The translations under genes and the position numbers were made by a program. The notes beneath the pieces were generated by a model. The model did no database searches, was not told the origin of the DNA, and saw nothing but the letters and a program-made list of their open reading frames with translations. From contig NZ_PVTE01000008.1 of assembly GCF_003002825.1 (NCBI RefSeq), forward strand, positions 124,001-188,000: a stretch of 64,000 nt of DNA, in the 5' to 3' direction. This stretch comes from Spirosoma oryzae (GTDB lineage: Bacteria > Bacteroidota > Bacteroidia > Cytophagales > Spirosomataceae). Below are positions 1 to 64,000 of the stretch, one piece after another. Numbering within the stretch: the first letter of the stretch is position 1; each line of letters begins with the position of its first letter.

Positions 1-198
1 GTATCGGCACGGTTCATGCCGGGCAGATTGTTTAAGCCCGGTTTCCATGCCGATTTTACCCGGTACGAACTGGCGAAAGACACCTACGCCCTGCACGTGC
101 TAATCGTAGACCCCGGCCAACCGTACCGGCTTTACCCAACGAACAAAACGCTTACGTCGGCAGGCCCACCACCCGACACGACGAGTAAAAACTGGTAA
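1..198 (+). CDS. 3' end of an unidentified gene (partial)
   Basis: The frame is open from the first base to a TAA at 196-198. An internal ATG at 16 exists, but the absence of any stop before it suggests that this is the C-terminal tail of a protein beginning outside the window. The roughly 65 visible residues (ending PPPDTTSKNW) have no motif I recognise; the Pro/Thr-rich end looks like a loose tail. The stop overlaps the ATG of the acyltransferase by one base (TAATG), so the two are probably co-transcribed and translationally coupled. That would fit a cell-surface sugar-modification role, but this is inference from position only. Confidence 0.5.
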   Translation, partial: VSARFMPGRLFKPGFHADFTRYELAKDTYALHVLIVDPGQPYRLYPTNKTLTSAGPPPDTTSKNW

Positions 199-1349
199 TG
201 ATAACACAACAAATGACAGCCCGCCCCGTACTGGGCCACCTCCGTCAGCTCGACGGTATTCGGTTTCTGGCCGTAGGGCTGGTACTGTTTGACCACTGGA
301 CAATGGAGCATATTGACCTACCAGTGGGCGCACTGGGGGCCTTAGGCGTCACCATTTTTTTTGTACTGAGCGGTTTTCTGATCACGCGCATTCTACTGTC
401 GAGTAAAGACAAACTAAGTAAGCAGCCAAGCGGTGGTCTCGGTAAGTACTTGAAAGTCTTTTACATTCGCCGTACGATTCGTATTTTCCCAGTCTACTAC
501 CTAACGTTATTTGTACTTTACCTAGTTAATGAGCCTCCAGTTCGCCGAACGTTTGGCTGGCTATCCTTATACGCAACCAATCTATACATAGCTTACCATG
601 CAACTTGGATGGGCACCGTTGACCATTTATGGTCATTAGCCGTTGAGGAGCAGGTCTATCTATTCTTACCGCTACTGTTATTTTTCATACCTCGCCGGTA
701 CATCGTACTCACGTCTCTACTGATGATAGCGGGAAGCGTGATCTTACGCTACGCACTATACCGGGCCAGGCTCCCCTGGTTTATTGGATATGTATCAACG
801 CCAACTTGTTTAGATGCCTTCGGATTGGGTATGCTCATGGCCTATCTGTGGCTTTATAAACGAACCCAGTTCGAGGGTTTATTTCAATCCTCACTCTGGG
901 TATGGCTAGGACTACTTGGATTCATCAGTGTGTGTTTGTTAAACTATTGGATAGCGTTGAATTCATCTAGAGGATACCATAATATTATGTCTGATGTATG
1001 GGAGCGTTTAGCAGCCTCTATATTCGGGTTCTTCCTGATCGGCCGGGCGGTGATCGGGTTCGACGGTGCGATGAAATGGGTACTGGAAAACCCGGTCAGT
1101 CAGTACATGGGCCGTATCAGTTACGGGCTGTACCTCTACCACAACTTTGTGTTCAACGTGTACCATACCCAGCCAACGCATTTTACGGTTCGGGCCTGGC
1201 GACGGATTACCGATGTGCTGCCCTTTTTGAACAGCTCGTATAGTTTTCAATTCAGTTTTTATCTGGCGTTGACGGTTGCCATCGCTACGCTGTCCTGGTA
1301 CCTGATCGAAAAACCGATCAACAACCTGAAAGACAGGTTTACAATATAA
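198..1349 (+). CDS. acyltransferase family 3 (OafA/YrhL-like) membrane protein
   Basis: This is an integral-membrane acyltransferase of the AT3 family, which transfers acyl (often acetyl) groups to extracytoplasmic sugars. The 383-residue length suits the AT3 domain without an added SGNH domain. The N-terminus has the family opening LRQLDGIRFLAVGLVLFDHW with the conserved His after Phe-Asp, then FFVLSGFLITRILL, and an Arg-rich loop RRTIRIFPVYYL typical of the family. About ten hydrophobic segments follow, ending near SWYLIEKPINNL, the usual C-terminal helix. The start overlaps the previous stop by one base. The acceptor sugar cannot be deduced. A polysaccharide O-acetyltransferase is the most likely role. 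Confidence 0.9.
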   Translation: MITQQMTARPVLGHLRQLDGIRFLAVGLVLFDHWTMEHIDLPVGALGALGVTIFFVLSGFLITRILLSSKDKLSKQPSGGLGKYLKVFYIRRTIRIFPVYYLTLFVLYLVNEPPVRRTFGWLSLYATNLYIAYHATWMGTVDHLWSLAVEEQVYLFLPLLLFFIPRRYIVLTSLLMIAGSVILRYALYRARLPWFIGYVSTPTCLDAFGLGMLMAYLWLYKRTQFEGLFQSSLWVWLGLLGFISVCLLNYWIALNSSRGYHNIMSDVWERLAASIFGFFLIGRAVIGFDGAMKWVLENPVSQYMGRISYGLYLYHNFVFNVYHTQPTHFTVRAWRRITDVLPFLNSSYSFQFSFYLALTVAIATLSWYLIEKPINNLKDRFTI

Positions 1350-1523
1350 CGTCGATTGATTGTACGCGCGCGGGCAGTACCGTATCTTAGATATCAGGTA
1401 ACTTGTTGACACCTGAATTCTTCTCCCTAAAACTTAATTAGTACTTTTCGATTGGCAAACTAATTGCCCGTGCAGTCTAAACACTACACTTTGTACGCAT
1501 CAGGTACAGCTCGTAAGTTCTCT

Positions 1524-4500
1524 ATGGGCGGCTATCCATCCATCCTCTATCGACTTCGCCCGTATCAGTTCGTTCCCTATCGGCGATGGCCCCTTATATT
1601 GCTTTTCTGGGCAAGTGCATCCCTTGCCCAGCCTGTCAACCAGCGATTCTCATACCTGACAACGGATCAGGGCCTGTCCCAGAACAATGTAACCAGCATT
1701 CTTCAGGACCGGCAGGGGTTTATGTGGTTCGGTACCCGCGACGGGCTCAACAGATTCGACGGCTATACCTGCACGGTGTACCGGCATACCGCGCTAAACC
1801 CGGCCAGTATCGGCGATAACTTCGTGCAGGCCCTGTTTATGGACCGGCAGGGGCGGCTTTGGGCGGGTACCGAAAATGGAGGCCTGAGCCAATTTGACAG
1901 CCGCACGGAACGCTTCACCAACTATCAGCATAATATCGGTGACGCGACCAGTTTACCCAGCAACCAGATACGGGCCATCGTCCAGGATAAGCAAGGGTAT
2001 CTGTGGCTTGGTACGGGGCGGGGCGGCTTGTGCCGATTTCACCCCGATAAGCACACCATTACCACGTATAAACGAGACTTTACCGACTCGACCACACTAA
2101 GCGATCACTCGGTCAATGCGCTGTGCATCGATCAGCAGGGCACGCTGTGGGTCGGTACGTCCAAAGGGCTGGATCGGTTCAATCCGAAAACCGGTCGGTT
2201 CACGCATTACAGACATAATCCCGGTAATCCGCTCTCGCTCAGCACCGACAACATCAACGTGCTCTATGCGGATAGTCAGGGTCAGTTGTGGGTCGGGCTC
2301 GAAGGGGGTGGTCTCGATCGGTTGCTACCCGACAAGACGGGCTTCGCCCACTACCGAAAAACAAACGGAACGACAAAACAGCTGAGCCATCTGGATGTCA
2401 TTTCGCTGCTCGAAGATCAACACCATAACTTGTGGGTCGGTACCCGCAATGGCGGCATTACAGTTCGCCATCCCGACGACACGTTCACCTACTATTCGGT
2501 CAACGAGAGCCTGTCGGGTAGCCTGAACAACGGCGCGATCTATTCCCTGTATCAGGATAAAACGAGTACGATGTGGGTCGGCACGTACTCAGGTGGGGTA
2601 AATCGGCTGTCGACCAATCCGCCCCAGTTTACGCTCTACCAGAACCGACCCAGCGAGTCCAACCAACTCAGTAACAACAACGTAATCAGTATTCTGGTCG
2701 ACAAAGCCGAAACCGTGTGGGTTGGCACCGACGGTGGTGGCATCAATAAATTACCCAAAGGGGCATCGACCTTCACCGCGTATCATCACCAACCGGACGA
2801 CTACCAGAGTCTGGGTAGTGAGTATGTGATGGCGGTAACAGAGGACTCGAAAGGGCGCATCTGGACCGGTAATTACAAAGGGGGACTCAGTCTGTACAAC
2901 CCCGGCACTGACCGGTTCAGCACCGACCCCGCCCTAGCTCAGCTCAGTATCTGCTCGATTCTGGAAACCCGGGATAAACTGCTCTGGATCGGTACGCTCA
3001 ACAACTTATTACTTCGCTACAATCCGGCGACTAAAACCGCAAAATGGTATCCGTTCGAGGCTGAAACCATTACCGACCTGCACGAAGACCCGCAGGGACA
3101 GTTGTGGATCGGTACGGAAGGCTACGGCGTGTATGTCTTTACGCCAGACAAGGGCTTTGTGGCCCGGTACGTCAACGACAAGCGCAAGCCCGGCAGCCTG
3201 AGCAGCAACCTCGTCAACGTTTTTTACCGGGATTCAAAAAGCCGGCTTTGGGTCGGTACGAGCAGCGGGCTTAGCCGCTTCAACCCGGCCGACCAGACAT
3301 TCACCACCTACGGTTTGCGGGATGGATTACCCAACGAAGTCATCCAAAGTATTCAGGAAGACAAGCGGGGTCGCCTGTGGCTGAGTACAAACAAGGGGCT
3401 TAGCGTCTTCGATCCATCAACCAAAGCAATTCGTAGTTTCGACCGTAATGATGGGCTGCAAAGCTCGTCATTCAACCGGCTCTCGTCTGCCCGCACCACC
3501 AGTGGACGGCTTTATTTCGGTGGGCTTCGGGGTATGAACAGTTTTTACCCCGACAGTATTCGGTATAACCGGCTTATCCCCCCGGTGTACATAACCAGCC
3601 TGCAAATTCTCAACAAGCCCGTCGACGTGCGGGATACCAACTCCGTTCTGCAACAGGCCATCACCCAGACCCACGACCTGACACTACCGTACAATCAGTC
3701 GGTATTAACGTTTGGCTTTTCGGCCCTGAACTACATCCAGTCGGCCAAAAACCAGTATGCGTACAAACTTGAGGGATTCGACGCCAATTGGGTTCAGGCC
3801 GGTAGCAACCGTACGGCAACGTATACCAACCTGAATCCGGGCGACTACGTCTTTCGGGTGAAAGCATCGAACAACGACGGAATCTGGAATCAACAAGGCA
3901 CCTACATCGCTATTCACATCGTCCCTCCGTTCTGGAAAGCGTGGTGGTTTCGACTGCTCATCCTGATTGGTTTATTGCTGCTGCTATATGGTATCTACCG
4001 CTTGCGGATTCAGTCGATCCGGCGGCAGCAGGACATCCTTCGACGGCAGGTTGGTGAGCGAACGCGGGAGGTGACCGATCAGAAGCACGCCTTGGTCGAG
4101 CAGGCGAACCGACTGAAATCGCTCAACGAACAACTTGAGCAGCAGGCACGCCAGGAGCAGCAGGCGCGGCAGGAAGCCGATCAGGCCAACCGGGCGAAAA
4201 GCGCGTTTCTGGCCACCATGAGCCACGAAATCCGGACGCCTATGAACGGTGTTATCGGTATGACAGCTTTACTGAACGACACGCCCCTTTCCGACGAACA
4301 GCGCGACTACACCAGCACGATCCGTAGTTGCAGCGAGAGTCTGATGGGCATCATCAACGATATCCTCGACTTCTCCAAAATTGAATCAGGGCATATGGAG
4401 CTGGAATCGCGGGAGATCGACCTACAGGACTGCATTGAAGAAGTGCTCGACGTTTGCGCCGGCAAAACAAGTCAACCGTACCTGAATCTGCTGTACCAGA

Positions 4501-5726
4501 TCGACCCGCAGGTGCCCCGCTATCTGATCGGCGACGGGCTACGATTGAAGCAGATTCTGATGAATCTGGTCGGTAATGCCGTTAAGTTTACACAGCAGGG
4601 CGAAGTCCTGGTGCGTGTCAGCCTGGCTAGTCATCCCGATGACCGGCCGATGCGCCTGGCGTTCTCCGTCCGCGACACAGGTATCGGTATCCCAGCCAAT
4701 AAACTCGACCGCCTGTTTAAAGCCTTCTCGCAGGTCGATTCATCGCATACGCGTCAGTACGGTGGTACGGGCCTTGGGCTAATCATCAGCCAGCGACTGG
4801 TCGAGTTGATGGGGGGCCAAATCCGCGTAGAGAGTCAGGTCGACGTAGGTACGACGTTCTCCTTGACGATCAATACCCAACCCAGTACGGTAGCACACCC
4901 ACCGGGCGAACCGTTCGTCTTTCCGTCGCAACCAGGGCGGGGCCTCCTATACGTGGACGACAATACCACTGGCCGACTGATTGCCGGGCAGTGTCTCAAT
5001 ACATTCAAGGTACCCGCCGAACTGGCCGACTCCGGCGAGCAGGCACTTACTATCCTGGCGCAGGGGAAACCGTTTTCGCTCATTATTATCGACCGACACA
5101 TGCCCGGTATGGACGGGATCGAACTAGCCCGCCGAATTCGATCCCAGCATGGCCTTGTTCCAACCATACTACTCACGGCCAAGGGCGACGATCGTAGTCA
5201 GATTCCTTCCGATCTGTTCGATGCTATACTAACCCGCCCTGTCCGCCGACATCTGCTGGAGAAGGCGGTGATGAAATTACTGTACCCCTCTGTCCCCCCC
5301 CCGCCACCACCAGCCCCCCTACCGCTATTTACAAAACAGTTTGCCCTCGATTACCCCCTACGTATCCTGATTGCGGAAGACAATCCGATCAACGAAAAAA
5401 TGCTGGTGCTGGCGCTGGGCAAGTTAGGCTACACGCCTTCCGTCGTACACAATGGCCGGGAAGCCGTCGATAGCTCACCGGAGCAGTACGACCTGATTCT
5501 GATGGATATGCAAATGCCGGAAATGGATGGCCTGGAAGCCACGCGGCTCATCCGGCAACAGCCTGTTCGGCAACCCTGGATTGTGGCCCTGACGGCTAAC
5601 GCGCTCCAGGAAAATCAGCAACAGTGTCTTGATGCGGGAATGGATGCGTACCTGACAAAACCACCCCGTTTCGAAGAATTAAAAAATGTGCTTCAGCGCG
5701 CCTGCTTTGTCATGACAAGCCACTAA
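1524..5726 (+). CDS. hybrid two-component sensor kinase: double Reg_prop propeller, Y_Y_Y, HisKA/HATPase, two receiver domains
   Basis: This is a membrane-anchored one-piece phosphorelay of the Bacteroidota hybrid type. I place the start at ATG 1524, ahead of a signal peptide ([16 protein letters not shown]); an upstream in-frame ATG at 1464 would add 20 residues. About fourteen propeller repeats (LWVGT..GL.RF type) run to about 3560, enough for two seven-bladed propellers. A Y_Y_Y domain follows (about 3680-3920), then one membrane helix (about 3930-4010) and a coiled coil. The H-box [10 protein letters not shown] has its His codon at 4224. The ATPase boxes are [16 protein letters not shown] and GGTGLGL. 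Two receiver domains have Asp codons at 5091 and 5505. The first receiver reads LTRP where Lys is normal. No AraC-type DNA-binding domain is present, so an unlinked output partner is needed. Confidence 0.93.
5294..5302 (+). repeat. C9 homopolymer inside the hybrid kinase gene
   Basis: Nine consecutive C bases encode part of a Pro-rich linker between the two receiver domains. A slip of one base would cut off the second receiver. A second C9 tract lies at 17225-17233 inside the 910-residue protein gene. Tracts of this length can be unstable, but nothing here shows that they vary. Confidence 0.6.
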
Positions 5727-5902
5727 CCGGTCAGTAGCAACAGCAGCCGGTTCCCTGACACTGCCCCCCTACAACCTCCCTCACTATGAGTAGTTTACGA
5801 CTGGGCACAAGTAGCATGTCGCTGACTTAGCCCCCAAACTTTTGTGGAAACGGCGAGTTACGTTAGCGAGTATCGACACTGACACTCGTAACAAATCGAC
5901 GT

Positions 5903-6328
5903 ATGAAAACTGTATTAGTAGCGACGGCCCTGCTCATCGGTGCGGCTGCCGTAAGTGCGCAGGCACAAACAACTAACTCGACACCAAATTCGACGCAGAC
6001 CCGCACGGGCGCTGGTGTTGACCCTACTGGCACCTCCGGCATGGGTAGCGGCACTACCACAGACTCGCGTGCCACCCGCGCTTACCCCGCCAATGGTGCC
6101 ACCAACAATACCAAAACGATGAACCGTCGCCGGTCGTCGGCGCAATCGACTGAACGTACAGGTGCCGGTATCGATCCGCAGGGAACGTCCGGCATGGGCA
6201 GCGGAACGACTACCGATTCACGCGCTACCCGCGCATACCCCGCCGATGCCGCCACGACAAACTCGATGTCGACACAAAGCAGCATGAGCAAAAAGACGAC
6301 GACAAAAACGAAAAAGAGCAGCAACTAA
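5903..6328 (+). CDS. small secreted protein with two near-identical 33-residue repeats
   Basis: I do not recognise a family. The 141-residue protein starts with a signal peptide (MKTVLVATALLIGAAAVSAQ, cleavage likely after AQAQ). It then carries two copies of a motif of about 33 residues starting TGAGVDPTGTSGMGSG or TGAGIDPQGTSGMGSG and ending TDSRATRAYPA. The copies are joined by a basic linker (MNRRRSS). The tail is Ser/Lys-rich (SMSKKTTTKTKKSSN). Composition is Thr/Ser/Gly/Ala-rich with no Cys, which suggests an unstructured periplasmic or surface protein. It stands alone between the hybrid kinase and the convergent uxuA gene. Opposite-strand frames across the repeats are open only because of the biased composition. 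Confidence 0.75.
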   Translation: MKTVLVATALLIGAAAVSAQAQTTNSTPNSTQTRTGAGVDPTGTSGMGSGTTTDSRATRAYPANGATNNTKTMNRRRSSAQSTERTGAGIDPQGTSGMGSGTTTDSRATRAYPADAATTNSMSTQSSMSKKTTTKTKKSSN

Positions 6329-6355
6329 TTTGTAGTCCAGACCTAAATATCTGGG

Positions 6356-7561
6356 CTATAGACTCATTCGAATGCCCATCTCCAGACCCCGGAGTTCAGC
6401 CAGACCGCGCAACCGTCCGATGGCTGAATAGCCGGGGTAGGTTGTTTTGGTCAAATCGTCGAGCATCTGATGGCCGTGGTCAGGGCGCATCGGTATGTCG
6501 GTTAGTTCTTCGCCAGTCTCAGCCCGGCGTAACTCTTCGCGAACCAGCGCCCGTACAACCGCGTACATATCGACGTCGCCCGTCAGATGGTCAGCTTCGT
6601 GGAAGGTCAGGGCACCAGGCAGATTGACCGGTTCACGCTTGGTTGCGCGAAGGTGGACGAAATGGATGCGCGACCCGAAACGTTCCGCCATGCCCGCCAG
6701 GTCATTGTCAGCCCTAACCCCCAGCGAACCAGTACAGAACGTAAGGCCGTTGGCAGGTACGTCACAGGCAGCAAACAACTGGGCAATATCGGCTTCGGTA
6801 CTCACCACGCGTGGCAATCCCAGCAACGGCATCGGTGGATCGTCGGGATGGATGCAAAGCCGGACACCAAGTGCCTGGGCGAGCGGAGCTACCTCCCGAA
6901 TGAAATGATACAGGTGTTCGCGTAGTTGCGCGTCGCCGATCGCGTTGTATTCGTCCAGTCGTGCCTGAAACGAGTCGAACGAGAAGGCTTCTCCCGAACC
7001 GGGCAACCCCAGCAACACCGTATTCGTTAGTCCCGTAATCGCTTCCTCGGTCATCGTCGCGTATTGCCGATGGGCCGCTTCAGCGACCGCTGGGTCATAA
7101 TCCGCTTCGGCACCGGGCCGGCGCAGCAGGCACAAATCGAAAACGGCGAAGTCTTCCCAGACAAAACGCAACCCCCGCGAACCGTCCGGCATTTCGTACG
7201 ACAGATTGGTACGCGACCAGTCGAGCACGGGCATGAAGTTGTAACAGACCGTCTTGATACCGCACTGCGCCAGATTGCGCAGCGACGTCCGGTAGTTGTC
7301 GATGTACAGATCGCGCTCGGGCAGTCCTTTTTTGATGGCTTCGTGCACCGGCAGACTTTCGACCACGGACCAGTGCAGCGGGCAGTACCGATCATTATCG
7401 GTTTCAATCAGCGCGATCCGTTCCTGAATGGCGTCGACCGACCACACATCGCCGACCGGAATTTGGTGTAAAGCCGTGACGACGCCCGTGCAGCCTGCCT
7501 GCCGGAGGGTCATCAGCGGAACCGGATCGGCCGGGCCGAACCAGCGCATAGTATGTTGCAT
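6356..7561 (-). CDS. uxuA: mannonate dehydratase
   Basis: UxuA converts D-mannonate to 2-keto-3-deoxy-D-gluconate in the hexuronate (glucuronate) pathway, in the cytoplasm and with a divalent metal. From ATG 7561 the protein has 401 residues, close to the family norm, and opens MRWFGPADPVPLMTLRQAG with the typical ALHQIPVGDVW stretch. The metal-binding region CIHPDDPP and the later FVHLRATKR and MRPDHGHQ segments are family landmarks. An in-frame codon at 7594 would extend the protein, but MQHTMRWFG is the conserved start. The gene lies 57 bp downstream of a hexuronate-type MFS transporter in the same direction, so the pair is likely an uptake and catabolism operon. Confidence 0.95.
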   Translation of the reverse strand: MQHTMRWFGPADPVPLMTLRQAGCTGVVTALHQIPVGDVWSVDAIQERIALIETDNDRYCPLHWSVVESLPVHEAIKKGLPERDLYIDNYRTSLRNLAQCGIKTVCYNFMPVLDWSRTNLSYEMPDGSRGLRFVWEDFAVFDLCLLRRPGAEADYDPAVAEAAHRQYATMTEEAITGLTNTVLLGLPGSGEAFSFDSFQARLDEYNAIGDAQLREHLYHFIREVAPLAQALGVRLCIHPDDPPMPLLGLPRVVSTEADIAQLFAACDVPANGLTFCTGSLGVRADNDLAGMAERFGSRIHFVHLRATKREPVNLPGALTFHEADHLTGDVDMYAVVRALVREELRRAETGEELTDIPMRPDHGHQMLDDLTKTTYPGYSAIGRLRGLAELRGLEMGIRMSL

Positions 7562-7618
7562 AAAGGTAACCGCCGGCTCAGTGGCCCGGCGCAAGTGTAG
7601 GTGAAAAGGAGATTCGTA

Positions 7619-8977
7619 TTAGCCGGGTATGTTCGTTTGTTTGGCGTGGCGGAACACGAACAGGTAAAGCAATGCCCAGGCGATCAGGTAAGCAGCTCCG
7701 GCGATGTAAAAGAGCTGATAATAGCCTTCCGACAACTGCCCCAGCTGCTTGTAATGGTCCAGCAATCGACCGACCAGCAGCGGAAACACGACCCCACCCA
7801 GCGTACCAGCCATCGTACCCAGTCCAACGACCCGGCTCAGCACCTGCTTTGGAAACTGATCGGCGGCAACGGTGAAAATATTCGCCGACCACGCCTGGTG
7901 CGCAGCCACGGCCAGTGACAGAATCGCTATAACGACACCCATGCTGTTTACCTGACTGATTGCAGTAACCGGTACTACGCAAACCGCAAACAGCAGCATG
8001 GCGTATTGCCGGGCACGGGTTGGGTGCCAGCCTTTTTGGATCAATTTAGAGGATAGTAAGCCGCCCCCAACGCTACCGATCGTAGCCGCCAGGTAGATGA
8101 TAATCAGTGGCGCACCCAGCTTTTTCAGGTCGAGGTGATATACATCGGAGAGATATGCCGGCAGCCAGAACAGGAAGAACCACCAGATGGGGTCGGTCAG
8201 GAGTTTACCAGCCATGAAACCCCAGATGGCGCGGTTACCGAATATGTTATACCGCCCCAGCGTAGGTGTGTCGGCTCCCAGATCAGTAGCGCTGGCATCG
8301 CCGATCATGGCCGGTTCTTCAGCAATGTGCGCCAATTCCGCCGGACTCACGCGTGGATGTCGGGTGGGGACGTCATACATCAGCCACCAGGCCACAATCC
8401 AGACGAAGCCCAGTGCCCCGGTCGCAATAAACGCGGCCTGCCAGCCTGCCGCCAGTGCAATGGCCGGTACAACAGCGGGGGCAATGACGGCCCCAACGTT
8501 AGCGCCAGAATTGAAAATGCCGACGGCCAGCGCCCGTTCTTTCTTGGGAAACCATTCGGCCACGGTTTTGATCGATGCCGGGAAGTTACCCGCTTCACCG
8601 ATACCCAGCAAGGCACGGGCGACCATAAACCCAGCCGTACTGCCCGCCAGCGCATGAACCATAGCCGCCAGACTCCACACCAGAATGGAGCCGACGTAGC
8701 CCAGCTTTGTACCGATCTTGTCGATGATATACCCCACCAGCAGCGTACTCAAGCCGTAAGCCGCCGTAAACGCCATAACGATACCGGCATAGTCGGACTC
8801 GGTCCAGCTAAATTCCTCCGCCAGAATTGGTTTCAGCAGACTGATTACCTGCCGGTCCAGGTAGTTTATGGTCGTGGCAATAAACAGCAACGCCACGATA
8901 AACCAGCGGTACTGACTCATGTCCCGGTCAGTCAGCGGGTTGGATGAGAGGGTTGACGAGGAAATAGTTGAGGGCAT
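7619..8977 (-). CDS. MFS transporter, hexuronate/ExuT-like
   Basis: This is a major facilitator superfamily permease of the anion:cation symporter branch that includes ExuT, predicted to import hexuronates across the inner membrane. The body begins WFIVALLFIATTINYLDRQV, and NYLDR is the hallmark of this branch. It has the loop IIDKIGTKLGY and about twelve hydrophobic segments, with a central loop around GADTPTLGRYN. I prefer ATG 8977 (MPSTISSSTL); the frame extends to 9022. It precedes uxuA on the same strand, which supports galacturonate or glucuronate as the cargo. This also fits the GH105/GH106 pectin genes at the other end of the window. Exact substrate specificity is inferred. Confidence 0.88.
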   Translation of the reverse strand: MPSTISSSTLSSNPLTDRDMSQYRWFIVALLFIATTINYLDRQVISLLKPILAEEFSWTESDYAGIVMAFTAAYGLSTLLVGYIIDKIGTKLGYVGSILVWSLAAMVHALAGSTAGFMVARALLGIGEAGNFPASIKTVAEWFPKKERALAVGIFNSGANVGAVIAPAVVPAIALAAGWQAAFIATGALGFVWIVAWWLMYDVPTRHPRVSPAELAHIAEEPAMIGDASATDLGADTPTLGRYNIFGNRAIWGFMAGKLLTDPIWWFFLFWLPAYLSDVYHLDLKKLGAPLIIIYLAATIGSVGGGLLSSKLIQKGWHPTRARQYAMLLFAVCVVPVTAISQVNSMGVVIAILSLAVAAHQAWSANIFTVAADQFPKQVLSRVVGLGTMAGTLGGVVFPLLVGRLLDHYKQLGQLSEGYYQLFYIAGAAYLIAWALLYLFVFRHAKQTNIPG

Positions 8978-9083
8978 AAAAAAGGCGTTGTATTCGGATA
9001 GATTCGTACTACCCAAATACAACGCCCGCCCGTAGCTACTGCTTTCGTGGAAAACTTGTAACCTGAACCGGTCCGCTACACGG

Positions 9084-9187
9084 TGTAGCCCAGACCTCCA
9101 GGTCTGGTAGCCGTCAGGCTAATTTGCGGATGACGGTAACCTTCTTGGCCGCTAGCGCGTCCACCAGACCGGGAGGTCTGGGCTACA
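9084..9187. repeat. 24-bp inverted repeat pair, each arm itself palindromic
   Basis: The arms 9084-9107 and 9164-9187 are reverse complements at 23 of 24 positions. Each arm contains a short internal palindrome (CCAGACCT / AGGTCTGG in the first). The pair lies between the 5' end of the MFS gene and the 3' end of the Old Yellow Enzyme gene. It could be a transcript-end structure or a dispersed intergenic repeat. No T-run follows, so a simple terminator is not obvious. Confidence 0.7.
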
Positions 9188-9253
9188 CATCTGGTATCCG
9201 CCAACGCTGCTACGTAAGGAAAACACGTTTTCTACCGCTACACCGACGACAGC

Positions 9254-10354
9254 CTAGTTTGACCCGTTCAGAAACGGATAGTCCGTGTATCCTTTCGGGC
9301 CGCTGCCGTAGTATGTGGCGGGATCACCTTCGTTAAGCGGAGCCTTTGCCGCAAACCGCTCGACCAGATCGGGGTTAGCGATGTACAGCTTACCGAATGC
9401 AACCAAATCGGCGTAACCGGCTTCGATGGCCTGATTGCCCCGTTCGCGCGTGTAGGCGCTGTTGGTCATCAGCGTTCCCGAATACATAGGGCGGAAATGC
9501 TTCGCTACGTGTTTGATGGCAAACGGTACGTCATCGACCGGGGTAAACGGCTCCGACAGGTGGATATACGCCAGTCCGTAGTCGTTCAGTTTCTGCACGA
9601 TATATTCGAACGTCGGCCGGGTCTGCTCGTCAATCTCCATGCCGAACAGACCATGTGAATCAGGGTTCATCCGTACCCCAACGCGTTCGAAATCAACGAC
9701 AGCCCCGATCGCATCGAGTACCTCGAACAGAATCCGCGCGCGGTTTTCGATCGACCCGCCGTACTCATCCGTCCGCTGATTGGACGAGCCAACAAAGAAC
9801 TGGTGCAGCAGATAGCCGTTCGACGCGTGTACTTCGACGCCGTCGAAACCAGCAGCAATGGCGTTGGCAGCCGCTTTCTGGTAATCCTGCACAGTTTGTT
9901 TGATCTCGTCGACGGTCAGGGCGCGGGGCGTCACGGTATCGACCGACCCGCTACTGATTCTGATTTTCACGTTCGGGTTGATGGCCGACGGTGCCACCGG
10001 CAAGTCCCCACCGTGAAACTCCGGATGCGATAGCCTGCCCTCGTGCCAAAGCTGACAGTAGATGTGTCCCCCCGCTACGTGAACTGCGTCGGTCACTTTT
10101 TTCCAGGCTTCAACCTGCGCATCCGTGTAAATACCGGGCGTATTGTGCACCCCCACGCCCTGTGGGTTTACCTGCGTTCCCTCGCTGATAATCAGGCCCG
10201 CCGAACTCCGTTGCCGGTAGTATTCGACGTGCAGTTCGGTGGGTACGTTTTCGTCATTATCGGCTCGGGTGCGCGTCAGAGGGGCCATCACAACCCGACT
10301 TGTCAATTTGATTGGACCCAGTTGGTACGGCTCCAGTAAGGCTTGTTTTTCCAT
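9254..10354 (-). CDS. alkene reductase, Old Yellow Enzyme family
   Basis: This is an FMN-dependent NAD(P)H:flavin oxidoreductase of the NemA/OYE group, which reduces activated C=C bonds and nitro compounds in the cytoplasm. At 366 residues it has the standard length of a single TIM-barrel OYE. The N-terminus LLEPYQLGPIKLTSRVVMAP and PLTRTRAD are typical. The substrate-binding pair sits in EVHASNGYLLHQF (His and Asn), followed by RTDEYGGSIENRARI. C-terminal FMN phosphate contacts are represented by ADLVAFGKLYIANPDLVERF. The gene is monocistronic in appearance, 125 bp downstream of the TonB receptor gene. The physiological substrate is unknown. Confidence 0.94.
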   Translation of the reverse strand: MEKQALLEPYQLGPIKLTSRVVMAPLTRTRADNDENVPTELHVEYYRQRSSAGLIISEGTQVNPQGVGVHNTPGIYTDAQVEAWKKVTDAVHVAGGHIYCQLWHEGRLSHPEFHGGDLPVAPSAINPNVKIRISSGSVDTVTPRALTVDEIKQTVQDYQKAAANAIAAGFDGVEVHASNGYLLHQFFVGSSNQRTDEYGGSIENRARILFEVLDAIGAVVDFERVGVRMNPDSHGLFGMEIDEQTRPTFEYIVQKLNDYGLAYIHLSEPFTPVDDVPFAIKHVAKHFRPMYSGTLMTNSAYTRERGNQAIEAGYADLVAFGKLYIANPDLVERFAAKAPLNEGDPATYYGSGPKGYTDYPFLNGSN

Positions 10355-10479
10355 AATCGTTTGTACGACTACCGCAGTAGAATCGATATGTGCGATAGTA
10401 TTTGATGTACTAACAGGAAAATAGGTGACTTTGTCGCGCTATGGCTGCTGAAATTTAGAAGTACGCCCAGTGCCTGCGC

Positions 10480-13035
10480 TTATCGCCCTGGATCGAACGT
10501 GATGGTCGTGTAATAGAACCCGCCCACCGAAGGCCCACCGATAAACGTATAGTAGTATCGGTTCAGCAGATTGGTACCGCCCAGCTTGATCGATATTCCC
10601 GTCTTCGGAAGCCGGTAGTTGACCTGTGCATCGACATTGTTGATTGCCGGCACGAGACCCGTTGCCAGCGCCGATTGCCACAGAAATTCGCTCTGGTATT
10701 TAAAGCTGATCGTGGCTCCCACTCCGTTCCATAGGTTTGCGTTCGCCAGGCTGATGTTTGTGATCCATTTGGGTGTATTGAACGCTTCCTCCAGCCCGTC
10801 GCTATTGGCTGTCCGGTCGAGTTTAGCCAGCGAGGCATTTCCCGCCACCGACCACGCTCCGCCGATACTGTAGCGCAGGCCCAGGCTAGCCCCGTAATTA
10901 TACACCCTCGTCTGCGCGTTGGTCCACAGTCGATAGCGGCCCTGCGTCGCCCGATTGTTGAGGTAATACGGGATTGAATCGGGCCGATTACCCAGCGGTA
11001 CGTAGGCTTCTACCTGCGCGATGAAATTGCGGTAGATGGTGTAGTACGCATCGGCATCGACGTACAGCCGCTTTTTCAGCATCAGTCCCCGATAACCCAA
11101 TTCAATACTGTTCACCTGCTCCGGCTTGATATACGTGTACGGATTCGCTTTAAGCAACCCTTTGTTCTTCTCGATTGCCTGCGCGGTCGTCAGTCGATTG
11201 CTGTTGACGTCGGTATTGATCGCCGTCTGAAAAGCATCGATCGAGCTGCGCAGGTACGACCGCTCGAAGATACCTTCCGACATAATCCGTAGCCCGCCGA
11301 CCCGCTTCACGCCACCCGAATTGACGTTGGAGAAGGCTTCGAACAGCGACGGAAACCGGTAGCCGTTCTGGTACGACAGCCGCACCGTCTGCTCCGGACT
11401 GATCGAATAGACGGCAGCCACACGCGGATTCAGTCGGGGTTCGAAATACGTATTTTTGTCGATGCGCAGTGATGCAATCAGCTTCAACTGGTCGCCGACG
11501 AACGAGCGGGTGGCCTGCACGAAGGCCCCCATCTTTCCATACACCAGATTCTGCCCCGGCTCAGTGGGGTTGATGAAATAATTACCGTCGGGGTAAACAA
11601 TGTAGCGCCGGAAGTCGAAACCAGCCAGCAGGTCGATACCGGTGCGTTGCCGAAATTGCCGCAACGCCACTTTCGTTGGTTCATACTGCCCTTCGGCATG
11701 ATAGAGCCACGATTTCACTTGCAACGCAGCGCCAACATCCCAGTTGTTGATTGACCGGAGCCGCTCGATCTCCGCGTCGAAGGCAGGGGTGTGCGGTACC
11801 GGCCGGCCAGCATCGGCGAACGTACGTGCGTCGCGCAGGGCAGCAACTACCGATCGATCAGCGCGCGTGCTGGCAGCGAACTGGTTCGTGAAATCGGCAA
11901 ACCACTTGTCGTCAGTCTTATACGCTTTGTCGATGTTCTCCGCCATCGACCGCAGATTATAGGAGTTGCCCGTGTTTTCGCTGGTGCGGTACGCCCGAAG
12001 CTGTACCGACGGTGAATGTAGCGTCAGACTATGCTGATCGAGTCGGTAGTTAGCGAGCCGGAACCGGTTGGTGCGCTGGTAGACATTGTCGAGCGTTGCG
12101 CCCTGATAGGTATACGCGATTTCGGTTGTCGGCGTCAGCCGATAGTGTATGGAAATGTCACCGCGCAGATTTCGTAGTCGGTAGTCGGTCACGTCGGCTT
12201 CGTAGTAGCCGGTTCGCGCTACGCTGTACCGTTTGCCACCCAGCGTCAACGTCCGCCGGTTCGCCGATTCATTCCCGTACGAGCTAACGGGGTCCTGCGC
12301 CGGATTGTCAGTACCCAACAGACCCAGCGACACGTTACCGTTGGGGTTCAGGTCCATGGTATTATTAGCGATCCAGTCGTACCCACGCTGATACACCAGA
12401 TTTATTTTGACCGCGAACCGCCGGTCGACCACATGGGCGTAGCGCAGGCTTGTCTCCGAATACAGTTGCGCCGATTGCTGGCTATCGCCCAGGTGATTGA
12501 CACCCGTCTTCTGGCTGATACTAAGCCCCGGCGAGTCGAATGGATTGCGGGTAATCAGGTTGGCCAGCCCGTTCAGTGCGTTCATTCCGTAGAGCGCCGA
12601 TGCGACGCCCGGCACCACTTCAACACGCTGAATATCCAGATCCGAGGGTGCCAGCGCACTGGCAATGGGCGCGCCGATATGTGGTGCCTGGTTGTCGCGT
12701 CCGTCGACAAGCTGCGTAAATCGGACATTGGTCGTGTTGGCGAAACCGCGCGTATTGTAAACTTTAAAACCCAGACTTGACGTCAGGATCTGTACGCCTT
12801 TCAGATTCTCGATCGCATCGAAATACGACGGCTGCGCCGACTGGCGAATCTGCCGGGCATTAAGCGTTTCGATACTAACCGCTGACGTCAGCACCTGCTC
12901 GGGCACCCGCGAGGCCGACACAACGATCTCCGTGAGCTGCACCGATCGCAGCGAGTCGGCTTTCGACTGCGGTACGGAATCGGCCGGTGTTTGGGTTGAT
13001 AGTACCTGCGTAGCGCACAGGAAAAGGTGGAGCAT
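10480..13035 (-). CDS. TonB-dependent outer-membrane receptor
   Basis: This is an outer-membrane beta-barrel that imports a ligand using TonB energy. ATG 13035 gives 851 residues with a short signal sequence (MLHLFLCATQVLSTQ). The longer frame begins with a TTG and would run through the palindrome described separately. A TonB-box-like segment (TEIVVSASR) is followed by a plug domain, with RQIRQSAQPSYFDAIENL, then YNTRGFA and VEVVPGVASALYGMNA. The rest is barrel, ending YYTTITFDPGR. It lacks the N-terminal carboxypeptidase-like domain and has no SusD partner, so it resembles metal or small-ligand receptors rather than SusC. A ModE-like regulator gene lies 99 bp upstream on the same strand, which suggests an oxyanion such as molybdate or tungstate. 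The substrate is inference. Confidence 0.92.
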   Translation of the reverse strand: MLHLFLCATQVLSTQTPADSVPQSKADSLRSVQLTEIVVSASRVPEQVLTSAVSIETLNARQIRQSAQPSYFDAIENLKGVQILTSSLGFKVYNTRGFANTTNVRFTQLVDGRDNQAPHIGAPIASALAPSDLDIQRVEVVPGVASALYGMNALNGLANLITRNPFDSPGLSISQKTGVNHLGDSQQSAQLYSETSLRYAHVVDRRFAVKINLVYQRGYDWIANNTMDLNPNGNVSLGLLGTDNPAQDPVSSYGNESANRRTLTLGGKRYSVARTGYYEADVTDYRLRNLRGDISIHYRLTPTTEIAYTYQGATLDNVYQRTNRFRLANYRLDQHSLTLHSPSVQLRAYRTSENTGNSYNLRSMAENIDKAYKTDDKWFADFTNQFAASTRADRSVVAALRDARTFADAGRPVPHTPAFDAEIERLRSINNWDVGAALQVKSWLYHAEGQYEPTKVALRQFRQRTGIDLLAGFDFRRYIVYPDGNYFINPTEPGQNLVYGKMGAFVQATRSFVGDQLKLIASLRIDKNTYFEPRLNPRVAAVYSISPEQTVRLSYQNGYRFPSLFEAFSNVNSGGVKRVGGLRIMSEGIFERSYLRSSIDAFQTAINTDVNSNRLTTAQAIEKNKGLLKANPYTYIKPEQVNSIELGYRGLMLKKRLYVDADAYYTIYRNFIAQVEAYVPLGNRPDSIPYYLNNRATQGRYRLWTNAQTRVYNYGASLGLRYSIGGAWSVAGNASLAKLDRTANSDGLEEAFNTPKWITNISLANANLWNGVGATISFKYQSEFLWQSALATGLVPAINNVDAQVNYRLPKTGISIKLGGTNLLNRYYYTFIGGPSVGGFYYTTITFDPGR

Positions 13036-13037
13036 AG

Positions 13038-13073
13038 AGCGATCGTTATTTCCAGACAAAAATAACGATCGCT
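13038..13073 (-). promoter_or_regulatory. perfect 14+14 bp palindrome before the TonB receptor, candidate ModE-like operator
   Basis: The arms 13038-13051 and 13060-13073 are exact reverse complements (AGCGATCGTTATTT and its complement) around an 8-nt loop. The palindrome ends three bases before the receptor ATG on the minus strand. The inner halves read CGTTATTT...AAATAACG, similar in form to ModE boxes (inverted CGTTATAT-like halves, from memory). Binding at this spot would block transcription or early elongation. As RNA it could instead form a stem that hides the translation start. Confidence 0.6.
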
Positions 13074-13134
13074 ATCTTCTAGAAAACATAACGCTAGTTA
13101 ATGGTCCAGGCTACGCAGCTACGTCCGGGCTACA

Positions 13135-13464
13135 TCACGGCAACTGCGCCATTTCCTGCGTGATGAACTGGCGGAAGCGATCCTGCAGGCCCTGAAAGTA
13201 AGCGATGTATTTCAGGCCTTCTTCCGTAACGACGGCCCCGCCCCCCTTCTCACCGCCCGTCTGCGTAGCGACAAGGGGCGCATCGGCCTGTCCGTTCATC
13301 GACTGTACCAGTTCCCAGGCTCGCTTGTACGACATATTCATGGCTTTGGCTGCCTGGTTGATCGACCCGGTTCGCTGAATGTGTGTCAGCAGTTCGAGCC
13401 GGCCGATGCCGAAAAAACGGTCGCTGCCTTCCAGCCAGATGCGTCCATTTATCTGTATCTGCAT
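13135..13464 (-). CDS. ModE-like N-terminal winged-helix transcriptional regulator
   Basis: This is a DNA-binding protein of 109 residues matching the N-terminal winged-helix domain of ModE, the molybdate-responsive regulator. The start MQIQINGRIWLEGSDRFFG is preferred over a frame extension to 13524. The recognition region is GSINQAAKAMNMSYKRAWEL, followed by VQSMN, and the Gly-rich wing GGEKGGGAVVTEEGL is characteristic. The C-terminal MOP ligand-binding domain is absent, so ligand sensing must be lost, occur differently or depend on a partner. It is followed, 99 bp downstream on the same strand, by the TonB receptor, whose start is overlain by a palindrome. That makes local control likely. 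Confidence 0.88.
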   Translation of the reverse strand: MQIQINGRIWLEGSDRFFGIGRLELLTHIQRTGSINQAAKAMNMSYKRAWELVQSMNGQADAPLVATQTGGEKGGGAVVTEEGLKYIAYFQGLQDRFRQFITQEMAQLP

Positions 13465-13492
13465 GTCTCGTATCGTTTTCGTACTGTACCGG

Positions 13493-13500
13493 CAAAGGTA
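13493..13500 (-). promoter_or_regulatory. TACCTTTG -7 element for the ModE-like gene
   Basis: On the minus strand this reads TACCTTTG, matching the Bacteroidota -7 consensus TAnnTTTG, 28 bases upstream of the regulator ATG. I found no clear TTG -33 element at the usual spacing. Confidence 0.45.
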
Positions 13501-13619
13501 CGTGCTTGTGATATACAGCGTCATGATCAGTACGACCGCATAGGCTGGCAGGTTTTTCGCTAGTAAATCCCACTAAATAAGCAATACGCCGGTAATACCA
13601 GTCACGCCTAACATTTGCC

Positions 13620-13627
13620 TATATTTG
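13620..13627 (+). promoter_or_regulatory. TATATTTG -7 element upstream of the GT2 gene
   Basis: This octamer matches TAnnTTTG and lies about 120 bases before the glycosyltransferase ATG, in the divergent space shared with the ModE-like gene. A -33 TTG at ideal spacing is not visible. Confidence 0.35.
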
Positions 13628-13746
13628 CCCTTGTTTTACGCTTTGTAAGTCAAGTACCCTACGTGTGTTGTGGCCCAGCGCCCAACCGGCATATAGGTGG
13701 ACTGGCAAACGGCCCACCCACTCATTGAATCACACAAATACGCTGC

Positions 13747-14508
13747 ATGAGCCTCCTGCTGTCAATTGTAATGCCAGCTTACAACGAAGAAGAAGTTATC
13801 GAAGTCGTTGTCAAGCAATGGACAGATTTGTTAGCCCGCCAATTTCCAGCCGACGATACTCGCCTGATCGTCGTTAACGACGGCTCCCGCGACAAGACCG
13901 GCGCTATTCTCGACGCCATCAAACCCCGTTATCCCAAACTGATGGTCGTTCACCAGCCTAACGGTGGCCACGGTAATGCCGTTGTCAATGGGTATCGGCA
14001 GGCGGTAGCGCTCGATTCGCAGTACGTGTTTCAGACCGATAGCGACGATCAGTTTATTGCTGAAGACTTCGCCAAGCTCTGGAACCTACGCGATACGTCG
14101 CCCTTCATTCTGGGGTACCGTGAAGAGCGGTACGACGCCCCTGCCCGGCTGGTCATCACCCGTATTCTGCGGTTCAGCATTGCCGCCATCTACGGCACGT
14201 ACATCATGGACAGCAACATTCCCTTCCGACTGATTCGGGGTTCGTTCCTGAAGAAGCTGCTGGCCCAGCTGCCCACCCCAACCCCGTTTGCACCCAATAT
14301 TTTTCTGGCGGTCATGGCCAAGAAAGCCGGTTTCAACACCTTCGATATCCCCATCACCCACAAGGAACGTCAGACCGGTACCGTCTCCATCCTGAAATGG
14401 AAGCTGCTGAAAGTCTGTTTCCAAAGTTTTCGGGAACTCGCCCAGTTCCGCTTTGACCTGGGCAGCAAGGTGAAAGCCCTGCGCAAACCCGAACCCGTTG
14501 CCGCCTAA
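13747..14508 (+). CDS. glycosyltransferase family 2 (dolichyl-phosphate-mannose-synthase-like)
   Basis: This is a cytoplasmic GT-A fold enzyme that moves a sugar from a nucleotide donor, probably to a lipid carrier. Its 253 residues cover one GT2 domain without C-terminal membrane helices. The opening LLSIVMPAYNEEEVIEVVVK and VVNDGSRDKTG are the donor-binding motifs, and QTDSDDQF carries the DxD metal site. The segment GYREERYDAPARLVITRIL resembles DPM1-type enzymes acting on polyprenyl phosphate. The FAD-dependent gene starts 63 bp downstream on the same strand, so the two likely form a unit. Donor and acceptor are not known. Confidence 0.88.
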   Translation: MSLLLSIVMPAYNEEEVIEVVVKQWTDLLARQFPADDTRLIVVNDGSRDKTGAILDAIKPRYPKLMVVHQPNGGHGNAVVNGYRQAVALDSQYVFQTDSDDQFIAEDFAKLWNLRDTSPFILGYREERYDAPARLVITRILRFSIAAIYGTYIMDSNIPFRLIRGSFLKKLLAQLPTPTPFAPNIFLAVMAKKAGFNTFDIPITHKERQTGTVSILKWKLLKVCFQSFRELAQFRFDLGSKVKALRKPEPVAA

Positions 14509-14571
14509 ACACCTGGCTTCTACAGCCAATTCAATCACTAATCCAAGAAAAGACAATCAACGTTTTCCTTC

Positions 14572-15963
14572 ATGAAGTACAAGTATGTTATCATTGGCTC
14601 CGGCCCAACGGGGCTGGGTGCAGCGCACCGCCTGAAAGAACTTGGCATCACGGATTTTATCGTGCTGGAAAAGGAAAATCGCATCGGTGGGTTGTCGAAA
14701 AGTTTCGTTGACGAAAAAGGGTTTACCTGGGACGTAGGCGGCCACGTTCAGTTTTCCCACTACAAGTACTTCGATGACCTGATGGTAGCCGCCCTCGGCG
14801 AAGACGGCTGGTACAGTCATCAGCGTGAATCATGGGTCTGGATCGAAAACCGGTTTGTGCCGTATCCGTTCCAGAACAACATCAAGTACCTCACGCCCGA
14901 AACGATGTGGAAATGCCTTGAAGGCATTATTCACAACTACAAGCACCCGACGACGGTGAAACCCGCCAACTTCCGCGAATGGATTCTGGCGACGTTCGGA
15001 CCGGGCCTGGCCGAGACGTTCATGTTCCCGTATAACTTTAAGGTGTGGGCTTACCCTACCGAGGAGATGAACGCAGCCTGGGTTGGTGAGCGCGTTGCCG
15101 TAACGGACCTGAGCCGGGTGACGAAAAACATCATTTTCAACAACGACGATTTTTCGTGGGGTCCCAACAGCACGTTCAAATTCCCCAAGCATGGCGGAAC
15201 GGGTGGTATCTGGGAAGCCGTGGGTAACCTGGTTGGTCGCGAGTACATCAAACTCAACGCTACCGTCGAGAAAGTAATCGGTCCCGAAAAGAAAATCATC
15301 CTCGCCGGTGGCGAAGAAATCGAGTACGAACACCTGATGAGCACGGTACCGCTCGATTTGTTTGTGCAGAAAGTGGAAGGGCTGGACGCCGATACCGTTC
15401 AGCGAGCACAGGGGCTGAAGCACTCGTCGACAAACGTGGTCGGTATCGGTCTGAAAGGCAAGCCGAAGCCAAGCCTGGAAACGATGTGCTGGATGTACTT
15501 CCCGGAATACAACAGCCCGTACTACCGCGTGACGGTGTTCTCGAACTACAGCCCGCACAACGTACCGGACATCAACCAAAACTGGTCACTGATGACCGAA
15601 ACGAGCGAATCGTCGGCGAAACCCGTCAACCGCGAAACCCTGATCGCCGACACGATCCGGGCGCTGATTGAAGATCAGCTGATCGAATCGGCGGACGATG
15701 TCGTATCGACTTTCCACATGGCCTTCGATTACGGGTATCCAACGCCTTCGGTTGAGCGCGACGGTATCCTGAAAGACGTACTGCCGAAACTGGAGCCGTT
15801 CGGCATCTACTCACGTGGTCGCTTCGGTGCCTGGAAATACGAGGTTAGCAACCAGGATCACTCGCTGATGCAGGGTGTTGAATGGGCCAACCGCGTGGCA
15901 GCCGGCGTTCCCGAACTGACCCTCCCCTTCCCCGACACCGCCAACGCGATGTGGGGTAAGTAA
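14572..15963 (+). CDS. FAD-dependent amine-oxidase/protoporphyrinogen-oxidase-like protein
   Basis: This is a flavoprotein of 463 residues with an N-terminal Rossmann dinucleotide site (YVIIGSGPTGLGAAHRLKEL) and the next conserved element EKENRIGGLSKSF. DVGGHVQFSHY is the substrate-side motif seen in UDP-galactopyranose-mutase-like and PPOX-like proteins. The C-terminus GRFGAWKYEVSNQDHSLMQG is the FAD-closing region of the NAD(P)-binding PPOX-like family. It follows the GT2 gene closely, so a role in modifying a nucleotide- or lipid-linked sugar is more likely than haem synthesis. No other haem genes are nearby. The reaction is not established. Confidence 0.82.
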   Translation: MKYKYVIIGSGPTGLGAAHRLKELGITDFIVLEKENRIGGLSKSFVDEKGFTWDVGGHVQFSHYKYFDDLMVAALGEDGWYSHQRESWVWIENRFVPYPFQNNIKYLTPETMWKCLEGIIHNYKHPTTVKPANFREWILATFGPGLAETFMFPYNFKVWAYPTEEMNAAWVGERVAVTDLSRVTKNIIFNNDDFSWGPNSTFKFPKHGGTGGIWEAVGNLVGREYIKLNATVEKVIGPEKKIILAGGEEIEYEHLMSTVPLDLFVQKVEGLDADTVQRAQGLKHSSTNVVGIGLKGKPKPSLETMCWMYFPEYNSPYYRVTVFSNYSPHNVPDINQNWSLMTETSESSAKPVNRETLIADTIRALIEDQLIESADDVVSTFHMAFDYGYPTPSVERDGILKDVLPKLEPFGIYSRGRFGAWKYEVSNQDHSLMQGVEWANRVAAGVPELTLPFPDTANAMWGK

Positions 15964-15977
15964 AAAATAGGTTTACA

Positions 15978-16051
15978 GTATACGGTTTACAGTTTTCAGT
16001 GTTCGGCAGGTAACTTTACCTGGGTCCGGCTGACGACTGTAAACCGTATAC
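15978..16051. repeat. intergenic hairpin repeat, GTATACGGTTTACAG family (copy 1)
   Basis: The arms 15978-15992 and 16037-16051 are an exact 15-bp inverted repeat, with looser pairing outside. The spacer is about 44 bases. Related copies at 18810-18904 and 22391-22465 use the same words (GTTTACGG, GTATAC, TTTTC). All three sit between plus-strand genes or at a gene end. Confidence 0.75.
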
Positions 16052-16072
16052 GTTAAACCGGAAACCTCTTCT

Positions 16073-18805
16073 ATGAACCGACGTATCCTGATTGGTATTG
16101 GCGTAGTAATCGTAGCGATAGCGGGTTGGCTGGGCTATCGACAGATGCACCCACCCGGCCGCACGGTCGGGTCGCTGATGCCGTCGGGATCGCTGCTGGT
16201 GCTGGCCAGCAACCGACTTCAGGATACTGTATCGGCACAGGAGCTGCGCACGCAGATTTCGCTGCAACAACTACCGGTGTTTGCAGAAGCCCGCCAGCGG
16301 CTCGACCGATTTCTGTACGCAACCGCCGATACCGCGACCGCGCTTACATTCATCCGAAACAAGAACGTTCGGTATTCGCTGCACCCGATTACCAAAACGA
16401 CACTTGACTTCATTGTTTACATCCCAATCACCGATGGGGCTGCCGACCGGTCGTATCTGGATAAGCTGACCAATCCCGACCCGCGCTATCACCGGGTTCT
16501 GAACCACGTCTTCAGAAACGAGAAAATCTTTGACCTCGTCGCCCGCTCGGGTGAGCAACTGGGATCGTTTATCTTGACCGACGACTTTCTGGTTGTCAGC
16601 ACGTCCGGTATCCTGATCGAGAACGTAGCCGAACGGCTTCATCAGTCGCTTTCCCTTCCCCGATCCGAGCCTGCCTTCCGCGTCGACGCCGACCACTGGG
16701 CCGGACTGACCATGCGGCCCGAAGTGCTGCAATCGCTGTTCGAAAATACGGGGTCGCTGGTACGGCTGTTTCTGCCCGAATCGATCGATTTGCAATTCCG
16801 ACCGTCTGGTTCGCATACGCACCTGATTGGCTACGCATCCGATGAGATTGGCAACCGGCAGGATGTCGCCGACCTCTTTGCCGGGCAGACACCCCGCCGG
16901 ATTCAGAGCGCCGACCTGATTCCACAAACGACCGCCACCATTTATTACATCGGCCTGACCGATCCGACGCGCTTCGGCCGGTCGATGAGTCGACTGCTTA
17001 GCTCGGCATCGGGTGATTTTCTCCGCGACCGGTTTTCGCAGATCAAATCAGCGGCACCAGCTGTCTACGCAGCCTTGGGCTCTGACGTACTCTTGTGCCG
17101 ACTGGAATCATCCGGCGACCGCGATGCGCGGGTGCTGGTACTGAATACGGCGAATTCACAACAGTTGAAAGCCTTGTCGACGGCCTGGCAACAGGTAGCC
17201 ATTCAGGCAGGAGCCCGCCGTATTCCCCCCCCCGTCGATTTTCTGGGTCATAAGCTACTCCGACTGGATGTACCCGAGTTGCCCGCGTCATTGTTCAGCA
17301 GTTTATTTTCGGGTTTTCGACAAAGCTGGATCACGCAGCATGGCAACGCACTCATCATAGCCAATGGTGAAGACGTCATGCAGGATTATCTGCAACAGGT
17401 TCAGCGCAAGCTGGTCTGGGCCACCGACGAACGACAAAGTGACTTACTGAACAATACCCTGCGTCCGGCCAATTTTACGGCGTTGCTGCGGCTGAACCGG
17501 CAGGCGAATGGTCAAATGGCGGTGATGGCCAACTGGCCGCTGGGCTGGCAAAACCTGTTCGACAGTCAGGGCGACGGCGTAAGTTCGTCGTTCGACAACC
17601 TCGAAACAATGGCGTACCAGGCAAGCTACGGCAACGAGAATATTCTCTCGACGGTTGTACTGGGCCGAACGACGCGCCGGGCCAGTCAGGCCGTGCAGAA
17701 CCGCGTGCTGCTGCAAAAGCGAATCGAACTGGAGGAACCGCTGGTAGCCACGCCCATCGTAACGGGTAGTTTCAGCCGGGGCTCGGCGCAGTTCTTTGCC
17801 CAGACTGGCACCGGCCAACTTACGTTCATTTCGCCCTACGGCGACAAGATCGGTCCCGTGTCAACCGACGGGCCAATTCGTAGTAATGCCTTGTCCGTCG
17901 ATTTTCTGAATAATGGCCGGCTGCAATACCTGTTCATGACGGATCGGTCGCTGTACATCGTCGACCCGGCTCCGCGTAAGATTCAGCTCAAACGGATTGC
18001 TTTACCAGCCGGTATCGACCCCACCTACCTGACCCGTCCCCGTGGCGCTACGCACCGGAACTGGATCGCACTGGCTACGCACGCCAACGGTTCGGTGTAT
18101 GCCCTCGACCGGCAGCAACAGGCCTTTGTTCGCATTGCATCCCCGAATCAAAAGCTACCACTGCTGCATCCGATTCAGGTACAGGCAACGCCAAAGGGTA
18201 TGACGATGCTGGCGGCCCAGGCAGACGGTACCGTTCAGTACTGGCAGGAAAACGGTGCCGCCTTCCCCAATTTCCCGGTTCGCATTCAACGTAAAAGTGC
18301 CGAGTCCGCGCTGGTACAACTGGCAAGCCCGGCTCTACTGCCGTTCGGTCAGGCGACTATTCAGGTGATTACCGAAGAGGGCGAACTGATGCAGCTCAGC
18401 ACGACAGGACAGGTTCAGAAGCGTATTCAGCTTTACCGGCCGGTACGTAGAGGGGTGTTCAAACTCTTTCCCGACGAGTCCCAGACGACCTGGCTGCTGC
18501 TGCGCGAAACAGACACGGAAGTCGCGATACTGAATCAGAAAGGCGAACAACAGTTCGACGTGCGGGCCCTGCAACCGGGTACCACGATTGTACGTTATCA
18601 CCGGCTGGGAGCGGGCGTTACTATCGTCAGCATTAAGTCGGGGGCGTTTACGACGCTGTATGATCTCAACGGACGTACCATTGGTGACCGGCCGATTCCC
18701 AGCGATTTCCCGGTTGCCTTGCAATTTGACGCCCAGACCAACGAACTTTACATCCTCAGCGGGTCGCAAAAGACAGTACAACTGTTCAGCATCCGCATGC
18801 GATAA
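16073..18805 (+). CDS. large membrane-anchored protein of unknown function with a propeller-like C-terminal half
   Basis: I do not recognise a named family. The 910-residue protein has one N-terminal helix (ILIGIGVVIVAIAGWLGY), so most of it is probably periplasmic. Residues about 30-580 form a long globular region opening VGSLMPSGSLLVLASNRLQD, reminiscent of DUF3352-type proteins. From about residue 585 onward there are repeated strand-rich blocks (for example VDFLNNGRLQYLFMTD, HANGSVYALDRQQQAFVRI and ADGTVQYWQENGAAFPNFPV) that look like beta-propeller blades. A C9 tract lies in the middle of the gene at 17225-17233. An AlgX/SGNH-like gene follows on the same strand, which hints at an envelope or polysaccharide role. 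Confidence 0.75.
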   Translation: MNRRILIGIGVVIVAIAGWLGYRQMHPPGRTVGSLMPSGSLLVLASNRLQDTVSAQELRTQISLQQLPVFAEARQRLDRFLYATADTATALTFIRNKNVRYSLHPITKTTLDFIVYIPITDGAADRSYLDKLTNPDPRYHRVLNHVFRNEKIFDLVARSGEQLGSFILTDDFLVVSTSGILIENVAERLHQSLSLPRSEPAFRVDADHWAGLTMRPEVLQSLFENTGSLVRLFLPESIDLQFRPSGSHTHLIGYASDEIGNRQDVADLFAGQTPRRIQSADLIPQTTATIYYIGLTDPTRFGRSMSRLLSSASGDFLRDRFSQIKSAAPAVYAALGSDVLLCRLESSGDRDARVLVLNTANSQQLKALSTAWQQVAIQAGARRIPPPVDFLGHKLLRLDVPELPASLFSSLFSGFRQSWITQHGNALIIANGEDVMQDYLQQVQRKLVWATDERQSDLLNNTLRPANFTALLRLNRQANGQMAVMANWPLGWQNLFDSQGDGVSSSFDNLETMAYQASYGNENILSTVVLGRTTRRASQAVQNRVLLQKRIELEEPLVATPIVTGSFSRGSAQFFAQTGTGQLTFISPYGDKIGPVSTDGPIRSNALSVDFLNNGRLQYLFMTDRSLYIVDPAPRKIQLKRIALPAGIDPTYLTRPRGATHRNWIALATHANGSVYALDRQQQAFVRIASPNQKLPLLHPIQVQATPKGMTMLAAQADGTVQYWQENGAAFPNFPVRIQRKSAESALVQLASPALLPFGQATIQVITEEGELMQLSTTGQVQKRIQLYRPVRRGVFKLFPDESQTTWLLLRETDTEVAILNQKGEQQFDVRALQPGTTIVRYHRLGAGVTIVSIKSGAFTTLYDLNGRTIGDRPIPSDFPVALQFDAQTNELYILSGSQKTVQLFSIRMR

Positions 18806-18809
18806 GGTG

Positions 18810-18904
18810 GTATTCGGTATACAGTTTTCTGTTTACGGTTGGCGACAACTCCGAAAACCGTAAACAGAAAACCGAATACCGTAAACTGTATACCGTAAAC
18901 TGAC
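18810..18904. repeat. intergenic hairpin repeat, GTATACGGTTTACAG family (copy 2)
   Basis: The core arms 18825-18840 and 18856-18871 are an exact 16-bp inverted repeat (TTTTCTGTTTACGGTT). The flanks add GGTATACAG and CTGTATACC words, so alternative pairings are possible. The repeat fills the space between two plus-strand genes and stops at the next start codon. Confidence 0.75.
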
Positions 18905-18905
18905 A

Positions 18906-19898
18906 ATGCGTTTTTTAAAATACACGGTACTGGCCCTGGTGGTCCTGTTTTGGGCGGGGGGGCTTTCTTCGACGGTAGGTCACTGGTTGTATGATCTGGG
19001 CCTGGTAGTCGACGATTACCGCTACGGCGATTTATACCGCGTATCGGCGCTACCGCATTTCAAAACCCCGACAACGCCCTGCCCCACGGCTAATCTCGCC
19101 AGCGATACCGCCACGACAGATCTTTACCTGATCGGCGACAGTTTTTCGGAAGCCGAACGCATCGGCCGCAGCGATTTCCCGGTCGACTATTATCAGCGAA
19201 TCAAGTGGGAGTTTCCACAGCAGGCCAAACTTAACCCGGCACATCGGAACGTGCTACTTATCGAAACCGTCGAGCGGCACCTGCGCGACCATTTCAGCCA
19301 ACCCATTCGGGAACTATCGGTGGTACAGGATACCGGCCGGACCGTCCTGGTTCCCTGGTATAAGCGCACGTATCAGGATTTACACCGCGAAGACGTCGAA
19401 GAACGGCTGGAGTCGCTGCTATTCAGTCAGGACTGGGCGTTCTGGTTTAAAGAGTTGAAGGCGCGCATTACCCTCGACTGGTTCGATCGAATCAGCACGG
19501 GAGCCAGTCTGTCGCTCGACAAGCAGCATATTTTCCTCAACACCGATACCGATAGCACGAAGCGGCAGTCCTCCTTTTCCAGCCTGACCGACGGGCAGGT
19601 CAACGCCCTGGTCGACAGCATCAATGCCACGGCTGACCGGTTCAAACGGCAGGGTTTTGACGACGTTTATCTGGCGGTTGTACCCAACAAGGCAACGATT
19701 CTGGAGCCGAACCGCGCTGTTTACAATCACCTGATCGAACGGGTTCAACGGCATCCCGGCCTGCGCGTATCAACCGTCGACGTGTACTCCCGGTACACCC
19801 GCGCCAGCCAGCCCGTCTACCAGCCCGGTGATACGCACTGGACCTGCTACGGGCGAGAACTATGGCTGAGCGAGGTCCGGCGGGTGTTACAGCTATAA
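18906..19898 (+). CDS. AlgX/AlgJ-like SGNH-hydrolase-fold protein
   Basis: This 330-residue protein has one N-terminal helix (YTVLALVVLFWAGGLSS) and is predicted to face the periplasm. The motif LYLIGDSFSEAERI supplies the nucleophile Ser of a GDSx block. The C-terminal QPGDTHWTCYGRELW supplies the Asp-x-His pair seen in AlgX/AlgJ/DHHW-type acetyltransferases, so the catalytic triad looks intact. These proteins usually O-acetylate exopolysaccharides and often work with an MBOAT partner, which is not present here. The preceding 910-residue envelope protein is on the same strand, separated by a hairpin repeat. Acetyltransferase or esterase activity is inferred. Confidence 0.72.
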   Translation: MRFLKYTVLALVVLFWAGGLSSTVGHWLYDLGLVVDDYRYGDLYRVSALPHFKTPTTPCPTANLASDTATTDLYLIGDSFSEAERIGRSDFPVDYYQRIKWEFPQQAKLNPAHRNVLLIETVERHLRDHFSQPIRELSVVQDTGRTVLVPWYKRTYQDLHREDVEERLESLLFSQDWAFWFKELKARITLDWFDRISTGASLSLDKQHIFLNTDTDSTKRQSSFSSLTDGQVNALVDSINATADRFKRQGFDDVYLAVVPNKATILEPNRAVYNHLIERVQRHPGLRVSTVDVYSRYTRASQPVYQPGDTHWTCYGRELWLSEVRRVLQL

Positions 19899-19921
19899 CT
19901 GTGCGCGATCGGCACAGCAGA

Positions 19922-20641
19922 CTAGATCAGACTGAACAGATCGCTGACCCCCAGCATACGGCGGCTAATGAAGCCTTCACCAAAATCGACACCGATCATG
20001 TGCCCGTGTTCGCGGGTGCGTGATTCCAGAAAATCCATAAACGATTTTCCCGAAATATAGCTGGCCGGTTCGTCGCTGTCTGGGTTGAAAAACTGGCTTT
20101 TATAGGCCTTTATGGCTGCAATTTTTCCATCCCAATATGGAGTTATGTCAACGACGAAGTCGGGTTGTAGCGACCGATCCTGGATGTAGTGATACACGTA
20201 AATAGGCCGGTGCGCTTCCTGGTCATTACCCTGCTCATCGACCGTTTTGATCTGCCGTAAGCCGGCGTAAAAGCAAGCTTCGACAACCAGTTCAGCAGCC
20301 CGGCCGTGGTCGGGATGGCGGTCGTCGGGGGTATTGGCCAGTACAATCTGTGGGCGGTATTTGCGAATCTTGGCGATTAACGCCCGTTGATGTTCCTCGT
20401 CATTCCGGAAAAACCCGTCGCGGAAACCCATATTTTCCCGTGCCGACAGCTTCATAATACGCGCGCCCTCGGCTGCTTCCTGCGCCCGAATCTCAGGCGT
20501 GCCGCGCGTACCCAGTTCCCCCCGGGTCAGGTCGACGGCGGCAACGGTTTTACCCTGTGCAATCAGTGATAGAATTGTGCCGGAGCAGGTCATCTCAATA
20601 TCATCAGGGTGGGCACCAATGGCCAGTACATCGACAGTCAT
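19922..20641 (-). CDS. bshB1: bacillithiol biosynthesis deacetylase BshB1
   Basis: BshB1 removes the acetyl group from N-acetylglucosaminyl malate to give glucosaminyl malate, the second step of bacillithiol synthesis. The 239-residue protein has the zinc-site signature VLAIGAHPDDIEMTCSGT near the start and the third metal ligand in DDRHPDHGRAA. The segments GELGTRGTPEIRAQEA, LENMGFRDG-like SARENMGFRDG and C-terminal EGFISRRMLGVSDLFSLI match the Bacteroidota and Bacillus enzyme. Bacillithiol is known in Bacteroidota, so the assignment fits. No other bsh gene is visible in the window. The gene converges on the AlgX-like gene with a 23-bp gap. Confidence 0.95.
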   Translation of the reverse strand: MTVDVLAIGAHPDDIEMTCSGTILSLIAQGKTVAAVDLTRGELGTRGTPEIRAQEAAEGARIMKLSARENMGFRDGFFRNDEEHQRALIAKIRKYRPQIVLANTPDDRHPDHGRAAELVVEACFYAGLRQIKTVDEQGNDQEAHRPIYVYHYIQDRSLQPDFVVDITPYWDGKIAAIKAYKSQFFNPDSDEPASYISGKSFMDFLESRTREHGHMIGVDFGEGFISRRMLGVSDLFSLI

Positions 20642-21343
20642 ATTCGTTCAGACAGGGAAAAAATGTATGCACAACTCGTGTATCCACAGCTATGCTTTAT
20701 CAGTGAAGCGTAGGGTTAATGAGTTTGTTCCTGAATCATCAGCCGTACCGGCAAAAATATGCGTAGCAAACAGCACAAAAGTCTAGCTATCAGCCCTATA
20801 AACAGGTGTATTCTTTATTGATCGGTAAGAAAGCGGCAAATCACCTGTCTTGTTAAATAAGTATAGAAAACAACGCCGACCGGGGGACAGTGCGTTTATG
20901 CCACTGATCGACATGGCTACTCGGAGCGATCTGCCACCAATGACGAGTACCGGTACCGAAACCGATCCGCTACAAATGAAGATCATCCACCTGGGCGACA
21001 AAGTCCAGTCGGCTGGCGTACCCGTTATCTACCGGTTATCCCGCGCGAGTTTTCTGGGTGTATTCCCCTTGTCCCGAAGTCGCTCAGGCGTTGGTCGCAC
21101 ACCAATCGATAGCAGTCTTGAAGCAGGCAACAACACTCTTTTTTCCAGGTTAGTCCCGCGATTTGTCGTTCCCGGCATCTTTTCAACCGGCAGACTGGCT
21201 GATGGTGTGACTTTTGCGCGTCAGTCAGGTGGTGTCAGCTAGTCAGCGCGTACGCAGGCCAGTACCAGAAAGTGCCAATAAGCCGTAGTTTTGGTCGTTT
21301 TCTGCCGGCTACGACCAGCTAAACCCACCTAGTCAAACTTGAT
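20642..21343. other. about 700 bp without a supported gene
   Basis: I find no convincing coding sequence here. Open frames of 130 residues (20850-21242, plus) and 72 residues (20783-21001, minus) overlap each other, show no motif and have no visible ribosome binding site. The stretch should hold the divergent promoters of bshB1 and the nitrilase homologue. It is unusually long for this gene-dense window and could be a decayed gene. Confidence 0.6.
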
Positions 21344-22345
21344 ATGGCTTACAAAGCACTTTCCTTGCAGATCAATGCGCCTACCGTAACCGTTTTGTCT
21401 TCCCGTGATGATGCCGAAGCACAAATGCTGGCAGCCATCAACCGGCTCGACCATCAGCTCACCGCTACACTGAATCAGGCTGGTCGGGATTTGTTACTTG
21501 TCGTGACGCCCGAAGCGTTCCTAACCGGTGCGCCCGGTACGGAAAGCATCGATGAATGGCGTGACAAAGCCTGTCTGGAAATTGACGGCCGTATTTACGA
21601 GGCCCTGTCAGCGATGGTTCAGCGGCACCAACTATATTTCTGCGGTAATGCCTATGAGCAGGACCCGTATTTCCCCGAATTATTTTTCCAGACCAGCTTC
21701 CTCATCGGCCCTACTGGTGATGTGTTGCTACGCTACCGGCGGCTAAACGCAGTAGGTATACCCACCCCCCACGACGTTTGGGGTCTCTATCTGGATGCGT
21801 ATGGCTACGACGCACTTTTTCCAGTAGCAAGAACAAACATTGGCAATCTGGCCTGTCTGGCGGGCGACGACCTGCTTTATCCGGAAGTAGCCCGCTGCCT
21901 GACGATGCGTGGGGCAGAGGTGCTGCTACATGCAGCCGCCGAGTCGTACAGTCCAGTTCCGCCTTACCGCTCGCTGGTTCGTCAGGTACGGGCCGCCGAA
22001 ACCATGTCGTACCTCGTATCAGCCAATCTGGCGGGGCTTACCGAGGGGCCGGTACCGCTTGCCGGGGGTGGTTCGAAAATCGTGGACCCTCGGGGATTGG
22101 TACTGGCCGAAGCAGGCTATGGCGAAAGCATTGCTGTCGTGGCCGATGTTGATCTGGCGGTCCTGCGAGAACTTCGGCAACGCCCGGCCGCTACAAACTG
22201 GCCGGCGCAGCTTCGTACTGAACTGTACGCCGAGAGCTATACGCAGCATGCCGTTTACCCACCGGGGACACTCCTCAGCCAAACTCCCGATCGACAGCAT
22301 AACCTGCGCACGCAGCAGGAAGTCGTTCGCAAGCTATACGCATAA
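21344..22345 (+). CDS. nitrilase-superfamily homologue with altered catalytic residues
   Basis: The 333-residue fold is that of a carbon-nitrogen hydrolase. Family enzymes use a Glu-Lys-Cys triad. The Glu is present in VVTPEAFLTG (residue 57). The Lys position reads RYRRLNAVG (Arg, residue 133). At the Cys position, expected as C-Y/x-D-x-x-F/Y-P-E, the protein has AGDDLLYPEVARC, giving Gly (residue 174) where the nucleophile should be. A Cys lies four residues earlier (NLAC) but is out of register. The rest of the domain (LTMRGAEVLLHAAAE, VRAAETMSYLVSANLAG) is well kept. It may be a binding protein, a scaffold or an enzyme with rearranged chemistry. The gene ends inside a perfect palindrome. 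Confidence 0.85.
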   Translation: MAYKALSLQINAPTVTVLSSRDDAEAQMLAAINRLDHQLTATLNQAGRDLLLVVTPEAFLTGAPGTESIDEWRDKACLEIDGRIYEALSAMVQRHQLYFCGNAYEQDPYFPELFFQTSFLIGPTGDVLLRYRRLNAVGIPTPHDVWGLYLDAYGYDALFPVARTNIGNLACLAGDDLLYPEVARCLTMRGAEVLLHAAAESYSPVPPYRSLVRQVRAAETMSYLVSANLAGLTEGPVPLAGGGSKIVDPRGLVLAEAGYGESIAVVADVDLAVLRELRQRPAATNWPAQLRTELYAESYTQHAVYPPGTLLSQTPDRQHNLRTQQEVVRKLYA

Positions 22346-22386
22346 AAAAAGGGCCAGGTGGCCCTTTTTTTATGCGTATAGCTTGC
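22329..22386. terminator. 58-bp perfect palindrome acting as a bidirectional terminator
   Basis: The arms 22329-22355 and 22360-22386 are an exact 27-bp inverted repeat around a 4-nt loop (AGGT). The core is A7-GGGCC...GGCCC-T7, a classic intrinsic terminator in both directions. The outer part includes the last codons and stop of the nitrilase homologue, mirrored after the T-run. It can serve that gene and, on the other strand, the pyrophosphatase gene. Confidence 0.92.
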
Positions 22387-22390
22387 AGCT

Positions 22391-22465
22391 TACGGTACTT
22401 AGTTTTCGGTTTACGATTGGCGCGTATTGTGGCAACCGTAAACTGTACAGCGAAAACCGTATACC
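22391..22465. repeat. intergenic hairpin repeat, GTATACGGTTTACAG family (copy 3)
   Basis: The left arm (GGTACTTAGTTTTCGGTTTACG) pairs imperfectly with CGTAAACTGTACAGCGAAAACCGTATACC. The word set matches the copies at 15978 and 18810. It lies directly between the palindromic terminator and the 3' end of the pyrophosphatase gene. Confidence 0.65.
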
Positions 22466-22469
22466 ACTT

Positions 22470-23081
22470 TTACAATTCCAGCTGCTTGTAGTCTTCCATC
22501 GACGTGCGGATCACCTCGCAGGCTTCCTCACGACCGTAGATTGTTGCCAGTTCCATGATGGTTGGCTCACCGGGCAGATTTTTGTAGGTCAGGAAGTAGT
22601 GACGCAGGCGTTTCACAACACCTTCGGGCAGCTCAGCCAACTCACGGAAATGACCATACATCGCGTCGCCTTTCAGTACGGCAATGATTTTATCGTCAGC
22701 TTCACCCTTGTCGATCAGGCGGAACCCACCGATGGGGATTGCTTTCAGGAGGATGTCGCCGTGGGTGATTTCGCGCTCGGTCAGTACGCAGATGTCGAGC
22801 GGATCGCCGTCGCCTTCGGTGATTTCCCGACCCGACCGTTCCGATGCCAGTTGAGCGATACCATCGCCACAATAGGTACGGGGTACGAAGCCGTACAGCG
22901 CCGGAATGATGTTGGAATACTGCTGTGGCCGGTCGATGGTCAGGTAGCCAGACTCTTTGTCGATTTCATATTTCACCGTATCGGTTGGTACGATTTCGAT
23001 AAAGGCGGTAATTACGTCCGGAGCATCTTCGCCCGGTGAAATGCCATGCCAGGGGTGCGCTTTAGAGGGGGTTTTTGACAT
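22470..23081 (-). CDS. ppa: inorganic pyrophosphatase, family I
   Basis: This soluble Mg-dependent enzyme hydrolyses pyrophosphate to phosphate and drives biosynthetic reactions forward. ATG 23081 (MSKTPSKAHPWHGI) gives 203 residues; ATG 23117 in the same frame would add 12. The family signature D-G-D-P-L-D appears in GDGDPLDICVLTERE. Other conserved elements are KYEIDKESGYL, YGFVPRTYCGDG, and the C-terminal HYFLTYKNLPGEP. The length and opening resemble the longer Bacteroidota form. It shares the palindromic terminator region with the convergent nitrilase homologue. Confidence 0.95.
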   Translation of the reverse strand: MSKTPSKAHPWHGISPGEDAPDVITAFIEIVPTDTVKYEIDKESGYLTIDRPQQYSNIIPALYGFVPRTYCGDGIAQLASERSGREITEGDGDPLDICVLTEREITHGDILLKAIPIGGFRLIDKGEADDKIIAVLKGDAMYGHFRELAELPEGVVKRLRHYFLTYKNLPGEPTIMELATIYGREEACEVIRTSMEDYKQLEL

Positions 23082-23285
23082 TGTGTCTGGTGAGGTTGTG
23101 TCGAGATATGTCTGCATACGATTTAAAGAAAAAACTGCACTATACAAAGCTTAGGCCAACAGATAAAACAGACATTCCGCCCGCCTTTGTCCATACTGCG
23201 CCGGGGTGGCGCGACAAAAGCGGGCGGAATATGCTTTAGAACAGCCAAATATACATCGGAGAAACGGCTCGTCGGTCTTTTCTGT

Positions 23286-24278
23286 TTAAACGGGTCGCTT
23301 CTCGATAAATCCAACGCGTTCAGCAACGGCTGACTCACCCGATTTGTCGAGCGTTTGTCGGACGAGCATTTCGCCCAAAAAACCAGCCAAAAATAACTGT
23401 ACGCCGAGGATAATCGCGACAAGGCCAACGAAAAATAGGGGGTTGTCGGTCACGTTGCGGTAGCGCTCCCCGTTGGCAATGTTGATTAGCTTTTCGGCGA
23501 TCAGCCAGATCGCCATTACCGACCCGACGAAGAACGACAGCGTACCCATCGTCCCGAAAAAGTGCATGGGTCGCTTGCTGAACCGGTGCACAAAGGCAAT
23601 GACCAGCACATCGAGAAAGCCGTTGACGAAGCGTTCCAGCCCGAATTTGGTCGATCCGTATTTACGCGCCCGGTGCTGCACCACTTTTTCGCCGATTCGG
23701 GTAAAGCCATTCCAGTTGGCCACGATGGGCAGGTTCCGGTGCATATCGCCGTACAGTGTCGGGGCAATTACTTTCACCACGCGCTGCCGGTAGGCTTTGA
23801 GCCCGCAGTTGAAGTCGTGCAGGTTTACCCCCGAAATCCAGCGCGATACAGCATTGAACAGCTTGGTCGGCAGTGTTTTCGTAATCGGGTCGTACCGCTT
23901 CTGTTTCCAGCCCGACACCAGGTCGTAGCCTTCCTGCGTAATCAGACGATAGAGTTCAGGAATCTCGTCGGGACTGTCCTGCAAGTCAGCATCCATCGTG
24001 ATTACGACTTGCCCGCGTACGGCCTGAAAACCCGTTTGCAGCCCCGCCGTTTTGCCGTAATTACGATTGAACCGAATACCCCGCACATGCGGATTCCGGT
24101 CGGCCAGCTGTTCGATCACCGCCCAGGAATTGTCGGTGCTGCCGTCATCGACGAAGAGAATTTCGTAGGTCAACTGGTTTTCCGTCACGACCCGTACAAT
24201 CCAGTCGTGCAGTTCGGGCAGCGACTCGTCTTCGTTGTACAAGGGAATCAGAACGGATAACTGAAGCGGTTCGGTCAT
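23286..24278 (-). CDS. glycosyltransferase family 2 with two C-terminal membrane helices (ArnC/GtrB-like)
   Basis: This enzyme is predicted to transfer a sugar to undecaprenyl phosphate on the cytoplasmic face. The 330 residues contain a GT2 domain starting LSVLIPLYNEDESLPELHDW, with the motif EILFVDDGSTDNSW and the metal site TMDADLQDSPDEIP. FNRNYGKTAGLQTGF and the HDFNCGLKAYR stretch are typical of the polyprenyl-phosphate glycosyltransferase group. Two hydrophobic helices follow (FFGTMGTLSFFVGSVMAIWL and NPLFFVGLVAIILGVQLFLAG), as in GtrB. The gene appears monocistronic. The donor sugar is not evident. Confidence 0.92.
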   Translation of the reverse strand: MTEPLQLSVLIPLYNEDESLPELHDWIVRVVTENQLTYEILFVDDGSTDNSWAVIEQLADRNPHVRGIRFNRNYGKTAGLQTGFQAVRGQVVITMDADLQDSPDEIPELYRLITQEGYDLVSGWKQKRYDPITKTLPTKLFNAVSRWISGVNLHDFNCGLKAYRQRVVKVIAPTLYGDMHRNLPIVANWNGFTRIGEKVVQHRARKYGSTKFGLERFVNGFLDVLVIAFVHRFSKRPMHFFGTMGTLSFFVGSVMAIWLIAEKLINIANGERYRNVTDNPLFFVGLVAIILGVQLFLAGFLGEMLVRQTLDKSGESAVAERVGFIEKRPV

Positions 24279-24362
24279 GGATTATGGTAAGTACCGAGGT
24301 GGTGTCAGGCGTAAAACACCATTTTGCCCCGATCAATTCGTCCGCAAAGGTCGGAAACAGAT

Positions 24363-25073
24363 TCAGAAAATGAGATAGTAGTTGCGGAGTAGGTTTCGAA
24401 AGGCATCGGTATAGGTTCGGCCATCGGTTTCATACACCGCTAGTTCGTGCAACTCAATGGGTTTCTCCGCAAACGAAAAGCCCGTCACCTGTCGAAAAAC
24501 GGGTTTCTGAGCGTGGTGTCGCAGGTCGAGTTGATGAAATGGATACAGTTCGTACGATTGCGCCAGCGTGGTCACTACCTTCATTTCGTAGGGCGGCAGC
24601 AAGATCCACCACTGCCCATCCGGCCGCAGCAACTGCCGAACAGCCGATAGCAGGTCGTCGAACGGCAGATCACCGGTATGCAGCGCCCGGTTTACAGCTG
24701 CATCGGGGGAACGCAACTGGTTGGTGTAGAATGGCGGATTTGTCAGAATACGACCGTACTGTTGCTGGTGTTCGGAAAGGGCGGCAAACGCCTGAATGGC
24801 TTGATGGTGCACCCGCACCCGACCGGCAAACGGACTATCGGCCACATTGTCGACGGCTTGCGCGTAGGCGTCAGCGTCGATCTCTACCGCGTCGATTTGG
24901 GCCGATGTATTACGCTGGGCGGCCATGAGCGCCAGTAACCCCGTGCCGGTTCCGATGTCGAGCAGCCGTCCGCCATCACCCACGTCGGCCCAGGCCCCCA
25001 GTACACAGGCATCGGTACAGACTTTCATAGCCGCCCGCTCCTGCCGAATCGTGAATTGCTTGAACCGAAACAT
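24363..25073 (-). CDS. trmN6: tRNA1(Val) (adenine(37)-N6)-methyltransferase
   Basis: This SAM-dependent methyltransferase of the YfiC/TrmN6 type modifies A37 of tRNA-Val. The 236-residue protein starts MFRFKQFTIRQERAAMKV, with the family TDACVLGAW. The SAM-binding motif is LLDIGTGTGLLALM, and the adenine N6-methylation catalytic motif is the NPPF in ILTNPPFYTNQLRS. Its ATG overlaps the stop of the RNase H gene by one base (TAATG on the minus strand), so the two are translationally coupled. Confidence 0.92.
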   Translation of the reverse strand: MFRFKQFTIRQERAAMKVCTDACVLGAWADVGDGGRLLDIGTGTGLLALMAAQRNTSAQIDAVEIDADAYAQAVDNVADSPFAGRVRVHHQAIQAFAALSEHQQQYGRILTNPPFYTNQLRSPDAAVNRALHTGDLPFDDLLSAVRQLLRPDGQWWILLPPYEMKVVTTLAQSYELYPFHQLDLRHHAQKPVFRQVTGFSFAEKPIELHELAVYETDGRTYTDAFRNLLRNYYLIF

Positions 25074-25711
25074 TATTTACGCCCGAAGTCGGCCGGATTT
25101 TCGCCCCAGACCGTCGTTTCCCATTTGAGTACCGGATTGGCAAACCGGTGTGTCTTCAGCCAGGTTTCGGCCCGGTCGATTAGTTCGAAGAGTTCGGCGT
25201 TGCGGCCCGTTTCCTCCAGTTTGGTGTTTGCTTTTTTCTTCTGCACCCAGCCGATCGCCGTTCTGGAATCGGAATAAACGGGGATGTTGCTGTTTTTCTG
25301 GTGCAGGAACGCCAGCGCGTGCACGATCGCCAGGAATTCGCCGATGTTGTTGGTCCCGTCGCGGTAGGGGCCCATCAGGAACAGCCGCTGCCGGGTCGCC
25401 AGGTAGATACCCTGGTACTCCATATCGCCGGTAGCCGTGTTCCAGGCCGCATCGACCACCAGACTGTCTTCGTTGGGATCGCCCACCAGACCCGGTAGCT
25501 TACCCTGCTTCCCCGCCGGTTTGGGGCCCTGCCCAATGTGCTGATGGGGTTTGTCTTTATAGGCACTCAGCGCAGCCGCTTTCGAATCGAACGATTTAAA
25601 CAGCGGGCCGTCGAACCCGTCGGTCTGAGCTTTGGCTTCGTCCCAGCTATCGTAGACGCCCGGCTTCCGTCCTTTCCAGACTACATAAAATTTAGGCTTC
25701 TTCGCAGCCAT
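25073..25711 (-). CDS. rnhA: ribonuclease H with N-terminal viroplasmin (hybrid-binding) domain
   Basis: This enzyme degrades the RNA strand of RNA:DNA hybrids. The first 50 residues form the viroplasmin/RNase H hybrid-binding domain (KFYVVWKGRKPGVYDSWDEA, then FDSKAAALSAYK). The catalytic RNase HI-like domain follows, with the acidic residues visible as VVDAAWN, NNIGEFLAIV, YSDSRTAIGWV and a late Asp in NPADFGRK. The 212-residue length matches the Bacteroidota hybrid form. It is the first gene of a two-gene unit with trmN6. The symbol is by family. Confidence 0.9.
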   Translation of the reverse strand: MAAKKPKFYVVWKGRKPGVYDSWDEAKAQTDGFDGPLFKSFDSKAAALSAYKDKPHQHIGQGPKPAGKQGKLPGLVGDPNEDSLVVDAAWNTATGDMEYQGIYLATRQRLFLMGPYRDGTNNIGEFLAIVHALAFLHQKNSNIPVYSDSRTAIGWVQKKKANTKLEETGRNAELFELIDRAETWLKTHRFANPVLKWETTVWGENPADFGRK

Positions 25712-25892
25712 CTCTCCCTAATTCGTGAAACAAAACAAGGATCAGCCGCAGCAACGGGACGCCTGGCGCGCACCGGTACTGCGATTGACCACGCAATATT
25801 AAGCGGAAAGGCTATGTGCCCATGCAGGCCCGACAAACAAAGGTCGGCAACGAGCGGTTCTTTGACCGACCAACTTAATCACAGGAGTAGCT

Positions 25893-26138
25893 ATGCGAAC
25901 TGAAACAGCATCGTATCTGACAAGCCCAAGTCCCGTTGTGCTCATCGTCTACAAGAAAGAGCCTTACCAGTATTGCGCCGTTTTTGTCAACCAGACACGC
26001 GAACAGGCGGAAGAGTTGTTCAAGCAGAAATACACGGTCGAGCCGGGCAGCGACTACGAGGTGAAGGAATACGAGAATGTTGAAAGCTACTCGGTAGCCG
26101 AAAACGGCGAACTACTCGTCAACGGTAGTTATAAATAG
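25893..26138 (+). CDS. small hypothetical protein (81 aa)
   Basis: I do not recognise a family. A clear AGGAG sequence lies just before the ATG (about 25882-25886), which is stronger than most sites in this window and supports real translation. The protein is soluble, acidic in its middle and strand/helix mixed (VLIVYKKEPYQYCAVFVNQ, then EQAEELFKQKY). It has no signal peptide. It is monocistronic, followed by a hairpin repeat. Confidence 0.7.
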   Translation: MRTETASYLTSPSPVVLIVYKKEPYQYCAVFVNQTREQAEELFKQKYTVEPGSDYEVKEYENVESYSVAENGELLVNGSYK

Positions 26139-26147
26139 ATGATATAG

Positions 26148-26209
26148 ACAGGATTACGGGATTTTCAGGATTCATATTTTTTATAATACTGAAAGTTCCA
26201 TAATCCTGT
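26148..26209. repeat. ACAGGATTAC-type intergenic hairpin repeat
   Basis: The arms 26148-26168 and 26189-26209 pair at about 17 of 21 positions (ACAGGATTACGGGATTTTCAG against its near complement). The words match a repeat I recall as widespread in bacterial intergenic DNA. It follows the 81-residue ORF and may serve as its transcript end. Confidence 0.65.
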
Positions 26210-26271
26210 TCATTAACGCTAACTGAGTGCCGGTTATGACAGATTACGTGTATCGTATACCCAACCCAATA

Positions 26272-26715
26272 TCAGCACTGTAGTACAAAACAGGCCAGGT
26301 GGCTCATTGCCAACGCTCCGCACAAGGGCGTATACAGCGCGGTGTCATACCTGGCGAAGACTGTGTTCCGCACTCGTTTGGTCAAGCCTACGTATTTGAA
26401 ATCGCCGAGCGTTCGCAAGACGAACAGCAGACCAATGAGCAGCAGGCCGTACCGATGAATGGTGCTGGGCAGCAGCCAGTTACTTGGCAACCAGCGATAT
26501 ACGTTCAGTAGCAAACCTACCAGCAATGCACCGGCAACCAGTAGTGTCATCAGCCGGCCCGGTATAAAAACGGGCTTGTCATCAGCGGCAAGTTGTGGTA
26601 AAGCGTTTGCTGCGGCCCAGCTACCGCCGAAGGCCCAGTATACATGCAGTAAGGCAATTAGGCCGAAAATCAGCGCGTTAAACAGAAACAGACTGGTTGT
26701 GAGACTAGTATACAT
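26272..26715 (-). CDS. DUF3995 family membrane protein
   Basis: This is a small integral-membrane protein of 147 residues from ATG 26715; the open frame reaches 26775 but only through a TTG. Four hydrophobic segments are visible. The family-like motif is LLHVYWAFGGSWAAANALP in the first helix and loop. The function of DUF3995 is unknown. A Crp/Fnr-type regulator lies 86 bp upstream on the same strand, an arrangement that suggests co-regulation. Confidence 0.8.
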   Translation of the reverse strand: MYTSLTTSLFLFNALIFGLIALLHVYWAFGGSWAAANALPQLAADDKPVFIPGRLMTLLVAGALLVGLLLNVYRWLPSNWLLPSTIHRYGLLLIGLLFVLRTLGDFKYVGLTKRVRNTVFARYDTALYTPLCGALAMSHLACFVLQC

Positions 26716-26801
26716 CGGATAAAGCCATCGCCGTAGCGCGGCTAGTTGTTCGGCAGCAAATATCCGGTTGAGCAACGCGACGAGTCGTTCACTTAAGGTA
26801 A

Positions 26802-27365
26802 TTAATGCGGCACGATGCGCTTGCGAATCCGGCTCAGCGATTGCGGTGTAACACCCAGATAGGTCGCGATGTATTTCTGCGGAATTTTCTGAAACACGGT
26901 TGGCTGCTGACTCAGTAAAGCCAGGTACCGTTCTTCCGGGCTCAGAAACAGTAAATCATTAATTCGCTGGCGAGCAGTGAGAAAGATCTGATCAGCCATG
27001 ATCCGGCCGAAGCGCTGCCAGTACATCGACGTCTCGTATAGCGCAAACAGATCGTCCCGATGAATCAGTTGAACCGTCGTTGGTTCCAGCGCCTGAATGG
27101 CCAGCGTCGATGGTTGCCGGGTCAGCACGCTTTCGTAGTTGGTAAACAGTTGCCCTGTCCAGTGAAACAGAAAGCTAACGTCATTCCCGGCTGAGTCGAC
27201 GTAAAAAGTCCGCAGCGTTCCGTTTACAACAAAGCCGAGATGCTGGCAAATCGCACCGGGCTGAAGCAGAAAGTCGTGTTTCGCCAGCGTTACCGATGTC
27301 AGCTTCGGCGCTAATTCGTCCCAGTGCAGCGAGTCTAGTTGAAGAAGCGTGGCGTAATCGTGCAT
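26802..27365 (-). CDS. Crp/Fnr family transcriptional regulator
   Basis: This 187-residue protein has an N-terminal cyclic-nucleotide-binding-like fold (LAKHDFLLQPGAICQHLGFV, VNGTLRTFYVD) and a C-terminal helix-turn-helix (QKYIATYLGVTPQSLSRIRK). The canonical cAMP-binding Arg-Ser pair is not seen and there is no Fe-S Cys cluster, so the ligand, if any, is unknown. This is the common Bacteroidota type, usually controlling a neighbouring gene. Here that is the DUF3995 membrane protein just downstream. Confidence 0.9.
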   Translation of the reverse strand: MHDYATLLQLDSLHWDELAPKLTSVTLAKHDFLLQPGAICQHLGFVVNGTLRTFYVDSAGNDVSFLFHWTGQLFTNYESVLTRQPSTLAIQALEPTTVQLIHRDDLFALYETSMYWQRFGRIMADQIFLTARQRINDLLFLSPEERYLALLSQQPTVFQKIPQKYIATYLGVTPQSLSRIRKRIVPH

Positions 27366-27604
27366 AAGTCGGTCGTATAGCCGTTAGTGAGCGTGTGGTG
27401 TCAGCGAAGTAACGTACGAAATTGGTACGTCAATCGACACGACCAATTCGCCACAGTACATACGCTACGGGGCAACGTAACGTTCTATGGCTATCTGGTG
27501 AATACTGCTGAAATCAGCTTAGTCAGCATGTCCAGTTCCTGTCGCCAGCAACGTGTTTTACGCTGTTGATTCCCGTTTTGCCCTACCGCATCTATCCGTC
27601 TGCC

Positions 27605-28609
27605 ATGAAACTGGTTAGTACCATCTGTCTGCTTTTTCTCCTGCATATCACGGCGGTAGCCCGGCCTGATTCGCTGCGTTACCGAAACCTGGTTTTCGAA
27701 GGTGGCGGGGTACGCGGCATTGCCTACGCCGGCGCATTGAACGTGCTGGAACAGCGGGGTGTACTGGCATCGGTCGAGCGGGTGGGCGGCTCGTCGGTCG
27801 GGGCGGTCACAGCCCTGCTGCTATCATTGGGGTACAACGCCACTGAAATTCGGGACTTGTTGAGCGACTTGAAAATTCAGCAGTTCAACGATGGCCGCTG
27901 GTTTTTTCTGGGTGGGTTTCATCGGCTTACCCAACGCTACGGCTGGTACCGGGGTGAGCGCTTTGAACGCTGGGTAGAATCGGTTATCGCCCGCAAAACG
28001 AATCAGCCGAACCTTACCTTTGCCGAATTACACCAGCAGCATCTGACCAACGTCACCTTTAAAGATTTGTACGTAACGGGTACCAACCTGACAACCCAGC
28101 AGGTGGTCGTGTTTTCGCACGAGAAGACACCCGACATGCCACTGAAGACAGCCATTCGTGTCAGCATTTCCGTACCAATGTATTTCGGCGCGGTCCTGCT
28201 CGACAAAGATAATCAGGTCGTTACCAAGCCGAAGAAAGGACAGGATTACCAGGTGCTGATCGACGGGGGTGTATTAGCTAACTACCCGCTCGATCTGTTC
28301 GACGTCAACCACCAGCCCAACCCGGAAACGCTGGTCCTGAAACTGGTCAGGCCCGAACAGGCAACATATGCCCGCACGGCCGACGGTCCCGCTCCCTACC
28401 CGATCCGCAACATCAAACAATATGTGGGGGCGCTCTACACCTTTGTGCTCGATGGGTTTAACAGCCGTCAGTCCGGCGCATCGGAGCGCGACCGGACGCT
28501 GTACATCAGTACGGAAGGTATATCGCCCCGCGTTCGGCGCGTCCCTCGTCGGCAGATTCAGCAGTTGTACGAGAGTGGCGAACGCGGGGCGCTGTATTTT
28601 CTGCGTTAG
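27605..28609 (+). CDS. patatin-like phospholipase, secreted
   Basis: This is a serine lipid acyl hydrolase with a Ser-Asp dyad. ATG 27605 precedes a signal peptide (LVSTICLLFLLHITAVARP); a frame extension to 27566 is less likely. The oxyanion-hole block is FEGGGVRGIAYAGAL, the nucleophile is in VGGSSVGAVTALL (G-x-S-x-G) and the catalytic Asp is in LIDGGVLANYPL. The export signal suggests action on envelope or extracellular lipids. The gene is convergent with the MBL hydrolase gene, and the two stop codons overlap by three bases. Confidence 0.92.
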   Translation: MKLVSTICLLFLLHITAVARPDSLRYRNLVFEGGGVRGIAYAGALNVLEQRGVLASVERVGGSSVGAVTALLLSLGYNATEIRDLLSDLKIQQFNDGRWFFLGGFHRLTQRYGWYRGERFERWVESVIARKTNQPNLTFAELHQQHLTNVTFKDLYVTGTNLTTQQVVVFSHEKTPDMPLKTAIRVSISVPMYFGAVLLDKDNQVVTKPKKGQDYQVLIDGGVLANYPLDLFDVNHQPNPETLVLKLVRPEQATYARTADGPAPYPIRNIKQYVGALYTFVLDGFNSRQSGASERDRTLYISTEGISPRVRRVPRRQIQQLYESGERGALYFLR

Positions 28610-29574
28610 TCGTCGTCGCGCTTGGGCCAGAACGAATAGAGTAATATACCCAGCACCACCCCTACGCCGACCGTCCGGGCGACATGGAACGAAATGGGCG
28701 TTGGCATCGACACGATTCCCGACTCGTCCGTTACAGCCGCCTGCTTGACATAGCGACCATCCTTCGACGGAATCGACAGCTCGTCGAACTTATCCGTCAG
28801 TTTGTTCAGGCCGATGGTCAGGTCGGACCCACGCACGACAACGCCGTGACCGGAGCCAACGGCAAGTGGCTTCAGTTCTTTCAGCTTCTTAACCGACTGC
28901 CGGGCAGCGTCCCAATCGCAGGTGAAGTAAGCCGGCGGGCCGTGAAACTCCTGTCGCTGCGTCGCCACGGCCGACACTTCGTTCTGATTGGTGGTTACGA
29001 AGGCGTCGCCCGCCAGCAGTGTCCGGTCCGACTCCCGGAACAGGGAAATATGGCCGGGGGCGTGACCGGGCGTAAACACAACTTTCCAGCCAGGCAGTTC
29101 GGGAATGGTATCGCCATCGTCAACGGGTTTTATTTTATCGCCAAAATCCGTTGGGCCGATGGGAAACACCCACGACATATACGACATGCCTCCCCCACCG
29201 ATAGCCGGGTCAGGTGGCGGATAGCCGGATTTCCCCTGCAAGTATGGCAGTTCAAGCCGGTGGGCGTAAACCGGGACATCCCAGTCTTTCAGTAGCGACT
29301 CCAGGTTACCAACGTGGTCAGCGTGGCCGTGTGTCAGCACGATTGCCTGCGGCTTTGTGCCTTCGCCAAACAGTTCGGCGGCTTTATCTTTGACCGAACT
29401 GCTAAAGCCCATAAAGCCCGTGTCGACCAGTACCCACGGGTTACCGGGGCCGGGTTCTCCCACAAAAAACAGGTTGACGAACAAGGTTTTGATACCGGCA
29501 ACGTCGTCGGTTACCTTGTACGGTGCGTCGGCTGACTTGACCTTCGACGGCTCGGATTTGATTATGCTTTCCAT
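28606..29574 (-). CDS. MBL-fold metallo-hydrolase with C-terminal membrane helix
   Basis: This metallo-beta-lactamase fold protein of 322 residues has the metal motif VLTHGHADHVGNL. Further ligands are in VVFTPGHAPGHISLF, LLAGDAFVTTN and the final VGSGHGVVV. A C-terminal helix (VGVGVVLGILLYSFW) followed by KRDDD suggests membrane anchoring. ATG 29574 (MESIIKSEPSK) is preferred to the longer frame. The substrate is unknown; the family includes thioesterases, lactonases and glyoxalase II-like enzymes. A divergent VOC gene lies 156 bp away. Confidence 0.9.
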   Translation of the reverse strand: MESIIKSEPSKVKSADAPYKVTDDVAGIKTLFVNLFFVGEPGPGNPWVLVDTGFMGFSSSVKDKAAELFGEGTKPQAIVLTHGHADHVGNLESLLKDWDVPVYAHRLELPYLQGKSGYPPPDPAIGGGGMSYMSWVFPIGPTDFGDKIKPVDDGDTIPELPGWKVVFTPGHAPGHISLFRESDRTLLAGDAFVTTNQNEVSAVATQRQEFHGPPAYFTCDWDAARQSVKKLKELKPLAVGSGHGVVVRGSDLTIGLNKLTDKFDELSIPSKDGRYVKQAAVTDESGIVSMPTPISFHVARTVGVGVVLGILLYSFWPKRDDD

Positions 29575-29730
29575 ACCTGACTGAGTTGTTTGTTCTTTCA
29601 ACCGCAGCCGGAAATGATTGTTTGCGATCCAGGAAGCCACTGCATTGACAGCTTGTCAAAATGTCCGATTTATACAATCGGTCATACGCGTCGCTATCGA
29701 ATTTTGCGGCATCATTCAACCTGTACAAGG

Positions 29731-30111
29731 ATGCAACTGAACCATATCAATTTAGTCGTCACCGACGTTCCGGCGGCCATACGACTGTTCGAACATCACC
29801 TGGGCTTTACCTGCATCGACAACAGAAGAGACGTTATCGCGGTACTGACGGGGAGTAACAACTTTGTCGTTGTGCTGTGGTCATCGGCGCTCAACAAAAC
29901 AGATCACGTAGCGTACCCGGAAAATTTCCACATAGGGTTTTACCAGGACAATAAAGAGTCGGTACTTGCGCTGTATGAAAAACTCAAAAGCGACCAGCTG
30001 ACGTTTGACAGCGAGCCCAGAAAAATGAGAAATACGTTTGGCTTCTATTTTCGCTTCGACAGTCTACTTATCGAGATTAGCGTTCTTCCGCAGAGCCCAC
30101 TTCCGGATTAG
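29731..30111 (+). CDS. VOC family (glyoxalase/bleomycin-resistance fold) protein
   Basis: This 126-residue protein has one vicinal-oxygen-chelate domain: LNHINLVVTDVPAAIRLFE at the start, then VVVLWSSAL and FHIGFYQDNKESVLALYE. The metal-binding pattern is represented by the N-terminal His and the late Glu in LLIEISVLP. ATG 29731 directly opens the domain; the longer frame upstream is noncoding. Its 3' end overlaps the convergent AraC gene by 35 bp. Specific chemistry cannot be assigned. Confidence 0.85.
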   Translation: MQLNHINLVVTDVPAAIRLFEHHLGFTCIDNRRDVIAVLTGSNNFVVVLWSSALNKTDHVAYPENFHIGFYQDNKESVLALYEKLKSDQLTFDSEPRKMRNTFGFYFRFDSLLIEISVLPQSPLPD

Positions 30112-30850
30112 CGGTCTGGTCACCCAGCTGCAAAAAGCGATCATTTCTACGCTGATAAAGTTGCCGGGGTGTAGCACCCGTGTAGCGCTTGACCTGGCGG
30201 ATAAAATGTGGCTGATCGTAGTAGTAATTTTGCGGAACGAACCGCCCTTCCCGGAGCTGCTTCATCGATGCGAAGAAGGCCACTTGTTCCAGGTATTGTT
30301 TCAGCGGTAAGCCAAACGTTTTCGTGAAGTAGCGATTAATCTGTCGTTCGCCCCAGCCCGTTTCCAGCGAGAATTGTTTAACTGACAGCGTTTCGTTCGC
30401 AGCATGGACTGTTGCCAGCAGTTTCTTTTTTCTGGAATCGACCGCGACTGCATCAACTCGTTTTTCAAGTTGGGCACTAGCGGCATGGGCGAATTCTTCC
30501 AGCGAAGTCGATGCGCACACATCAATACCCCAAAAGCCTTCTGGCATTACCTCACCAGCATTGAGGGGTAGTTTCCGCTGCAAAATGTAGTCAGCAGCCA
30601 GTAATGTAAACCGAATACCAAACAGCACTCCCCGGCCCGGCACTGTTACGTCGACTGACTGAGTCGACAGGCCAAATAAGTGTATGCAGACTGGCCTGTC
30701 AGGATAGACGTATATAATCAACTCGATACCGGCATCAGGAAACACGGTGTACTGATAATCGGAAACGCCCGTATTTTCCGTTTTCCAAAAGCTGAAAACA
30801 TAGTCACTGAGCGATTCGTCCGGGTATTGTTTTGAATAGCTGACAGTCAT
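30077..30850 (-). CDS. AraC family transcriptional regulator
   Basis: This 257-residue regulator has an N-terminal ligand-binding-like domain (DUF6597-type, with YPDESLSDYVFSFWKTEN) and a C-terminal AraC DNA-binding domain. The two helix-turn-helix parts are LSVKQFSLETGWGERQINR and the QPHFIRQVKRYTGATPRQ block. I use ATG 30850; a GTG at 30862 would add four residues. It overlaps the end of the VOC gene, which is a plausible target. The effector is unknown. Confidence 0.9.
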   Translation of the reverse strand: MTVSYSKQYPDESLSDYVFSFWKTENTGVSDYQYTVFPDAGIELIIYVYPDRPVCIHLFGLSTQSVDVTVPGRGVLFGIRFTLLAADYILQRKLPLNAGEVMPEGFWGIDVCASTSLEEFAHAASAQLEKRVDAVAVDSRKKKLLATVHAANETLSVKQFSLETGWGERQINRYFTKTFGLPLKQYLEQVAFFASMKQLREGRFVPQNYYYDQPHFIRQVKRYTGATPRQLYQRRNDRFLQLGDQTANPEVGSAEER

Positions 30851-30955
30851 TGGCGCAGACACAACGATATACGCGAAGCTACGCTATTTGTAGCTACTGT
30901 TGTGTCTACGCTCCTTGTCTGCTCTGCCAAAAAACACAATAGCCATTGGGCAGCA

Positions 30956-32206
30956 TTACGAACTCCGCTCTTCCCAAACCTGCGCGACGTTGACGATCAC
31001 ATCGACGGCATGCTGCATGTCCTGCACGGAGACCCACTCCTGCCGTGAGTGAAACGCATGTTCACCCGCGAAAATATTCGGGCAGGGCAAGCCCATAAAC
31101 GACAGGCGCGACCCATCGGTACCACCCCGAATGCTGCGCTGCCGGGCCGACAAGCCTGACCGGCGCAGGGCTTCGAGCGCATTTTCCACGACGGCCGGAT
31201 GCGCATCGAGGACTTGCTTCATGTTGCGATACTGCTGGTGGACAGTCAGCGTAGCCGACGAGTTCGGATACTGCTTCAGCACCTCGTTCAACTGATTTTG
31301 CAGGTACGTTTCTTTCTCCAGCAAGCCAACTTCCGTAAAGTCGCGAATGATGAATTCGACCGTCGCCTGATCCTGATTACCGTCCATACGTGTTGGATGA
31401 ACGAACCCCTGCCGGTCTTCGGTGGTCTCGGGCGACAGGTGGTCTTTGGGCAGCGACGACAATAGATCAGCCGCAATTTTCAGCGCATTTTCCAGCTTAC
31501 CTTTCGCGAAGCCGGGATGCGTGCTTACCCCATGAATCTGAATCGACACGGCGTCGGCAGAGAAGGTTTCGTCTTCAAGTGTCCCCAACGATTCACCGTC
31601 GATGGTATAGCCGTACTGCGCGTCGAGCTTCGCCATGTCGACTTTCTCGGTGCCGCGACCAACCTCTTCGTCGGGTGTAAACAGCAATCGGATACGGCCG
31701 TGTTTGATGTCTGGATGAGTCAGCAGGTAATTGGCCGCGTCCATAATTTCGGCTACACCCGCTTTGTTATCAGCACCAAGTAAAGTCGTTCCGCTCGCGG
31801 TGATGATGTCGTTGCCGATCTGCTCCGCCAGATCAGGGTGATCGACCACACGGATAACCTGCGCCGTATCGTCGGGGAGTACCAGATCGGTTCCGTCGTA
31901 GTGCGCGTGAATGATCGGTTTTACCCCCGCCCCCGTCACGTCGGGCGACGTGTCGACATGCGAGCAGAAGCAAATCGTTGGCACATCGGCTTTGTCGGTA
32001 TTGGCGGGAATCGTCGCATAGACATACCCCCATTCGTCCAGTTCAGCATCGGCAATACCCATTGCGTGCAGTTCGGCAACCAACACTCGGCTCAGGTCTT
32101 TCTGCTTCTCCGTACTGGGATTCGTGGGCGATTGCGGATCAGATTGCGTGTCGATCTGCACGTAACGCAGAAATCGGTCGACAACGGTGTATTGATAATC
32201 AGTCAT
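30956..32206 (-). CDS. pepT: peptidase T (tripeptide aminopeptidase)
   Basis: This is an M20-family zinc aminopeptidase that removes N-terminal residues from tripeptides in the cytoplasm. The 416-residue length matches PepT. The metal and catalytic motifs are all present: CSHVDTSPD, LLGADNKAGVAE, FTPDEEVGRGTE, YTIDGESLG and NIFAGEHAFHSRQEW. The substrate-specific RGGTDGSRLSFMGLP is a PepT signature. It is followed on the same strand by no close gene. It lies 11 bp downstream of the MazG-like gene, so the two form an operon. Confidence 0.96.
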   Translation of the reverse strand: MTDYQYTVVDRFLRYVQIDTQSDPQSPTNPSTEKQKDLSRVLVAELHAMGIADAELDEWGYVYATIPANTDKADVPTICFCSHVDTSPDVTGAGVKPIIHAHYDGTDLVLPDDTAQVIRVVDHPDLAEQIGNDIITASGTTLLGADNKAGVAEIMDAANYLLTHPDIKHGRIRLLFTPDEEVGRGTEKVDMAKLDAQYGYTIDGESLGTLEDETFSADAVSIQIHGVSTHPGFAKGKLENALKIAADLLSSLPKDHLSPETTEDRQGFVHPTRMDGNQDQATVEFIIRDFTEVGLLEKETYLQNQLNEVLKQYPNSSATLTVHQQYRNMKQVLDAHPAVVENALEALRRSGLSARQRSIRGGTDGSRLSFMGLPCPNIFAGEHAFHSRQEWVSVQDMQHAVDVIVNVAQVWEERSS

Positions 32207-32217
32207 TGGCTAGCAGA

Positions 32218-32691
32218 TCAGGCAGGAACGTTGAGAATAGTAGCTAAATCGGCAGGCGAATAGTTCACGCTTTTAAGCGTCTTTCGATCGGCATCGCGGA
32301 AGACCAGATACGTCCCGGCCGACTCCGTGTAATGGCAGTCGACCCCTTTGCTACGGTACTGCGCTACAGTGGCTTCTGCCTCTTCGACCGTCTGACAGGC
32401 CTTACTCATATTCGACCGCTGTACTTCATCGAACAGGGCTTTGAACTGGTCGCCCAACCCAAACTCAAGCACCGCTCCCGAAAGTACGTATTGCAAATCG
32501 CAAAGGGCATCGGCGACGGCCACAATATCCTGTGCGTCGATAGCCTCGCGCAGTTCATCGAGTTCTTCGGCCAGCAACGCCACCCGCAGTTGACTCCGGC
32601 TGGCAGCGGGAATTTGTGGACTATCGAGCACGGGGGCCTGGAACGTATGGTGAAACTCAGCCACCTGATTAAGTGAGTCGGGAGATTGCAT
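32218..32691 (-). CDS. MazG/HisE-like all-alpha NTP pyrophosphohydrolase
   Basis: The 157-residue protein has an alpha-helical NTP-PPase domain with the metal motif visible as LLAEELDELREAIDAQD followed by VADALCDLQYVL (E-x-x-E...D-x-x-D type). This family hydrolyses nucleoside triphosphates or related compounds to monophosphates, often as a housecleaning enzyme. The C-terminal extension from about residue 90 (SNMSKACQTVEEAEATVAQY) is common in Bacteroidota homologues. It precedes pepT by 11 bp. It is not the histidine-pathway enzyme by context, since no his genes are present. Confidence 0.85.
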   Translation of the reverse strand: MQSPDSLNQVAEFHHTFQAPVLDSPQIPAASRSQLRVALLAEELDELREAIDAQDIVAVADALCDLQYVLSGAVLEFGLGDQFKALFDEVQRSNMSKACQTVEEAEATVAQYRSKGVDCHYTESAGTYLVFRDADRKTLKSVNYSPADLATILNVPA

Positions 32692-32701
32692 ACTCTTGAA
32701 C

Positions 32702-32958
32702 TGTGATTGTCTTGAACTGTGATTTATTTGATTGAGATGATTGCGTTGATTTTTTTGCTTGAATCATAGTTCAGACAATCTTGAACTATGATTCTTGTGA
32801 TTGAGATGATTGCATTGATTTTTCTTAATCAAAGTCTATCAGTGTCATCACAAGAATCAAAGTTCAGACAATCTTGAACTGTGATTCGTCTGATTGAGAT
32901 GATTGTACTGATTTTTTGAATCATAGTCCATCAAAGCAATCACGAGAATCAGTGGTCA
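32702..32958. repeat. array of three hairpin units, left flank of the GxxExxY gene
   Basis: Three units of about 65-95 bp each start with TTGAACTRTGATT and end with a near complement (AATCAHAGTTCAGACAATC style), so each can fold into a long imperfect stem. The middle unit contains the 66-bp inverted repeat shared with the right flank. Words such as TTGTGATTGAGATGATTG recur. The array lies between the MazG-like and GxxExxY genes and contains no ORF. Confidence 0.85.
32808..32873. repeat. 66-bp inverted repeat, left copy
   Basis: The reverse complement of this stretch matches 33495-33560 at 64 of 66 positions. The two copies bracket a single GxxExxY gene, with similarity continuing on both sides at lower identity. 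Confidence 0.92.
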
Positions 32959-32962
32959 GGAA

Positions 32963-33355
32963 TCAGCGGTTCGCTTTTCGATTAACGACACGTTTGTATT
33001 GTAAGCTTCGGGCTCCGAAGTTGATCAGTAGACCGACCTCCAAGCTGTACGCTTCAAGGTAATTGATGGCCTGCGCCAGATGAACGTCCTCCAGTTGACT
33101 AACGGCTTTCAACTCGACGGATACACAGTCGTCGATAAAAAAGTCGACGCGTCGGGAGCCGATCGGTTGCTCACGATAAAAAATAGGCATTTCCAGTTCG
33201 CGCTTGAAGGCGATGCTGGCTTCCGTCAGCTCGATAGCCAGCGCGCGTTGGTAGATTACCTCCTGAAACCCGTTCCCCAGCCGCCTGTGTACTTCCATCG
33301 CGCAGCCGATGATGTGCCCCGTTAATGCCGAATACTTGTAGCGCTCATTGACCAT
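32963..33355 (-). CDS. GxxExxY protein, PD-(D/E)XK nuclease-like fold
   Basis: This 130-residue protein carries the defining motif in HRRLGNGFQEVIYQRAL (G-F-Q-E-V-I-Y). A nuclease-like core follows: RRVDFFIDDCVSVELKAV, which supplies the Asp and the E-x-K, and then AQAINYLEAY with the Gln of the fourth motif. The biochemical role of the family is not established, although these residues imply nucleic-acid cleavage or binding. The gene is bracketed by hairpin arrays containing a 66-bp inverted repeat and stands alone on the minus strand. That arrangement suggests a movable or recombination-prone cassette. Start ATG 33355. Confidence 0.92.
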   Translation of the reverse strand: MVNERYKYSALTGHIIGCAMEVHRRLGNGFQEVIYQRALAIELTEASIAFKRELEMPIFYREQPIGSRRVDFFIDDCVSVELKAVSQLEDVHLAQAINYLEAYSLEVGLLINFGARSLQYKRVVNRKANR

Positions 33356-33404
33356 TTGTTACGGTGTTTGGTGTGGATGTGTTGACCTGTGATTGTCCGT
33401 TGTC

Positions 33405-33588
33405 TGAACTTTGATTCTTGTGATTGAGATGATTACGTTGATTTCAAAAAGAAAATCACAGTCTATCATCTCAATCAGACAAATCACAGTTCAAGATTAT
33501 CTGAACTTTGATTCTTGTGATGACACTGATAGACTTTGATTAAGAAAAATCAACGCAATCAATCCAATCAAATAAATCACAGTTCAGA
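33405..33588. repeat. array of two hairpin units, right flank of the GxxExxY gene
   Basis: Two hairpin units of the same family as 32702-32958 lie here in inverted orientation relative to the left array. The inner part (complement of TTGAACTGTGATTTGTCTG) corresponds to left-array bases just inside its 66-bp element. The outer edge lies three bases from the 3' end of marC. Confidence 0.85.
33495..33560. repeat. 66-bp inverted repeat, right copy
   Basis: This copy matches the reverse complement of 32808-32873 with two substitutions. The outer-to-outer distance is 753 bp. Confidence 0.92.
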
Positions 33589-33591
33589 CCA

Positions 33592-34167
33592 TCAGAAACC
33601 GGGAATGAGATTGGTTTTAATCAGCTTGATGGAGATGGCCAGCAGGATGATGCCGAATATTTTGCGCAATACCGCTAACCCACCGGGGCCCATGCGCGCT
33701 TCGAGCCACTCCGACGATTTGAGGACGATGTAAATCAACAGCAGGTTGATGACGATGCCGATGATAATGTTCAGCGTCTGATACTCAGCCCGTAGCGAGA
33801 TAATCGTCGTCAACGTACCGGCACCGGCGATAAGCGGAAACGCGATCGGGACAATGTGCGTCGCCCCGCCCGCTTCGACCTCCGATTTGAAAATGGTGCG
33901 ACCCAGAATCATTTCCAGGCCGATCAGGAAGATGATAAGTCCCCCGGCCACGGCAAACGAAGCGACGTCGACACCGAACAGTTTAAGAATGCGTTCCCCT
34001 ACAAACAGAAACGACACCATCAGCGCCCCCGACGCGAACGTTGCCTGCTCCGACTCGATCTTGCCTACTTTCTTGCGCAGATCGATAATCACCGGCAACG
34101 ATCCTACGATGTCGATAACCGAAAAAAGAATAAGCGTTACGGAGACGATCTCCCGGAAGTTGAACAT
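33592..34167 (-). CDS. MarC family integral membrane protein
   Basis: The 191-residue protein has six hydrophobic segments, as usual in the MarC/YchE family. It opens with FREIVSVTLILFSVIDIVGS and has the conserved loop AGGATHIVPIAFPLIAGAGTL. The family was once linked to multiple antibiotic resistance, but its function remains unclear; some members were proposed as amino-acid transporters. The 3' end abuts the hairpin array of the GxxExxY cassette. The class V aminotransferase gene lies 36 bp upstream on the same strand, so co-transcription is plausible. Confidence 0.9.
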   Translation of the reverse strand: MFNFREIVSVTLILFSVIDIVGSLPVIIDLRKKVGKIESEQATFASGALMVSFLFVGERILKLFGVDVASFAVAGGLIIFLIGLEMILGRTIFKSEVEAGGATHIVPIAFPLIAGAGTLTTIISLRAEYQTLNIIIGIVINLLLIYIVLKSSEWLEARMGPGGLAVLRKIFGIILLAISIKLIKTNLIPGF

Positions 34168-34203
34168 GGCAACAGGATTGATCAGGTGGGTTGGACGAAC
34201 GGC

Positions 34204-35235
34204 TTAGGGACGATACTGTCGCAGAAAATCGCGAAGCTGCTGGCGCTCGGCTTCGGTGATAGCGGGGAAGTTAGCAATGCGGAATGTCGTGTTTTTCCAG
34301 TTGCCGTAGCCATTCCCCAACATAATCCCGGCCTGCTGAGCGGCTTTTTTCACCGCCTGAATAGCTACTTCGTCTCCCGTGACGGCAATGACGGTGTCGG
34401 AACGCACAGCAGGGCGTTCGGGCGTTGTGGGCGGAATAAGCAGGCGGAACGGTGAATCGGCCATCTCGCGCTCGAAAAACGTGTACCACTCGGCCGCGTG
34501 CTGCCGTGTCATCGCGTCGACTTCGGCGATCGGTGGTACCTGCTCCAGCACCCGCATCAGGCAGTAAATACCCAGCCCGTTCGGTGTGTACGGCGTCTGG
34601 AACTTGCTGAAATTTTCGTGGATGAACAGCAGGCTATTGTAGTGGTCGTTTTCGCCGATCGCCTGCGCCCGTTTGAGCGCAGCGGGCGAGTAAATCAATA
34701 CAGCCAACCCAGCGGGCAGGCCAAAGCACTTTTGTACGGACGCAAACCAGACGTCGGCCAGTGTCCAGTCGAACGCGATACCCGCCATCGACGACACGGC
34801 ATCGACCGCAATCAGCGCCGAAAAGTCGCGCCGGAACTGCCCCAGCGTTTCCACGCTGACCTGCGTCCCGTTGGACGTTTCGTTTTGCACAACGCACAGC
34901 GTATCGGCCAGATTGGGCGCAATCATCGGCCTGATTTTATGGGCATACTCACGCCATTTATCGCCAAACGCCCCCCCCGACGGGTGCAGACTTGTCGACG
35001 CCGTCAGCGACTGCGCCACAATCTCCCAGCACTCCGTCGCCGACGATACCAGTGCTACGTGATAATCAGCCGGTATGGCGAGTTTTTCGTGCAGCAGCGC
35101 AACCGTTCGTTCGACAATGGCCATAAACCCCGGACTGCGGTGGTTCATACTGACAATACCGTCGCGAACAGCCTGTGCAGCATAGTCGGCAACCTGCGGG
35201 TATACTTTCGACGGACCGGGGTAAAAGGTTATCAT
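34204..35235 (-). CDS. class V aminotransferase (phosphoserine aminotransferase-like)
   Basis: This PLP enzyme of 343 residues opens with MITFYPGPSKVYPQVADYA, like phosphoserine and alanine-glyoxylate aminotransferases. The cofactor-binding Asp region is LIAVDAVSSMAG and the Schiff-base Lys is in ASVQKCFGLPAGLAV. SMNHRSPGFMAIVE is the conserved N-terminal substrate loop. The C-terminal GNGYGNWKNTTFRIANFPA supplies the carboxylate-binding Arg. It could act in serine synthesis (SerC) or glycine/serine interconversion; the sequence alone does not decide. It is followed by marC. Confidence 0.85.
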   Translation of the reverse strand: MITFYPGPSKVYPQVADYAAQAVRDGIVSMNHRSPGFMAIVERTVALLHEKLAIPADYHVALVSSATECWEIVAQSLTASTSLHPSGGAFGDKWREYAHKIRPMIAPNLADTLCVVQNETSNGTQVSVETLGQFRRDFSALIAVDAVSSMAGIAFDWTLADVWFASVQKCFGLPAGLAVLIYSPAALKRAQAIGENDHYNSLLFIHENFSKFQTPYTPNGLGIYCLMRVLEQVPPIAEVDAMTRQHAAEWYTFFEREMADSPFRLLIPPTTPERPAVRSDTVIAVTGDEVAIQAVKKAAQQAGIMLGNGYGNWKNTTFRIANFPAITEAERQQLRDFLRQYRP

Positions 35236-35249
35236 GAGTGCTTTATTTT

Positions 35250-35336
35250 AACACAGAGTTACAGAGGATTGCACGGAGCCAAAGAGACTTGTTCATTTCG
35301 CCGTGTACTCTGTGATACACTTCGTACCTCTGTGTT
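35250..35336. repeat. AACACAGAG-type hairpin repeat between aroQ and the aminotransferase gene
   Basis: The left arm begins AACACAGAGTTACAGAGG and the right arm ends TACCTCTGTGTT, with CGGAG/CCGTG words inside. It resembles a common intergenic word set (CTCTGTG). It runs up to the aroQ stop codon and may act as a transcript-end or mRNA-stability element. Confidence 0.65.
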
Positions 35337-35758
35337 TACAAACTAACTAAGTACCGAATTCCCAACTCATAACCCATCAGCCCCATGCCCACGATGACGC
35401 CTTTGCACTTGGCCGACAGGTAGCTGTGATGGCGGAATGCTTCACGGGCGTGTACGTTGGAAATATGCACCTCGACGGCGGGTGCCGGAACCGCCGACAA
35501 GGCATCGCCCAGCGCAACAGACGTATGCGTATAGGCACCCGCATTGATGACGATGCCGTCGCCTACGAAGCCAAATTCGTGAATTTTGTCGAGCAGCGCA
35601 CCCTCGTGGTTCGACTGAAAATAAGTAAGGTGCACGTCGGGAAAAGTAGCCTGCAACGTCTCGAAATAAGCCTCGAACGACTGACTGCCGTAGATACCCG
35701 GCTCCCGTTTGCCCAGCAGGTTCAGGTTCGGACCGTTAATAACCAAAATCTGTTTCAC
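35336..35758 (-). CDS. aroQ: 3-dehydroquinate dehydratase, type II
   Basis: AroQ catalyses the third step of the shikimate pathway. The 140-residue size and dodecamer-type sequence are typical. It has the opening [21 protein letters not shown] with the active-site Tyr, [17 protein letters not shown], and [20 protein letters not shown] with the catalytic His. The terminal [18 protein letters not shown] is conserved. It is transcribed away from xerD across a hairpin repeat and lies upstream of the aminotransferase gene on the same strand. Confidence 0.97.
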
Positions 35759-35769
35759 ACGCGTAATTT

Positions 35770-35871
35770 GTAGTTAGTGGTTTGTCGTTCGTAGTTTGTG
35801 CCGGGCGGTTGGCTAACGCATGCGTTGCCGGCCGCACATCAGACAACGACCAACCACAAACAACGAACTAC
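35770..35871. repeat. GTAGTT/GTTTGT-type hairpin repeat between aroQ and xerD
   Basis: The arms 35770-35799 and 35843-35871 form an imperfect inverted repeat of GTAGTT, GTTTGT and CGTTCG words. The right arm ends three bases before the GTG taken as the xerD start. The divergent promoters of aroQ and xerD must lie in or next to it. Confidence 0.65.
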
Positions 35872-35874
35872 CCA

Positions 35875-36780
35875 GTGTGGCAAAGTTATATAAACACCTT
35901 CAAGAACTACCTTCGGCTTGAGCGGTCACTGGCCGGTAACTCGGTCGAAGCCTACCTGCACGACGCCGAAAAGCTGTACCAATACATCCTGCTGACCGAC
36001 CCCGCCCGTACACCCATGGACGTGACTGAGCGGGAGTTAATGGGCTTTCTGGCGTACCTCGGCGAGCTGGGCCTGACGGCGCACAGTCAGGCGCGGATAC
36101 TGTCGGGATTGAAATCGTTTTTCAAATACCTGCTGCTCGAAGGCCTGATTCAGCACGACCCGACGCAATTGCTCGAAGCGCCCAAACTCGGCCGGAAACT
36201 GCCCGACACGCTGAGTTTCCCCGAGATAGAAGCGATTCTCGACGTCGTCGATCTGTCGACACCCGGCGGCACCCGCGACCGGGCCATGCTTGAAGTGCTG
36301 TACAGCTCGGGCCTGCGTGTATCGGAACTGCTCGGTCTTCGGCTGACCAACTGTTATTTCGATGAAGGCTTTGTACGGGTGTTGGGCAAAGGCGATAAGG
36401 TCAGGCTGGTGCCGATCGGGCAGGATGCCATGCACTACACGCGCATCTATGTCAACCACGTACGTAGCCAGCTTGACGTACAGAAAGGCGACGAGGACAC
36501 CATTTTTCTGAATCTGCGCGGGAAGCAACTCTCCCGGATTTCGGTCTTCACGACAATTAAGAAACTGGCGGATCAGGCGGGCATCCAGAAAAACATCAGC
36601 CCCCACACCTTCCGACATTCCTTCGCGACACACCTGATTGAGGGCGGTGCCGACCTGCGCGCTATTCAACAAATGCTGGGTCACGAATCCATTACAACAA
36701 CAGAAATCTATACGCACCTCGACCGTGATTATTTACGGCAAACCTTGCACGATTATCATCCGAGAGCGCGAAAAAAATAG
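35875..36780 (+). CDS. xerD: tyrosine recombinase XerD
   Basis: XerD resolves chromosome dimers at dif with XerC. I choose the GTG at 35875 (VWQSYINTFKNYLRLERSL), giving 301 residues, the usual size; an ATG at 35782 would put the N-terminus inside the hairpin repeat. The N-terminal SAM-like domain (GNSVEAYLHDAEKLYQYI) is followed by the catalytic domain, with Arg in SSGLRVSELLGL, Lys in KGDKVRLVPIG, HTFRHSFATHL and MLGHESITTTEIYTHLD, which includes the nucleophilic Tyr. All six catalytic positions look intact. No dif-like site was identified nearby. Confidence 0.94.
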   Translation: MWQSYINTFKNYLRLERSLAGNSVEAYLHDAEKLYQYILLTDPARTPMDVTERELMGFLAYLGELGLTAHSQARILSGLKSFFKYLLLEGLIQHDPTQLLEAPKLGRKLPDTLSFPEIEAILDVVDLSTPGGTRDRAMLEVLYSSGLRVSELLGLRLTNCYFDEGFVRVLGKGDKVRLVPIGQDAMHYTRIYVNHVRSQLDVQKGDEDTIFLNLRGKQLSRISVFTTIKKLADQAGIQKNISPHTFRHSFATHLIEGGADLRAIQQMLGHESITTTEIYTHLDRDYLRQTLHDYHPRARKK

Positions 36781-36795
36781 CTGTAAAAACAAAGT

Positions 36796-36821
36796 CCCCG
36801 CCGTCGAAACCGACAGCGGGG
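36796..36821. terminator. GC-rich hairpin after xerD
   Basis: CCCCGC-C-GTCG pairs with CGAC-A-GCGGGG around AAAC. No T-run follows on the plus strand; on the minus strand it is followed by TTTGTTTTT. It may end xerD transcription inefficiently or be a leader structure for the short ORF that follows. Confidence 0.55.
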
Positions 36822-36850
36822 AGCCCCCAACCTAACTAACCCAAAACTAC

Positions 36851-36961
36851 ATGAATATCAATATATTGGCGATGCGGGCAGAGCCGCGTTTCTGGCTAAC
36901 TCGTGTGTTAATTCGATTAACTCATTTGCTTGTTTACGGAACAAATGGTGTGCCACATTAA
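36851..36961 (+). CDS. 36-residue ORF, possible leader remnant
   Basis: An ATG at 36851 opens MNINILAMRAEPRFWLTRVL, with a TAA at 36959-36961. The peptide has a basic N-terminal part and then a hydrophobic stretch (VLIRLTHLLVYG), like a truncated signal sequence. The context CCAACCTAACTAACCC before the ATG and the upstream hairpin recall leaders in front of outer-membrane receptor genes in this group (from memory). The remainder of any such gene is absent. It may be a remnant or not coding. Confidence 0.25.
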   Translation: MNINILAMRAEPRFWLTRVLIRLTHLLVYGTNGVPH

Positions 36962-37081
36962 GATACTGATTCCTAAAAAATGTAAATAAATTTTTAAACT
37001 ATAGTTCTACCCGTTCCATCTATTTCAATGGTCATTCGTTCATATAGAAATTCCTTAATCGGGTTAGCAGCCGAATATGGC

Positions 37082-37089
37082 TACCTTTG
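37082..37089 (+). promoter_or_regulatory. TACCTTTG -7 element for rsmA
   Basis: This matches TAnnTTTG, 21 bases upstream of the rsmA ATG. No exact TTG appears at the ideal -33 spacing. Confidence 0.5.
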
Positions 37090-37110
37090 CGGCCGAAATT
37101 GTAGCCGCGT

Positions 37111-37920
37111 ATGTCTGTTAAGCCCAAAAAAGAACTTGGTCAGCATTTTCTGACCGACCTCAGCATTGCCGAACGCATTGCCCAGTTGCTATCGGGGCAC
37201 AGCGCGTCGGGCCAGCCGCCCTATCGGCAGATTCTGGAAATCGGGCCGGGCATGGGTGTACTGACGCAGTTTCTCCTACAGGATACCCGCTTCGACACCT
37301 ACGTTATTGAGATCGACCGCGAATCAGTCGATTACTTAAACAAGCATTTCCCGGCGCTGGAAGGCAAAATCCTGCCGTCCGACTTCCTGAACATCCGGCC
37401 CGATCTGCTGCCCACCAAGCAGCCCGATTCGACACAGCCTTTCGCCGTAGTCGGTAACTTTCCGTACAACATCTCGACGCAGATTCTTTTCAAGGTCCTC
37501 GACATGCGCGACCGGGTACCCGAAGTAGTCGGTATGTTCCAGCGCGAGGTGGCGCAGCGCGTGGCCTCGGGGCCGGGCAATAAAGATTACGGTATCCTGA
37601 GCGTGCTACTACAGGCCTGGTACGACATCACCTATGAATTCACCGTACCACCGGACGTGTTCAACCCGCCACCAAACGTCTTTTCGGGGGTGATTTCACT
37701 CCGGCGCAACGACAAAACCGAACTGGGCTGTAGCGAGCGGAAATTCACCCAGGTGGTTAAGCACGGGTTCAGTCAGCGCCGGAAAACGCTGCGGAATGCA
37801 CTCAAACCCCTTAATCCGACCGAGGCTGCGCTAGCCAGTCCGTTTATGGCAAAACGGGCGGAGCAGCTGAGCGTCGCCGATTTTGTCCAATTGACCAACC
37901 TGATGGAACAGGCCGACTGA
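37111..37920 (+). CDS. rsmA: 16S rRNA (adenine1518/1519-N6) dimethyltransferase
   Basis: RsmA (KsgA) dimethylates two adenines in helix 45 of 16S rRNA late in 30S maturation. The 269-residue protein opens with KPKKELGQHFLTDLSIAERI. The SAM motif is ILEIGPGMGVLTQFLL, and the adenine-site motif reads GNFPYNIST (Phe for the more usual Leu). The PPDVFNPPPNVFSGVISL block is the family C-terminal hallmark. The stop overlaps the mgtE ATG by one base (TGATG), so translation is coupled. Confidence 0.97.
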   Translation: MSVKPKKELGQHFLTDLSIAERIAQLLSGHSASGQPPYRQILEIGPGMGVLTQFLLQDTRFDTYVIEIDRESVDYLNKHFPALEGKILPSDFLNIRPDLLPTKQPDSTQPFAVVGNFPYNISTQILFKVLDMRDRVPEVVGMFQREVAQRVASGPGNKDYGILSVLLQAWYDITYEFTVPPDVFNPPPNVFSGVISLRRNDKTELGCSERKFTQVVKHGFSQRRKTLRNALKPLNPTEAALASPFMAKRAEQLSVADFVQLTNLMEQAD

Positions 37921-39272
37921 TGACTTTTGAACTGACGCAGGATTACCTCGACCAGCTAATTGCCTATATCGAAGCGGGTGACGATGAACGGCTCCGGGCT
38001 GAGATGGAGGAGCTGTACCCTGCCGATATTTCCAGCATACTGAATGAACTCGACGCCGAACCGGCGCACTACCTGCTAAGTCTGCTCGATGAAAGCGTGG
38101 GGGCCGAAATTCTGGCCAATCTCGACACCGCTGACCGAACCGATTTTCTGAAGACGTTTACGTCGGAGCAATTGGCCCCGCTGGTCAACGAAATGGACTC
38201 CGACGATGCGGTCGACGTGCTGAACGAGCAGCCGATTCAGGTGCGGGAAGAAGTGATCGGCCTGCTCGAAGACCGCGAACAGGCTCGCTTCATCATCGAC
38301 CTGCTCCACTACGAAGATGGCGTGGCGGGTAGCCTGATGCAGAAGGAGTTGATCAAAATCAACGTTAACCTGACGGTCAACGCCTGTATCGAGGAAATCC
38401 GGCAGCAGGCCGAAGACGTGGAGAATGTCTACGCTATTTACGTTGTCGACGATGTCGGTAAGCTGCTGGGGCTAGTTTCGCTGAAAAAGATCGTGCTTTC
38501 CCAGAAGTACGTCAAAATCGCCGACATCTACGACGATGACATCGTCTTCGTCGAAACCTACCGCCCGGTCGATGAAGTGGCCGAGCTGATGCAGAAGTAC
38601 GACCTCGACGCCATTCCGGTTGTCAACGTACAGCAGCGTTTGCTGGGCCGGATCACGATCGATGACGTGGTCGACGTCATTACCGAACAGGCCGAAGAAG
38701 ACCGGCAGGTGATCTCGGGGCTGGCGGGTGAAGTTGAGGAAGACGACAGCGTATGGCTTCGCTCGAAAGTGCAGTTACCATGGCTGGTAGCTGGAGCCGT
38801 GGGTAGTCTGCTGGCGGCAACGGTTATCAACGGCTTTCAGGCCGAACTGGGCAAAATCGCGGCACTCGCGGCCTTTATCCCGATCATCGGTTCGACGGGT
38901 GGTAACGTAGGCATCCAAACGTCGTCGCTGATTCTGCAAAGCCTGGCTGACACGTCGGGGCTGACGACAACGCTGGGCAGTCGACTCCTGCGCACCTTGC
39001 TGGTGGCACTCATCAACGGGATGGTCGTCGGACTGATTGCGGGAACCTACACCTTCCTGATCGGCGAACCCCGGCTATTCTTCGTCGTCGCGACCTCGCT
39101 GCTGTCGGTGGTACTCTTAGCCTCGTTCATGGGTACGGTGACACCCTTGCTGCTCAATCGGATCGGCATCAATCCCGCCGTAGCCTCCGGCCCGTTCATC
39201 ACCACCGCCAACGACCTCATCGGCATTGGCGTTTACTTCATGATCGCGCAGTGGCTGCTGTCTGAACTGTAG
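37920..39272 (+). CDS. mgtE: magnesium transporter MgtE
   Basis: MgtE is a Mg-gated Mg channel. The 450-residue protein has the cytosolic N-domain (LYPADISSILNELDAEPA), two CBS domains (from about YEDGVAGSLMQKELIKINVN to RITIDDVVDVITEQAEED) and five C-terminal membrane helices. The pore-associated stretches PWLVAGAVGSLLAATVINGF and IPIIGSTGGNVGIQTSSL are typical, as is the final ASGPFITTANDLIGIGVYF. It follows rsmA with a one-base overlap, a pairing often seen in Bacteroidota. Confidence 0.96.
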   Translation: MTFELTQDYLDQLIAYIEAGDDERLRAEMEELYPADISSILNELDAEPAHYLLSLLDESVGAEILANLDTADRTDFLKTFTSEQLAPLVNEMDSDDAVDVLNEQPIQVREEVIGLLEDREQARFIIDLLHYEDGVAGSLMQKELIKINVNLTVNACIEEIRQQAEDVENVYAIYVVDDVGKLLGLVSLKKIVLSQKYVKIADIYDDDIVFVETYRPVDEVAELMQKYDLDAIPVVNVQQRLLGRITIDDVVDVITEQAEEDRQVISGLAGEVEEDDSVWLRSKVQLPWLVAGAVGSLLAATVINGFQAELGKIAALAAFIPIIGSTGGNVGIQTSSLILQSLADTSGLTTTLGSRLLRTLLVALINGMVVGLIAGTYTFLIGEPRLFFVVATSLLSVVLLASFMGTVTPLLLNRIGINPAVASGPFITTANDLIGIGVYFMIAQWLLSEL

Positions 39273-39289
39273 TCTTTACCACAGATTCT

Positions 39290-39490
39290 TGTGATTGTCT
39301 TGAACTGTGATTCTTATGATGAAGATGATTTCACTGATTTTTTTCAATCATAGTCCATCAAAGCAATCACAAGAATCACAGTTCAGACGACGGACAATCA
39401 CAGTCCATCAAAGTAATCACAAGAATTACAGTTCAGACAACGGACAATCACAGCCCATCAAAGTAATCACAAGAATCACAGTTCAAGACA
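39290..39490. repeat. hairpin unit plus 50-bp direct repeats running into the dtd start
   Basis: The first part is a hairpin unit of the same family as the GxxExxY flanks (TTGAACTGTGATTCTTATG with its complement). It is followed by tandem copies of a 50-bp unit at 39371-39420 and 39421-39470, differing at few positions, and a partial third copy. The array ends right at the dtd ATG (39491), so any ribosome binding signal for dtd lies within repeat sequence. Confidence 0.85.
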
Positions 39491-39943
39491 ATGATAGCCG
39501 TTATTCAGCGCGTTAGTCGGGCATCCGTCACCATCGATACACAAATTAAAGGGCAGATCGGAACGGGTTTTCTGGTGTTGCTCGGTATTACGCATGCCGA
39601 TACGCAGGAAGACGTCGAGTGGTTGAGCCGGAAGATCGTCGGGATGCGCGTGTTCAACGACGCCGACGACAAGATGAACCTTGACCTGGCCAGCGTTAGG
39701 GGTAGTATTCTGCTAATCAGTCAGTTTACGCTACACGCCAGCACGAAGAAAGGCAACCGACCCAGCTTCATCGAAGCCGCCCGGCCGGAGGTTGCCATTC
39801 CGCTGTACGAAGCCATGATCCGGCAGTTGTCGACCGATCTGGGCCATGCCATCCAAACCGGCGAGTTCGGTGCCGATATGAAAGTCGACCTGCTCAACGA
39901 TGGTCCGGTAACCATCATCATCGATACCAAAAACCGTAGCTGA
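39491..39943 (+). CDS. dtd: D-aminoacyl-tRNA deacylase
   Basis: DTD hydrolyses D-aminoacyl-tRNA and glycyl-tRNA-Ala, protecting translation from wrong or D-amino acids. The 150-residue protein has the standard opening MIAVIQRVSRASVTID. It has the active-site motif ISQFTLHASTKKGNRPSF, which contains S-Q-F-T-L, and the cross-subunit motif LLNDGPVTIIIDT. The start lies directly after the 50-bp repeats. It converges with a decayed lipoprotein-like gene, with one base between the stops. Confidence 0.96.
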   Translation: MIAVIQRVSRASVTIDTQIKGQIGTGFLVLLGITHADTQEDVEWLSRKIVGMRVFNDADDKMNLDLASVRGSILLISQFTLHASTKKGNRPSFIEAARPEVAIPLYEAMIRQLSTDLGHAIQTGEFGADMKVDLLNDGPVTIIIDTKNRS

Positions 39944-39944
39944 T

Positions 39945-40224
39945 TTAACGCAGCAACAATTGATTACCCTGTCGGCGTACAATCGTGTACGTCTGTGTGC
40001 CTGATCCGCTCCAGTTTTCGGACCGAATCATCAGCTGGCTGCTTTGTACCTACCCTGTTCCTGAATAGTCGGTGGTGGTGATCGGGGGTGTACCGCAGCA
40101 GCCCGAATTGGTCCGCTGTACCATTTTCCCACCCGGATTGAACACGTAGCCGTACTGAATTATCCGCGAGTCGGTTGCGCAACACGCAGGCGGCAAAAAG
40201 CGTGAGTAGCACTGGTTTTTCCAT
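39945..40224 (-). pseudogene. decayed small lipoprotein-like gene
   Basis: The ATG at 40224 opens a lipoprotein-like leader (MEKPVLLTLFAAC). After that the sensible reading moves to another frame, CCATDSRIIQYGYVFNPGGK, then VQRTNSGCCGTPPITTTDYS. It meets an in-frame TAG and resumes as VQSSQLMIRSENWSGSGTQ and TYTIVRRQGNQLLLR before a TAA at 39945-39947. Thus one frameshift and one nonsense change separate three protein-like segments. The order and composition fit one small secreted protein of about 90 residues. Sequencing error cannot be excluded. Confidence 0.5.
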
Positions 40225-40398
40225 GGAATTGACCGTTTAGCCAGCAGATCCGTTCGCTAAAATCTGCATTGGAACCGGGCATAATCTTTCCCAACGACAC
40301 GTGGGCTATCGGTGCGTTTCCCACGCTTATCCATTACTTTTACCAAAATCACCCGCTACGGTTACCGACTTTCTCCGTAAAAAGCGACCCGCTGCACA

Positions 40399-41040
40399 AT
40401 GGATTTTTTACCTGCCGAACTGGCAACCTACGCCGAAGCCCATACCTCACCCGAACCGGAGTTGCTACAGCGGCTCAACCGCAACACGCGGGCGCAGGTG
40501 ATGGCCCCCCGTATGCTGTCGGGGCACTTGCAGGGACGACTGCTGAGTATGATCGCCCACATGATCCGGCCCCGGCGCGTGCTCGAAATTGGCACGTATA
40601 CGGGTTATTCGGCCCTTTGCCTGGCCGAAGGCCTGACCGACGACGGCCTGCTGATAACCCTCGAACAGAACGAAGAACTCGAAGAGTTTGCCCGCTCCTA
40701 CTGGCAGCAATCACCCCTGGGGGCCAAAATCGACCTGCGGATTGGGGTAGCCGCCGACGTCATCCCAACGCTTACCGACACCTTCGATCTGGTATTTATC
40801 GATGCCGACAAGCGTAATAATCAATTGTATTACGAGTTAATAATTGACAAACTGCGTCCCGGTGGCTTTATCCTGGCCGATAATGTGCTGTGGAGTGGTA
40901 AAGTAATCGCGCCCGTCAAACCAAACGACCTCGACACACAGACCGTACGGGCATTCAACCAATTGATTCAGGACGATCCACGCGTCGAGAATGTGCTGTT
41001 GCCCATCCGAGACGGTATTACGCTGATTCGAAAACGGTGA
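40399..41040 (+). CDS. class I SAM-dependent O-methyltransferase (COMT-like)
   Basis: The 213-residue protein belongs to the O-methyltransferase family 3 type. The SAM-binding motif is RRVLEIGTYTGYSALCLAEG. The metal and catalytic region is LVFIDADKRNNQLYYELI (with the Asp/Asp/Asn set), then GGFILADNVLWSGKV. Homologues methylate catechol-like or caffeoyl substrates, but many bacterial members are uncharacterised. ATG 40399 (MDFLPAELATYAE) gives the standard length. It is followed after 86 bp by the lytic transglycosylase gene on the same strand. Confidence 0.92.
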   Translation: MDFLPAELATYAEAHTSPEPELLQRLNRNTRAQVMAPRMLSGHLQGRLLSMIAHMIRPRRVLEIGTYTGYSALCLAEGLTDDGLLITLEQNEELEEFARSYWQQSPLGAKIDLRIGVAADVIPTLTDTFDLVFIDADKRNNQLYYELIIDKLRPGGFILADNVLWSGKVIAPVKPNDLDTQTVRAFNQLIQDDPRVENVLLPIRDGITLIRKR

Positions 41041-41126
41041 TCGGTCTTCGGTTTTACGGTTTTCCGTGAATCGAAATACCGACGCCCGAAACCACCAACA
41101 ACAAACCACAAACCCGCAAACCAACT

Positions 41127-43511
41127 ATGCTCAAACGAACGCCTTTTCTTTTCTTCCTGCTATGGCTGGTAGCTGGCGGTGCGTCGGCACAGCTGTCGCC
41201 CCCAATCGTACCCGACCGGCTGACATTCGCCGACATTTCGGTACGACTTGACGACAATGCCCGGCGTATCGTGCAACAGGATGTCAACGCGCTGTTGGCC
41301 AATCGGCAGTACTGGACGGCCAAACTCGACCGGGTGGTACTGTATTTCCCCGTCATCGAAGCCATTCTGATTCAGGAAGGCGTGCCGACCGATTTTAAAT
41401 ACTTAGCCGTTCAGGAAAGCTCGCTGACGCCCGACGCGGTGTCGTCGTCGGCGGCAGTGGGGTACTGGCAGTTCAAGCGGGAGACCGCTACCGGCCTGGG
41501 TATGCGGGTCGATGATGGTATCGACGAGCGGAAAAGCATCACGGCATCGACACACGGCGCTGCGCAGTACATGAAACGCAGCAATGCGCAGTTCAACAAC
41601 TGGGTCGCATCCCTATACTCCTACTACTTGGGGGCGGGCGGCATTGCCAAGCTGATTCCGCCCGACTGGGCCTACGCCCGCGAGATTGCCCTCGACGGCC
41701 GCACCGATCGCTACATCCTGCGCTTCTTTGCCCACAAACTGGCGATTGAAAACGCGCTGAAATCGCACCAGACCAGCAACCGGTTTGCGCTGCTCGAATA
41801 CCCCGGTGGCAGCAACAAAACCTTCCCCGAAATTGCCGGCGAGCTGAGCGTCGACGAGTTCGAGCTGCGGAAATATAACCGCTGGTTGATTAACGATACC
41901 GTACCGACCGATAAGACGTACGTTATGATCGTACCGGTACCAACCGATCAGATCAACGATGTACGGCAGAAAATTGTCAGCGTTGGATCACGTAAAGCCG
42001 CCGATGCCGGGCAGGCCGACGTTGGCTTTCCTGTCCTGCGTCGGGTAACAGCGGGTCTGGGTGGGAAGGATGATCCGGCACTCTACGAAATCAACGGGCT
42101 GCCCGGTATTCAGGCGCAGGCGGGCGACAATGCCGCTACGCTGGCCCGGACGTCTAAAATCAGCCTGTCGAGTTTCCTCCGCTATAATGACCTGGACGAA
42201 TCCGACCCGATTATCGTTGGCGACGTGTATTACCTGGCCAAAAAGCGCAAGAAAGCGCTGGTTCCTTTCCATACGGTACGGGTTGGTGAGACGGCCCGCA
42301 GCATTTCGCAACGGTACGGACTGCGCCTGAAACGGTTGCTGCGCTACAACCGCGTCGACCGGACTCAGAAACTGACGACGGGCCGGGTCATGTGGCTGCG
42401 GGAGCGCCGGCCGGCCAGCAAACCCGTCGAAATCATCAACGGACCGACGCCACCCGTCTACGATCAGACACCGACGCCACCGACCCGCACCGACGTGGCG
42501 GATGGATCACAGCCAACCCGCACGGTCGCTGGCGCCAATGACATTCCCCGCACCATGGCAGACCGGAAGAAATACCAGCCTAAACTGGTTGGTGGGGGTG
42601 TAACACCGAACGACGGTACCGCTCAACCGGCTGCCCCACAACCCGCTACCGACGTTCAGTCGCTGGGTGGCGATGGCTGGTCGACGGGCAACAACGGTAG
42701 CGGCATGAACAAGGCCAAGAAAACGCCCCGCACGACCACCAGCAGCCCAACGGTAAGTCAGCCCGCCAATGCCGACGGTAGCCAGCGCATCGTGATCGTT
42801 CGTTCCCCAACGGGCGACGCCGGTCAGACCGAAACCCGCGCCGTACCCGTCGCGACAACACCCGAACGCGCACAGCCTGCCAACGCCCCCGCTGCCGATC
42901 CACAGCCAGCCAGCAAGCCCGTTGCGTCGTCGGAAACATACGCACCAAGCCGTCCCAGCAAACCAGCGCCGGTTCGCGACGACGACCTGCAACCAACCGA
43001 ACCCCGCACCGTACCAACCCCGACAACGCGCTCCACTACGCCCAAAGCGGAACCCCGGCCGGCCGAACCGGTAGCCGCGAAGCCAGTTGCCGCCGAGCCA
43101 GCACCGATCAGCCGTCCGACTGCGCCTGTCGATCGTACGGCCACAACGCACACGGTCGAAGCAGGACAAACATATTACAGCGTTGCCAGGATGTACGGTC
43201 TGACAGTCGACGAACTGCTGACACTAAACAACCTGACGGCCAGCGAGCCACTGGCGACAGGCAAAAAACTGATGGTAAAGCCAACGGCTAGTGGTAGCAC
43301 TACCGCAACGACCAAAGCACAGCCGACGACGAAACCTACAGCCAGCGGTTCAACAGCCAAAGCCGTATACCACACCGTTGGTAAGGGCGAAACGATGTAC
43401 CGGATTTCGAAAGAGTACGGTGTTACGGTTCAGCAGATTCAGGAATGGAATAAGCTGACGGACACGAACGTCAAGGAAGGTCAGAAGCTAAAAATCGAGA
43501 AATCGGAATAG
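41127..43511 (+). CDS. LysM-containing lytic transglycosylase (MltD-like)
   Basis: This is a periplasmic peptidoglycan-cleaving enzyme. It has a signal peptide (TPFLFFLLWLVAGGASAQ). An SLT domain follows at about residues 70-220, with the catalytic Glu in YLAVQESSLTPDAVSSSAAV and the GYWQFKRETA and AAQYMKRSNAQFNNW motifs. Three LysM domains are visible: HTVRVGETARSISQRYGL (about residue 383), HTVEAGQTYYSVARMYGL (about 675) and HTVGKGETMYRISKEYGV (about 752). A Pro/Thr/Ala-rich linker of about 250 residues separates the first from the last two. The length, 794, is due to that linker. A strong terminator follows. Confidence 0.93.
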   Translation: MLKRTPFLFFLLWLVAGGASAQLSPPIVPDRLTFADISVRLDDNARRIVQQDVNALLANRQYWTAKLDRVVLYFPVIEAILIQEGVPTDFKYLAVQESSLTPDAVSSSAAVGYWQFKRETATGLGMRVDDGIDERKSITASTHGAAQYMKRSNAQFNNWVASLYSYYLGAGGIAKLIPPDWAYAREIALDGRTDRYILRFFAHKLAIENALKSHQTSNRFALLEYPGGSNKTFPEIAGELSVDEFELRKYNRWLINDTVPTDKTYVMIVPVPTDQINDVRQKIVSVGSRKAADAGQADVGFPVLRRVTAGLGGKDDPALYEINGLPGIQAQAGDNAATLARTSKISLSSFLRYNDLDESDPIIVGDVYYLAKKRKKALVPFHTVRVGETARSISQRYGLRLKRLLRYNRVDRTQKLTTGRVMWLRERRPASKPVEIINGPTPPVYDQTPTPPTRTDVADGSQPTRTVAGANDIPRTMADRKKYQPKLVGGGVTPNDGTAQPAAPQPATDVQSLGGDGWSTGNNGSGMNKAKKTPRTTTSSPTVSQPANADGSQRIVIVRSPTGDAGQTETRAVPVATTPERAQPANAPAADPQPASKPVASSETYAPSRPSKPAPVRDDDLQPTEPRTVPTPTTRSTTPKAEPRPAEPVAAKPVAAEPAPISRPTAPVDRTATTHTVEAGQTYYSVARMYGLTVDELLTLNNLTASEPLATGKKLMVKPTASGSTTATTKAQPTTKPTASGSTAKAVYHTVGKGETMYRISKEYGVTVQQIQEWNKLTDTNVKEGQKLKIEKSE

Positions 43512-43532
43512 CCCGGTAGCCTTTCCCGCCAA

Positions 43533-43567
43533 CAAAACAGCCCCCGCTTCAAACGGGGGCTGTTTTG
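43533..43567 (+). terminator. intrinsic terminator after the lytic transglycosylase gene
   Basis: An exact 14-bp stem (CAAAACAGCCCCCG and its complement) surrounds the loop CTTCAAA, and TTTTG closes the stem. It lies 22 bp after the stop codon. Confidence 0.9.
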
Positions 43568-44037
43568 CGTTAGGCCAGTTTACGCACGAGCTAACCGGCC
43601 ATTTACTCGGTCGATTGTCCGACGATCGGCCGCTCTGTTTTCCGATCGTAACCTGAGTGACCCTTATCGACTCTAGCCCTTATCAGAGCGCGACCCTACC
43701 TTCTATGTTTCCAAAATAGCAACCATTGCCTTACAAATAGGCTACAACCACACACTTTTTCCTATTTAGAACACTTAAACGTTAAAATTTTCTAACCTAC
43801 GTAAAAAGTTGGCCTGTTCTTTGGTCGTGAAACCGTACCTGATTTCTCATTAATTGTCTTCCCCAGCTATGGCATAACCTGTATGCTACTCCGTGCTGTG
43901 AAGATACCAATAAGTCGTCATGTGTCAACGAGTTAGCGACGGTTCGGCAGAACGCATCGAGCCGCATTGCCTGACCCGATTCGTACGGACGAGCTTCTTG
44001 AGAAGTACTGGATTGGCATACCCAGACTAACCATCGT
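43568..44037. other. 470 bp upstream of the exopolysaccharide operon without a gene
   Basis: No supported ORF is present. A 132-residue minus-strand frame (43797-44195) runs into the response-regulator gene and has no family features. The A/T content rises around 43740-43810. This stretch probably holds the promoter and upstream control of the six-gene operon that follows. I could not assign a -33/-7 pair with confidence. Confidence 0.6.
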
Positions 44038-44421
44038 ATGAAAGAAAACCTGACGAACACACGCATCCTGCTTGTCGACGACAACCCGCTCAATTTACTC
44101 CTGATCCGTAAACTGATTATAAAATGGGGAGGCCAGGTCGATACTGCCGACAATGGCGAAAAAGCCGTTGAATTGAGCCGAATCAGCGCAGCCAATCAGC
44201 TTCCGTATCAGGCGATCATCATGGATTTACAGATGCCGGTCATGGACGGTGCAACGGCCTGCCAGCTTATCCGCCAGTTCGACCCGACCGTCGCCATTCT
44301 GGCATCGTCGGCAACTGCGCTGCCGCAGGAAGAACTCGACGCCAGTGGCTTCACGGGTTCAGTGGTCAAGCCGTTCGAGTCGGCGCAGCTACACAACCAG
44401 CTTCTCTCACTCCTATCCTAG
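44038..44421 (+). CDS. stand-alone response regulator receiver
   Basis: The 127 residues are a single receiver domain without an output domain. The acidic pair is in ILLVDDNPLNLLLI, the phospho-acceptor Asp is in IIMDLQMPVMDG (residue 63), and the Ser/Thr switch and Lys are in ILASSATALP and SVVKPFES (Lys 111). With a histidine kinase starting three bases downstream, it is probably phosphorylated by that kinase and acts by protein contact. The gene opens the exopolysaccharide-like operon, so it may regulate synthesis after translation. Confidence 0.93.
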   Translation: MKENLTNTRILLVDDNPLNLLLIRKLIIKWGGQVDTADNGEKAVELSRISAANQLPYQAIIMDLQMPVMDGATACQLIRQFDPTVAILASSATALPQEELDASGFTGSVVKPFESAQLHNQLLSLLS

Positions 44422-44424
44422 CTT

Positions 44425-45798
44425 ATGAATGCCGTAGCGTCATCTGTCAGACCACCGGTTATTTCGTCCGCTGAACTAAGTCGGGAGGTCAGCCATCAGG
44501 CGTCCTACGGTACAACGACGATCGTATGGGTGTTTCTGTCGGTCTACCCGTTCTTCTCTATTTTCGATTATGTTTTTGCCGAGACGCTGTGGCAGCCCTT
44601 TTTGCTGATCCGTCTTATAATAGTCCTGCTGGTGTACATGACGTACCGCGTGGGGCGGGCGTATAACTGGTCGTACCGATGGCCCCTGCACCTGATTCTG
44701 GCCAGTGTATCACTGACGTACGCGCTGCTTTGTAACCTGGTCGATTTCGGCGCGATCAGCACTTATTTCCTGACACTATCGGCCATTTTTCTGCTTATCA
44801 ATGCCACCGTGTACTGGAAGGCGTTCAACTCGTATCTGCACGCAGCCTTCGCCATTGTCGTCCAGTTACTCTGCTTTTATCTGGTGAATCAGCGCTACCC
44901 GATCCTGACGTTTTTTCAGGAAGGCGGCATCGTATTTATGGTTATCGCGATCTGTTCGGCTTACATTCCACGGGCACGCTTTCTATCGCTCGGACGGGAA
45001 ATCCGGCTACAACTGACCGCCCAGCATACCAACGACAAACTACAGGATCTCAACGAGGAACTGATTGGCAAAAACCAATTGATCCTGGATAAAAACGCGC
45101 AGCTCAAACGGCTCAACGATCAGAAAAACGACTTTATCTCCATTGCCGGTCACGACCTGAAAAACCTGGTCGGCACGATTCGCCTGTCGGTGGGTGAACT
45201 ACAGGCCGAAGGCGCTGCGATGAGTCCGGATCAGCAGGAGTATATCGGCTTTATTTCGGATGCGTCGGGGCGTATTCAGTACCTGCTCAACAAGCTGCTC
45301 GACGTCAAAGAAATCGAAGGCACCGAAATCGCCTTTACCTACGAACAGGTCGATCTGAACCGAATCATCAACCGCATTGCCAACGACCTGACAGATGCGG
45401 CCACTCGAAAAGATATTCAGCTGCTGCTGAACATGCTGCCCACCAGCATCATCGTGCAGGTCGATCAGGTATTTGCCCGGCAGATTTTCGAGAACCTGAT
45501 TGCCAATGCCATTCGGTTCTCGCAGCCCGCCAATACGCTTACGCTGCATACCGATGCCACCGACACCCGCTTCGTCTTTGAGTTGATCGACCAGGGACAG
45601 ACCATCGGACAGGCGCAGATGGATCGGTTATTCAACAAGCTCGATGAGTTATCGCACACGACCGTCAGTTCACCCGACCGCGCCGGTCTGGGTCTGTCGA
45701 TTGCCCTCCGACTGACGGAAGCCATGCACGGAACACTGACCTACGCCAGCAATCCACGCATCGGCAACCGCTACCGGGTCGAGTTTCCATTGGCCTAG
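44425..45798 (+). CDS. membrane sensor histidine kinase
   Basis: The 457-residue kinase has about six hydrophobic segments in the first 200 residues, then a coiled coil, then the dimerisation box FISIAGHDLKNLVGTIRLS (His residue 243). The ATPase domain follows, with the N-box in IFENLIANAIRFS, the G1-like ELIDQGQTIGQ and the G2-like RAGLGLSIALRLTEAM. The membrane-embedded sensor region has no extracytoplasmic loop of size, so it may sense membrane or intramembrane cues. It lies between the receiver and the BcsB-like gene, 47 bp from the latter. Confidence 0.92.
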   Translation: MNAVASSVRPPVISSAELSREVSHQASYGTTTIVWVFLSVYPFFSIFDYVFAETLWQPFLLIRLIIVLLVYMTYRVGRAYNWSYRWPLHLILASVSLTYALLCNLVDFGAISTYFLTLSAIFLLINATVYWKAFNSYLHAAFAIVVQLLCFYLVNQRYPILTFFQEGGIVFMVIAICSAYIPRARFLSLGREIRLQLTAQHTNDKLQDLNEELIGKNQLILDKNAQLKRLNDQKNDFISIAGHDLKNLVGTIRLSVGELQAEGAAMSPDQQEYIGFISDASGRIQYLLNKLLDVKEIEGTEIAFTYEQVDLNRIINRIANDLTDAATRKDIQLLLNMLPTSIIVQVDQVFARQIFENLIANAIRFSQPANTLTLHTDATDTRFVFELIDQGQTIGQAQMDRLFNKLDELSHTTVSSPDRAGLGLSIALRLTEAMHGTLTYASNPRIGNRYRVEFPLA

Positions 45799-45845
45799 CC
45801 ATCAGCCCATACGCTCCTGCTTATTCAACTAGTTACCCCTTACCT

Positions 45846-47969
45846 ATGTCGCTCGTTACTCCTTCCTGGCACCGAATCTGGCTATTCCCCCTGCTGGGTG
45901 CTATACTGCAACCGGCCATCGGCAAGCCCGTACCCGCCCGCCGACCCGTTCAACTGATTCGTTCGAACTGGACAATAGCCAAACCGGCCAATCTAACGGC
46001 GGTGGCAGCACGCCCGACGCCCGCACCGGCCGTTTCACCCGCGCGGGTGACGTTTGCCGAAGCCGGCTACGCCGATCAGTCGTTGCAGGGGTTGAGCAGT
46101 ACGGCTACCTACTATCTGCGGATTCCACCCACGGGCACGCTGCAAAACGGACAGCTCACGCTGCTCCTGACGCCGTCGCAGGCGCTGCTGCTCAACAAAT
46201 CGTCGGTTACGATACAGGTGAATGGTCAGCCGGCACTCAGCCTGAACCTGAATCAGTTGACACCCAATAGCCCGATCTCCGTACCGCTGTCGTCCGCCAG
46301 TCAGCAGGCGGGTTCTCCGTTCGTGCAGGTCGACGTAAAGACGCAACTGGCCATCAGCGATGATCGCTGCAAAGACCTCGAAAATCCGGCGTTATGGCTC
46401 AAGGTCGGGCAAGCGTCGTCGGTTACCTACCAGGTCGCAGCCAACGCGGGTAAGCGCCTGAACCTGTCGAACTGCCTGCCGACCAAAACGGCCATCGTTT
46501 ATCCGGCCACGGCCAGCCCTGTCGACATTCGGCTGGTCAGTGCCTTATACAGCCGCCTGAGTGAGCTACGGCCCGGCACCGTCGGTCTGTTTCCGGCCAG
46601 CCAGGCCCCCGACTCCCTGCGCAACCTGATCGTCGTCGGTGAACTGACCAACTTACCCGCCCGCTACCGTTCCCTGTTGACCCGGCAACCGCAACCCCAC
46701 CAGGGTTTGTTTGTCCTGAAAGCCGCTACGCCCCAGCAGCCGGAAGTGCTGTTTGTGACGGGCAGCGGACAGGACGGCTACGCCAAAACGGTCGACGCCG
46801 TGAGCAACTCGACTATTCTGGCGTCGGCATTCGGTGACTTCCTGACAATCAACGAAGCCCGGCAGGAACAACTGGATCGTCCGCAGTCGGACCGGCTGAC
46901 GCTGGCGCAGCTGGGTGGGCAACCGACGATGATGCAGGGAATCGGCTCGCTGCGGCAGTTATACAGCTTCCGGCTCAGCGACTTCAGTAAACAGCCCAAT
47001 GAAATCGAAACGCACCTTGAAGCCCGCTACAGCGGTTTACAGGCCGGCGACCGGGGTTACCTGAATCTGTACATCAACGACGTACTGTTCAGCAGTACCG
47101 CCCTCGACAAATCAGGGCTGATTTCGGTGTCGCCGAACGTAAAACGATACCTGCTCAAGCCGTTCAACACGGTGCAGGCGGAGTTTCGCTTCTTCCCCGG
47201 CACGAATGTTTGCCAGAACAGCTTCACCAGCTTCTTCGCCCAGGTCGACGTGCAGCGGTCGTATGTCTACAGTGCCTCGGCGTACTCGTCCGAAACGCTT
47301 AGCTTCCTGCAATATCCCGGCGCGTTCCAGAGCAAACCGCTGGCGGTCGTCGTGAGCAAATCACAGCTGACACAGGCGGTTCCGGGCGTCTGCGAACTGG
47401 TACGGCAACTGAACCAGCGCCCGGCGAAGACGCTCACGATTCCATCGGTCTACGCATCGGACAGCTACAAAGCCTCGACCGACGAAAACCTGCTCGCCAT
47501 TCTCGACCGCAATGATCCGCTATGGGCTCGGCTGTCGAAAGCCCCGGTGCAGTTCGACCGCGATTTCCGGCTGTACGGCGACGACCGCAGTAAGCCGCTC
47601 TTTGCCGTTTCCGACTCGGTCTCGTGTGGCGTAGCCCAGATTTTCCGGGAAGGCGATCAGTCGGTACTGCTGCTGTCGCTGAACGGAACCGCAGCCGCCG
47701 GAACGCTGCAAAACACCGCCCGCCACCTGACCGATCAGTTGTCGAATCAGGCCAGTAACGTACTGATTGCCGCCGGCCCGAACCGGTACGTCTTCAACCT
47801 GACCGAAGATAATGCCAGCATCGACTACTACGACCGGACCGACTACGCCCGCGACTGGTGGGGTCGGTACAACCTCTACATCCTCGGTGGCCTGCTGGTG
47901 CTGATTCTGCTGGCTTTCCTGTATGTGCGCTCGAAAGTAAACGTATCACGGGCCCTTTTCGAGAACTAA
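45846..47969 (+). CDS. BcsB-like periplasmic polysaccharide-synthase partner
   Basis: BcsB-type proteins guide a nascent glucan through the periplasm and are anchored next to the synthase. The 707-residue protein has an N-terminal signal (IWLFPLLGAILQPAIGKP) and a single C-terminal helix (YNLYILGGLLVLILLAFLYV). The family marker DDRCKDLENPALWLKVGQAS matches the BcsB CBD-like region. Further BcsB-like elements are TATYYLRIPPTGTLQNGQ and YLNLYINDVLFSSTALDKSG. It is two bases upstream of the outer-membrane barrel gene and in the same operon as a GT2. The sugar polymer is not known and need not be cellulose. Confidence 0.82.
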   Translation: MSLVTPSWHRIWLFPLLGAILQPAIGKPVPARRPVQLIRSNWTIAKPANLTAVAARPTPAPAVSPARVTFAEAGYADQSLQGLSSTATYYLRIPPTGTLQNGQLTLLLTPSQALLLNKSSVTIQVNGQPALSLNLNQLTPNSPISVPLSSASQQAGSPFVQVDVKTQLAISDDRCKDLENPALWLKVGQASSVTYQVAANAGKRLNLSNCLPTKTAIVYPATASPVDIRLVSALYSRLSELRPGTVGLFPASQAPDSLRNLIVVGELTNLPARYRSLLTRQPQPHQGLFVLKAATPQQPEVLFVTGSGQDGYAKTVDAVSNSTILASAFGDFLTINEARQEQLDRPQSDRLTLAQLGGQPTMMQGIGSLRQLYSFRLSDFSKQPNEIETHLEARYSGLQAGDRGYLNLYINDVLFSSTALDKSGLISVSPNVKRYLLKPFNTVQAEFRFFPGTNVCQNSFTSFFAQVDVQRSYVYSASAYSSETLSFLQYPGAFQSKPLAVVVSKSQLTQAVPGVCELVRQLNQRPAKTLTIPSVYASDSYKASTDENLLAILDRNDPLWARLSKAPVQFDRDFRLYGDDRSKPLFAVSDSVSCGVAQIFREGDQSVLLLSLNGTAAAGTLQNTARHLTDQLSNQASNVLIAAGPNRYVFNLTEDNASIDYYDRTDYARDWWGRYNLYILGGLLVLILLAFLYVRSKVNVSRALFEN

Positions 47970-47971
47970 CC

Positions 47972-48841
47972 ATGCGTCATCTGCTCAGTTTGCTACTGCT
48001 GGTCAGCAGCGTCGCGGGATATGCCGGGCCACGGTCGGCCGGGCCACGATCGGCCGGGCCGCGCTCGGCATGGCCGCAACAGAAACACCGGTTTATGTTC
48101 GTGCCGGGCGTCTACTACTACCGGGCGACGAGCTACTGGGGGCCCGACCGCGCGGTGCAAGCCTTCGGCGACAATGGTCGATTTCAGTCGGTCAACGTCC
48201 GGTTGTATGGGGAGTATGGCCTGTCGGATCGGCTGACGCTGGTGGGTACGTTGCCCTTCGCCACGAATCAGTACAAAAGCGAGCAACAGACCATCCATAA
48301 CAGCGGCCTGACGGACCTCGAAGTCGGGCTGCGGTATAACCTGCTCAATGTCGATAACCGGCGCTATCTGTCGGTGCAGGCGCAGGCGATTGCCCCGTTG
48401 TACCAGAATGCCAGCCGGATACCGTATCTGGGCTACGCGAGTAGCGGGGCCGAGCTGAAACTGCTGTACGCGGGTAGTCTGAAGCTGAACAACCGGGACG
48501 CGTATTTCAACACCGAAGCCGGGTTTCGACGCTTTTTCCGTGTTGGTCCCCGCCCGGTCGATCAGGTATCGCTGCTGGCGACGATGGGCTGGTACGTGTC
48601 TCCCAAGAACGTGCTGATCGGCGAACTGAGCGGACTGATTTCGTACAGCAGTCTGTTCCGCGAACTCAACCCGGTCAACCCGACGGTCAACACGGATTTT
48701 CGCTTTGCCAAAGCGACGCTGGGCTATGGTCGTCAACTCGGCACGGGCACCTGGTTGTATGCCAATGCGTATGGCGATGTCTACGGGCAGAACGTGGGCA
48801 TCGGACGCGGCTTCTCACTCACTTCCGTTATCCGCTTCTAA
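47972..48841 (+). CDS. outer-membrane beta-barrel protein of the exopolysaccharide operon
   Basis: I place the start at ATG 47972, giving 289 residues; the open frame extends upstream into the BcsB-like gene. A signal peptide (LLSLLLLVSSVAGYAGP) is followed by a low-complexity GPRSAGPRSAGPRSA stretch and then alternating strand pattern (FMFVPGVYYYRA, NVRLYGEYGLSDRLTLVGTL). It ends SLTSVIRF, with the C-terminal Phe usual for barrels. It may act as the outer-membrane export pore, in place of the large BcsC TPR protein, which is absent. That role is inferred from position. Confidence 0.72.
   Translation: MRHLLSLLLLVSSVAGYAGPRSAGPRSAGPRSAWPQQKHRFMFVPGVYYYRATSYWGPDRAVQAFGDNGRFQSVNVRLYGEYGLSDRLTLVGTLPFATNQYKSEQQTIHNSGLTDLEVGLRYNLLNVDNRRYLSVQAQAIAPLYQNASRIPYLGYASSGAELKLLYAGSLKLNNRDAYFNTEAGFRRFFRVGPRPVDQVSLLATMGWYVSPKNVLIGELSGLISYSSLFRELNPVNPTVNTDFRFAKATLGYGRQLGTGTWLYANAYGDVYGQNVGIGRGFSLTSVIRF
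48026..48070 (+). repeat. three 15-bp tandem repeats in the barrel gene
   Basis: The units GGGCCACGGTCGGCC, GGGCCACGATCGGCC and GGGCCGCGCTCGGCA encode GPRSA repeats just after the signal peptide. Unit gain or loss would keep the reading frame, as 15 is a multiple of three. Confidence 0.85.
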
Positions 48842-48844
48842 GGC

Positions 48845-50704
48845 ATGCAGGCAACCCGCACAACGCCATACACCAGTATCGACTGGCTGTTTACGGCCGG
48901 ACTGCTGAAGCAGGAACAGGTGTTCAGACTCCGTCGGTTTCAATGCGAAACCGGCTTCGCGCCGGTCAAGATTCTGCTCAACTTCGGCTACCTCTCGCGC
49001 AAGCAGTACGAACGCGTGCTGGCGACGAACGGCCACACGCTGGTAGCGATTCGGGAGGAAGCCTATACCATGGACGTGGTCAGTCAGCTCGATCTGCGCG
49101 TGGCCGACCGCTTTCTGGGCATGCCGCTGCGCATCGAAAACGGGCACGTCGTGGTGGCGATGGCCGACCCAACCGACGAAACGTACATCGCGCTCGTTCG
49201 CGATACATTCAACCTGCCGCTAACCATTCTGCCCGCGTCGGACCTCGACATTATCTGGCTGAGCCATAAGTTGCTGGGCGAACCGTACGTCAAGAAAGCC
49301 GTCTTCGACCTGGTGCAGCGCGACCCGGAAAGCTCGGCGCTGGTAACGTTTACCAACAGTCAGTTGGTCGTCATTTTCAGCCTGATCGCCGTCGTCGTCA
49401 CCCTGCTCTGCCTGAATTTCGTCGATACGTCAATCACGATCAACGTGCTGATGAGTACGTTCTTTCTGATTTCGATCGGCTTCAAGCTGTTTCTGGCCCT
49501 GGTCGGTTCGCGGTTCGAGTTGTTTCAGGCCGTTACGAAAGAGGAAGTCGCGCAGGTACGCAACGAGGACTTACCGGTCTACACCATTCAGTTGCCGGTT
49601 TACAAGGAAGACAAGCTGATTCGGAAACTGATCTGGAACCTGCAGAACCTCGACTATCCCAGTGAAAAACTGGACATCAAACTGCTAATCGAGGAAGACG
49701 ATGACAAGACGCTCAATGCCGTCCGGGCACTTGATTTTCCGGCCAATTTCGAGGTAATCGTGGTTCCCTTCCACATGCCGAAGACCAAGCCCAAAGCCTG
49801 TAACTACGGCCTGCATTTTTCGCGCGGGGAGTTCCTGACCATCTACGACGCCGAAGATATACCCGACGCCGATCAGCTTAAAAAGACGGTCTTTCTGTTC
49901 AACAAGCTGCCCAAGAAGTTTATCTGCCTGCAAGGGGCACTGAACTACTTCAACCGCAACGAGAACATGCTCACACGGATGTTCACGCTCGAATACAGCT
50001 ACTGGTTCGACTACATGCTGCCGGGCCTGGGAACGCTCGACATTCCCATTCCGCTGGGTGGTACGAGCAATCATTTCAAGCTCGATATCCTGCGCGAACT
50101 GGGCGGCTGGGACCCGTTCAACGTTACTGAAGATGCCGATCTGGGCGTGCGCGCCTTTGCCAAAGGCTATAAGGTGGCCATCGTCAACTCGACCACTTAC
50201 GAGGAAGCCAATAACGAACCGTTCAACTGGATTCGGCAGCGGTCGCGGTGGATCAAAGGGTACATGCAGACGTACCTCGTTCACATGCGCAACCCGCGTC
50301 GACTGGTGCAGAAGATCGGCTGGAAAGGCTTTATCGGCTTTAACTTCTTTATCGGCGCGACGTCGATGACCTTTCTGCTGTACCCGATCCTACTGGCCTT
50401 TTTTCTGGCTTACCTCGTGTTCGATCTGAAAGCCATCCGCCCGCTTTTCCCCGACTGGGTGCTGTACATCTCGACCTTCAACCTGATCGCGGGGAATATG
50501 CTGATGATTTATATCAACATGCTGGCCGTGTTCAAGCGCCGGTTCTACGAACTAATCTGGTTTGCCCTGCTCAATCCGGTATACTGGCTCATGCACTCGA
50601 TTGCGGCTTATAAAGGACTCTGGCAGTTGATTACCAAACCGTTCTACTGGGAAAAAACCAACCACGGCCTGAGCAAAACCAACGCCGTAACCGCCAAATC
50701 ATGA
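48845..50704 (+). CDS. GT2 polysaccharide synthase with N-terminal MshEN-like domain
   Basis: This 619-residue protein is the likely synthase. Residues 1-150 resemble the MshEN/GspE N-terminal domain, with a helical repeat (WLFTAGLLKQEQVFRLRRFQ, then ILLNFGYLSRKQYERVLATN) and VVVAMADPTDETYIALVRD. In MshEN proteins this domain binds c-di-GMP, but the RLG residues at the motif starts are not kept here. Two membrane helices follow. The GT2 core has YTIQLPVYKEDKLIRKLIW, LLIEEDDDKT, TIYDAEDIPDAD, VTEDADLG and IRQRSRWIKGY, the processive QxxRW type. Four C-terminal helices complete it. It is three bases after the barrel gene and overlaps the next by four bases. Confidence 0.9.
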   Translation: MQATRTTPYTSIDWLFTAGLLKQEQVFRLRRFQCETGFAPVKILLNFGYLSRKQYERVLATNGHTLVAIREEAYTMDVVSQLDLRVADRFLGMPLRIENGHVVVAMADPTDETYIALVRDTFNLPLTILPASDLDIIWLSHKLLGEPYVKKAVFDLVQRDPESSALVTFTNSQLVVIFSLIAVVVTLLCLNFVDTSITINVLMSTFFLISIGFKLFLALVGSRFELFQAVTKEEVAQVRNEDLPVYTIQLPVYKEDKLIRKLIWNLQNLDYPSEKLDIKLLIEEDDDKTLNAVRALDFPANFEVIVVPFHMPKTKPKACNYGLHFSRGEFLTIYDAEDIPDADQLKKTVFLFNKLPKKFICLQGALNYFNRNENMLTRMFTLEYSYWFDYMLPGLGTLDIPIPLGGTSNHFKLDILRELGGWDPFNVTEDADLGVRAFAKGYKVAIVNSTTYEEANNEPFNWIRQRSRWIKGYMQTYLVHMRNPRRLVQKIGWKGFIGFNFFIGATSMTFLLYPILLAFFLAYLVFDLKAIRPLFPDWVLYISTFNLIAGNMLMIYINMLAVFKRRFYELIWFALLNPVYWLMHSIAAYKGLWQLITKPFYWEKTNHGLSKTNAVTAKS

Positions 50705-52296
50705 CCGCGTACTCCCAGCGTCCGCTGCTCGGGGCAACCCTGCTGCTCGCGGCCTATTACGTCTTACTGGCACTCAATGGGCAACGGCTGGGCTTTCACA
50801 CGCCCGAAGCCTTGTTTCTGAGCGAAAAGTCGCTGATTATCTGGCAGGGTGTGGGCGACAAGGTAGCCGTGCTGGGGCTTACGTTTCCGGTCGTTCCGTT
50901 TTTTGTCAGCCTGCCGTTCTGTGCGTTGTTTCCGCTGGCGGGGCCGGTCATCGCGTCGTCGCTGGGGATGGCGCTGCTCTTCTTTCTGATTCTCGACGAT
51001 CAGCGACGGCTGACCATGCCCCTACTGGTTCAGGTCGGTACGGCGCTGTCGTTTGTGGCGCATCCGGGGCTACTGTTTTCAGCAACGTCGGGGCAGGGTA
51101 CCTATACCGTACTGCTGTTCGGCTACCTGTTTTTTCGCAGCCTGCTGACGTACTACCAGTCGAACACAACCTATCACGTATCGATGGCCAGCCTGTTTCT
51201 ATTGGGACTGGTATTCAGCGAAGTCGACTTCAGCTGGCTGTGTCTGTTTCTGCTGCCGCTCGTGCTGTTCATTTCGTTGCAAAGCCTGTCGCTGCGGGGT
51301 GAAGACACCTTATCGCGGCTGGGACTGGCGTTCAACAACGTCTCGCTTCGCCGTAAGCTGATCAACAAATCGCTGGCGCTGGTCATTCTGTTGTTTATGC
51401 TGCCGCTGGCCAGCCTGTTCATTTTCAGTCTGCTCAACAGCGTGTATGCCGGCGATCCGCAGTACTTTCTCGATAACCCGTATGCCAATGCCAGTGTCGT
51501 AACGAGTCAACTATTTCGCCAGCAATTTGCCAACTATACCGCCGATCTCGTACAAACGGATACGTCGGTGCTTATCTCGATCCGACGGCTGCTCTATGCC
51601 CCGTTGATCCTACTAAGTCTGCTCAGCGTTCGCGGACGCTCTTACCAGTTACTGACCCTGCTTAGCCCACTGTTGCTGGTGGAGTTTCTGCACGTGAAAG
51701 ACCCGTCGGTACCGACGCAGATTGAATTTTACCAGATTTTTCTGGTGCTCGGCTGGGCGGGCCTGACCGTTATTCCGGTGCCCCGGCTACGGGCGGTGAA
51801 CGGATTGGCCTTTACACTGCTACTCGTTCAGATCGGCGTCAGTGGCTTTCGACTGCTCAATTCGTCATACCCCATCGAACGCTCCTTCCTGCGCGACGTG
51901 CTGGTGCTAAACCCCAGCCGACAACCGGAAGCGCCTGACGACGACAAACTCGTTCAGTTTGTCCGGCAACTGCCAGAAACCACCCGCATCCTGACCGACG
52001 ACGCGACGGCCTATTCGTTCATTGCCCGCACCGAACGGGTTCGTCCGTTTCTGCTTGCCTATCAGCAGAGCTACCTGTCGGCCTACGACAATCCGGCGCC
52101 TTTCGTCCAATACATTCTGGCCCACAACACGGCCAACGATCCGCAAGCCCAGTTTTCCATGACCAACACCCGGTACGTCGATGCCATTCAGCGCCGGACG
52201 GGCCGACGTCTGTCACTGGTCATGAAAAGCACCGACTGGTCGATCTACGCGCTCACGCCCAACCGCACGGCAGCCGCTTCGCTAGCGGCCAAATAA
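50701..52296 (+). CDS. polytopic membrane protein, GT-C-like
   Basis: I do not recognise a named family. The 531-residue protein has about ten hydrophobic segments in its first 390 residues (for example VPFFVSLPFCALFPLAGPVI and LALVILLFMLPLASLFIFSL), followed by a soluble domain of about 130 residues (RILTDDATAYSFIARTERV). This architecture resembles GT-C glycosyltransferases, though no catalytic Asp motif is certain. Its ATG overlaps the stop of the GT2 gene by four bases, so it is translationally coupled and probably part of the same machine. It is the last gene in the operon. Confidence 0.78.
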   Translation: MTAYSQRPLLGATLLLAAYYVLLALNGQRLGFHTPEALFLSEKSLIIWQGVGDKVAVLGLTFPVVPFFVSLPFCALFPLAGPVIASSLGMALLFFLILDDQRRLTMPLLVQVGTALSFVAHPGLLFSATSGQGTYTVLLFGYLFFRSLLTYYQSNTTYHVSMASLFLLGLVFSEVDFSWLCLFLLPLVLFISLQSLSLRGEDTLSRLGLAFNNVSLRRKLINKSLALVILLFMLPLASLFIFSLLNSVYAGDPQYFLDNPYANASVVTSQLFRQQFANYTADLVQTDTSVLISIRRLLYAPLILLSLLSVRGRSYQLLTLLSPLLLVEFLHVKDPSVPTQIEFYQIFLVLGWAGLTVIPVPRLRAVNGLAFTLLLVQIGVSGFRLLNSSYPIERSFLRDVLVLNPSRQPEAPDDDKLVQFVRQLPETTRILTDDATAYSFIARTERVRPFLLAYQQSYLSAYDNPAPFVQYILAHNTANDPQAQFSMTNTRYVDAIQRRTGRRLSLVMKSTDWSIYALTPNRTAAASLAAK

Positions 52297-52310
52297 CACA
52301 TGCTGGCGTA

Positions 52311-53105
52311 TCAGCCAATCCAGAAGTCTTCGCTGTCGAGCAGTTGCTCGTACCGTTCCCTGTTGAAGCGATACAGATACGGTGCTTTGCTGGACGGAAT
52401 CGTCGGGCGTTTGTCGAGCCGGTCCAGCACGTTGTAGTTCATCAGCTGCTTGTAGAAGTTGCGTCGGTCCAGACTACGCCCCAGAATGGTTTCGTACAGG
52501 CGTTGCAGTTCCGACATGGTAAACGAGTCGGGCAGCAGGTTATAGCCGATTGGCTGATAGCTCAGTTGCCGACGCAGGGTTTTGAGCGCCATCCGAATCA
52601 TGGCGTTATGATCGAACAATAACTGGGGCACCTGATCGATGTCCCACCAGCGGCACTCGTCGGTCAGCAGGTCGGGCGTCGGGCTAACCTGCGTGTAGTC
52701 GACCAGCGCGTAGAAGCCGACCGACACGTCGCGGTGGTTTTTCAGGGCGCTGTCGCCCTCCAGCAGTCGAGCCGCCATCTCCTTCATTCCCAGCCGGGAC
52801 AGGGTTTCGTGCCAGGAAAAATAAGTCAGCCGGTTCAGGTTGCCGAAGGTGTGAAACTGCTGTAGAAACAGGCGGTCCAGTCCCGTCCGCTCCCGCAGCG
52901 ACCGATAGGCCGCATCGTCCAGATTCTCCCGGTTTCCCACGCGCCCGCCCGGCAGCAGCCAGTCTTCCGACTCCTTGAAGCGCAGCAGCAATACCTTTAG
53001 CTGCCCTTCGTGAAAGCCAAAAATCACCAGATCGAGCGACACCGACGGCAGAAAGTTAACCAGATGATCATCGACCCACCGTTGTACTACTTCACTGAAA
53101 TTCAT
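52311..53105 (-). CDS. Nudix-domain transcriptional regulator (NrtR/AraR-like) with degenerate Nudix box
   Basis: The protein combines an N-terminal Nudix fold with a C-terminal winged helix (SELQRLYETILGRSLDRRNF), as in NrtR-type sugar or NAD regulators. The Nudix box should be G-x5-E-x7-R-E-U-x-E-E-x-G-U. Here GRVGNRENLDDAAYRSLRER keeps the first Gly and Glu but has Ser and Arg in place of two catalytic Glu residues, so it should bind a ligand rather than hydrolyse it. I choose ATG 53105 (MNFSEVVQRW); an ATG at 53129 would overlap the first candidate operator. It faces the PQQ-type dehydrogenase gene, a likely target. Confidence 0.88.
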   Translation of the reverse strand: MNFSEVVQRWVDDHLVNFLPSVSLDLVIFGFHEGQLKVLLLRFKESEDWLLPGGRVGNRENLDDAAYRSLRERTGLDRLFLQQFHTFGNLNRLTYFSWHETLSRLGMKEMAARLLEGDSALKNHRDVSVGFYALVDYTQVSPTPDLLTDECRWWDIDQVPQLLFDHNAMIRMALKTLRRQLSYQPIGYNLLPDSFTMSELQRLYETILGRSLDRRNFYKQLMNYNVLDRLDKRPTIPSSKAPYLYRFNRERYEQLLDSEDFWIG

Positions 53106-53119
53106 AACAAAAAATAGTT

Positions 53120-53140
53120 TGTGCGTCATTAATACACACA
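53120..53140. promoter_or_regulatory. candidate operator 1 in the Nudix regulator / dehydrogenase intergenic region
   Basis: The 21-bp imperfect palindrome TGTGCGTCATTAATACACACA pairs at 7 of 10 positions. It shares the half-site TGTGCGT with operator 2, whose centre lies about 34 bp away. A dyad of this kind suits a Nudix/winged-helix regulator. Confidence 0.5.
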
Positions 53141-53155
53141 GAAAATTCGTAGTAT

Positions 53156-53172
53156 TGCGTCAAATGTACGCA
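53156..53172. promoter_or_regulatory. candidate operator 2 in the Nudix regulator / dehydrogenase intergenic region
   Basis: TGCGTCAAATGTACGCA has exact 5-bp arms (TGCGT/ACGCA). With the flanking ACA it gives a TGTGTGCGT half-site on the minus strand, facing that in operator 1. It lies 24 bp before the dehydrogenase ATG. Confidence 0.5.
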
Positions 53173-53196
53173 CACAAAAACAAGTTCGCTGAGTAA

Positions 53197-55956
53197 ATGA
53201 AACCAACTCGTTTACTATATCGCCCGTATCAAGTCGCCATCGGTTTGTCCGTAGCAGCCATTGGGTTATGGGCCTACACCGCCGGTCCGATTCAACCAGC
53301 CGATACGACCCGCCCCGACGAGAATCGGTTCACCAAAGTGGTGTTAGCCGAAAAGCTGAACGAACCGCTCGAAATGACCATACTGCCCGACGAGCGTGTA
53401 TTGCTCGTGGAGCGACACGGAGCCGTTCGCCTGTATTCGCCAGCTACCCGACAGTTGCAAACGATTGCCACCATCCCCGTCAGCACGAAATATACCGACA
53501 AAGAGGGTAACGTGACGGAAGCGGAAGATGGGTTGCTTGGCGTCAACATCGACCCGAATTTCGCGCAGAACCATTGGGTTTACCTGTATTACTCCGACCC
53601 CGACGCTCCCCGCAACGTACTCACCCGCTACGAACTGCGGGGCGATGAACTGGTACTGTCGTCGAAAAAAGTCGTACTCGACGTGCCTACGCAGCGCGAA
53701 CAGTGCTGCCATACCGGCGGCTCGATCGACTGGGACCGGGCGGGGAATCTGTACCTGTCTACCGGCGACAACACCAGCCCCCGCGCCACCCTGTACGCAC
53801 CGATCGACGAGCGGGACGGCCGCAGTCCGTGGGATGCGCAGAAATCGTCGGGCAACACCAACGACCTGCGGGGCAAGATTCTGCGGATTCATCCCGAAGC
53901 CGACGGTACCTACACCATCCCCGACGGCAACCTGTTCGCCAGGGGTACCCCCAAAACCCGGCCGGAAATTTACACCATGGGGCACCGGAACCCCTACCGC
54001 ATTGCCGTCGACAAACATACGGGCAACCTGTACTGGGGTGATGTCGGCCCCGACGCGGGTACGGATTCAGCAGGCGTCGGGCCGATGGCCGAAGATGAGT
54101 ACAACGTAGCACAGCGGCCCGGCAACTTCGGCTGGCCGTATTTCGTCGGTACCAACAAAGCGTACAACGACGTCGACTTCGCAACGAATACCAAAGGCGC
54201 ACCGTTTGATCCGGCGCACCCAGTCAACGATTCGCCCAACAACACTGGTCTGCGCGATCTTCCCCCCGCCCAGCCGGCGCTGATTTCGTACCCGGCTTCG
54301 GAAAGCAAAAAATTCCCGATCATGGGCTCGGGTGGACGCAGCGCCATGGCCGGTCCGACGTACTACAAAGCCGACTTTACCGGAGCGAAACGGTCGTTCC
54401 CGGATTACTACGACGGCAAGGTCTTCTTCTACGAATGGATGCGCGACATGATTCTGGCGGTCACCATCAACGACAAGGGCGAGCAAACGGGCATCGAACG
54501 ATTCCTGCCGAACATGCCGTTCAGCCATCCGATCGATATGGCGTTCGGCCCGAACGGTGACCTGTACGTGCTGGAATACGGCACGGGCTGGTTTGTCCAG
54601 AACGATGATTCGCGGCTGGTCCGGATCGAGTACAATGCCGGTAACCGCAAACCGATGGTGCAGGCGACGGCCAGTCAGACAGCCGGGGCCGTGCCGATGA
54701 AGGTAGCCTTTTCGTCGGCCGGCACTAAGGACTTCGACGGCGACGCGCTGACCTACGAGTGGAAAGTGTACAACAAAGCGGGCGGTCAGCCAACCGTTCT
54801 GACCGGGGCCAACCCCAACTTTACGTTCCAGAAAGCTGGACAGTACAAAGCGGTGCTGACCGTGAAAGACGACAAAGGCATGAGCGACACCCGCGACATA
54901 GCGCTTGTCGCAGGCAACCAGCCGCCGGTCGTAACGCTCACGACTACGAACCGGAATACGTCGTTTTATTTTCCCGGCCAGCCGGTAGCGTATCAAGTCA
55001 GCGTCGCCGATAAGGAAGATGGCAGCCTGGCATCGGGTAAGATTATGCCGAAGCAGGTACAGGTGCGTAGCCTGTATCAGCAGGCCGGTGCCAGCCCGGA
55101 CGCGGGCCACCAGTTTGCCGAAACCAGCTACCTGGGTACCGGCAAAACGCTGATTGACGGCAGCGACTGCAAAGGCTGCCATTTCACAGACAAGAAGTCG
55201 ATTGGTCCCGCTTTCGTTGATGTAAGCAAACGCTACAAAGGTGATCCGAATGCCGTGGCCAGTCTGTCCGGCAAAATAATCAAAGGGGGCGGTGGTGTCT
55301 GGGGTGATGCCATCATGACGGCGCACCCGCAGCTGAGTACGTCGGATGCGCAGGAAATGGTCAAGTACATTCTGACGCTGGCCAACAAGCCCGCCGTCGC
55401 GCCGTCGCTCCCAATAAAAGGAACGATTACGCCTGGCAAAGACGAAACCGGCAGTCTGGTGCTGCGGGCGTCGTATAAGGACAAAGGGGCAAACGGGTTA
55501 CCGGCCCAAACGACCGAGCAGACGCTGCTGCTACGCAATCCGACCCTACTCATGGGTGGCAGCGACAGTCAGTCGAAAGGCGTCATGCTGTACAAAATGG
55601 GACAAGTACCCGTCGCGATCGTCATGGCATCGGGCACCTACGTGCAATTCAACAAACTCGACCTGACCGGTATCAAGGCGATGGAATTTGCCGTGTCCGT
55701 TCCGAAACAGCAGCTACAGGCCGTCGGTGGGCGGATCGAGGTCCGGCTGGATTCCCCAACGGGCCAGCTACTAGGGCAAACCGACGAGTTGCTTCCCGTC
55801 GAGGCCAAAAATGCGGCCGACGTATTCAAGCCCGCCACCACGACCGCCACGCTGACGCCCGCAACCGGTGTACACGATCTGTATTTCGTCTTCAAAAACG
55901 AAAAGGCAGGTAAAGCTCCGCTCTTCGTCCCCGTTACGGCTCGTTTGCTCAATTGA
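53197..55956 (+). CDS. PQQ-type sugar dehydrogenase / PKD / cytochrome c / CBM-like fusion protein
   Basis: This secreted protein of 919 residues combines several units. After an N-terminal helix (VAIGLSVAAIGLWAYTAGP) comes a soluble glucose/sorbosone dehydrogenase-like propeller with ILPDERVLLVERHGAVRLY, LGVNIDPNFAQNHWVYLYYS, HTGGSIDWDRAGNLYLSTGD and YTMGHRNPYRIAVD. A PKD-like domain (about residues 490-570) follows, then a monohaem cytochrome c with the binding site DCKGCHFTDKKSIGPAF. A C-terminal CBM6-like beta domain (about 760-915) ends the protein. It probably oxidises a sugar or glycan end and passes electrons to its own haem. The electron acceptor and substrate are unknown. A Nudix regulator is divergent. 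Confidence 0.88.
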   Translation: MKPTRLLYRPYQVAIGLSVAAIGLWAYTAGPIQPADTTRPDENRFTKVVLAEKLNEPLEMTILPDERVLLVERHGAVRLYSPATRQLQTIATIPVSTKYTDKEGNVTEAEDGLLGVNIDPNFAQNHWVYLYYSDPDAPRNVLTRYELRGDELVLSSKKVVLDVPTQREQCCHTGGSIDWDRAGNLYLSTGDNTSPRATLYAPIDERDGRSPWDAQKSSGNTNDLRGKILRIHPEADGTYTIPDGNLFARGTPKTRPEIYTMGHRNPYRIAVDKHTGNLYWGDVGPDAGTDSAGVGPMAEDEYNVAQRPGNFGWPYFVGTNKAYNDVDFATNTKGAPFDPAHPVNDSPNNTGLRDLPPAQPALISYPASESKKFPIMGSGGRSAMAGPTYYKADFTGAKRSFPDYYDGKVFFYEWMRDMILAVTINDKGEQTGIERFLPNMPFSHPIDMAFGPNGDLYVLEYGTGWFVQNDDSRLVRIEYNAGNRKPMVQATASQTAGAVPMKVAFSSAGTKDFDGDALTYEWKVYNKAGGQPTVLTGANPNFTFQKAGQYKAVLTVKDDKGMSDTRDIALVAGNQPPVVTLTTTNRNTSFYFPGQPVAYQVSVADKEDGSLASGKIMPKQVQVRSLYQQAGASPDAGHQFAETSYLGTGKTLIDGSDCKGCHFTDKKSIGPAFVDVSKRYKGDPNAVASLSGKIIKGGGGVWGDAIMTAHPQLSTSDAQEMVKYILTLANKPAVAPSLPIKGTITPGKDETGSLVLRASYKDKGANGLPAQTTEQTLLLRNPTLLMGGSDSQSKGVMLYKMGQVPVAIVMASGTYVQFNKLDLTGIKAMEFAVSVPKQQLQAVGGRIEVRLDSPTGQLLGQTDELLPVEAKNAADVFKPATTTATLTPATGVHDLYFVFKNEKAGKAPLFVPVTARLLN

Positions 55957-56032
55957 TCGTCGTTTCCGTCACTCTCCGTGCCGACCAGCCCTTCTGGCGC
56001 TGATCGGCACGGCTTCTTCCCCATTCATTCTT

Positions 56033-56884
56033 GTGAAAAAAGTCCTGAAAATCGTTTTCTGGAGCCTGTTGGGTATCGTCGTGTTCCTGTTTGCAGCCGG
56101 TAGCCTATTCGTCTACAAAGTCAAAAATGGCTTCCCGGTCAGCTACGAAACCGACCGGCCAGCGATCAACTTCCCCGCCGACAAACCCGCGATCCTGCTG
56201 TTCTCGAAGACGACCGGTTTTCGGCATGGCGAGTCGATCGACGCGTCGAAATCGGTGTTCCGACAACTGGCGCAGCGCAACGGCTGGTTTGTCTACGAAA
56301 CTGAAGAAGGCGGGGTTTTCAATCCCGATCAGCTGAAGCAGTTCAAGGCCGTTGTCTTCGATAATTCGACCGGGCGGGTGTTGAACGATGAGCAGCAGCA
56401 GGCCCTCAGCCAATACGTCGAAGCGGGCGGGGCGCTGGTGGGTATTCACGGTTCCGGCGACGATTCGCACCATTGGCCCTGGTACCAGACCAACCTGATC
56501 GGCACTACCTTTTCCCATCATCCGCTTAACCCGCAACTGCAACAGGCCAAGGTGCAGGTCGACGCCAACGTCGATTCGACGCTGACAGATCAGTTACCGG
56601 CCTCGTGGACGCACACGGATGAATGGTACGTTTTCCTGACCCAGCCCAAGGGCGTTCGGGTGGTGTCGCACATCGACGGTGACAAGATCATCCCCAACGG
56701 CAACATGCTATTTATCAACGGCAAAAACTTCGGCATGGGCAAGTACCACCCGGTAGCTTGGTACCGGACGGTCGGTCAGGGCAAAACGTTTTACACATCG
56801 ATGGGCCACAGTGCTGCTGTCTGGCAGGATACCCACTTTGTCCGGCTGTTGGAAAATGCCCTGCGCTGGACATTGACCAACTGA
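56033..56884 (+). CDS. ThuA domain protein, membrane-anchored
   Basis: I choose the GTG at 56033 (read VKKVLKIVFWSLLGIVVFLF), which starts a signal or anchor helix; the longer frame overlaps the previous gene. The 283-residue protein carries a ThuA (trehalose-utilisation-like, class I amidotransferase fold) domain: AILLFSKTTGFRHGESIDAS, GGALVGIHGSGDDSHHWPWY, and YHPVAWYRTVGQGKTFYTSM. ThuA proteins occur widely near sugar oxidation genes in Bacteroidota. It lies 76 bp after the dehydrogenase fusion on the same strand, so a joint role in sugar metabolism is likely. Confidence 0.88.
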   Translation: MKKVLKIVFWSLLGIVVFLFAAGSLFVYKVKNGFPVSYETDRPAINFPADKPAILLFSKTTGFRHGESIDASKSVFRQLAQRNGWFVYETEEGGVFNPDQLKQFKAVVFDNSTGRVLNDEQQQALSQYVEAGGALVGIHGSGDDSHHWPWYQTNLIGTTFSHHPLNPQLQQAKVQVDANVDSTLTDQLPASWTHTDEWYVFLTQPKGVRVVSHIDGDKIIPNGNMLFINGKNFGMGKYHPVAWYRTVGQGKTFYTSMGHSAAVWQDTHFVRLLENALRWTLTN

Positions 56885-56938
56885 TTCGCTAGCTTACAAG
56901 CCATTTCTCATATACGTTTCCCCTTAACCAGTTACCCG

Positions 56939-57310
56939 ATGAAAACCCTTGTGTTTACCCTTGCCTGCACCCTGTCGTTGTCAACCCTGTACGCAGCCTC
57001 GACGCCGGCACCAGCCGAAGCAACCGTGCAGGTAGCCGTAGCGGACTCCGTCGACCTGAATCAGTATGTTGGCAAGTACAAGTTTGAAGGTTTGCCGTTC
57101 GAGTTCGTCACCATCGCCGTGAAAGACGGTAAGCTGACCATCGATACGGGTTCGGAAAGTGGCGCGATGACCGCCGTCAAGGATGCGGCCGACACCTTCG
57201 ATGCGGCTGGTCGGGCCACGCTGAAGTTCAAACGCGACGACACTAAAAAGGTGACAGGCGTAACCCTCGACGCGCAGGGCATGAGCTTCGAGGGTAAAAA
57301 AGAAGGATGA
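56939..57310 (+). CDS. small secreted protein, DUF3471-like
   Basis: The 123-residue protein has a signal peptide (LVFTLACTLSLSTLYAASTP). Its single small beta domain reads VDLNQYVGKYKFEGLPFEF, VAVKDGKLTIDTGS-like VKDGKLTIDTGS, and GVTLDAQGMSFEGKKEG. These resemble the DUF3471 domain found at the C-terminus of some beta-lactamase-like proteins, here as a stand-alone unit. The function is unknown. It is third in a plus-strand series after the dehydrogenase and ThuA genes, 54 bp after the latter. Confidence 0.75.
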   Translation: MKTLVFTLACTLSLSTLYAASTPAPAEATVQVAVADSVDLNQYVGKYKFEGLPFEFVTIAVKDGKLTIDTGSESGAMTAVKDAADTFDAAGRATLKFKRDDTKKVTGVTLDAQGMSFEGKKEG

Positions 57311-57345
57311 TGTACTGAGAAGAAAGAAAAAAGATGTGAGCGGTT

Positions 57346-57414
57346 AGAAGAAAGAGAAAAGATATGAGAGGAAAGACCAGCGCGTCAACCTCTTTCGTCT
57401 TTTCTCTTTCTTCT
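57346..57414. repeat. polypurine/polypyrimidine inverted repeat
   Basis: The 17-bp arms 57346-57362 (AGAAGAAAGAGAAAAGA) and 57398-57414 are exact complements within a wider GA-rich/CT-rich stretch (57317-57450). It lies between convergent genes and may act as a bidirectional transcript end. Such tracts can also form triplex structures. Confidence 0.75.
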
Positions 57415-57457
57415 TTTTTCTAGCATCTCCTGTCTTTTCTCTTTTTTCTAAACCTCC

Positions 57458-60397
57458 CTACCGCAGCGGGGTCATCGTGACGGGGCCAAACAAACCTGAC
57501 GGGCGCGGTTGCCAGTGTTCGGCGGTAAACAGACCGTCGGGTCCGCGATTTTCCTTCAGCCGGGCCGACATATTGATGTTGTAAAATTTCTTCCAGCCAA
57601 CACCGCGCTTATCCAGGTCGCGCATGCGGTTGGCCATGCCGTTCGAGACGATGACGGTTAATTCATTCCGGTCGCGAAGCAGATTGCCGGGGATGGTTAG
57701 CTGATACGTCGGGCCGAGCAGCGTTGCCAGATCACGCCCGTTTAACTGGACGCGGGCGCTTTCAGCCACCTTGCCCAGATCGAGCAGCCAGGTCGGTGCC
57801 GTACCGGCAGGACGCGGAAAGGTGATGACGTAGGCCGCACTACCCGAAAAGGCCTGCACACCCGGCTCGTTCAGTTCCGTCCACGACGTCAATACGGGCA
57901 TGTTAACGGGTTTCGGTACTTGCGGACCGCCCGTCAGGAAGGTCAGTTGCCAGGGGCCGGTTAGCGGTTGAGCGGGACCATCGGGCGTTTGATAGGTGTA
58001 GGCGTTGCTGCGCTCAGGCTGATTGGTCGCGACGATCATCGACTCGCCGGGCTGTAGCTGCAACCGGATTTCCGTCGCTCCGTCCGCCGTCTGCCGCATT
58101 TCGGCCTGCCCGGCCTGCTCGGTCATCGGATTATACAGTGTAGCCCGTTGCGTCGTCGTAGCGGGCGCGACCCAGCCGTCGAACGGTTTTTTTGTCGTGT
58201 TGACGACAAAGTACGTGTGCTGTCCCGTACCGTTGCGACGCCGGACAAACGACACACCCACATCGACCATCGCTTCGCGCCGGATACGACTGTAGCGGAG
58301 AACAGCTTCTGCCGTTGCACCAACAAGCACCCGCCCCTTACCAACTGTTGCCTGTCGAATACCGGGTTCTGCATTCGTGAAATGAAGCTGGCTTTGTAAG
58401 GTGCGGAAGGTAGTGCGTCGGCCGGCCAGATTCCCCAGCCCCGGTACATCAGCAGGTAGTTGCCCGACCATCAGAATCGTAGCGCCGTTCCGGGCCAGCG
58501 ACAGCAATTGACCGAACGTTTCCAGCGGCATCAGCTTTGCGTCGGGAACGAGCAGCGTCTGGTAGTCGACACCGCCGGTTTGCAGTCGGTTTTCGGCAAC
58601 GCGAAGCCCGTTGATCTGCCGATCGGAGACGTAATCGAAACCGTAGCCCCGGTCGACCAACTGTTGGGCGATCTGTTCGACCGGTAGTCCCTTGAAACCG
58701 TGTTCGATCCCGTCGAAATGCTGAAGCAGCACCTTGCCGGGCCGGATGTAAGCGTCGTAAATCGGCAGGTACAACAACACGTCGTTGTCGGGTTTACCTT
58801 GCTGCAGGAACGATTGCACCCGCGCCCCGTACTGGTTCAGCTTGCCGAAATCAGGCCAGAACGAATTGTTGGGGTTCACGTGTACAGCCGCGTAGAACAG
58901 CCAGCCCGGCCACTCCACCTGCTGCGGAGAATAATTGGTACCGTGGTAAAATACGTGGTTGACGCCCCCCAGCCAGAACAGGTCGAGGTCTTTCTTAACG
59001 TCGCCCAGCGTCGACAGGAAATGCTCGTTATCCCAGGTTGCCGACTCCGACGAGATGAGCGGCTTCCCCGTTACGTTGGCCGCCGACGACGCGAACTTGA
59101 TTCGCAGCAGCTCGGTGCCTTCGATTTCAGGGATGTCGGTTGCCGCGTACAGATCGAGAATGTTGGCGGGTGAGCCGTGCGCCTGATTCCGAATCTGTTT
59201 TCCGTGTTTGCCTGCCCAGTCGTGCCAGGTGCGCGTGTAGTTATCGAGCAGCAGGTCAGACAGGGTTTCGCGGTAGTCGCTCAACACCCGAAAGCCAGTA
59301 CTGTCGGCAGGTCGAACGCCCGCCGATGCATCCGCATCCTGACCAGCTGTTCCGGGACTAACGGCTACGTTTCCGTTCGGGACCCGCTCCTGTCCCGGTC
59401 GGGCTTGGTCCAGCAGCGCAGGCAGGTAATTCCGCAGGTCGTAGCCCCGCCGTTTCTGAAACTCGGTCAGCAATGCCGGGGTCCAGTTGCCTTCACCCTG
59501 CGCGTCATCGACTTCGTACGAGTCGTTGAAAAAAGCGCGTAGCCCCGCCAGTGAATGACCCCGAAACGCCGAGTCGAAGCGGTTCAGGTAGTGGTCGGTA
59601 GCCGTTTTGGAGAAATGATCGATCACGTCGCCCTCGCCACCCGGACCAGCCCGTTCGACCTGTTTGCCGTGCCAGCCCATAAACAGGGCATACAGCGTCC
59701 AGTTACCCGCCGGGGCCGTCCAGTTCAGCTTACCCTGCCCATCGACACGGCTAGTCAGGTCAACCCGTTGACCTTTGTCGCCGTAGGCCATCAGCGTTTG
59801 TAAGGGCAGCGGCTTCTCGAACCGCACCTGATCGAAGGCATGTCGTTGCAGATCGGGATTGGTCGCAATGGGGTCGCGTACTTGCCGGATGTCGATTGGT
59901 TCACCCACCGTCCGGACGAGGGGCTTTTGCCGGTACTGCACCGGTTCAGTCAGTGATTGTCCCGCCCGGAGCACATACGTCTGGTAGGCGACATACCGGC
60001 AGGCATCAGCGGGCGTCACCCACGGTCCGCCAAACGGCCAACCCGATGCCTGCGCCAGATCGACACCCAGCCCCAACCGCCCCGCTTCGGTCAGCGTATA
60101 ATCGAACCGCTGCATCCAGGTGGGCGACAGAAACGGAATAAACTGCGATTCAGTCCCTTTCACGCCGTAGATGGGCGTTATCTCGACGCCCCCCAGTCCC
60201 GCGTCACGGTATTGTGTCAGCAGGTGAGTCAGGTTGGCATTATCGACGGCGCTACCCATCCACCACCAGCGCGTCCAGGGGCGGGTCTGCTGCGTGATAG
60301 CGGGCCACCTGGGCTGAACGGCGGACGCTGACTGCGCCAGAACGGGGCCGGTAACGGTAGCCAGCAGACTGGCTAATAACGTACATACGATTTTCAT
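57458..60397 (-). CDS. GH106-like alpha-L-rhamnosidase
   Basis: This secreted 979-residue glycoside hydrolase resembles family GH106, which releases L-rhamnose from rhamnogalacturonan. It has a signal peptide (IVCTLLASLLATVTGPVLAQ) and the family start TRPWTRWWWMGSAVDNANLT. Further conserved blocks are GGVEITPIYGVKG, DLAQASGWPFGGPWVTPADA, GLRAFFNDSYEVDDAQGEGN and LLISSESATWDNE-like KPLISSESATWDNEHFLS. The C-terminal galactose-binding-like domain is at SGSAAYVITFPRPAGTAPTW and beyond. It overlaps the GH105 gene by four bases, so both enzymes are co-translated for the same pectin backbone. Confidence 0.9.
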   Translation of the reverse strand: MKIVCTLLASLLATVTGPVLAQSASAVQPRWPAITQQTRPWTRWWWMGSAVDNANLTHLLTQYRDAGLGGVEITPIYGVKGTESQFIPFLSPTWMQRFDYTLTEAGRLGLGVDLAQASGWPFGGPWVTPADACRYVAYQTYVLRAGQSLTEPVQYRQKPLVRTVGEPIDIRQVRDPIATNPDLQRHAFDQVRFEKPLPLQTLMAYGDKGQRVDLTSRVDGQGKLNWTAPAGNWTLYALFMGWHGKQVERAGPGGEGDVIDHFSKTATDHYLNRFDSAFRGHSLAGLRAFFNDSYEVDDAQGEGNWTPALLTEFQKRRGYDLRNYLPALLDQARPGQERVPNGNVAVSPGTAGQDADASAGVRPADSTGFRVLSDYRETLSDLLLDNYTRTWHDWAGKHGKQIRNQAHGSPANILDLYAATDIPEIEGTELLRIKFASSAANVTGKPLISSESATWDNEHFLSTLGDVKKDLDLFWLGGVNHVFYHGTNYSPQQVEWPGWLFYAAVHVNPNNSFWPDFGKLNQYGARVQSFLQQGKPDNDVLLYLPIYDAYIRPGKVLLQHFDGIEHGFKGLPVEQIAQQLVDRGYGFDYVSDRQINGLRVAENRLQTGGVDYQTLLVPDAKLMPLETFGQLLSLARNGATILMVGQLPADVPGLGNLAGRRTTFRTLQSQLHFTNAEPGIRQATVGKGRVLVGATAEAVLRYSRIRREAMVDVGVSFVRRRNGTGQHTYFVVNTTKKPFDGWVAPATTTQRATLYNPMTEQAGQAEMRQTADGATEIRLQLQPGESMIVATNQPERSNAYTYQTPDGPAQPLTGPWQLTFLTGGPQVPKPVNMPVLTSWTELNEPGVQAFSGSAAYVITFPRPAGTAPTWLLDLGKVAESARVQLNGRDLATLLGPTYQLTIPGNLLRDRNELTVIVSNGMANRMRDLDKRGVGWKKFYNINMSARLKENRGPDGLFTAEHWQPRPSGLFGPVTMTPLR

Positions 60398-61521
60398 TTC
60401 ATGCGGTATACTTCGCTTCCCGCCAGCAGGAAACAGCCCAGACCGTAGTCTTCAAAATCAGGTTTACTGTCGTAGGTAACGGGTTGCCCGTCTTTCGGCT
60501 CTTTACCCGTTCCCTGCACGTAGCCCAGAAAACCATCGGGGTGAAGGGCATCGGTGACCATCGCCTGCCACGCCCGGACGATGCGCGGTCGGTACGTCTT
60601 TTTGTCCAGCAAGCCTTTGTTGACACCCCATGCCATACCGTACGCAAACAGCGCCGTTCCCGTCGTTTCTTTCCCATCGAAATGGGTTGAATCGTGTAGG
60701 CTAACGTTCCAGAAACCATCGGGTCGTTGTAAGGGTGCCAGAGCCGCCATCATCGTCTGGTACATCTGCTCGTATTCAGCGCGGTGCGGAGCCGTTTTGG
60801 GTATGATGTCGAGCACGCGAACCAGGGCCGCTACTACCCAGCCGTTGCCCCGTGACCAGTAACAATCCTGCCCGTTTGGTTCCTGGTACGGTGCCACGAA
60901 ATCCTTGTCGCGCCACCACAGCCCGTCGGCGGGATTGAATAGGCCTTTTCCGCCCTCCACGGTCTTGCTGTGGTTGTAAAGCTGGAATAGCTTCTCGTAA
61001 TAACCGTTGGCTACCGCAGGCTGATCGGCATAGAGTACCCCCAGCTTGGCGTAGACGGGCATCGCCATTTGCAGCGCGTCGATCCAGGTCCAGTCGCTGT
61101 TGTCGGGGCTGGCAACCCGATTGTCAATGCAGGTTTTTATCGCCCGTATTCGCTCCGGTTGCCGGTCGAGCTGATACAGGTCGAGGTACGTTTGGCCACA
61201 GCACTGATCGTCGGCGTTTTTCGTCTGCACCCCCGATCGTAGCCCCCACTGATGCTGCTGCCCCCAGTCGACGGCGTAGTCGCGGTAGCGGGCCTGCGGA
61301 TCGATACCGTACAGCGCCATCAGGCCCTCGTAATAGACAGCCCGCGTCCAGATATGGCTGGGGCGGGTTTTGTTGGTGACGATTTCCTTACCGGTATCCG
61401 GCCATTTAGCCATGAAGTAATCGTTGGCGCGGGCCATACTACGCAGTATGCCCGTCTTGTCAAGGGTGGATTGTGCGTGGCTTTGCAGGCTACAGACCAG
61501 CAGCAGAAGCAGATAACGCAT
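60394..61521 (-). CDS. GH105/GH88-like unsaturated rhamnogalacturonyl hydrolase
   Basis: The 375-residue protein has a signal peptide (YLLLLLVCSLQSHAQ) and an alpha/alpha-barrel. Its catalytic region resembles YteR/YesR: WIDALQMAMPVYAKLG (with the conserved Asp), DKDFVAPYQEPNGQDCYWSRGNG in part, and RGNGWVVAALVRVLDIIP. It should remove the 4,5-unsaturated galacturonyl residue left by rhamnogalacturonan lyase. It is the first gene of a two-gene unit with the GH106 enzyme. Released uronate would feed the hexuronate genes at 6.4-9.0 kb. Confidence 0.92.
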   Translation of the reverse strand: MRYLLLLLVCSLQSHAQSTLDKTGILRSMARANDYFMAKWPDTGKEIVTNKTRPSHIWTRAVYYEGLMALYGIDPQARYRDYAVDWGQQHQWGLRSGVQTKNADDQCCGQTYLDLYQLDRQPERIRAIKTCIDNRVASPDNSDWTWIDALQMAMPVYAKLGVLYADQPAVANGYYEKLFQLYNHSKTVEGGKGLFNPADGLWWRDKDFVAPYQEPNGQDCYWSRGNGWVVAALVRVLDIIPKTAPHRAEYEQMYQTMMAALAPLQRPDGFWNVSLHDSTHFDGKETTGTALFAYGMAWGVNKGLLDKKTYRPRIVRAWQAMVTDALHPDGFLGYVQGTGKEPKDGQPVTYDSKPDFEDYGLGCFLLAGSEVYRMK

Positions 61522-61823
61522 AGGCTCGTGTAGGAGGAAGAACGTGTTAGCCTAAAACCGGAATCAGCCGTTGGCATACTTATGTACACGGTATCCGCAA
61601 CGTATTTCCCGGTTTGAACGTACGGAAAATACGGAGCCTGCACCATGCGAATACCAGGGGAATCGCTTGCATTTTTCGCCGATTCGCTGACATATGAGTA
61701 TTACTTTTTGTACTATTCTACTATTTGAAAACTTTTCAGTAGAAAGGACGGGTTTTATGCTTGTAGATACAGGAAGTCTAAACAGGCTCAAATCTGTTTG
61801 ATACTAAACAAATTACACAAAAC
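61522..61823. other. about 300 bp divergent promoter region
   Basis: No ORF is supported here. The stretch is A/T-rich around 61690-61740 and 61790-61820. It should contain the start signals for the GH105-GH106 unit (minus) and for the 128-residue protein gene (plus). I found no clear operator dyad. Confidence 0.55.
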
Positions 61824-62210
61824 ATGGAACTGTCACAGGTAGTAAGACACGACAATCGGCTGGAAGCCACCTGGACTAGTGTTTGTACTTTTCTTCGTCA
61901 ATATAGTTCAGGAATGAGTAAACGATACACCCCCATCTTCGAGTCGCTCGCGCGATTGGCTACCCCCTTCGGTGGCAACGTGCTGGCGGGTGCTCAGGAG
62001 CAGGCGCGCACCCGCATGTTCTTATCCCAGCAGGAAGTTCGCGAACAGGTAGACCGGCTGACGCGCGAGATTGCCCGCCTAAATATGCAGGTGTCGGCAT
62101 CAGGCCGTTTCGATAAACCGGCGGAGGGACGCCCAACACCATCGACCGATCCGCAACCCATCGGCCTGGATCGCTTTCGGCAGGAAACACCCAACACGCC
62201 AGCCGCCTGA
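61824..62210 (+). CDS. hypothetical protein with coiled-coil segment
   Basis: I do not recognise a family. The 128-residue protein is soluble. Its central part QQEVREQVDRLTREIARLNM is a likely coiled coil, and the Pro/Thr-rich tail (PAEGRPTPSTDPQP) looks disordered. The helix-rich front (FESLARLATPFGGNVLAGAQ) with the coiled coil recalls granule-associated phasin-like proteins, but this is only a resemblance. The gene is monocistronic and divergent from the GH105 gene. Confidence 0.6.
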   Translation: MELSQVVRHDNRLEATWTSVCTFLRQYSSGMSKRYTPIFESLARLATPFGGNVLAGAQEQARTRMFLSQQEVREQVDRLTREIARLNMQVSASGRFDKPAEGRPTPSTDPQPIGLDRFRQETPNTPAA

Positions 62211-62282
62211 TAACTCGGATAAGCGACCAGAGCGTCGTACCTTTACGTAGCGAATGGGCTAAAGCGCCTGCTCGACCGACGC

Positions 62283-62858
62283 ATGATTCTGATTGAAAAT
62301 ACCTGTATCAGCGACGACGTTGCTGAGAAATTTTTTGTCTGTAACCTCGACAAGTGCAAGGGTGCCTGCTGCGTAGAGGGCGACATGGGCGCTCCGCTCG
62401 AAGGCGACGAGCCGGCCATCCTCGACCGGATTTATCCCGACATCAAACCGTTTCTGTCGCCCGAAGGCATTGCCGAAATCGAGCGACGGGGTGGTGGTTA
62501 CGAACCCGATGGTGAGGGTGGCTACGTCACCAACACCATCAACAACCGGGAGTGTGTATACGCCACCTGGGACGAGCGTGGTATTCTGAAATGCGGCATC
62601 GAAGAAGCCTACAACCATGGTAAGGTGGATTGGAAAAAACCAATCTCCTGCCACCTGTACCCCATTCGGGTTACCAAGTACGAGTCGTTCCACGCGCTCA
62701 ACTACGACCGGTGGCCCATCTGTAGTCCGGCCTGCGGGTTCGGCGAACAGCTTAACGTTCCGATATACAAGTTTGTCCGGGAAGCACTAGTCCGAGCTTA
62801 CGGTGAAGAGTGGTACGGGCAGCTGACGAAAGCGATTGAAGAGAAAGAAGGTAAATAA
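62283..62858 (+). CDS. DUF3109 family Cys-rich protein
   Basis: The 191-residue protein belongs to a conserved Bacteroidota family. Cys residues are at [43 protein letters not shown] and [13 protein letters not shown], a pattern that suggests metal or Fe-S binding related to YkgJ-type zinc/iron chelators. The function is unknown. A TACCTTTA sequence about 38 bases before the ATG resembles a -7 element. The stop codon overlaps a perfect terminator stem. Confidence 0.92.
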
Positions 62859-62900
62859 ACAACATGGGGCCGATCAGCATGATCGGCCCCATGTTGTTTA
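62856..62900 (+). terminator. 21-bp perfect stem terminator after DUF3109
   Basis: The arms 62856-62876 and 62880-62900 are exact complements around GCA. The stem begins within the stop codon. GGGGCC/GGCCCC gives a strong core and TTGTTTA follows. Confidence 0.85.
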
Positions 62901-62908
62901 CTTTGGTA

Positions 62909-62930
62909 GAGACGCAATCCTTTGCGTCTC
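62909..62930. repeat. GAGACGCAA hairpin repeat
   Basis: GAGACGCAA and its complement TTGCGTCTC flank TCCT. This word pair, often preceded by GTA as here, is one I recall as a dispersed intergenic repeat in several phyla. It lies in the space before the Cys-rich protein gene stop. Confidence 0.6.
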
Positions 62931-63002
62931 ACCGCCGGACGGTTTATGTTGGCGTAGGCGACTGGCGCGGGATGAGACGTTAAGGCCAGTTCGATCGCGT
63001 TT

Positions 63003-63395
63003 CTACACTGTCGTTGCCTGTATCCGTACGTTTCGCACTACCTCGTCGCAGCTGGCGCAGGCACGGGCTCCCTCCTGATGATACCACCGGCAGTTTGTTC
63101 GGATAGCGCAGGCTACCAACGTTTCCGCTGCCTTCCGGTTCATGGCGTCGACCACTTTACCAACCAGGCTGCACCCAGACTGCCCGGAATCCCAGTGCCC
63201 GCAACCCGATTTGGCGCAGTTGCTGGCGAAGCGAAACCGTTCCTCCGGTGCGCGTCCCTGCCGGGCCTTGTCGACAAATGTTTGATCGACGACGATGGGT
63301 TGGTCAAGATACTCGATTTGGCCGGTGGCAGTCTGCACACCGAACAGAGCGGCTCCGGGTTTGGCAATGGAGCTGGGACAGAGGAGGGAAGACAT
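63003..63395 (-). CDS. Cys-rich protein of the RiPP-like trio
   Basis: The ATG at 63395 gives 130 residues (MSSLLCPSSIAKPGAALFGV...); the longer frame begins with a TTG. The core has ERFRFASNCAKSGCGHWDSG and QSGCSLVGKVV, then LVACAIRTNCRWYHQEGARA and CASCDEVVRN. This spacing resembles a Cys-rich family often labelled nitrogen fixation protein in cyanobacteria and other phyla, which I recall only from memory. The Cys set suggests Fe-S or zinc binding. It lies 30 bp downstream of a GG-leader peptide gene on the same strand, so it may be a maturation or handling protein for that peptide. Confidence 0.75.
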   Translation of the reverse strand: MSSLLCPSSIAKPGAALFGVQTATGQIEYLDQPIVVDQTFVDKARQGRAPEERFRFASNCAKSGCGHWDSGQSGCSLVGKVVDAMNRKAAETLVACAIRTNCRWYHQEGARACASCDEVVRNVRIQATTV

Positions 63396-63425
63396 CAGCA
63401 GAGACAATGATTAGTGATGAACGGA

Positions 63426-63635
63426 CTAAAAGGGCTGGGTGGTGGTGGGATCGAGCCACAGGCCCAGTACCGGGAACGGAAGCTGATTCACGCCGACACC
63501 ACCGTTTACCTGATCCAGCAGTTCCGGGTTGGCCTGCCCCTGCTCATCCAGCTGCGCCAGTTGATTCATAAACTCTTCCTGACTGGTAGCCTGATTTTTC
63601 AGCGCGTCGATCTTGGTAGTAACCTGATTTTTCAT
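63426..63635 (-). CDS. double-glycine leader precursor peptide (RiPP candidate)
   Basis: The 69-residue peptide has an acidic, helical leader (QEEFMNQLAQLDEQGQANP) and a classical processing motif, ELLDQVNGG (Gly 45-46), as cut by C39-type peptidases. The predicted core has 23 residues, VGVNQLPFPVLGLWLDPTTT and QPF. It has three Thr, one Trp and one Asp but no Cys or Ser, so any modification would differ from lanthionine ring formation by Cys. A Cys-rich protein follows at 30 bp and an XRE regulator lies upstream. No peptidase-transporter is visible before the window ends. Confidence 0.68.
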   Translation of the reverse strand: MKNQVTTKIDALKNQATSQEEFMNQLAQLDEQGQANPELLDQVNGGVGVNQLPFPVLGLWLDPTTTQPF

Positions 63636-63755
63636 GACTGATGTTCGTTATTTGGTTTGTCTTTGTTTGCGAATCAAAGGTCCGGCGAGGATCGCTCGTA
63701 AGCCATAACAACCCGTTGTATCCGAGTCGATTAGCGACTGACTTAGTCGATTTGG

Positions 63756-63998
63756 TTATACGCTCTGCTGACGCAGGGCCGTAATCAGCAGATCGGGCAG
63801 CGCCATGTCGATCAGGTCGACAAGGGCTATTTTGTAGAGCGACGATAACTGTTGCAGAACCGACAGCGACAGTTCGGTTCGGCCGGTTTCCTTTTTACTG
63901 TAAGCGGCCTGACTGACACCAAGGTGAAAAGCAACGTATTCCTGCGGGTAACCATGGATTTCGCGCAGCTTGCGGAGTTTAGTCGATATAGGGTGCAT
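63756..63998 (-). CDS. XRE-family helix-turn-helix regulator (near the window edge)
   Basis: The 80-residue protein is a Cro/CI-type helix-turn-helix: STKLRKLREIHGYPQEYVAF, then GVSQAAYSKKETGRTELSL. The ATG at 63998 gives a natural start for this family, but only two bases remain upstream, so an extension cannot be ruled out. The C-terminal part (QLSSLYKIALVDLIDMA) is a short helical tail. It is transcribed towards the GG-leader peptide gene, 120 bp away, and may regulate it. Confidence 0.85.
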   Translation of the reverse strand: MHPISTKLRKLREIHGYPQEYVAFHLGVSQAAYSKKETGRTELSLSVLQQLSSLYKIALVDLIDMALPDLLITALRQQSV

Positions 63999-64000
63999 GG

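What the first reader, a model, noticed from the sequence alone, without database searches (positions are those of the whole stretch)
44038..52296. Six-gene exopolysaccharide operon with a BcsB-like protein, MshEN-GT2 fusion and its own two-component pair
The genes are spaced by 2 to 47 bp or overlap. They encode a receiver, a membrane kinase, a BcsB-like periplasmic protein, a small barrel, a processive GT2 with a QRSRW motif and a polytopic protein. Typical cellulose operons have PilZ-BcsA, BcsC and BcsZ, none of which is seen. The GT2 instead carries an MshEN-like domain at its N-terminus, and a 289-residue barrel could replace BcsC. This composition suggests a distinct synthase-dependent secretion system.
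Basis: partly seen in the sequence, partly recalled or inferred. Interest (0 to 1): 0.78.

Follow-up and report, generated by a model that had tools for sequence, protein, structure and literature searches.

The report
Exopolysaccharide operon with decayed c-di-GMP domain
Six neighbouring genes look like a machine that makes a sugar polymer, decorates it and passes it out of the cell; the enzyme's old chemical on-switch looks decayed, a linked sensor kinase may have taken over, and the likely exit pore is unusually small.

Summary
The six genes are tightly packed and co-directional. The order RR-HK-BcsB-barrel-GT2-polytopic recurs in one distant genome (L097), and HK-BcsB-GT2-polytopic in nearly all of 80 related loci, mostly Mucilaginibacter. 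The module is patchy in the window's family (BcsB in 4 of 200 genomes).

Added here: (1) the polytopic protein is predicted to have a GT-C glycosyltransferase fold; (2) the barrel is predicted to be a 12-stranded, TPR-less COG4313/FapF-like channel, and in two genome samples strong matches occur only where the synthase occurs, even when not in the operon; (3) the MshEN domain has lost its c-di-GMP motifs (0 of 84 homologues) and 0 of 14 carrier genomes have a GGDEF protein, while two of three more distant plasmid relatives keep the motif; (4) the kinase, mostly with its sensor region, travels with the synthase.

Best reading: a synthase-dependent exopolysaccharide system with periplasmic GT-C decoration and a small exporter, switched by two-component signalling instead of c-di-GMP. 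The BcsB + N-terminal MshEN-GT2 core is already in print (sfz/xag clusters), so this is a new variant of a known kind. Product, export route, decoration and kinase control are inferred, not shown.

The parts
44038..44421 (+). stand-alone receiver (response regulator, 127 aa), no output domain
   Evidence: PF00072 E 6e-19; receivers also lie beside the synthase genes in L097, L098 (opposite strand) and L099 by BLAST, and in L100 by inspection; not found in the Mucilaginibacter operons
44425..45798 (+). membrane sensor histidine kinase (457 aa): about 6 hydrophobic segments, then HisKA + HATPase_c
   Evidence: crude hydrophobicity; N-terminal region alone matches the kinases of L007, L017, L101, L098 and L097 (E 9e-80 to 4e-19) but not that of L100, which matches only in the catalytic part; next to BcsB in 79 of 80 loci
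45846..47969 (+). BcsB-like periplasmic co-polymerase (707 aa) with C-terminal membrane anchor
   Evidence: PF03170 76.5 bits, cut-off 21; single match in the genome; C-terminal hydrophobic segment
47972..48841 (+). predicted 12-stranded outer-membrane channel (289 aa), candidate exporter, no TPR
48845..50704 (+). processive GT2 synthase (619 aa) with N-terminal MshEN domain whose c-di-GMP motifs are lost
50701..52296 (+). predicted GT-C-fold membrane glycosyltransferase (531 aa), putative periplasmic decorating enzyme

Best explanation
The operon encodes one synthase-dependent exopolysaccharide machine. The GT2 polymerises a beta-linked hexan (most likely a beta-1,4-glucan, glucomannan or mannan) at the inner membrane and threads it to the BcsB-like protein in the periplasm. 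The GT-C enzyme adds side sugars there from a lipid-phosphate donor. The 12-stranded barrel, a TPR-less small channel, takes the place of BcsC and lets the chain out. The MshEN domain is a relic that no longer binds c-di-GMP; no GGDEF protein was found in the carriers. Control has passed to the linked membrane kinase and, where present, its stand-alone receiver. Shown by computation: gene unit, domains, predicted folds, motif loss, absence of GGDEF matches, co-occurrence. Inferred: polymer identity, order of steps, export through the barrel, side-chain addition, and that the kinase controls the synthase.
For: Gene unit: the six-gene order recurs in L097, and HK-BcsB-barrel-GT2-GTC in L098. Of 80 loci with flanks, HK lies beside BcsB in 79 and GT2 is present in 79; the misses, L018 and L084, are cut contigs. 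Synthase: GT2 motifs 84 of 84; PDB profile hits to BcsA, E 4e-14. Barrel: at E <= 1e-20 in exactly the 4 of 200 family genomes (own genome included) that have BcsB; in the phylum sample 9 of 395 genomes, all within the 11 of 395 with the GT2. In the six carriers of genera g57 and g66 it lies outside the operon, beside acyltransferase and acetyl-esterase genes in the four opened. GT-C; the gene in the same position on the Geobacillus plasmid is annotated glycosyltransferase family 39 and matches my polytopic profile at E 7e-10. c-di-GMP loss: 0 of 84 match the published relaxed motif and none has Gly at position 3 of either repeat. Positive controls: NfrB (2 motif hits), Geobacillus GT2 (1) and UR115 GT2 (2), and NF053729 at 66.4, 65.7 and 47.0 bits against cut-off 38. 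GGDEF 0 of 14 carrier genomes. Polymer: a GH5 cellulase cluster lies divergently next to the kinase gene in 59 of 80 loci (one member Pfam-tested); GH113 beside the UR115 cluster; a ManC-like gene in Geobacillus.
Against: No experiment. The window operon has no glycoside hydrolase; its genome has two GH5 matches, both on other contigs and only one over the cut-off. In Mucilaginibacter the receiver and the barrel are not in the operon. L099 has no kinase at the locus, and the L100 kinase matches only in its catalytic part. No barrel was detected in G379 and only a weaker one in G272 (E 5.5e-13). The barrel threshold was my choice; weaker matches (E 1e-5 to 5e-4) exist elsewhere in six carriers, the window's genome among them, and only 6-12 candidates per genome were scored. 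The acidic residue of the first GT-C loop is invariant in A3 but Ser in L101. PMT/PMT_2 matches of positional equivalents are all below the cut-off, and L097 and UR115 have none. 4 of 16 A2 members show a weak NF053729 match (best E 0.0025). Of three plasmid relatives opened, the Methylobacterium one also lacks the motif, so loss is not unique to Bacteroidota. Only 2 of the 203 GGDEF-positive phylum genomes are from the window's class, so absence there says little. GH5, GH113 and ManC point to different sugars.
Confidence: 0.6

Rival explanations
1. An ordinary c-di-GMP-controlled cellulose (bcs) operon in a divergent form.
For: PF03170 passes; GT2 aligns with BcsA structures; a GH5 endoglucanase-like neighbour in Mucilaginibacter.
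Against: CelA model 71 bits against cut-off 699; best BcsB equivalog 35 against 750; no PilZ hit; MshEN motif lost; no GGDEF match in 14 of 14 carriers; barrel predicted with 12 strands and no TPR.
Confidence: 0.12
2. Same machine, but the kinase and receiver are a neighbouring regulatory unit with no direct tie to the synthase.
For: No receiver in the operon in Mucilaginibacter; no kinase at the locus in L099; the L100 kinase shares only its catalytic part.
Against: The same kinase, N-terminal region included, sits next to BcsB in Spirosomaceae, Mucilaginibacter, L101, L097 and L098; the UR115 relative also carries a receiver and a kinase beside its GT-C-like gene.
Confidence: 0.12
3. A question within the best reading rather than against it: the product is a mannose polymer (beta-mannan or glucomannan) built from GDP-mannose, not a glucan.
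For: ManC-like gene directly upstream of BcsB in the Geobacillus relative (TIGR01479 241 bits, below its cut-off of 373); GH113 (a mannanase family, recalled) beside the UR115 cluster; phosphomannose isomerase next to sfz in Zetaproteobacteria (PMC8250860); acetyl esterase and acyltransferase beside the Mucilaginibacter barrel.
Against: The Mucilaginibacter GH5 is closest to endoglucanases in the PDB; stalk-forming Betaproteobacteria lack the phosphomannose-isomerase cassette; none of these genes is in the window operon.
Confidence: 0.35
4. The barrel is an accessory porin (for example oligosaccharide uptake or product sampling), and another protein exports the polymer.
Against: Co-occurrence in the samples; position between BcsB and GT2 in L006-L008, L097 and L098; no other outer-membrane candidate among the six genes.
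Confidence: 0.2

Closest known systems
xag / xag-like / sfz-sfb gene clusters (Xanthomonas xagABCD; stalk-forming Zeta- and Betaproteobacteria)
   Same: BcsB-like gene (sfz1) and a GT2 with N-terminal T2SS-E-like domain (IPR007831, sfz2) with TED and QxxRW; a third gene of about 500 codons with no known domain (sfz3, 1499-1535 bp), close in size to our GT-C protein; a glycoside hydrolase (sfz4, GH10) (PMC8250860 sections 14, 16, 17 and passages; PMC4643136 passages)
   Different: No 12-strand barrel, kinase or receiver is mentioned in the parts I read; c-di-GMP control is proposed there, whereas here motif and cyclases are missing. Xag and Sfz sequences were not compared; JGI names three of our listed hits (P0026, P0070, P0090) 'glycosyltransferase XagB' (label only)
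NfrB-NfrA-YbcH of E. coli
   Same: GT2 fused to an MshEN domain in an exopolysaccharide operon (PMC8669469, PMC8669472, passages); weak BLAST match GT-NfrB, E 2e-6 in a three-protein database
   Different: MshEN is C-terminal and intact; exporter NfrA is a TPR barrel; no BcsB in the E. coli operon; no GT-C; DgcJ supplies c-di-GMP
Bcs cellulose synthase
   Same: BcsB family; processive GT2 motifs
   Different: No PilZ, BcsC or BcsZ in the operon; curated CelA and BcsB cut-offs not reached
Cassettes on Geobacillus plasmid CP128455 and Hyphomicrobiales UR115 plasmid CP131057
   Same: Same core order BcsB-GT2-GTC; GT2 46-47% identical. Geobacillus: BcsB by Pfam, GT39 by annotation. UR115: BcsB-like and GT-C-like only by my profiles (E 9e-9 and 3e-5), not by Pfam
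   Different: c-di-GMP motif intact; no barrel found by my profile
FapF and COG4313 12-stranded channels
   Different: FapF secretes amyloid protein; sequence identity 13-15%

Membership tests
Bcs cellulose synthase operon | BcsA catalytic subunit with PilZ | tested here: not met
   CelA 71 of 699 bits; no PilZ among Pfam hits at E <= 1
Bcs cellulose synthase operon | BcsB domain | tested here: met
   PF03170 76.5 bits, cut-off 21; but NCBIfam BcsB equivalogs not reached and no PDB sequence hit with profile A1 at E <= 1
Bcs cellulose synthase operon | BcsC (TPR + large barrel) and BcsZ in the operon | tested here: not met
   No such gene among the six or their two direct neighbours; genome-wide presence not tested
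xag/sfz-like cluster | BcsB-like gene plus GT2 with N-terminal MshEN/T2SSE_N and QxxRW, TED | tested here: met
   definition from PMC8250860
xag/sfz-like cluster | third gene XagC/Sfz3 homologue | not testable with these tools
xag/sfz-like cluster | glycoside hydrolase in the cluster | tested here: not met
   None in the window operon; GH5 cluster in 59 of 80 relatives
MshEN c-di-GMP receptor | two 24-residue RLG...Q motifs | tested here: not met
   window GT has no hit to NF053729 at E <= 1; 0 of 84 match the relaxed motif; no Gly at position 3 of either repeat
MshEN fold (Pfam PF05157) | Pfam cut-off | tested here: met
   35.2 bits, cut-off 23.1; spacing of the two turn glycines 29 as in MshE
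NfrBA-YbcH | C-terminal MshEN and TPR-barrel NfrA | tested here: not met
   MshEN is N-terminal; the barrel has no TPR match and its model is barrel only
GT-C glycosyltransferases | GT-C membrane fold | tested here: met
   predicted model
GT-C glycosyltransferases | catalytic acid in first extracytoplasmic loop (recalled) | tested here: inconclusive
   E36 invariant in 42 rows of A3, kept in L097-L099, Ser in L101
FapF/COG4313 channel | 12-stranded barrel | tested here: met
   predicted model; window protein does not hit PF13557, the L099 barrel does

The most novel reading that the evidence does not exclude
The degenerate MshEN domain has become a phospho-signal docking site. The stand-alone receiver, phosphorylated by the linked membrane kinase, or the kinase itself, binds the synthase and gates polymerisation directly, replacing the second messenger with protein-protein phospho-control; and the polymer leaves through a 12-stranded pore, smaller than in any synthase-dependent exporter I know of (recalled).
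Probability: 0.16. Interest if true: 0.82.

Novelty: new variant of a known kind. Interest (0 to 1): 0.62.

Why it matters
[quoted passage not shown] Here is a lineage in which the enzyme's own receptor domain has visibly decayed, in genomes with no GGDEF match, while a kinase family mostly stays attached. That makes the re-wiring of a biofilm switch testable by genetics. The tie between a 12-strand TPR-less channel and the synthase tests how small an exopolysaccharide exporter can be. The GT-C assignment offers a function for the third gene of the cassette, and perhaps for the unassigned Sfz3/XagC of iron-stalk bacteria. The synthase gene is found in 127 of 149 genomes of genus g57, an unnamed genus that I take to be Mucilaginibacter from sequence similarity; that genus name refers to mucus (recalled).

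Tried and rejected
Canonical cellulose operon: rejected on curated cut-offs and missing parts. c-di-GMP receptor: rejected by motif, curated model and genome content. Recent horizontal gain by composition: GC of the six genes 0.53-0.60 against a window mean of 0.55 (SD 0.024 for 2-kb stretches); BcsB and barrel (0.60) are about two SD high, but so is the upstream gene (0.597), so no clear anomaly. The patchy distribution is unexplained (loss or old transfer). The PDB sequence search with BcsB profile A1 gave nothing at E <= 1, so the BcsB identity rests on Pfam; I ran no further search on it. BcsC does not appear among the barrel's VIA rows, which excludes nothing. The GH5 subfamily was not resolved. 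Literature searches for this operon showed no listing whose title or abstract start describes it in Bacteroidota; one search found no paper, most listed papers were not opened, and subscription papers are not held. I first thought the large minus-strand ORF upstream of the Mucilaginibacter kinase (c6) might be spurious; Pfam showed GH5.

Papers: PMC5013675 part 1 of 7 plus passages; PMC8250860 sections 14, 16, 17 and passages; PMC8669469, PMC8669472, PMC7710045, PMC7112194, PMC4643136 and PMC3609779 abstract or passages only. All other papers: search listing only.
Full report
What is there. Window 44038-52296 holds six co-directional genes with gaps of 2-47 bp and one 4-bp overlap. Pfam gives a receiver, a HisKA/HATPase kinase, a BcsB protein (76.5 bits, cut-off 21), an unassigned 289-aa protein, a GT2 with an N-terminal MshEN match (35.2 bits, cut-off 23.1) and an unassigned polytopic protein. 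By a crude hydrophobicity scan the kinase has about six hydrophobic segments before its catalytic part, and BcsB has one at its C-terminus. PF03170 finds one BcsB in the genome.

Conservation of the unit. A scan of genome contigs with the BcsB profile found 168 relatives, of which the best 80 were kept. Three are Spirosomaceae-type (L006-L008); the rest are named Mucilaginibacter, Sphingobacteriaceae or Bacteroidetes MAGs. The kinase lies beside BcsB in 79 of 80, and GT2 and the polytopic gene are present in 79 of 80; L018 and L084 are cut contigs, and the GT2 is split into two ORFs in L035 and L051. The barrel lies between BcsB and GT2 in 3 of 80, the three Spirosomaceae-type loci; four more loci (L031, L036, L055, L056) have a barrel homologue elsewhere within the flank. 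In samples of whole genomes, own genome included, BcsB is found in 4 of 200 of the window's family and GT2 in 11 of 395 of the phylum at E <= 1e-80. GT2 is in 127 of 149 genomes of g57, which I take to be Mucilaginibacter (at least three of these matches are partial and one has a stop inside). In genomes outside the window's class, L097 has RR-HK-BcsB-barrel-GT2-GTC in the window's order. L098 has HK-BcsB-barrel-GT2-GTC with a receiver just beyond on the other strand. L099 has BcsB-GT2, a 517-aa gene (PMT_2 E 0.002, below cut-off) and a receiver, with a barrel on the other strand and no kinase. L100 has a kinase, a receiver (by inspection), BcsB and GT2. The kinase's N-terminal region alone matches in L007, L017, L101, L098 and L097 (down to E 4e-19), but not in L100.

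The lost switch. The published c-di-GMP motif is two 24-residue repeats RLG...Q (PMC5013675). In 84 GT2 sequences (window, 77 of the 80 loci, L097-L102; L102 and L006 appear to be the same contig, so 83 distinct; L035, L051 and L084 were left out) the relaxed motif occurs in none, and no sequence has Gly at position 3 of either repeat. The turn Gly of repeat II is kept in 84 of 84 and that of repeat I in 74 of 84, at the MshE spacing of 29. The window's domain is closest in the PDB to XpsE (E 2e-4), which PMC5013675 reports to have lost c-di-GMP binding. Controls: NfrB, the Geobacillus GT2 (47% identical) and the UR115 GT2 (46%) keep the motif and pass the curated model NF053729 (66.4, 65.7 and 47.0 bits, cut-off 38). 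The window has no match at E <= 1, nor do L097-L101. Against a clean story: 4 of 16 rows of A2 match weakly (best E 0.0025), and a Methylobacterium relative (34%) also lacks the motif. GGDEF domains: none in the window genome and none in 14 carrier genomes, against 203 of 395 in the phylum sample. Of those 203, 201 are outside the window's class, so absence is informative mainly for the four carriers outside it.

Mechanism. Polymer synthesis by GT2 with BcsB is inferred by analogy with BcsA-BcsB. A cluster of GH5 genes (one member Pfam-tested, closest to endoglucanases) lies divergently next to the kinase gene in 59 of 80 loci. A GH113 gene lies next to the UR115 cluster, and a mannose-1-phosphate guanylyltransferase-like gene, below its curated cut-off, next to the Geobacillus one. 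The sugar is therefore probably glucose or mannose, unresolved. That the kinase now controls output is inferred from gene association only.

Comparison. The BcsB + N-terminal MshEN-GT2 core matches the sfz/sfb stalk clusters and the related xag genes as described (PMC8250860, PMC4643136); I had no Sfz or Xag sequence to compare. NfrB has the same two domains in the opposite order (PMC8669469), and a BcsB homologue clusters with nfrB in Achromobacter (PMC8669472). New here, as far as my searches show: the GT-C fold of the third gene, the barrel, the conserved kinase, and the loss of c-di-GMP sensing. I call it a new variant of a known kind.

Noticed in passing
L137 (CP131057 plasmid) 4858-14714: Hyphomicrobiales plasmid cluster GH113 / BcsB-like (own profile only) / MshEN-GT2 with intact c-di-GMP motif / GT-C-like / receiver / kinase / an ORF overlapping it with a receiver-like stretch: the same kind of cassette in a proteobacterium, with two-component genes beside it.
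   Followed up: partly
L136 (CP128455 plasmid) 3564-10301: A Gram-positive Geobacillus plasmid carries ManC-like / BcsB / GT2 with c-di-GMP motif / GT39 in a row, so the core occurs without an outer membrane.
   Followed up: partly
L126 4880-10334; L128 4120-9561; L127 1322-7217; L129 3568-7339: Second locus in Mucilaginibacter-like genomes and G349: acyltransferase, AXE1 acetyl esterase and the barrel, with a TPR protein next to it in L126 (L128 by inspection); L127 has two barrel and two esterase genes.
   Followed up: partly
L100 3331-6320: Two adjacent PMT/PMT_2-like (GT-C) genes on opposite strands next to the GT2-BcsB pair, both below the Pfam cut-off.
   Followed up: no
L035 4086-5930 and L051 11114-12957: The GT2 is split into two ORFs in these two loci; frameshift or assembly error.
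   Followed up: no
PMC8250860, sfz3: The unassigned Sfz3 (about 500 codons) has the length and cluster membership of our GT-C gene; it may be a GT-C enzyme.
   Followed up: no
window 41127-43511 and 52311-53129: Flanking genes: an SLT lytic transglycosylase with LysM repeats upstream, and an NrtR-like NUDIX regulator on the other strand downstream.
   Followed up: no
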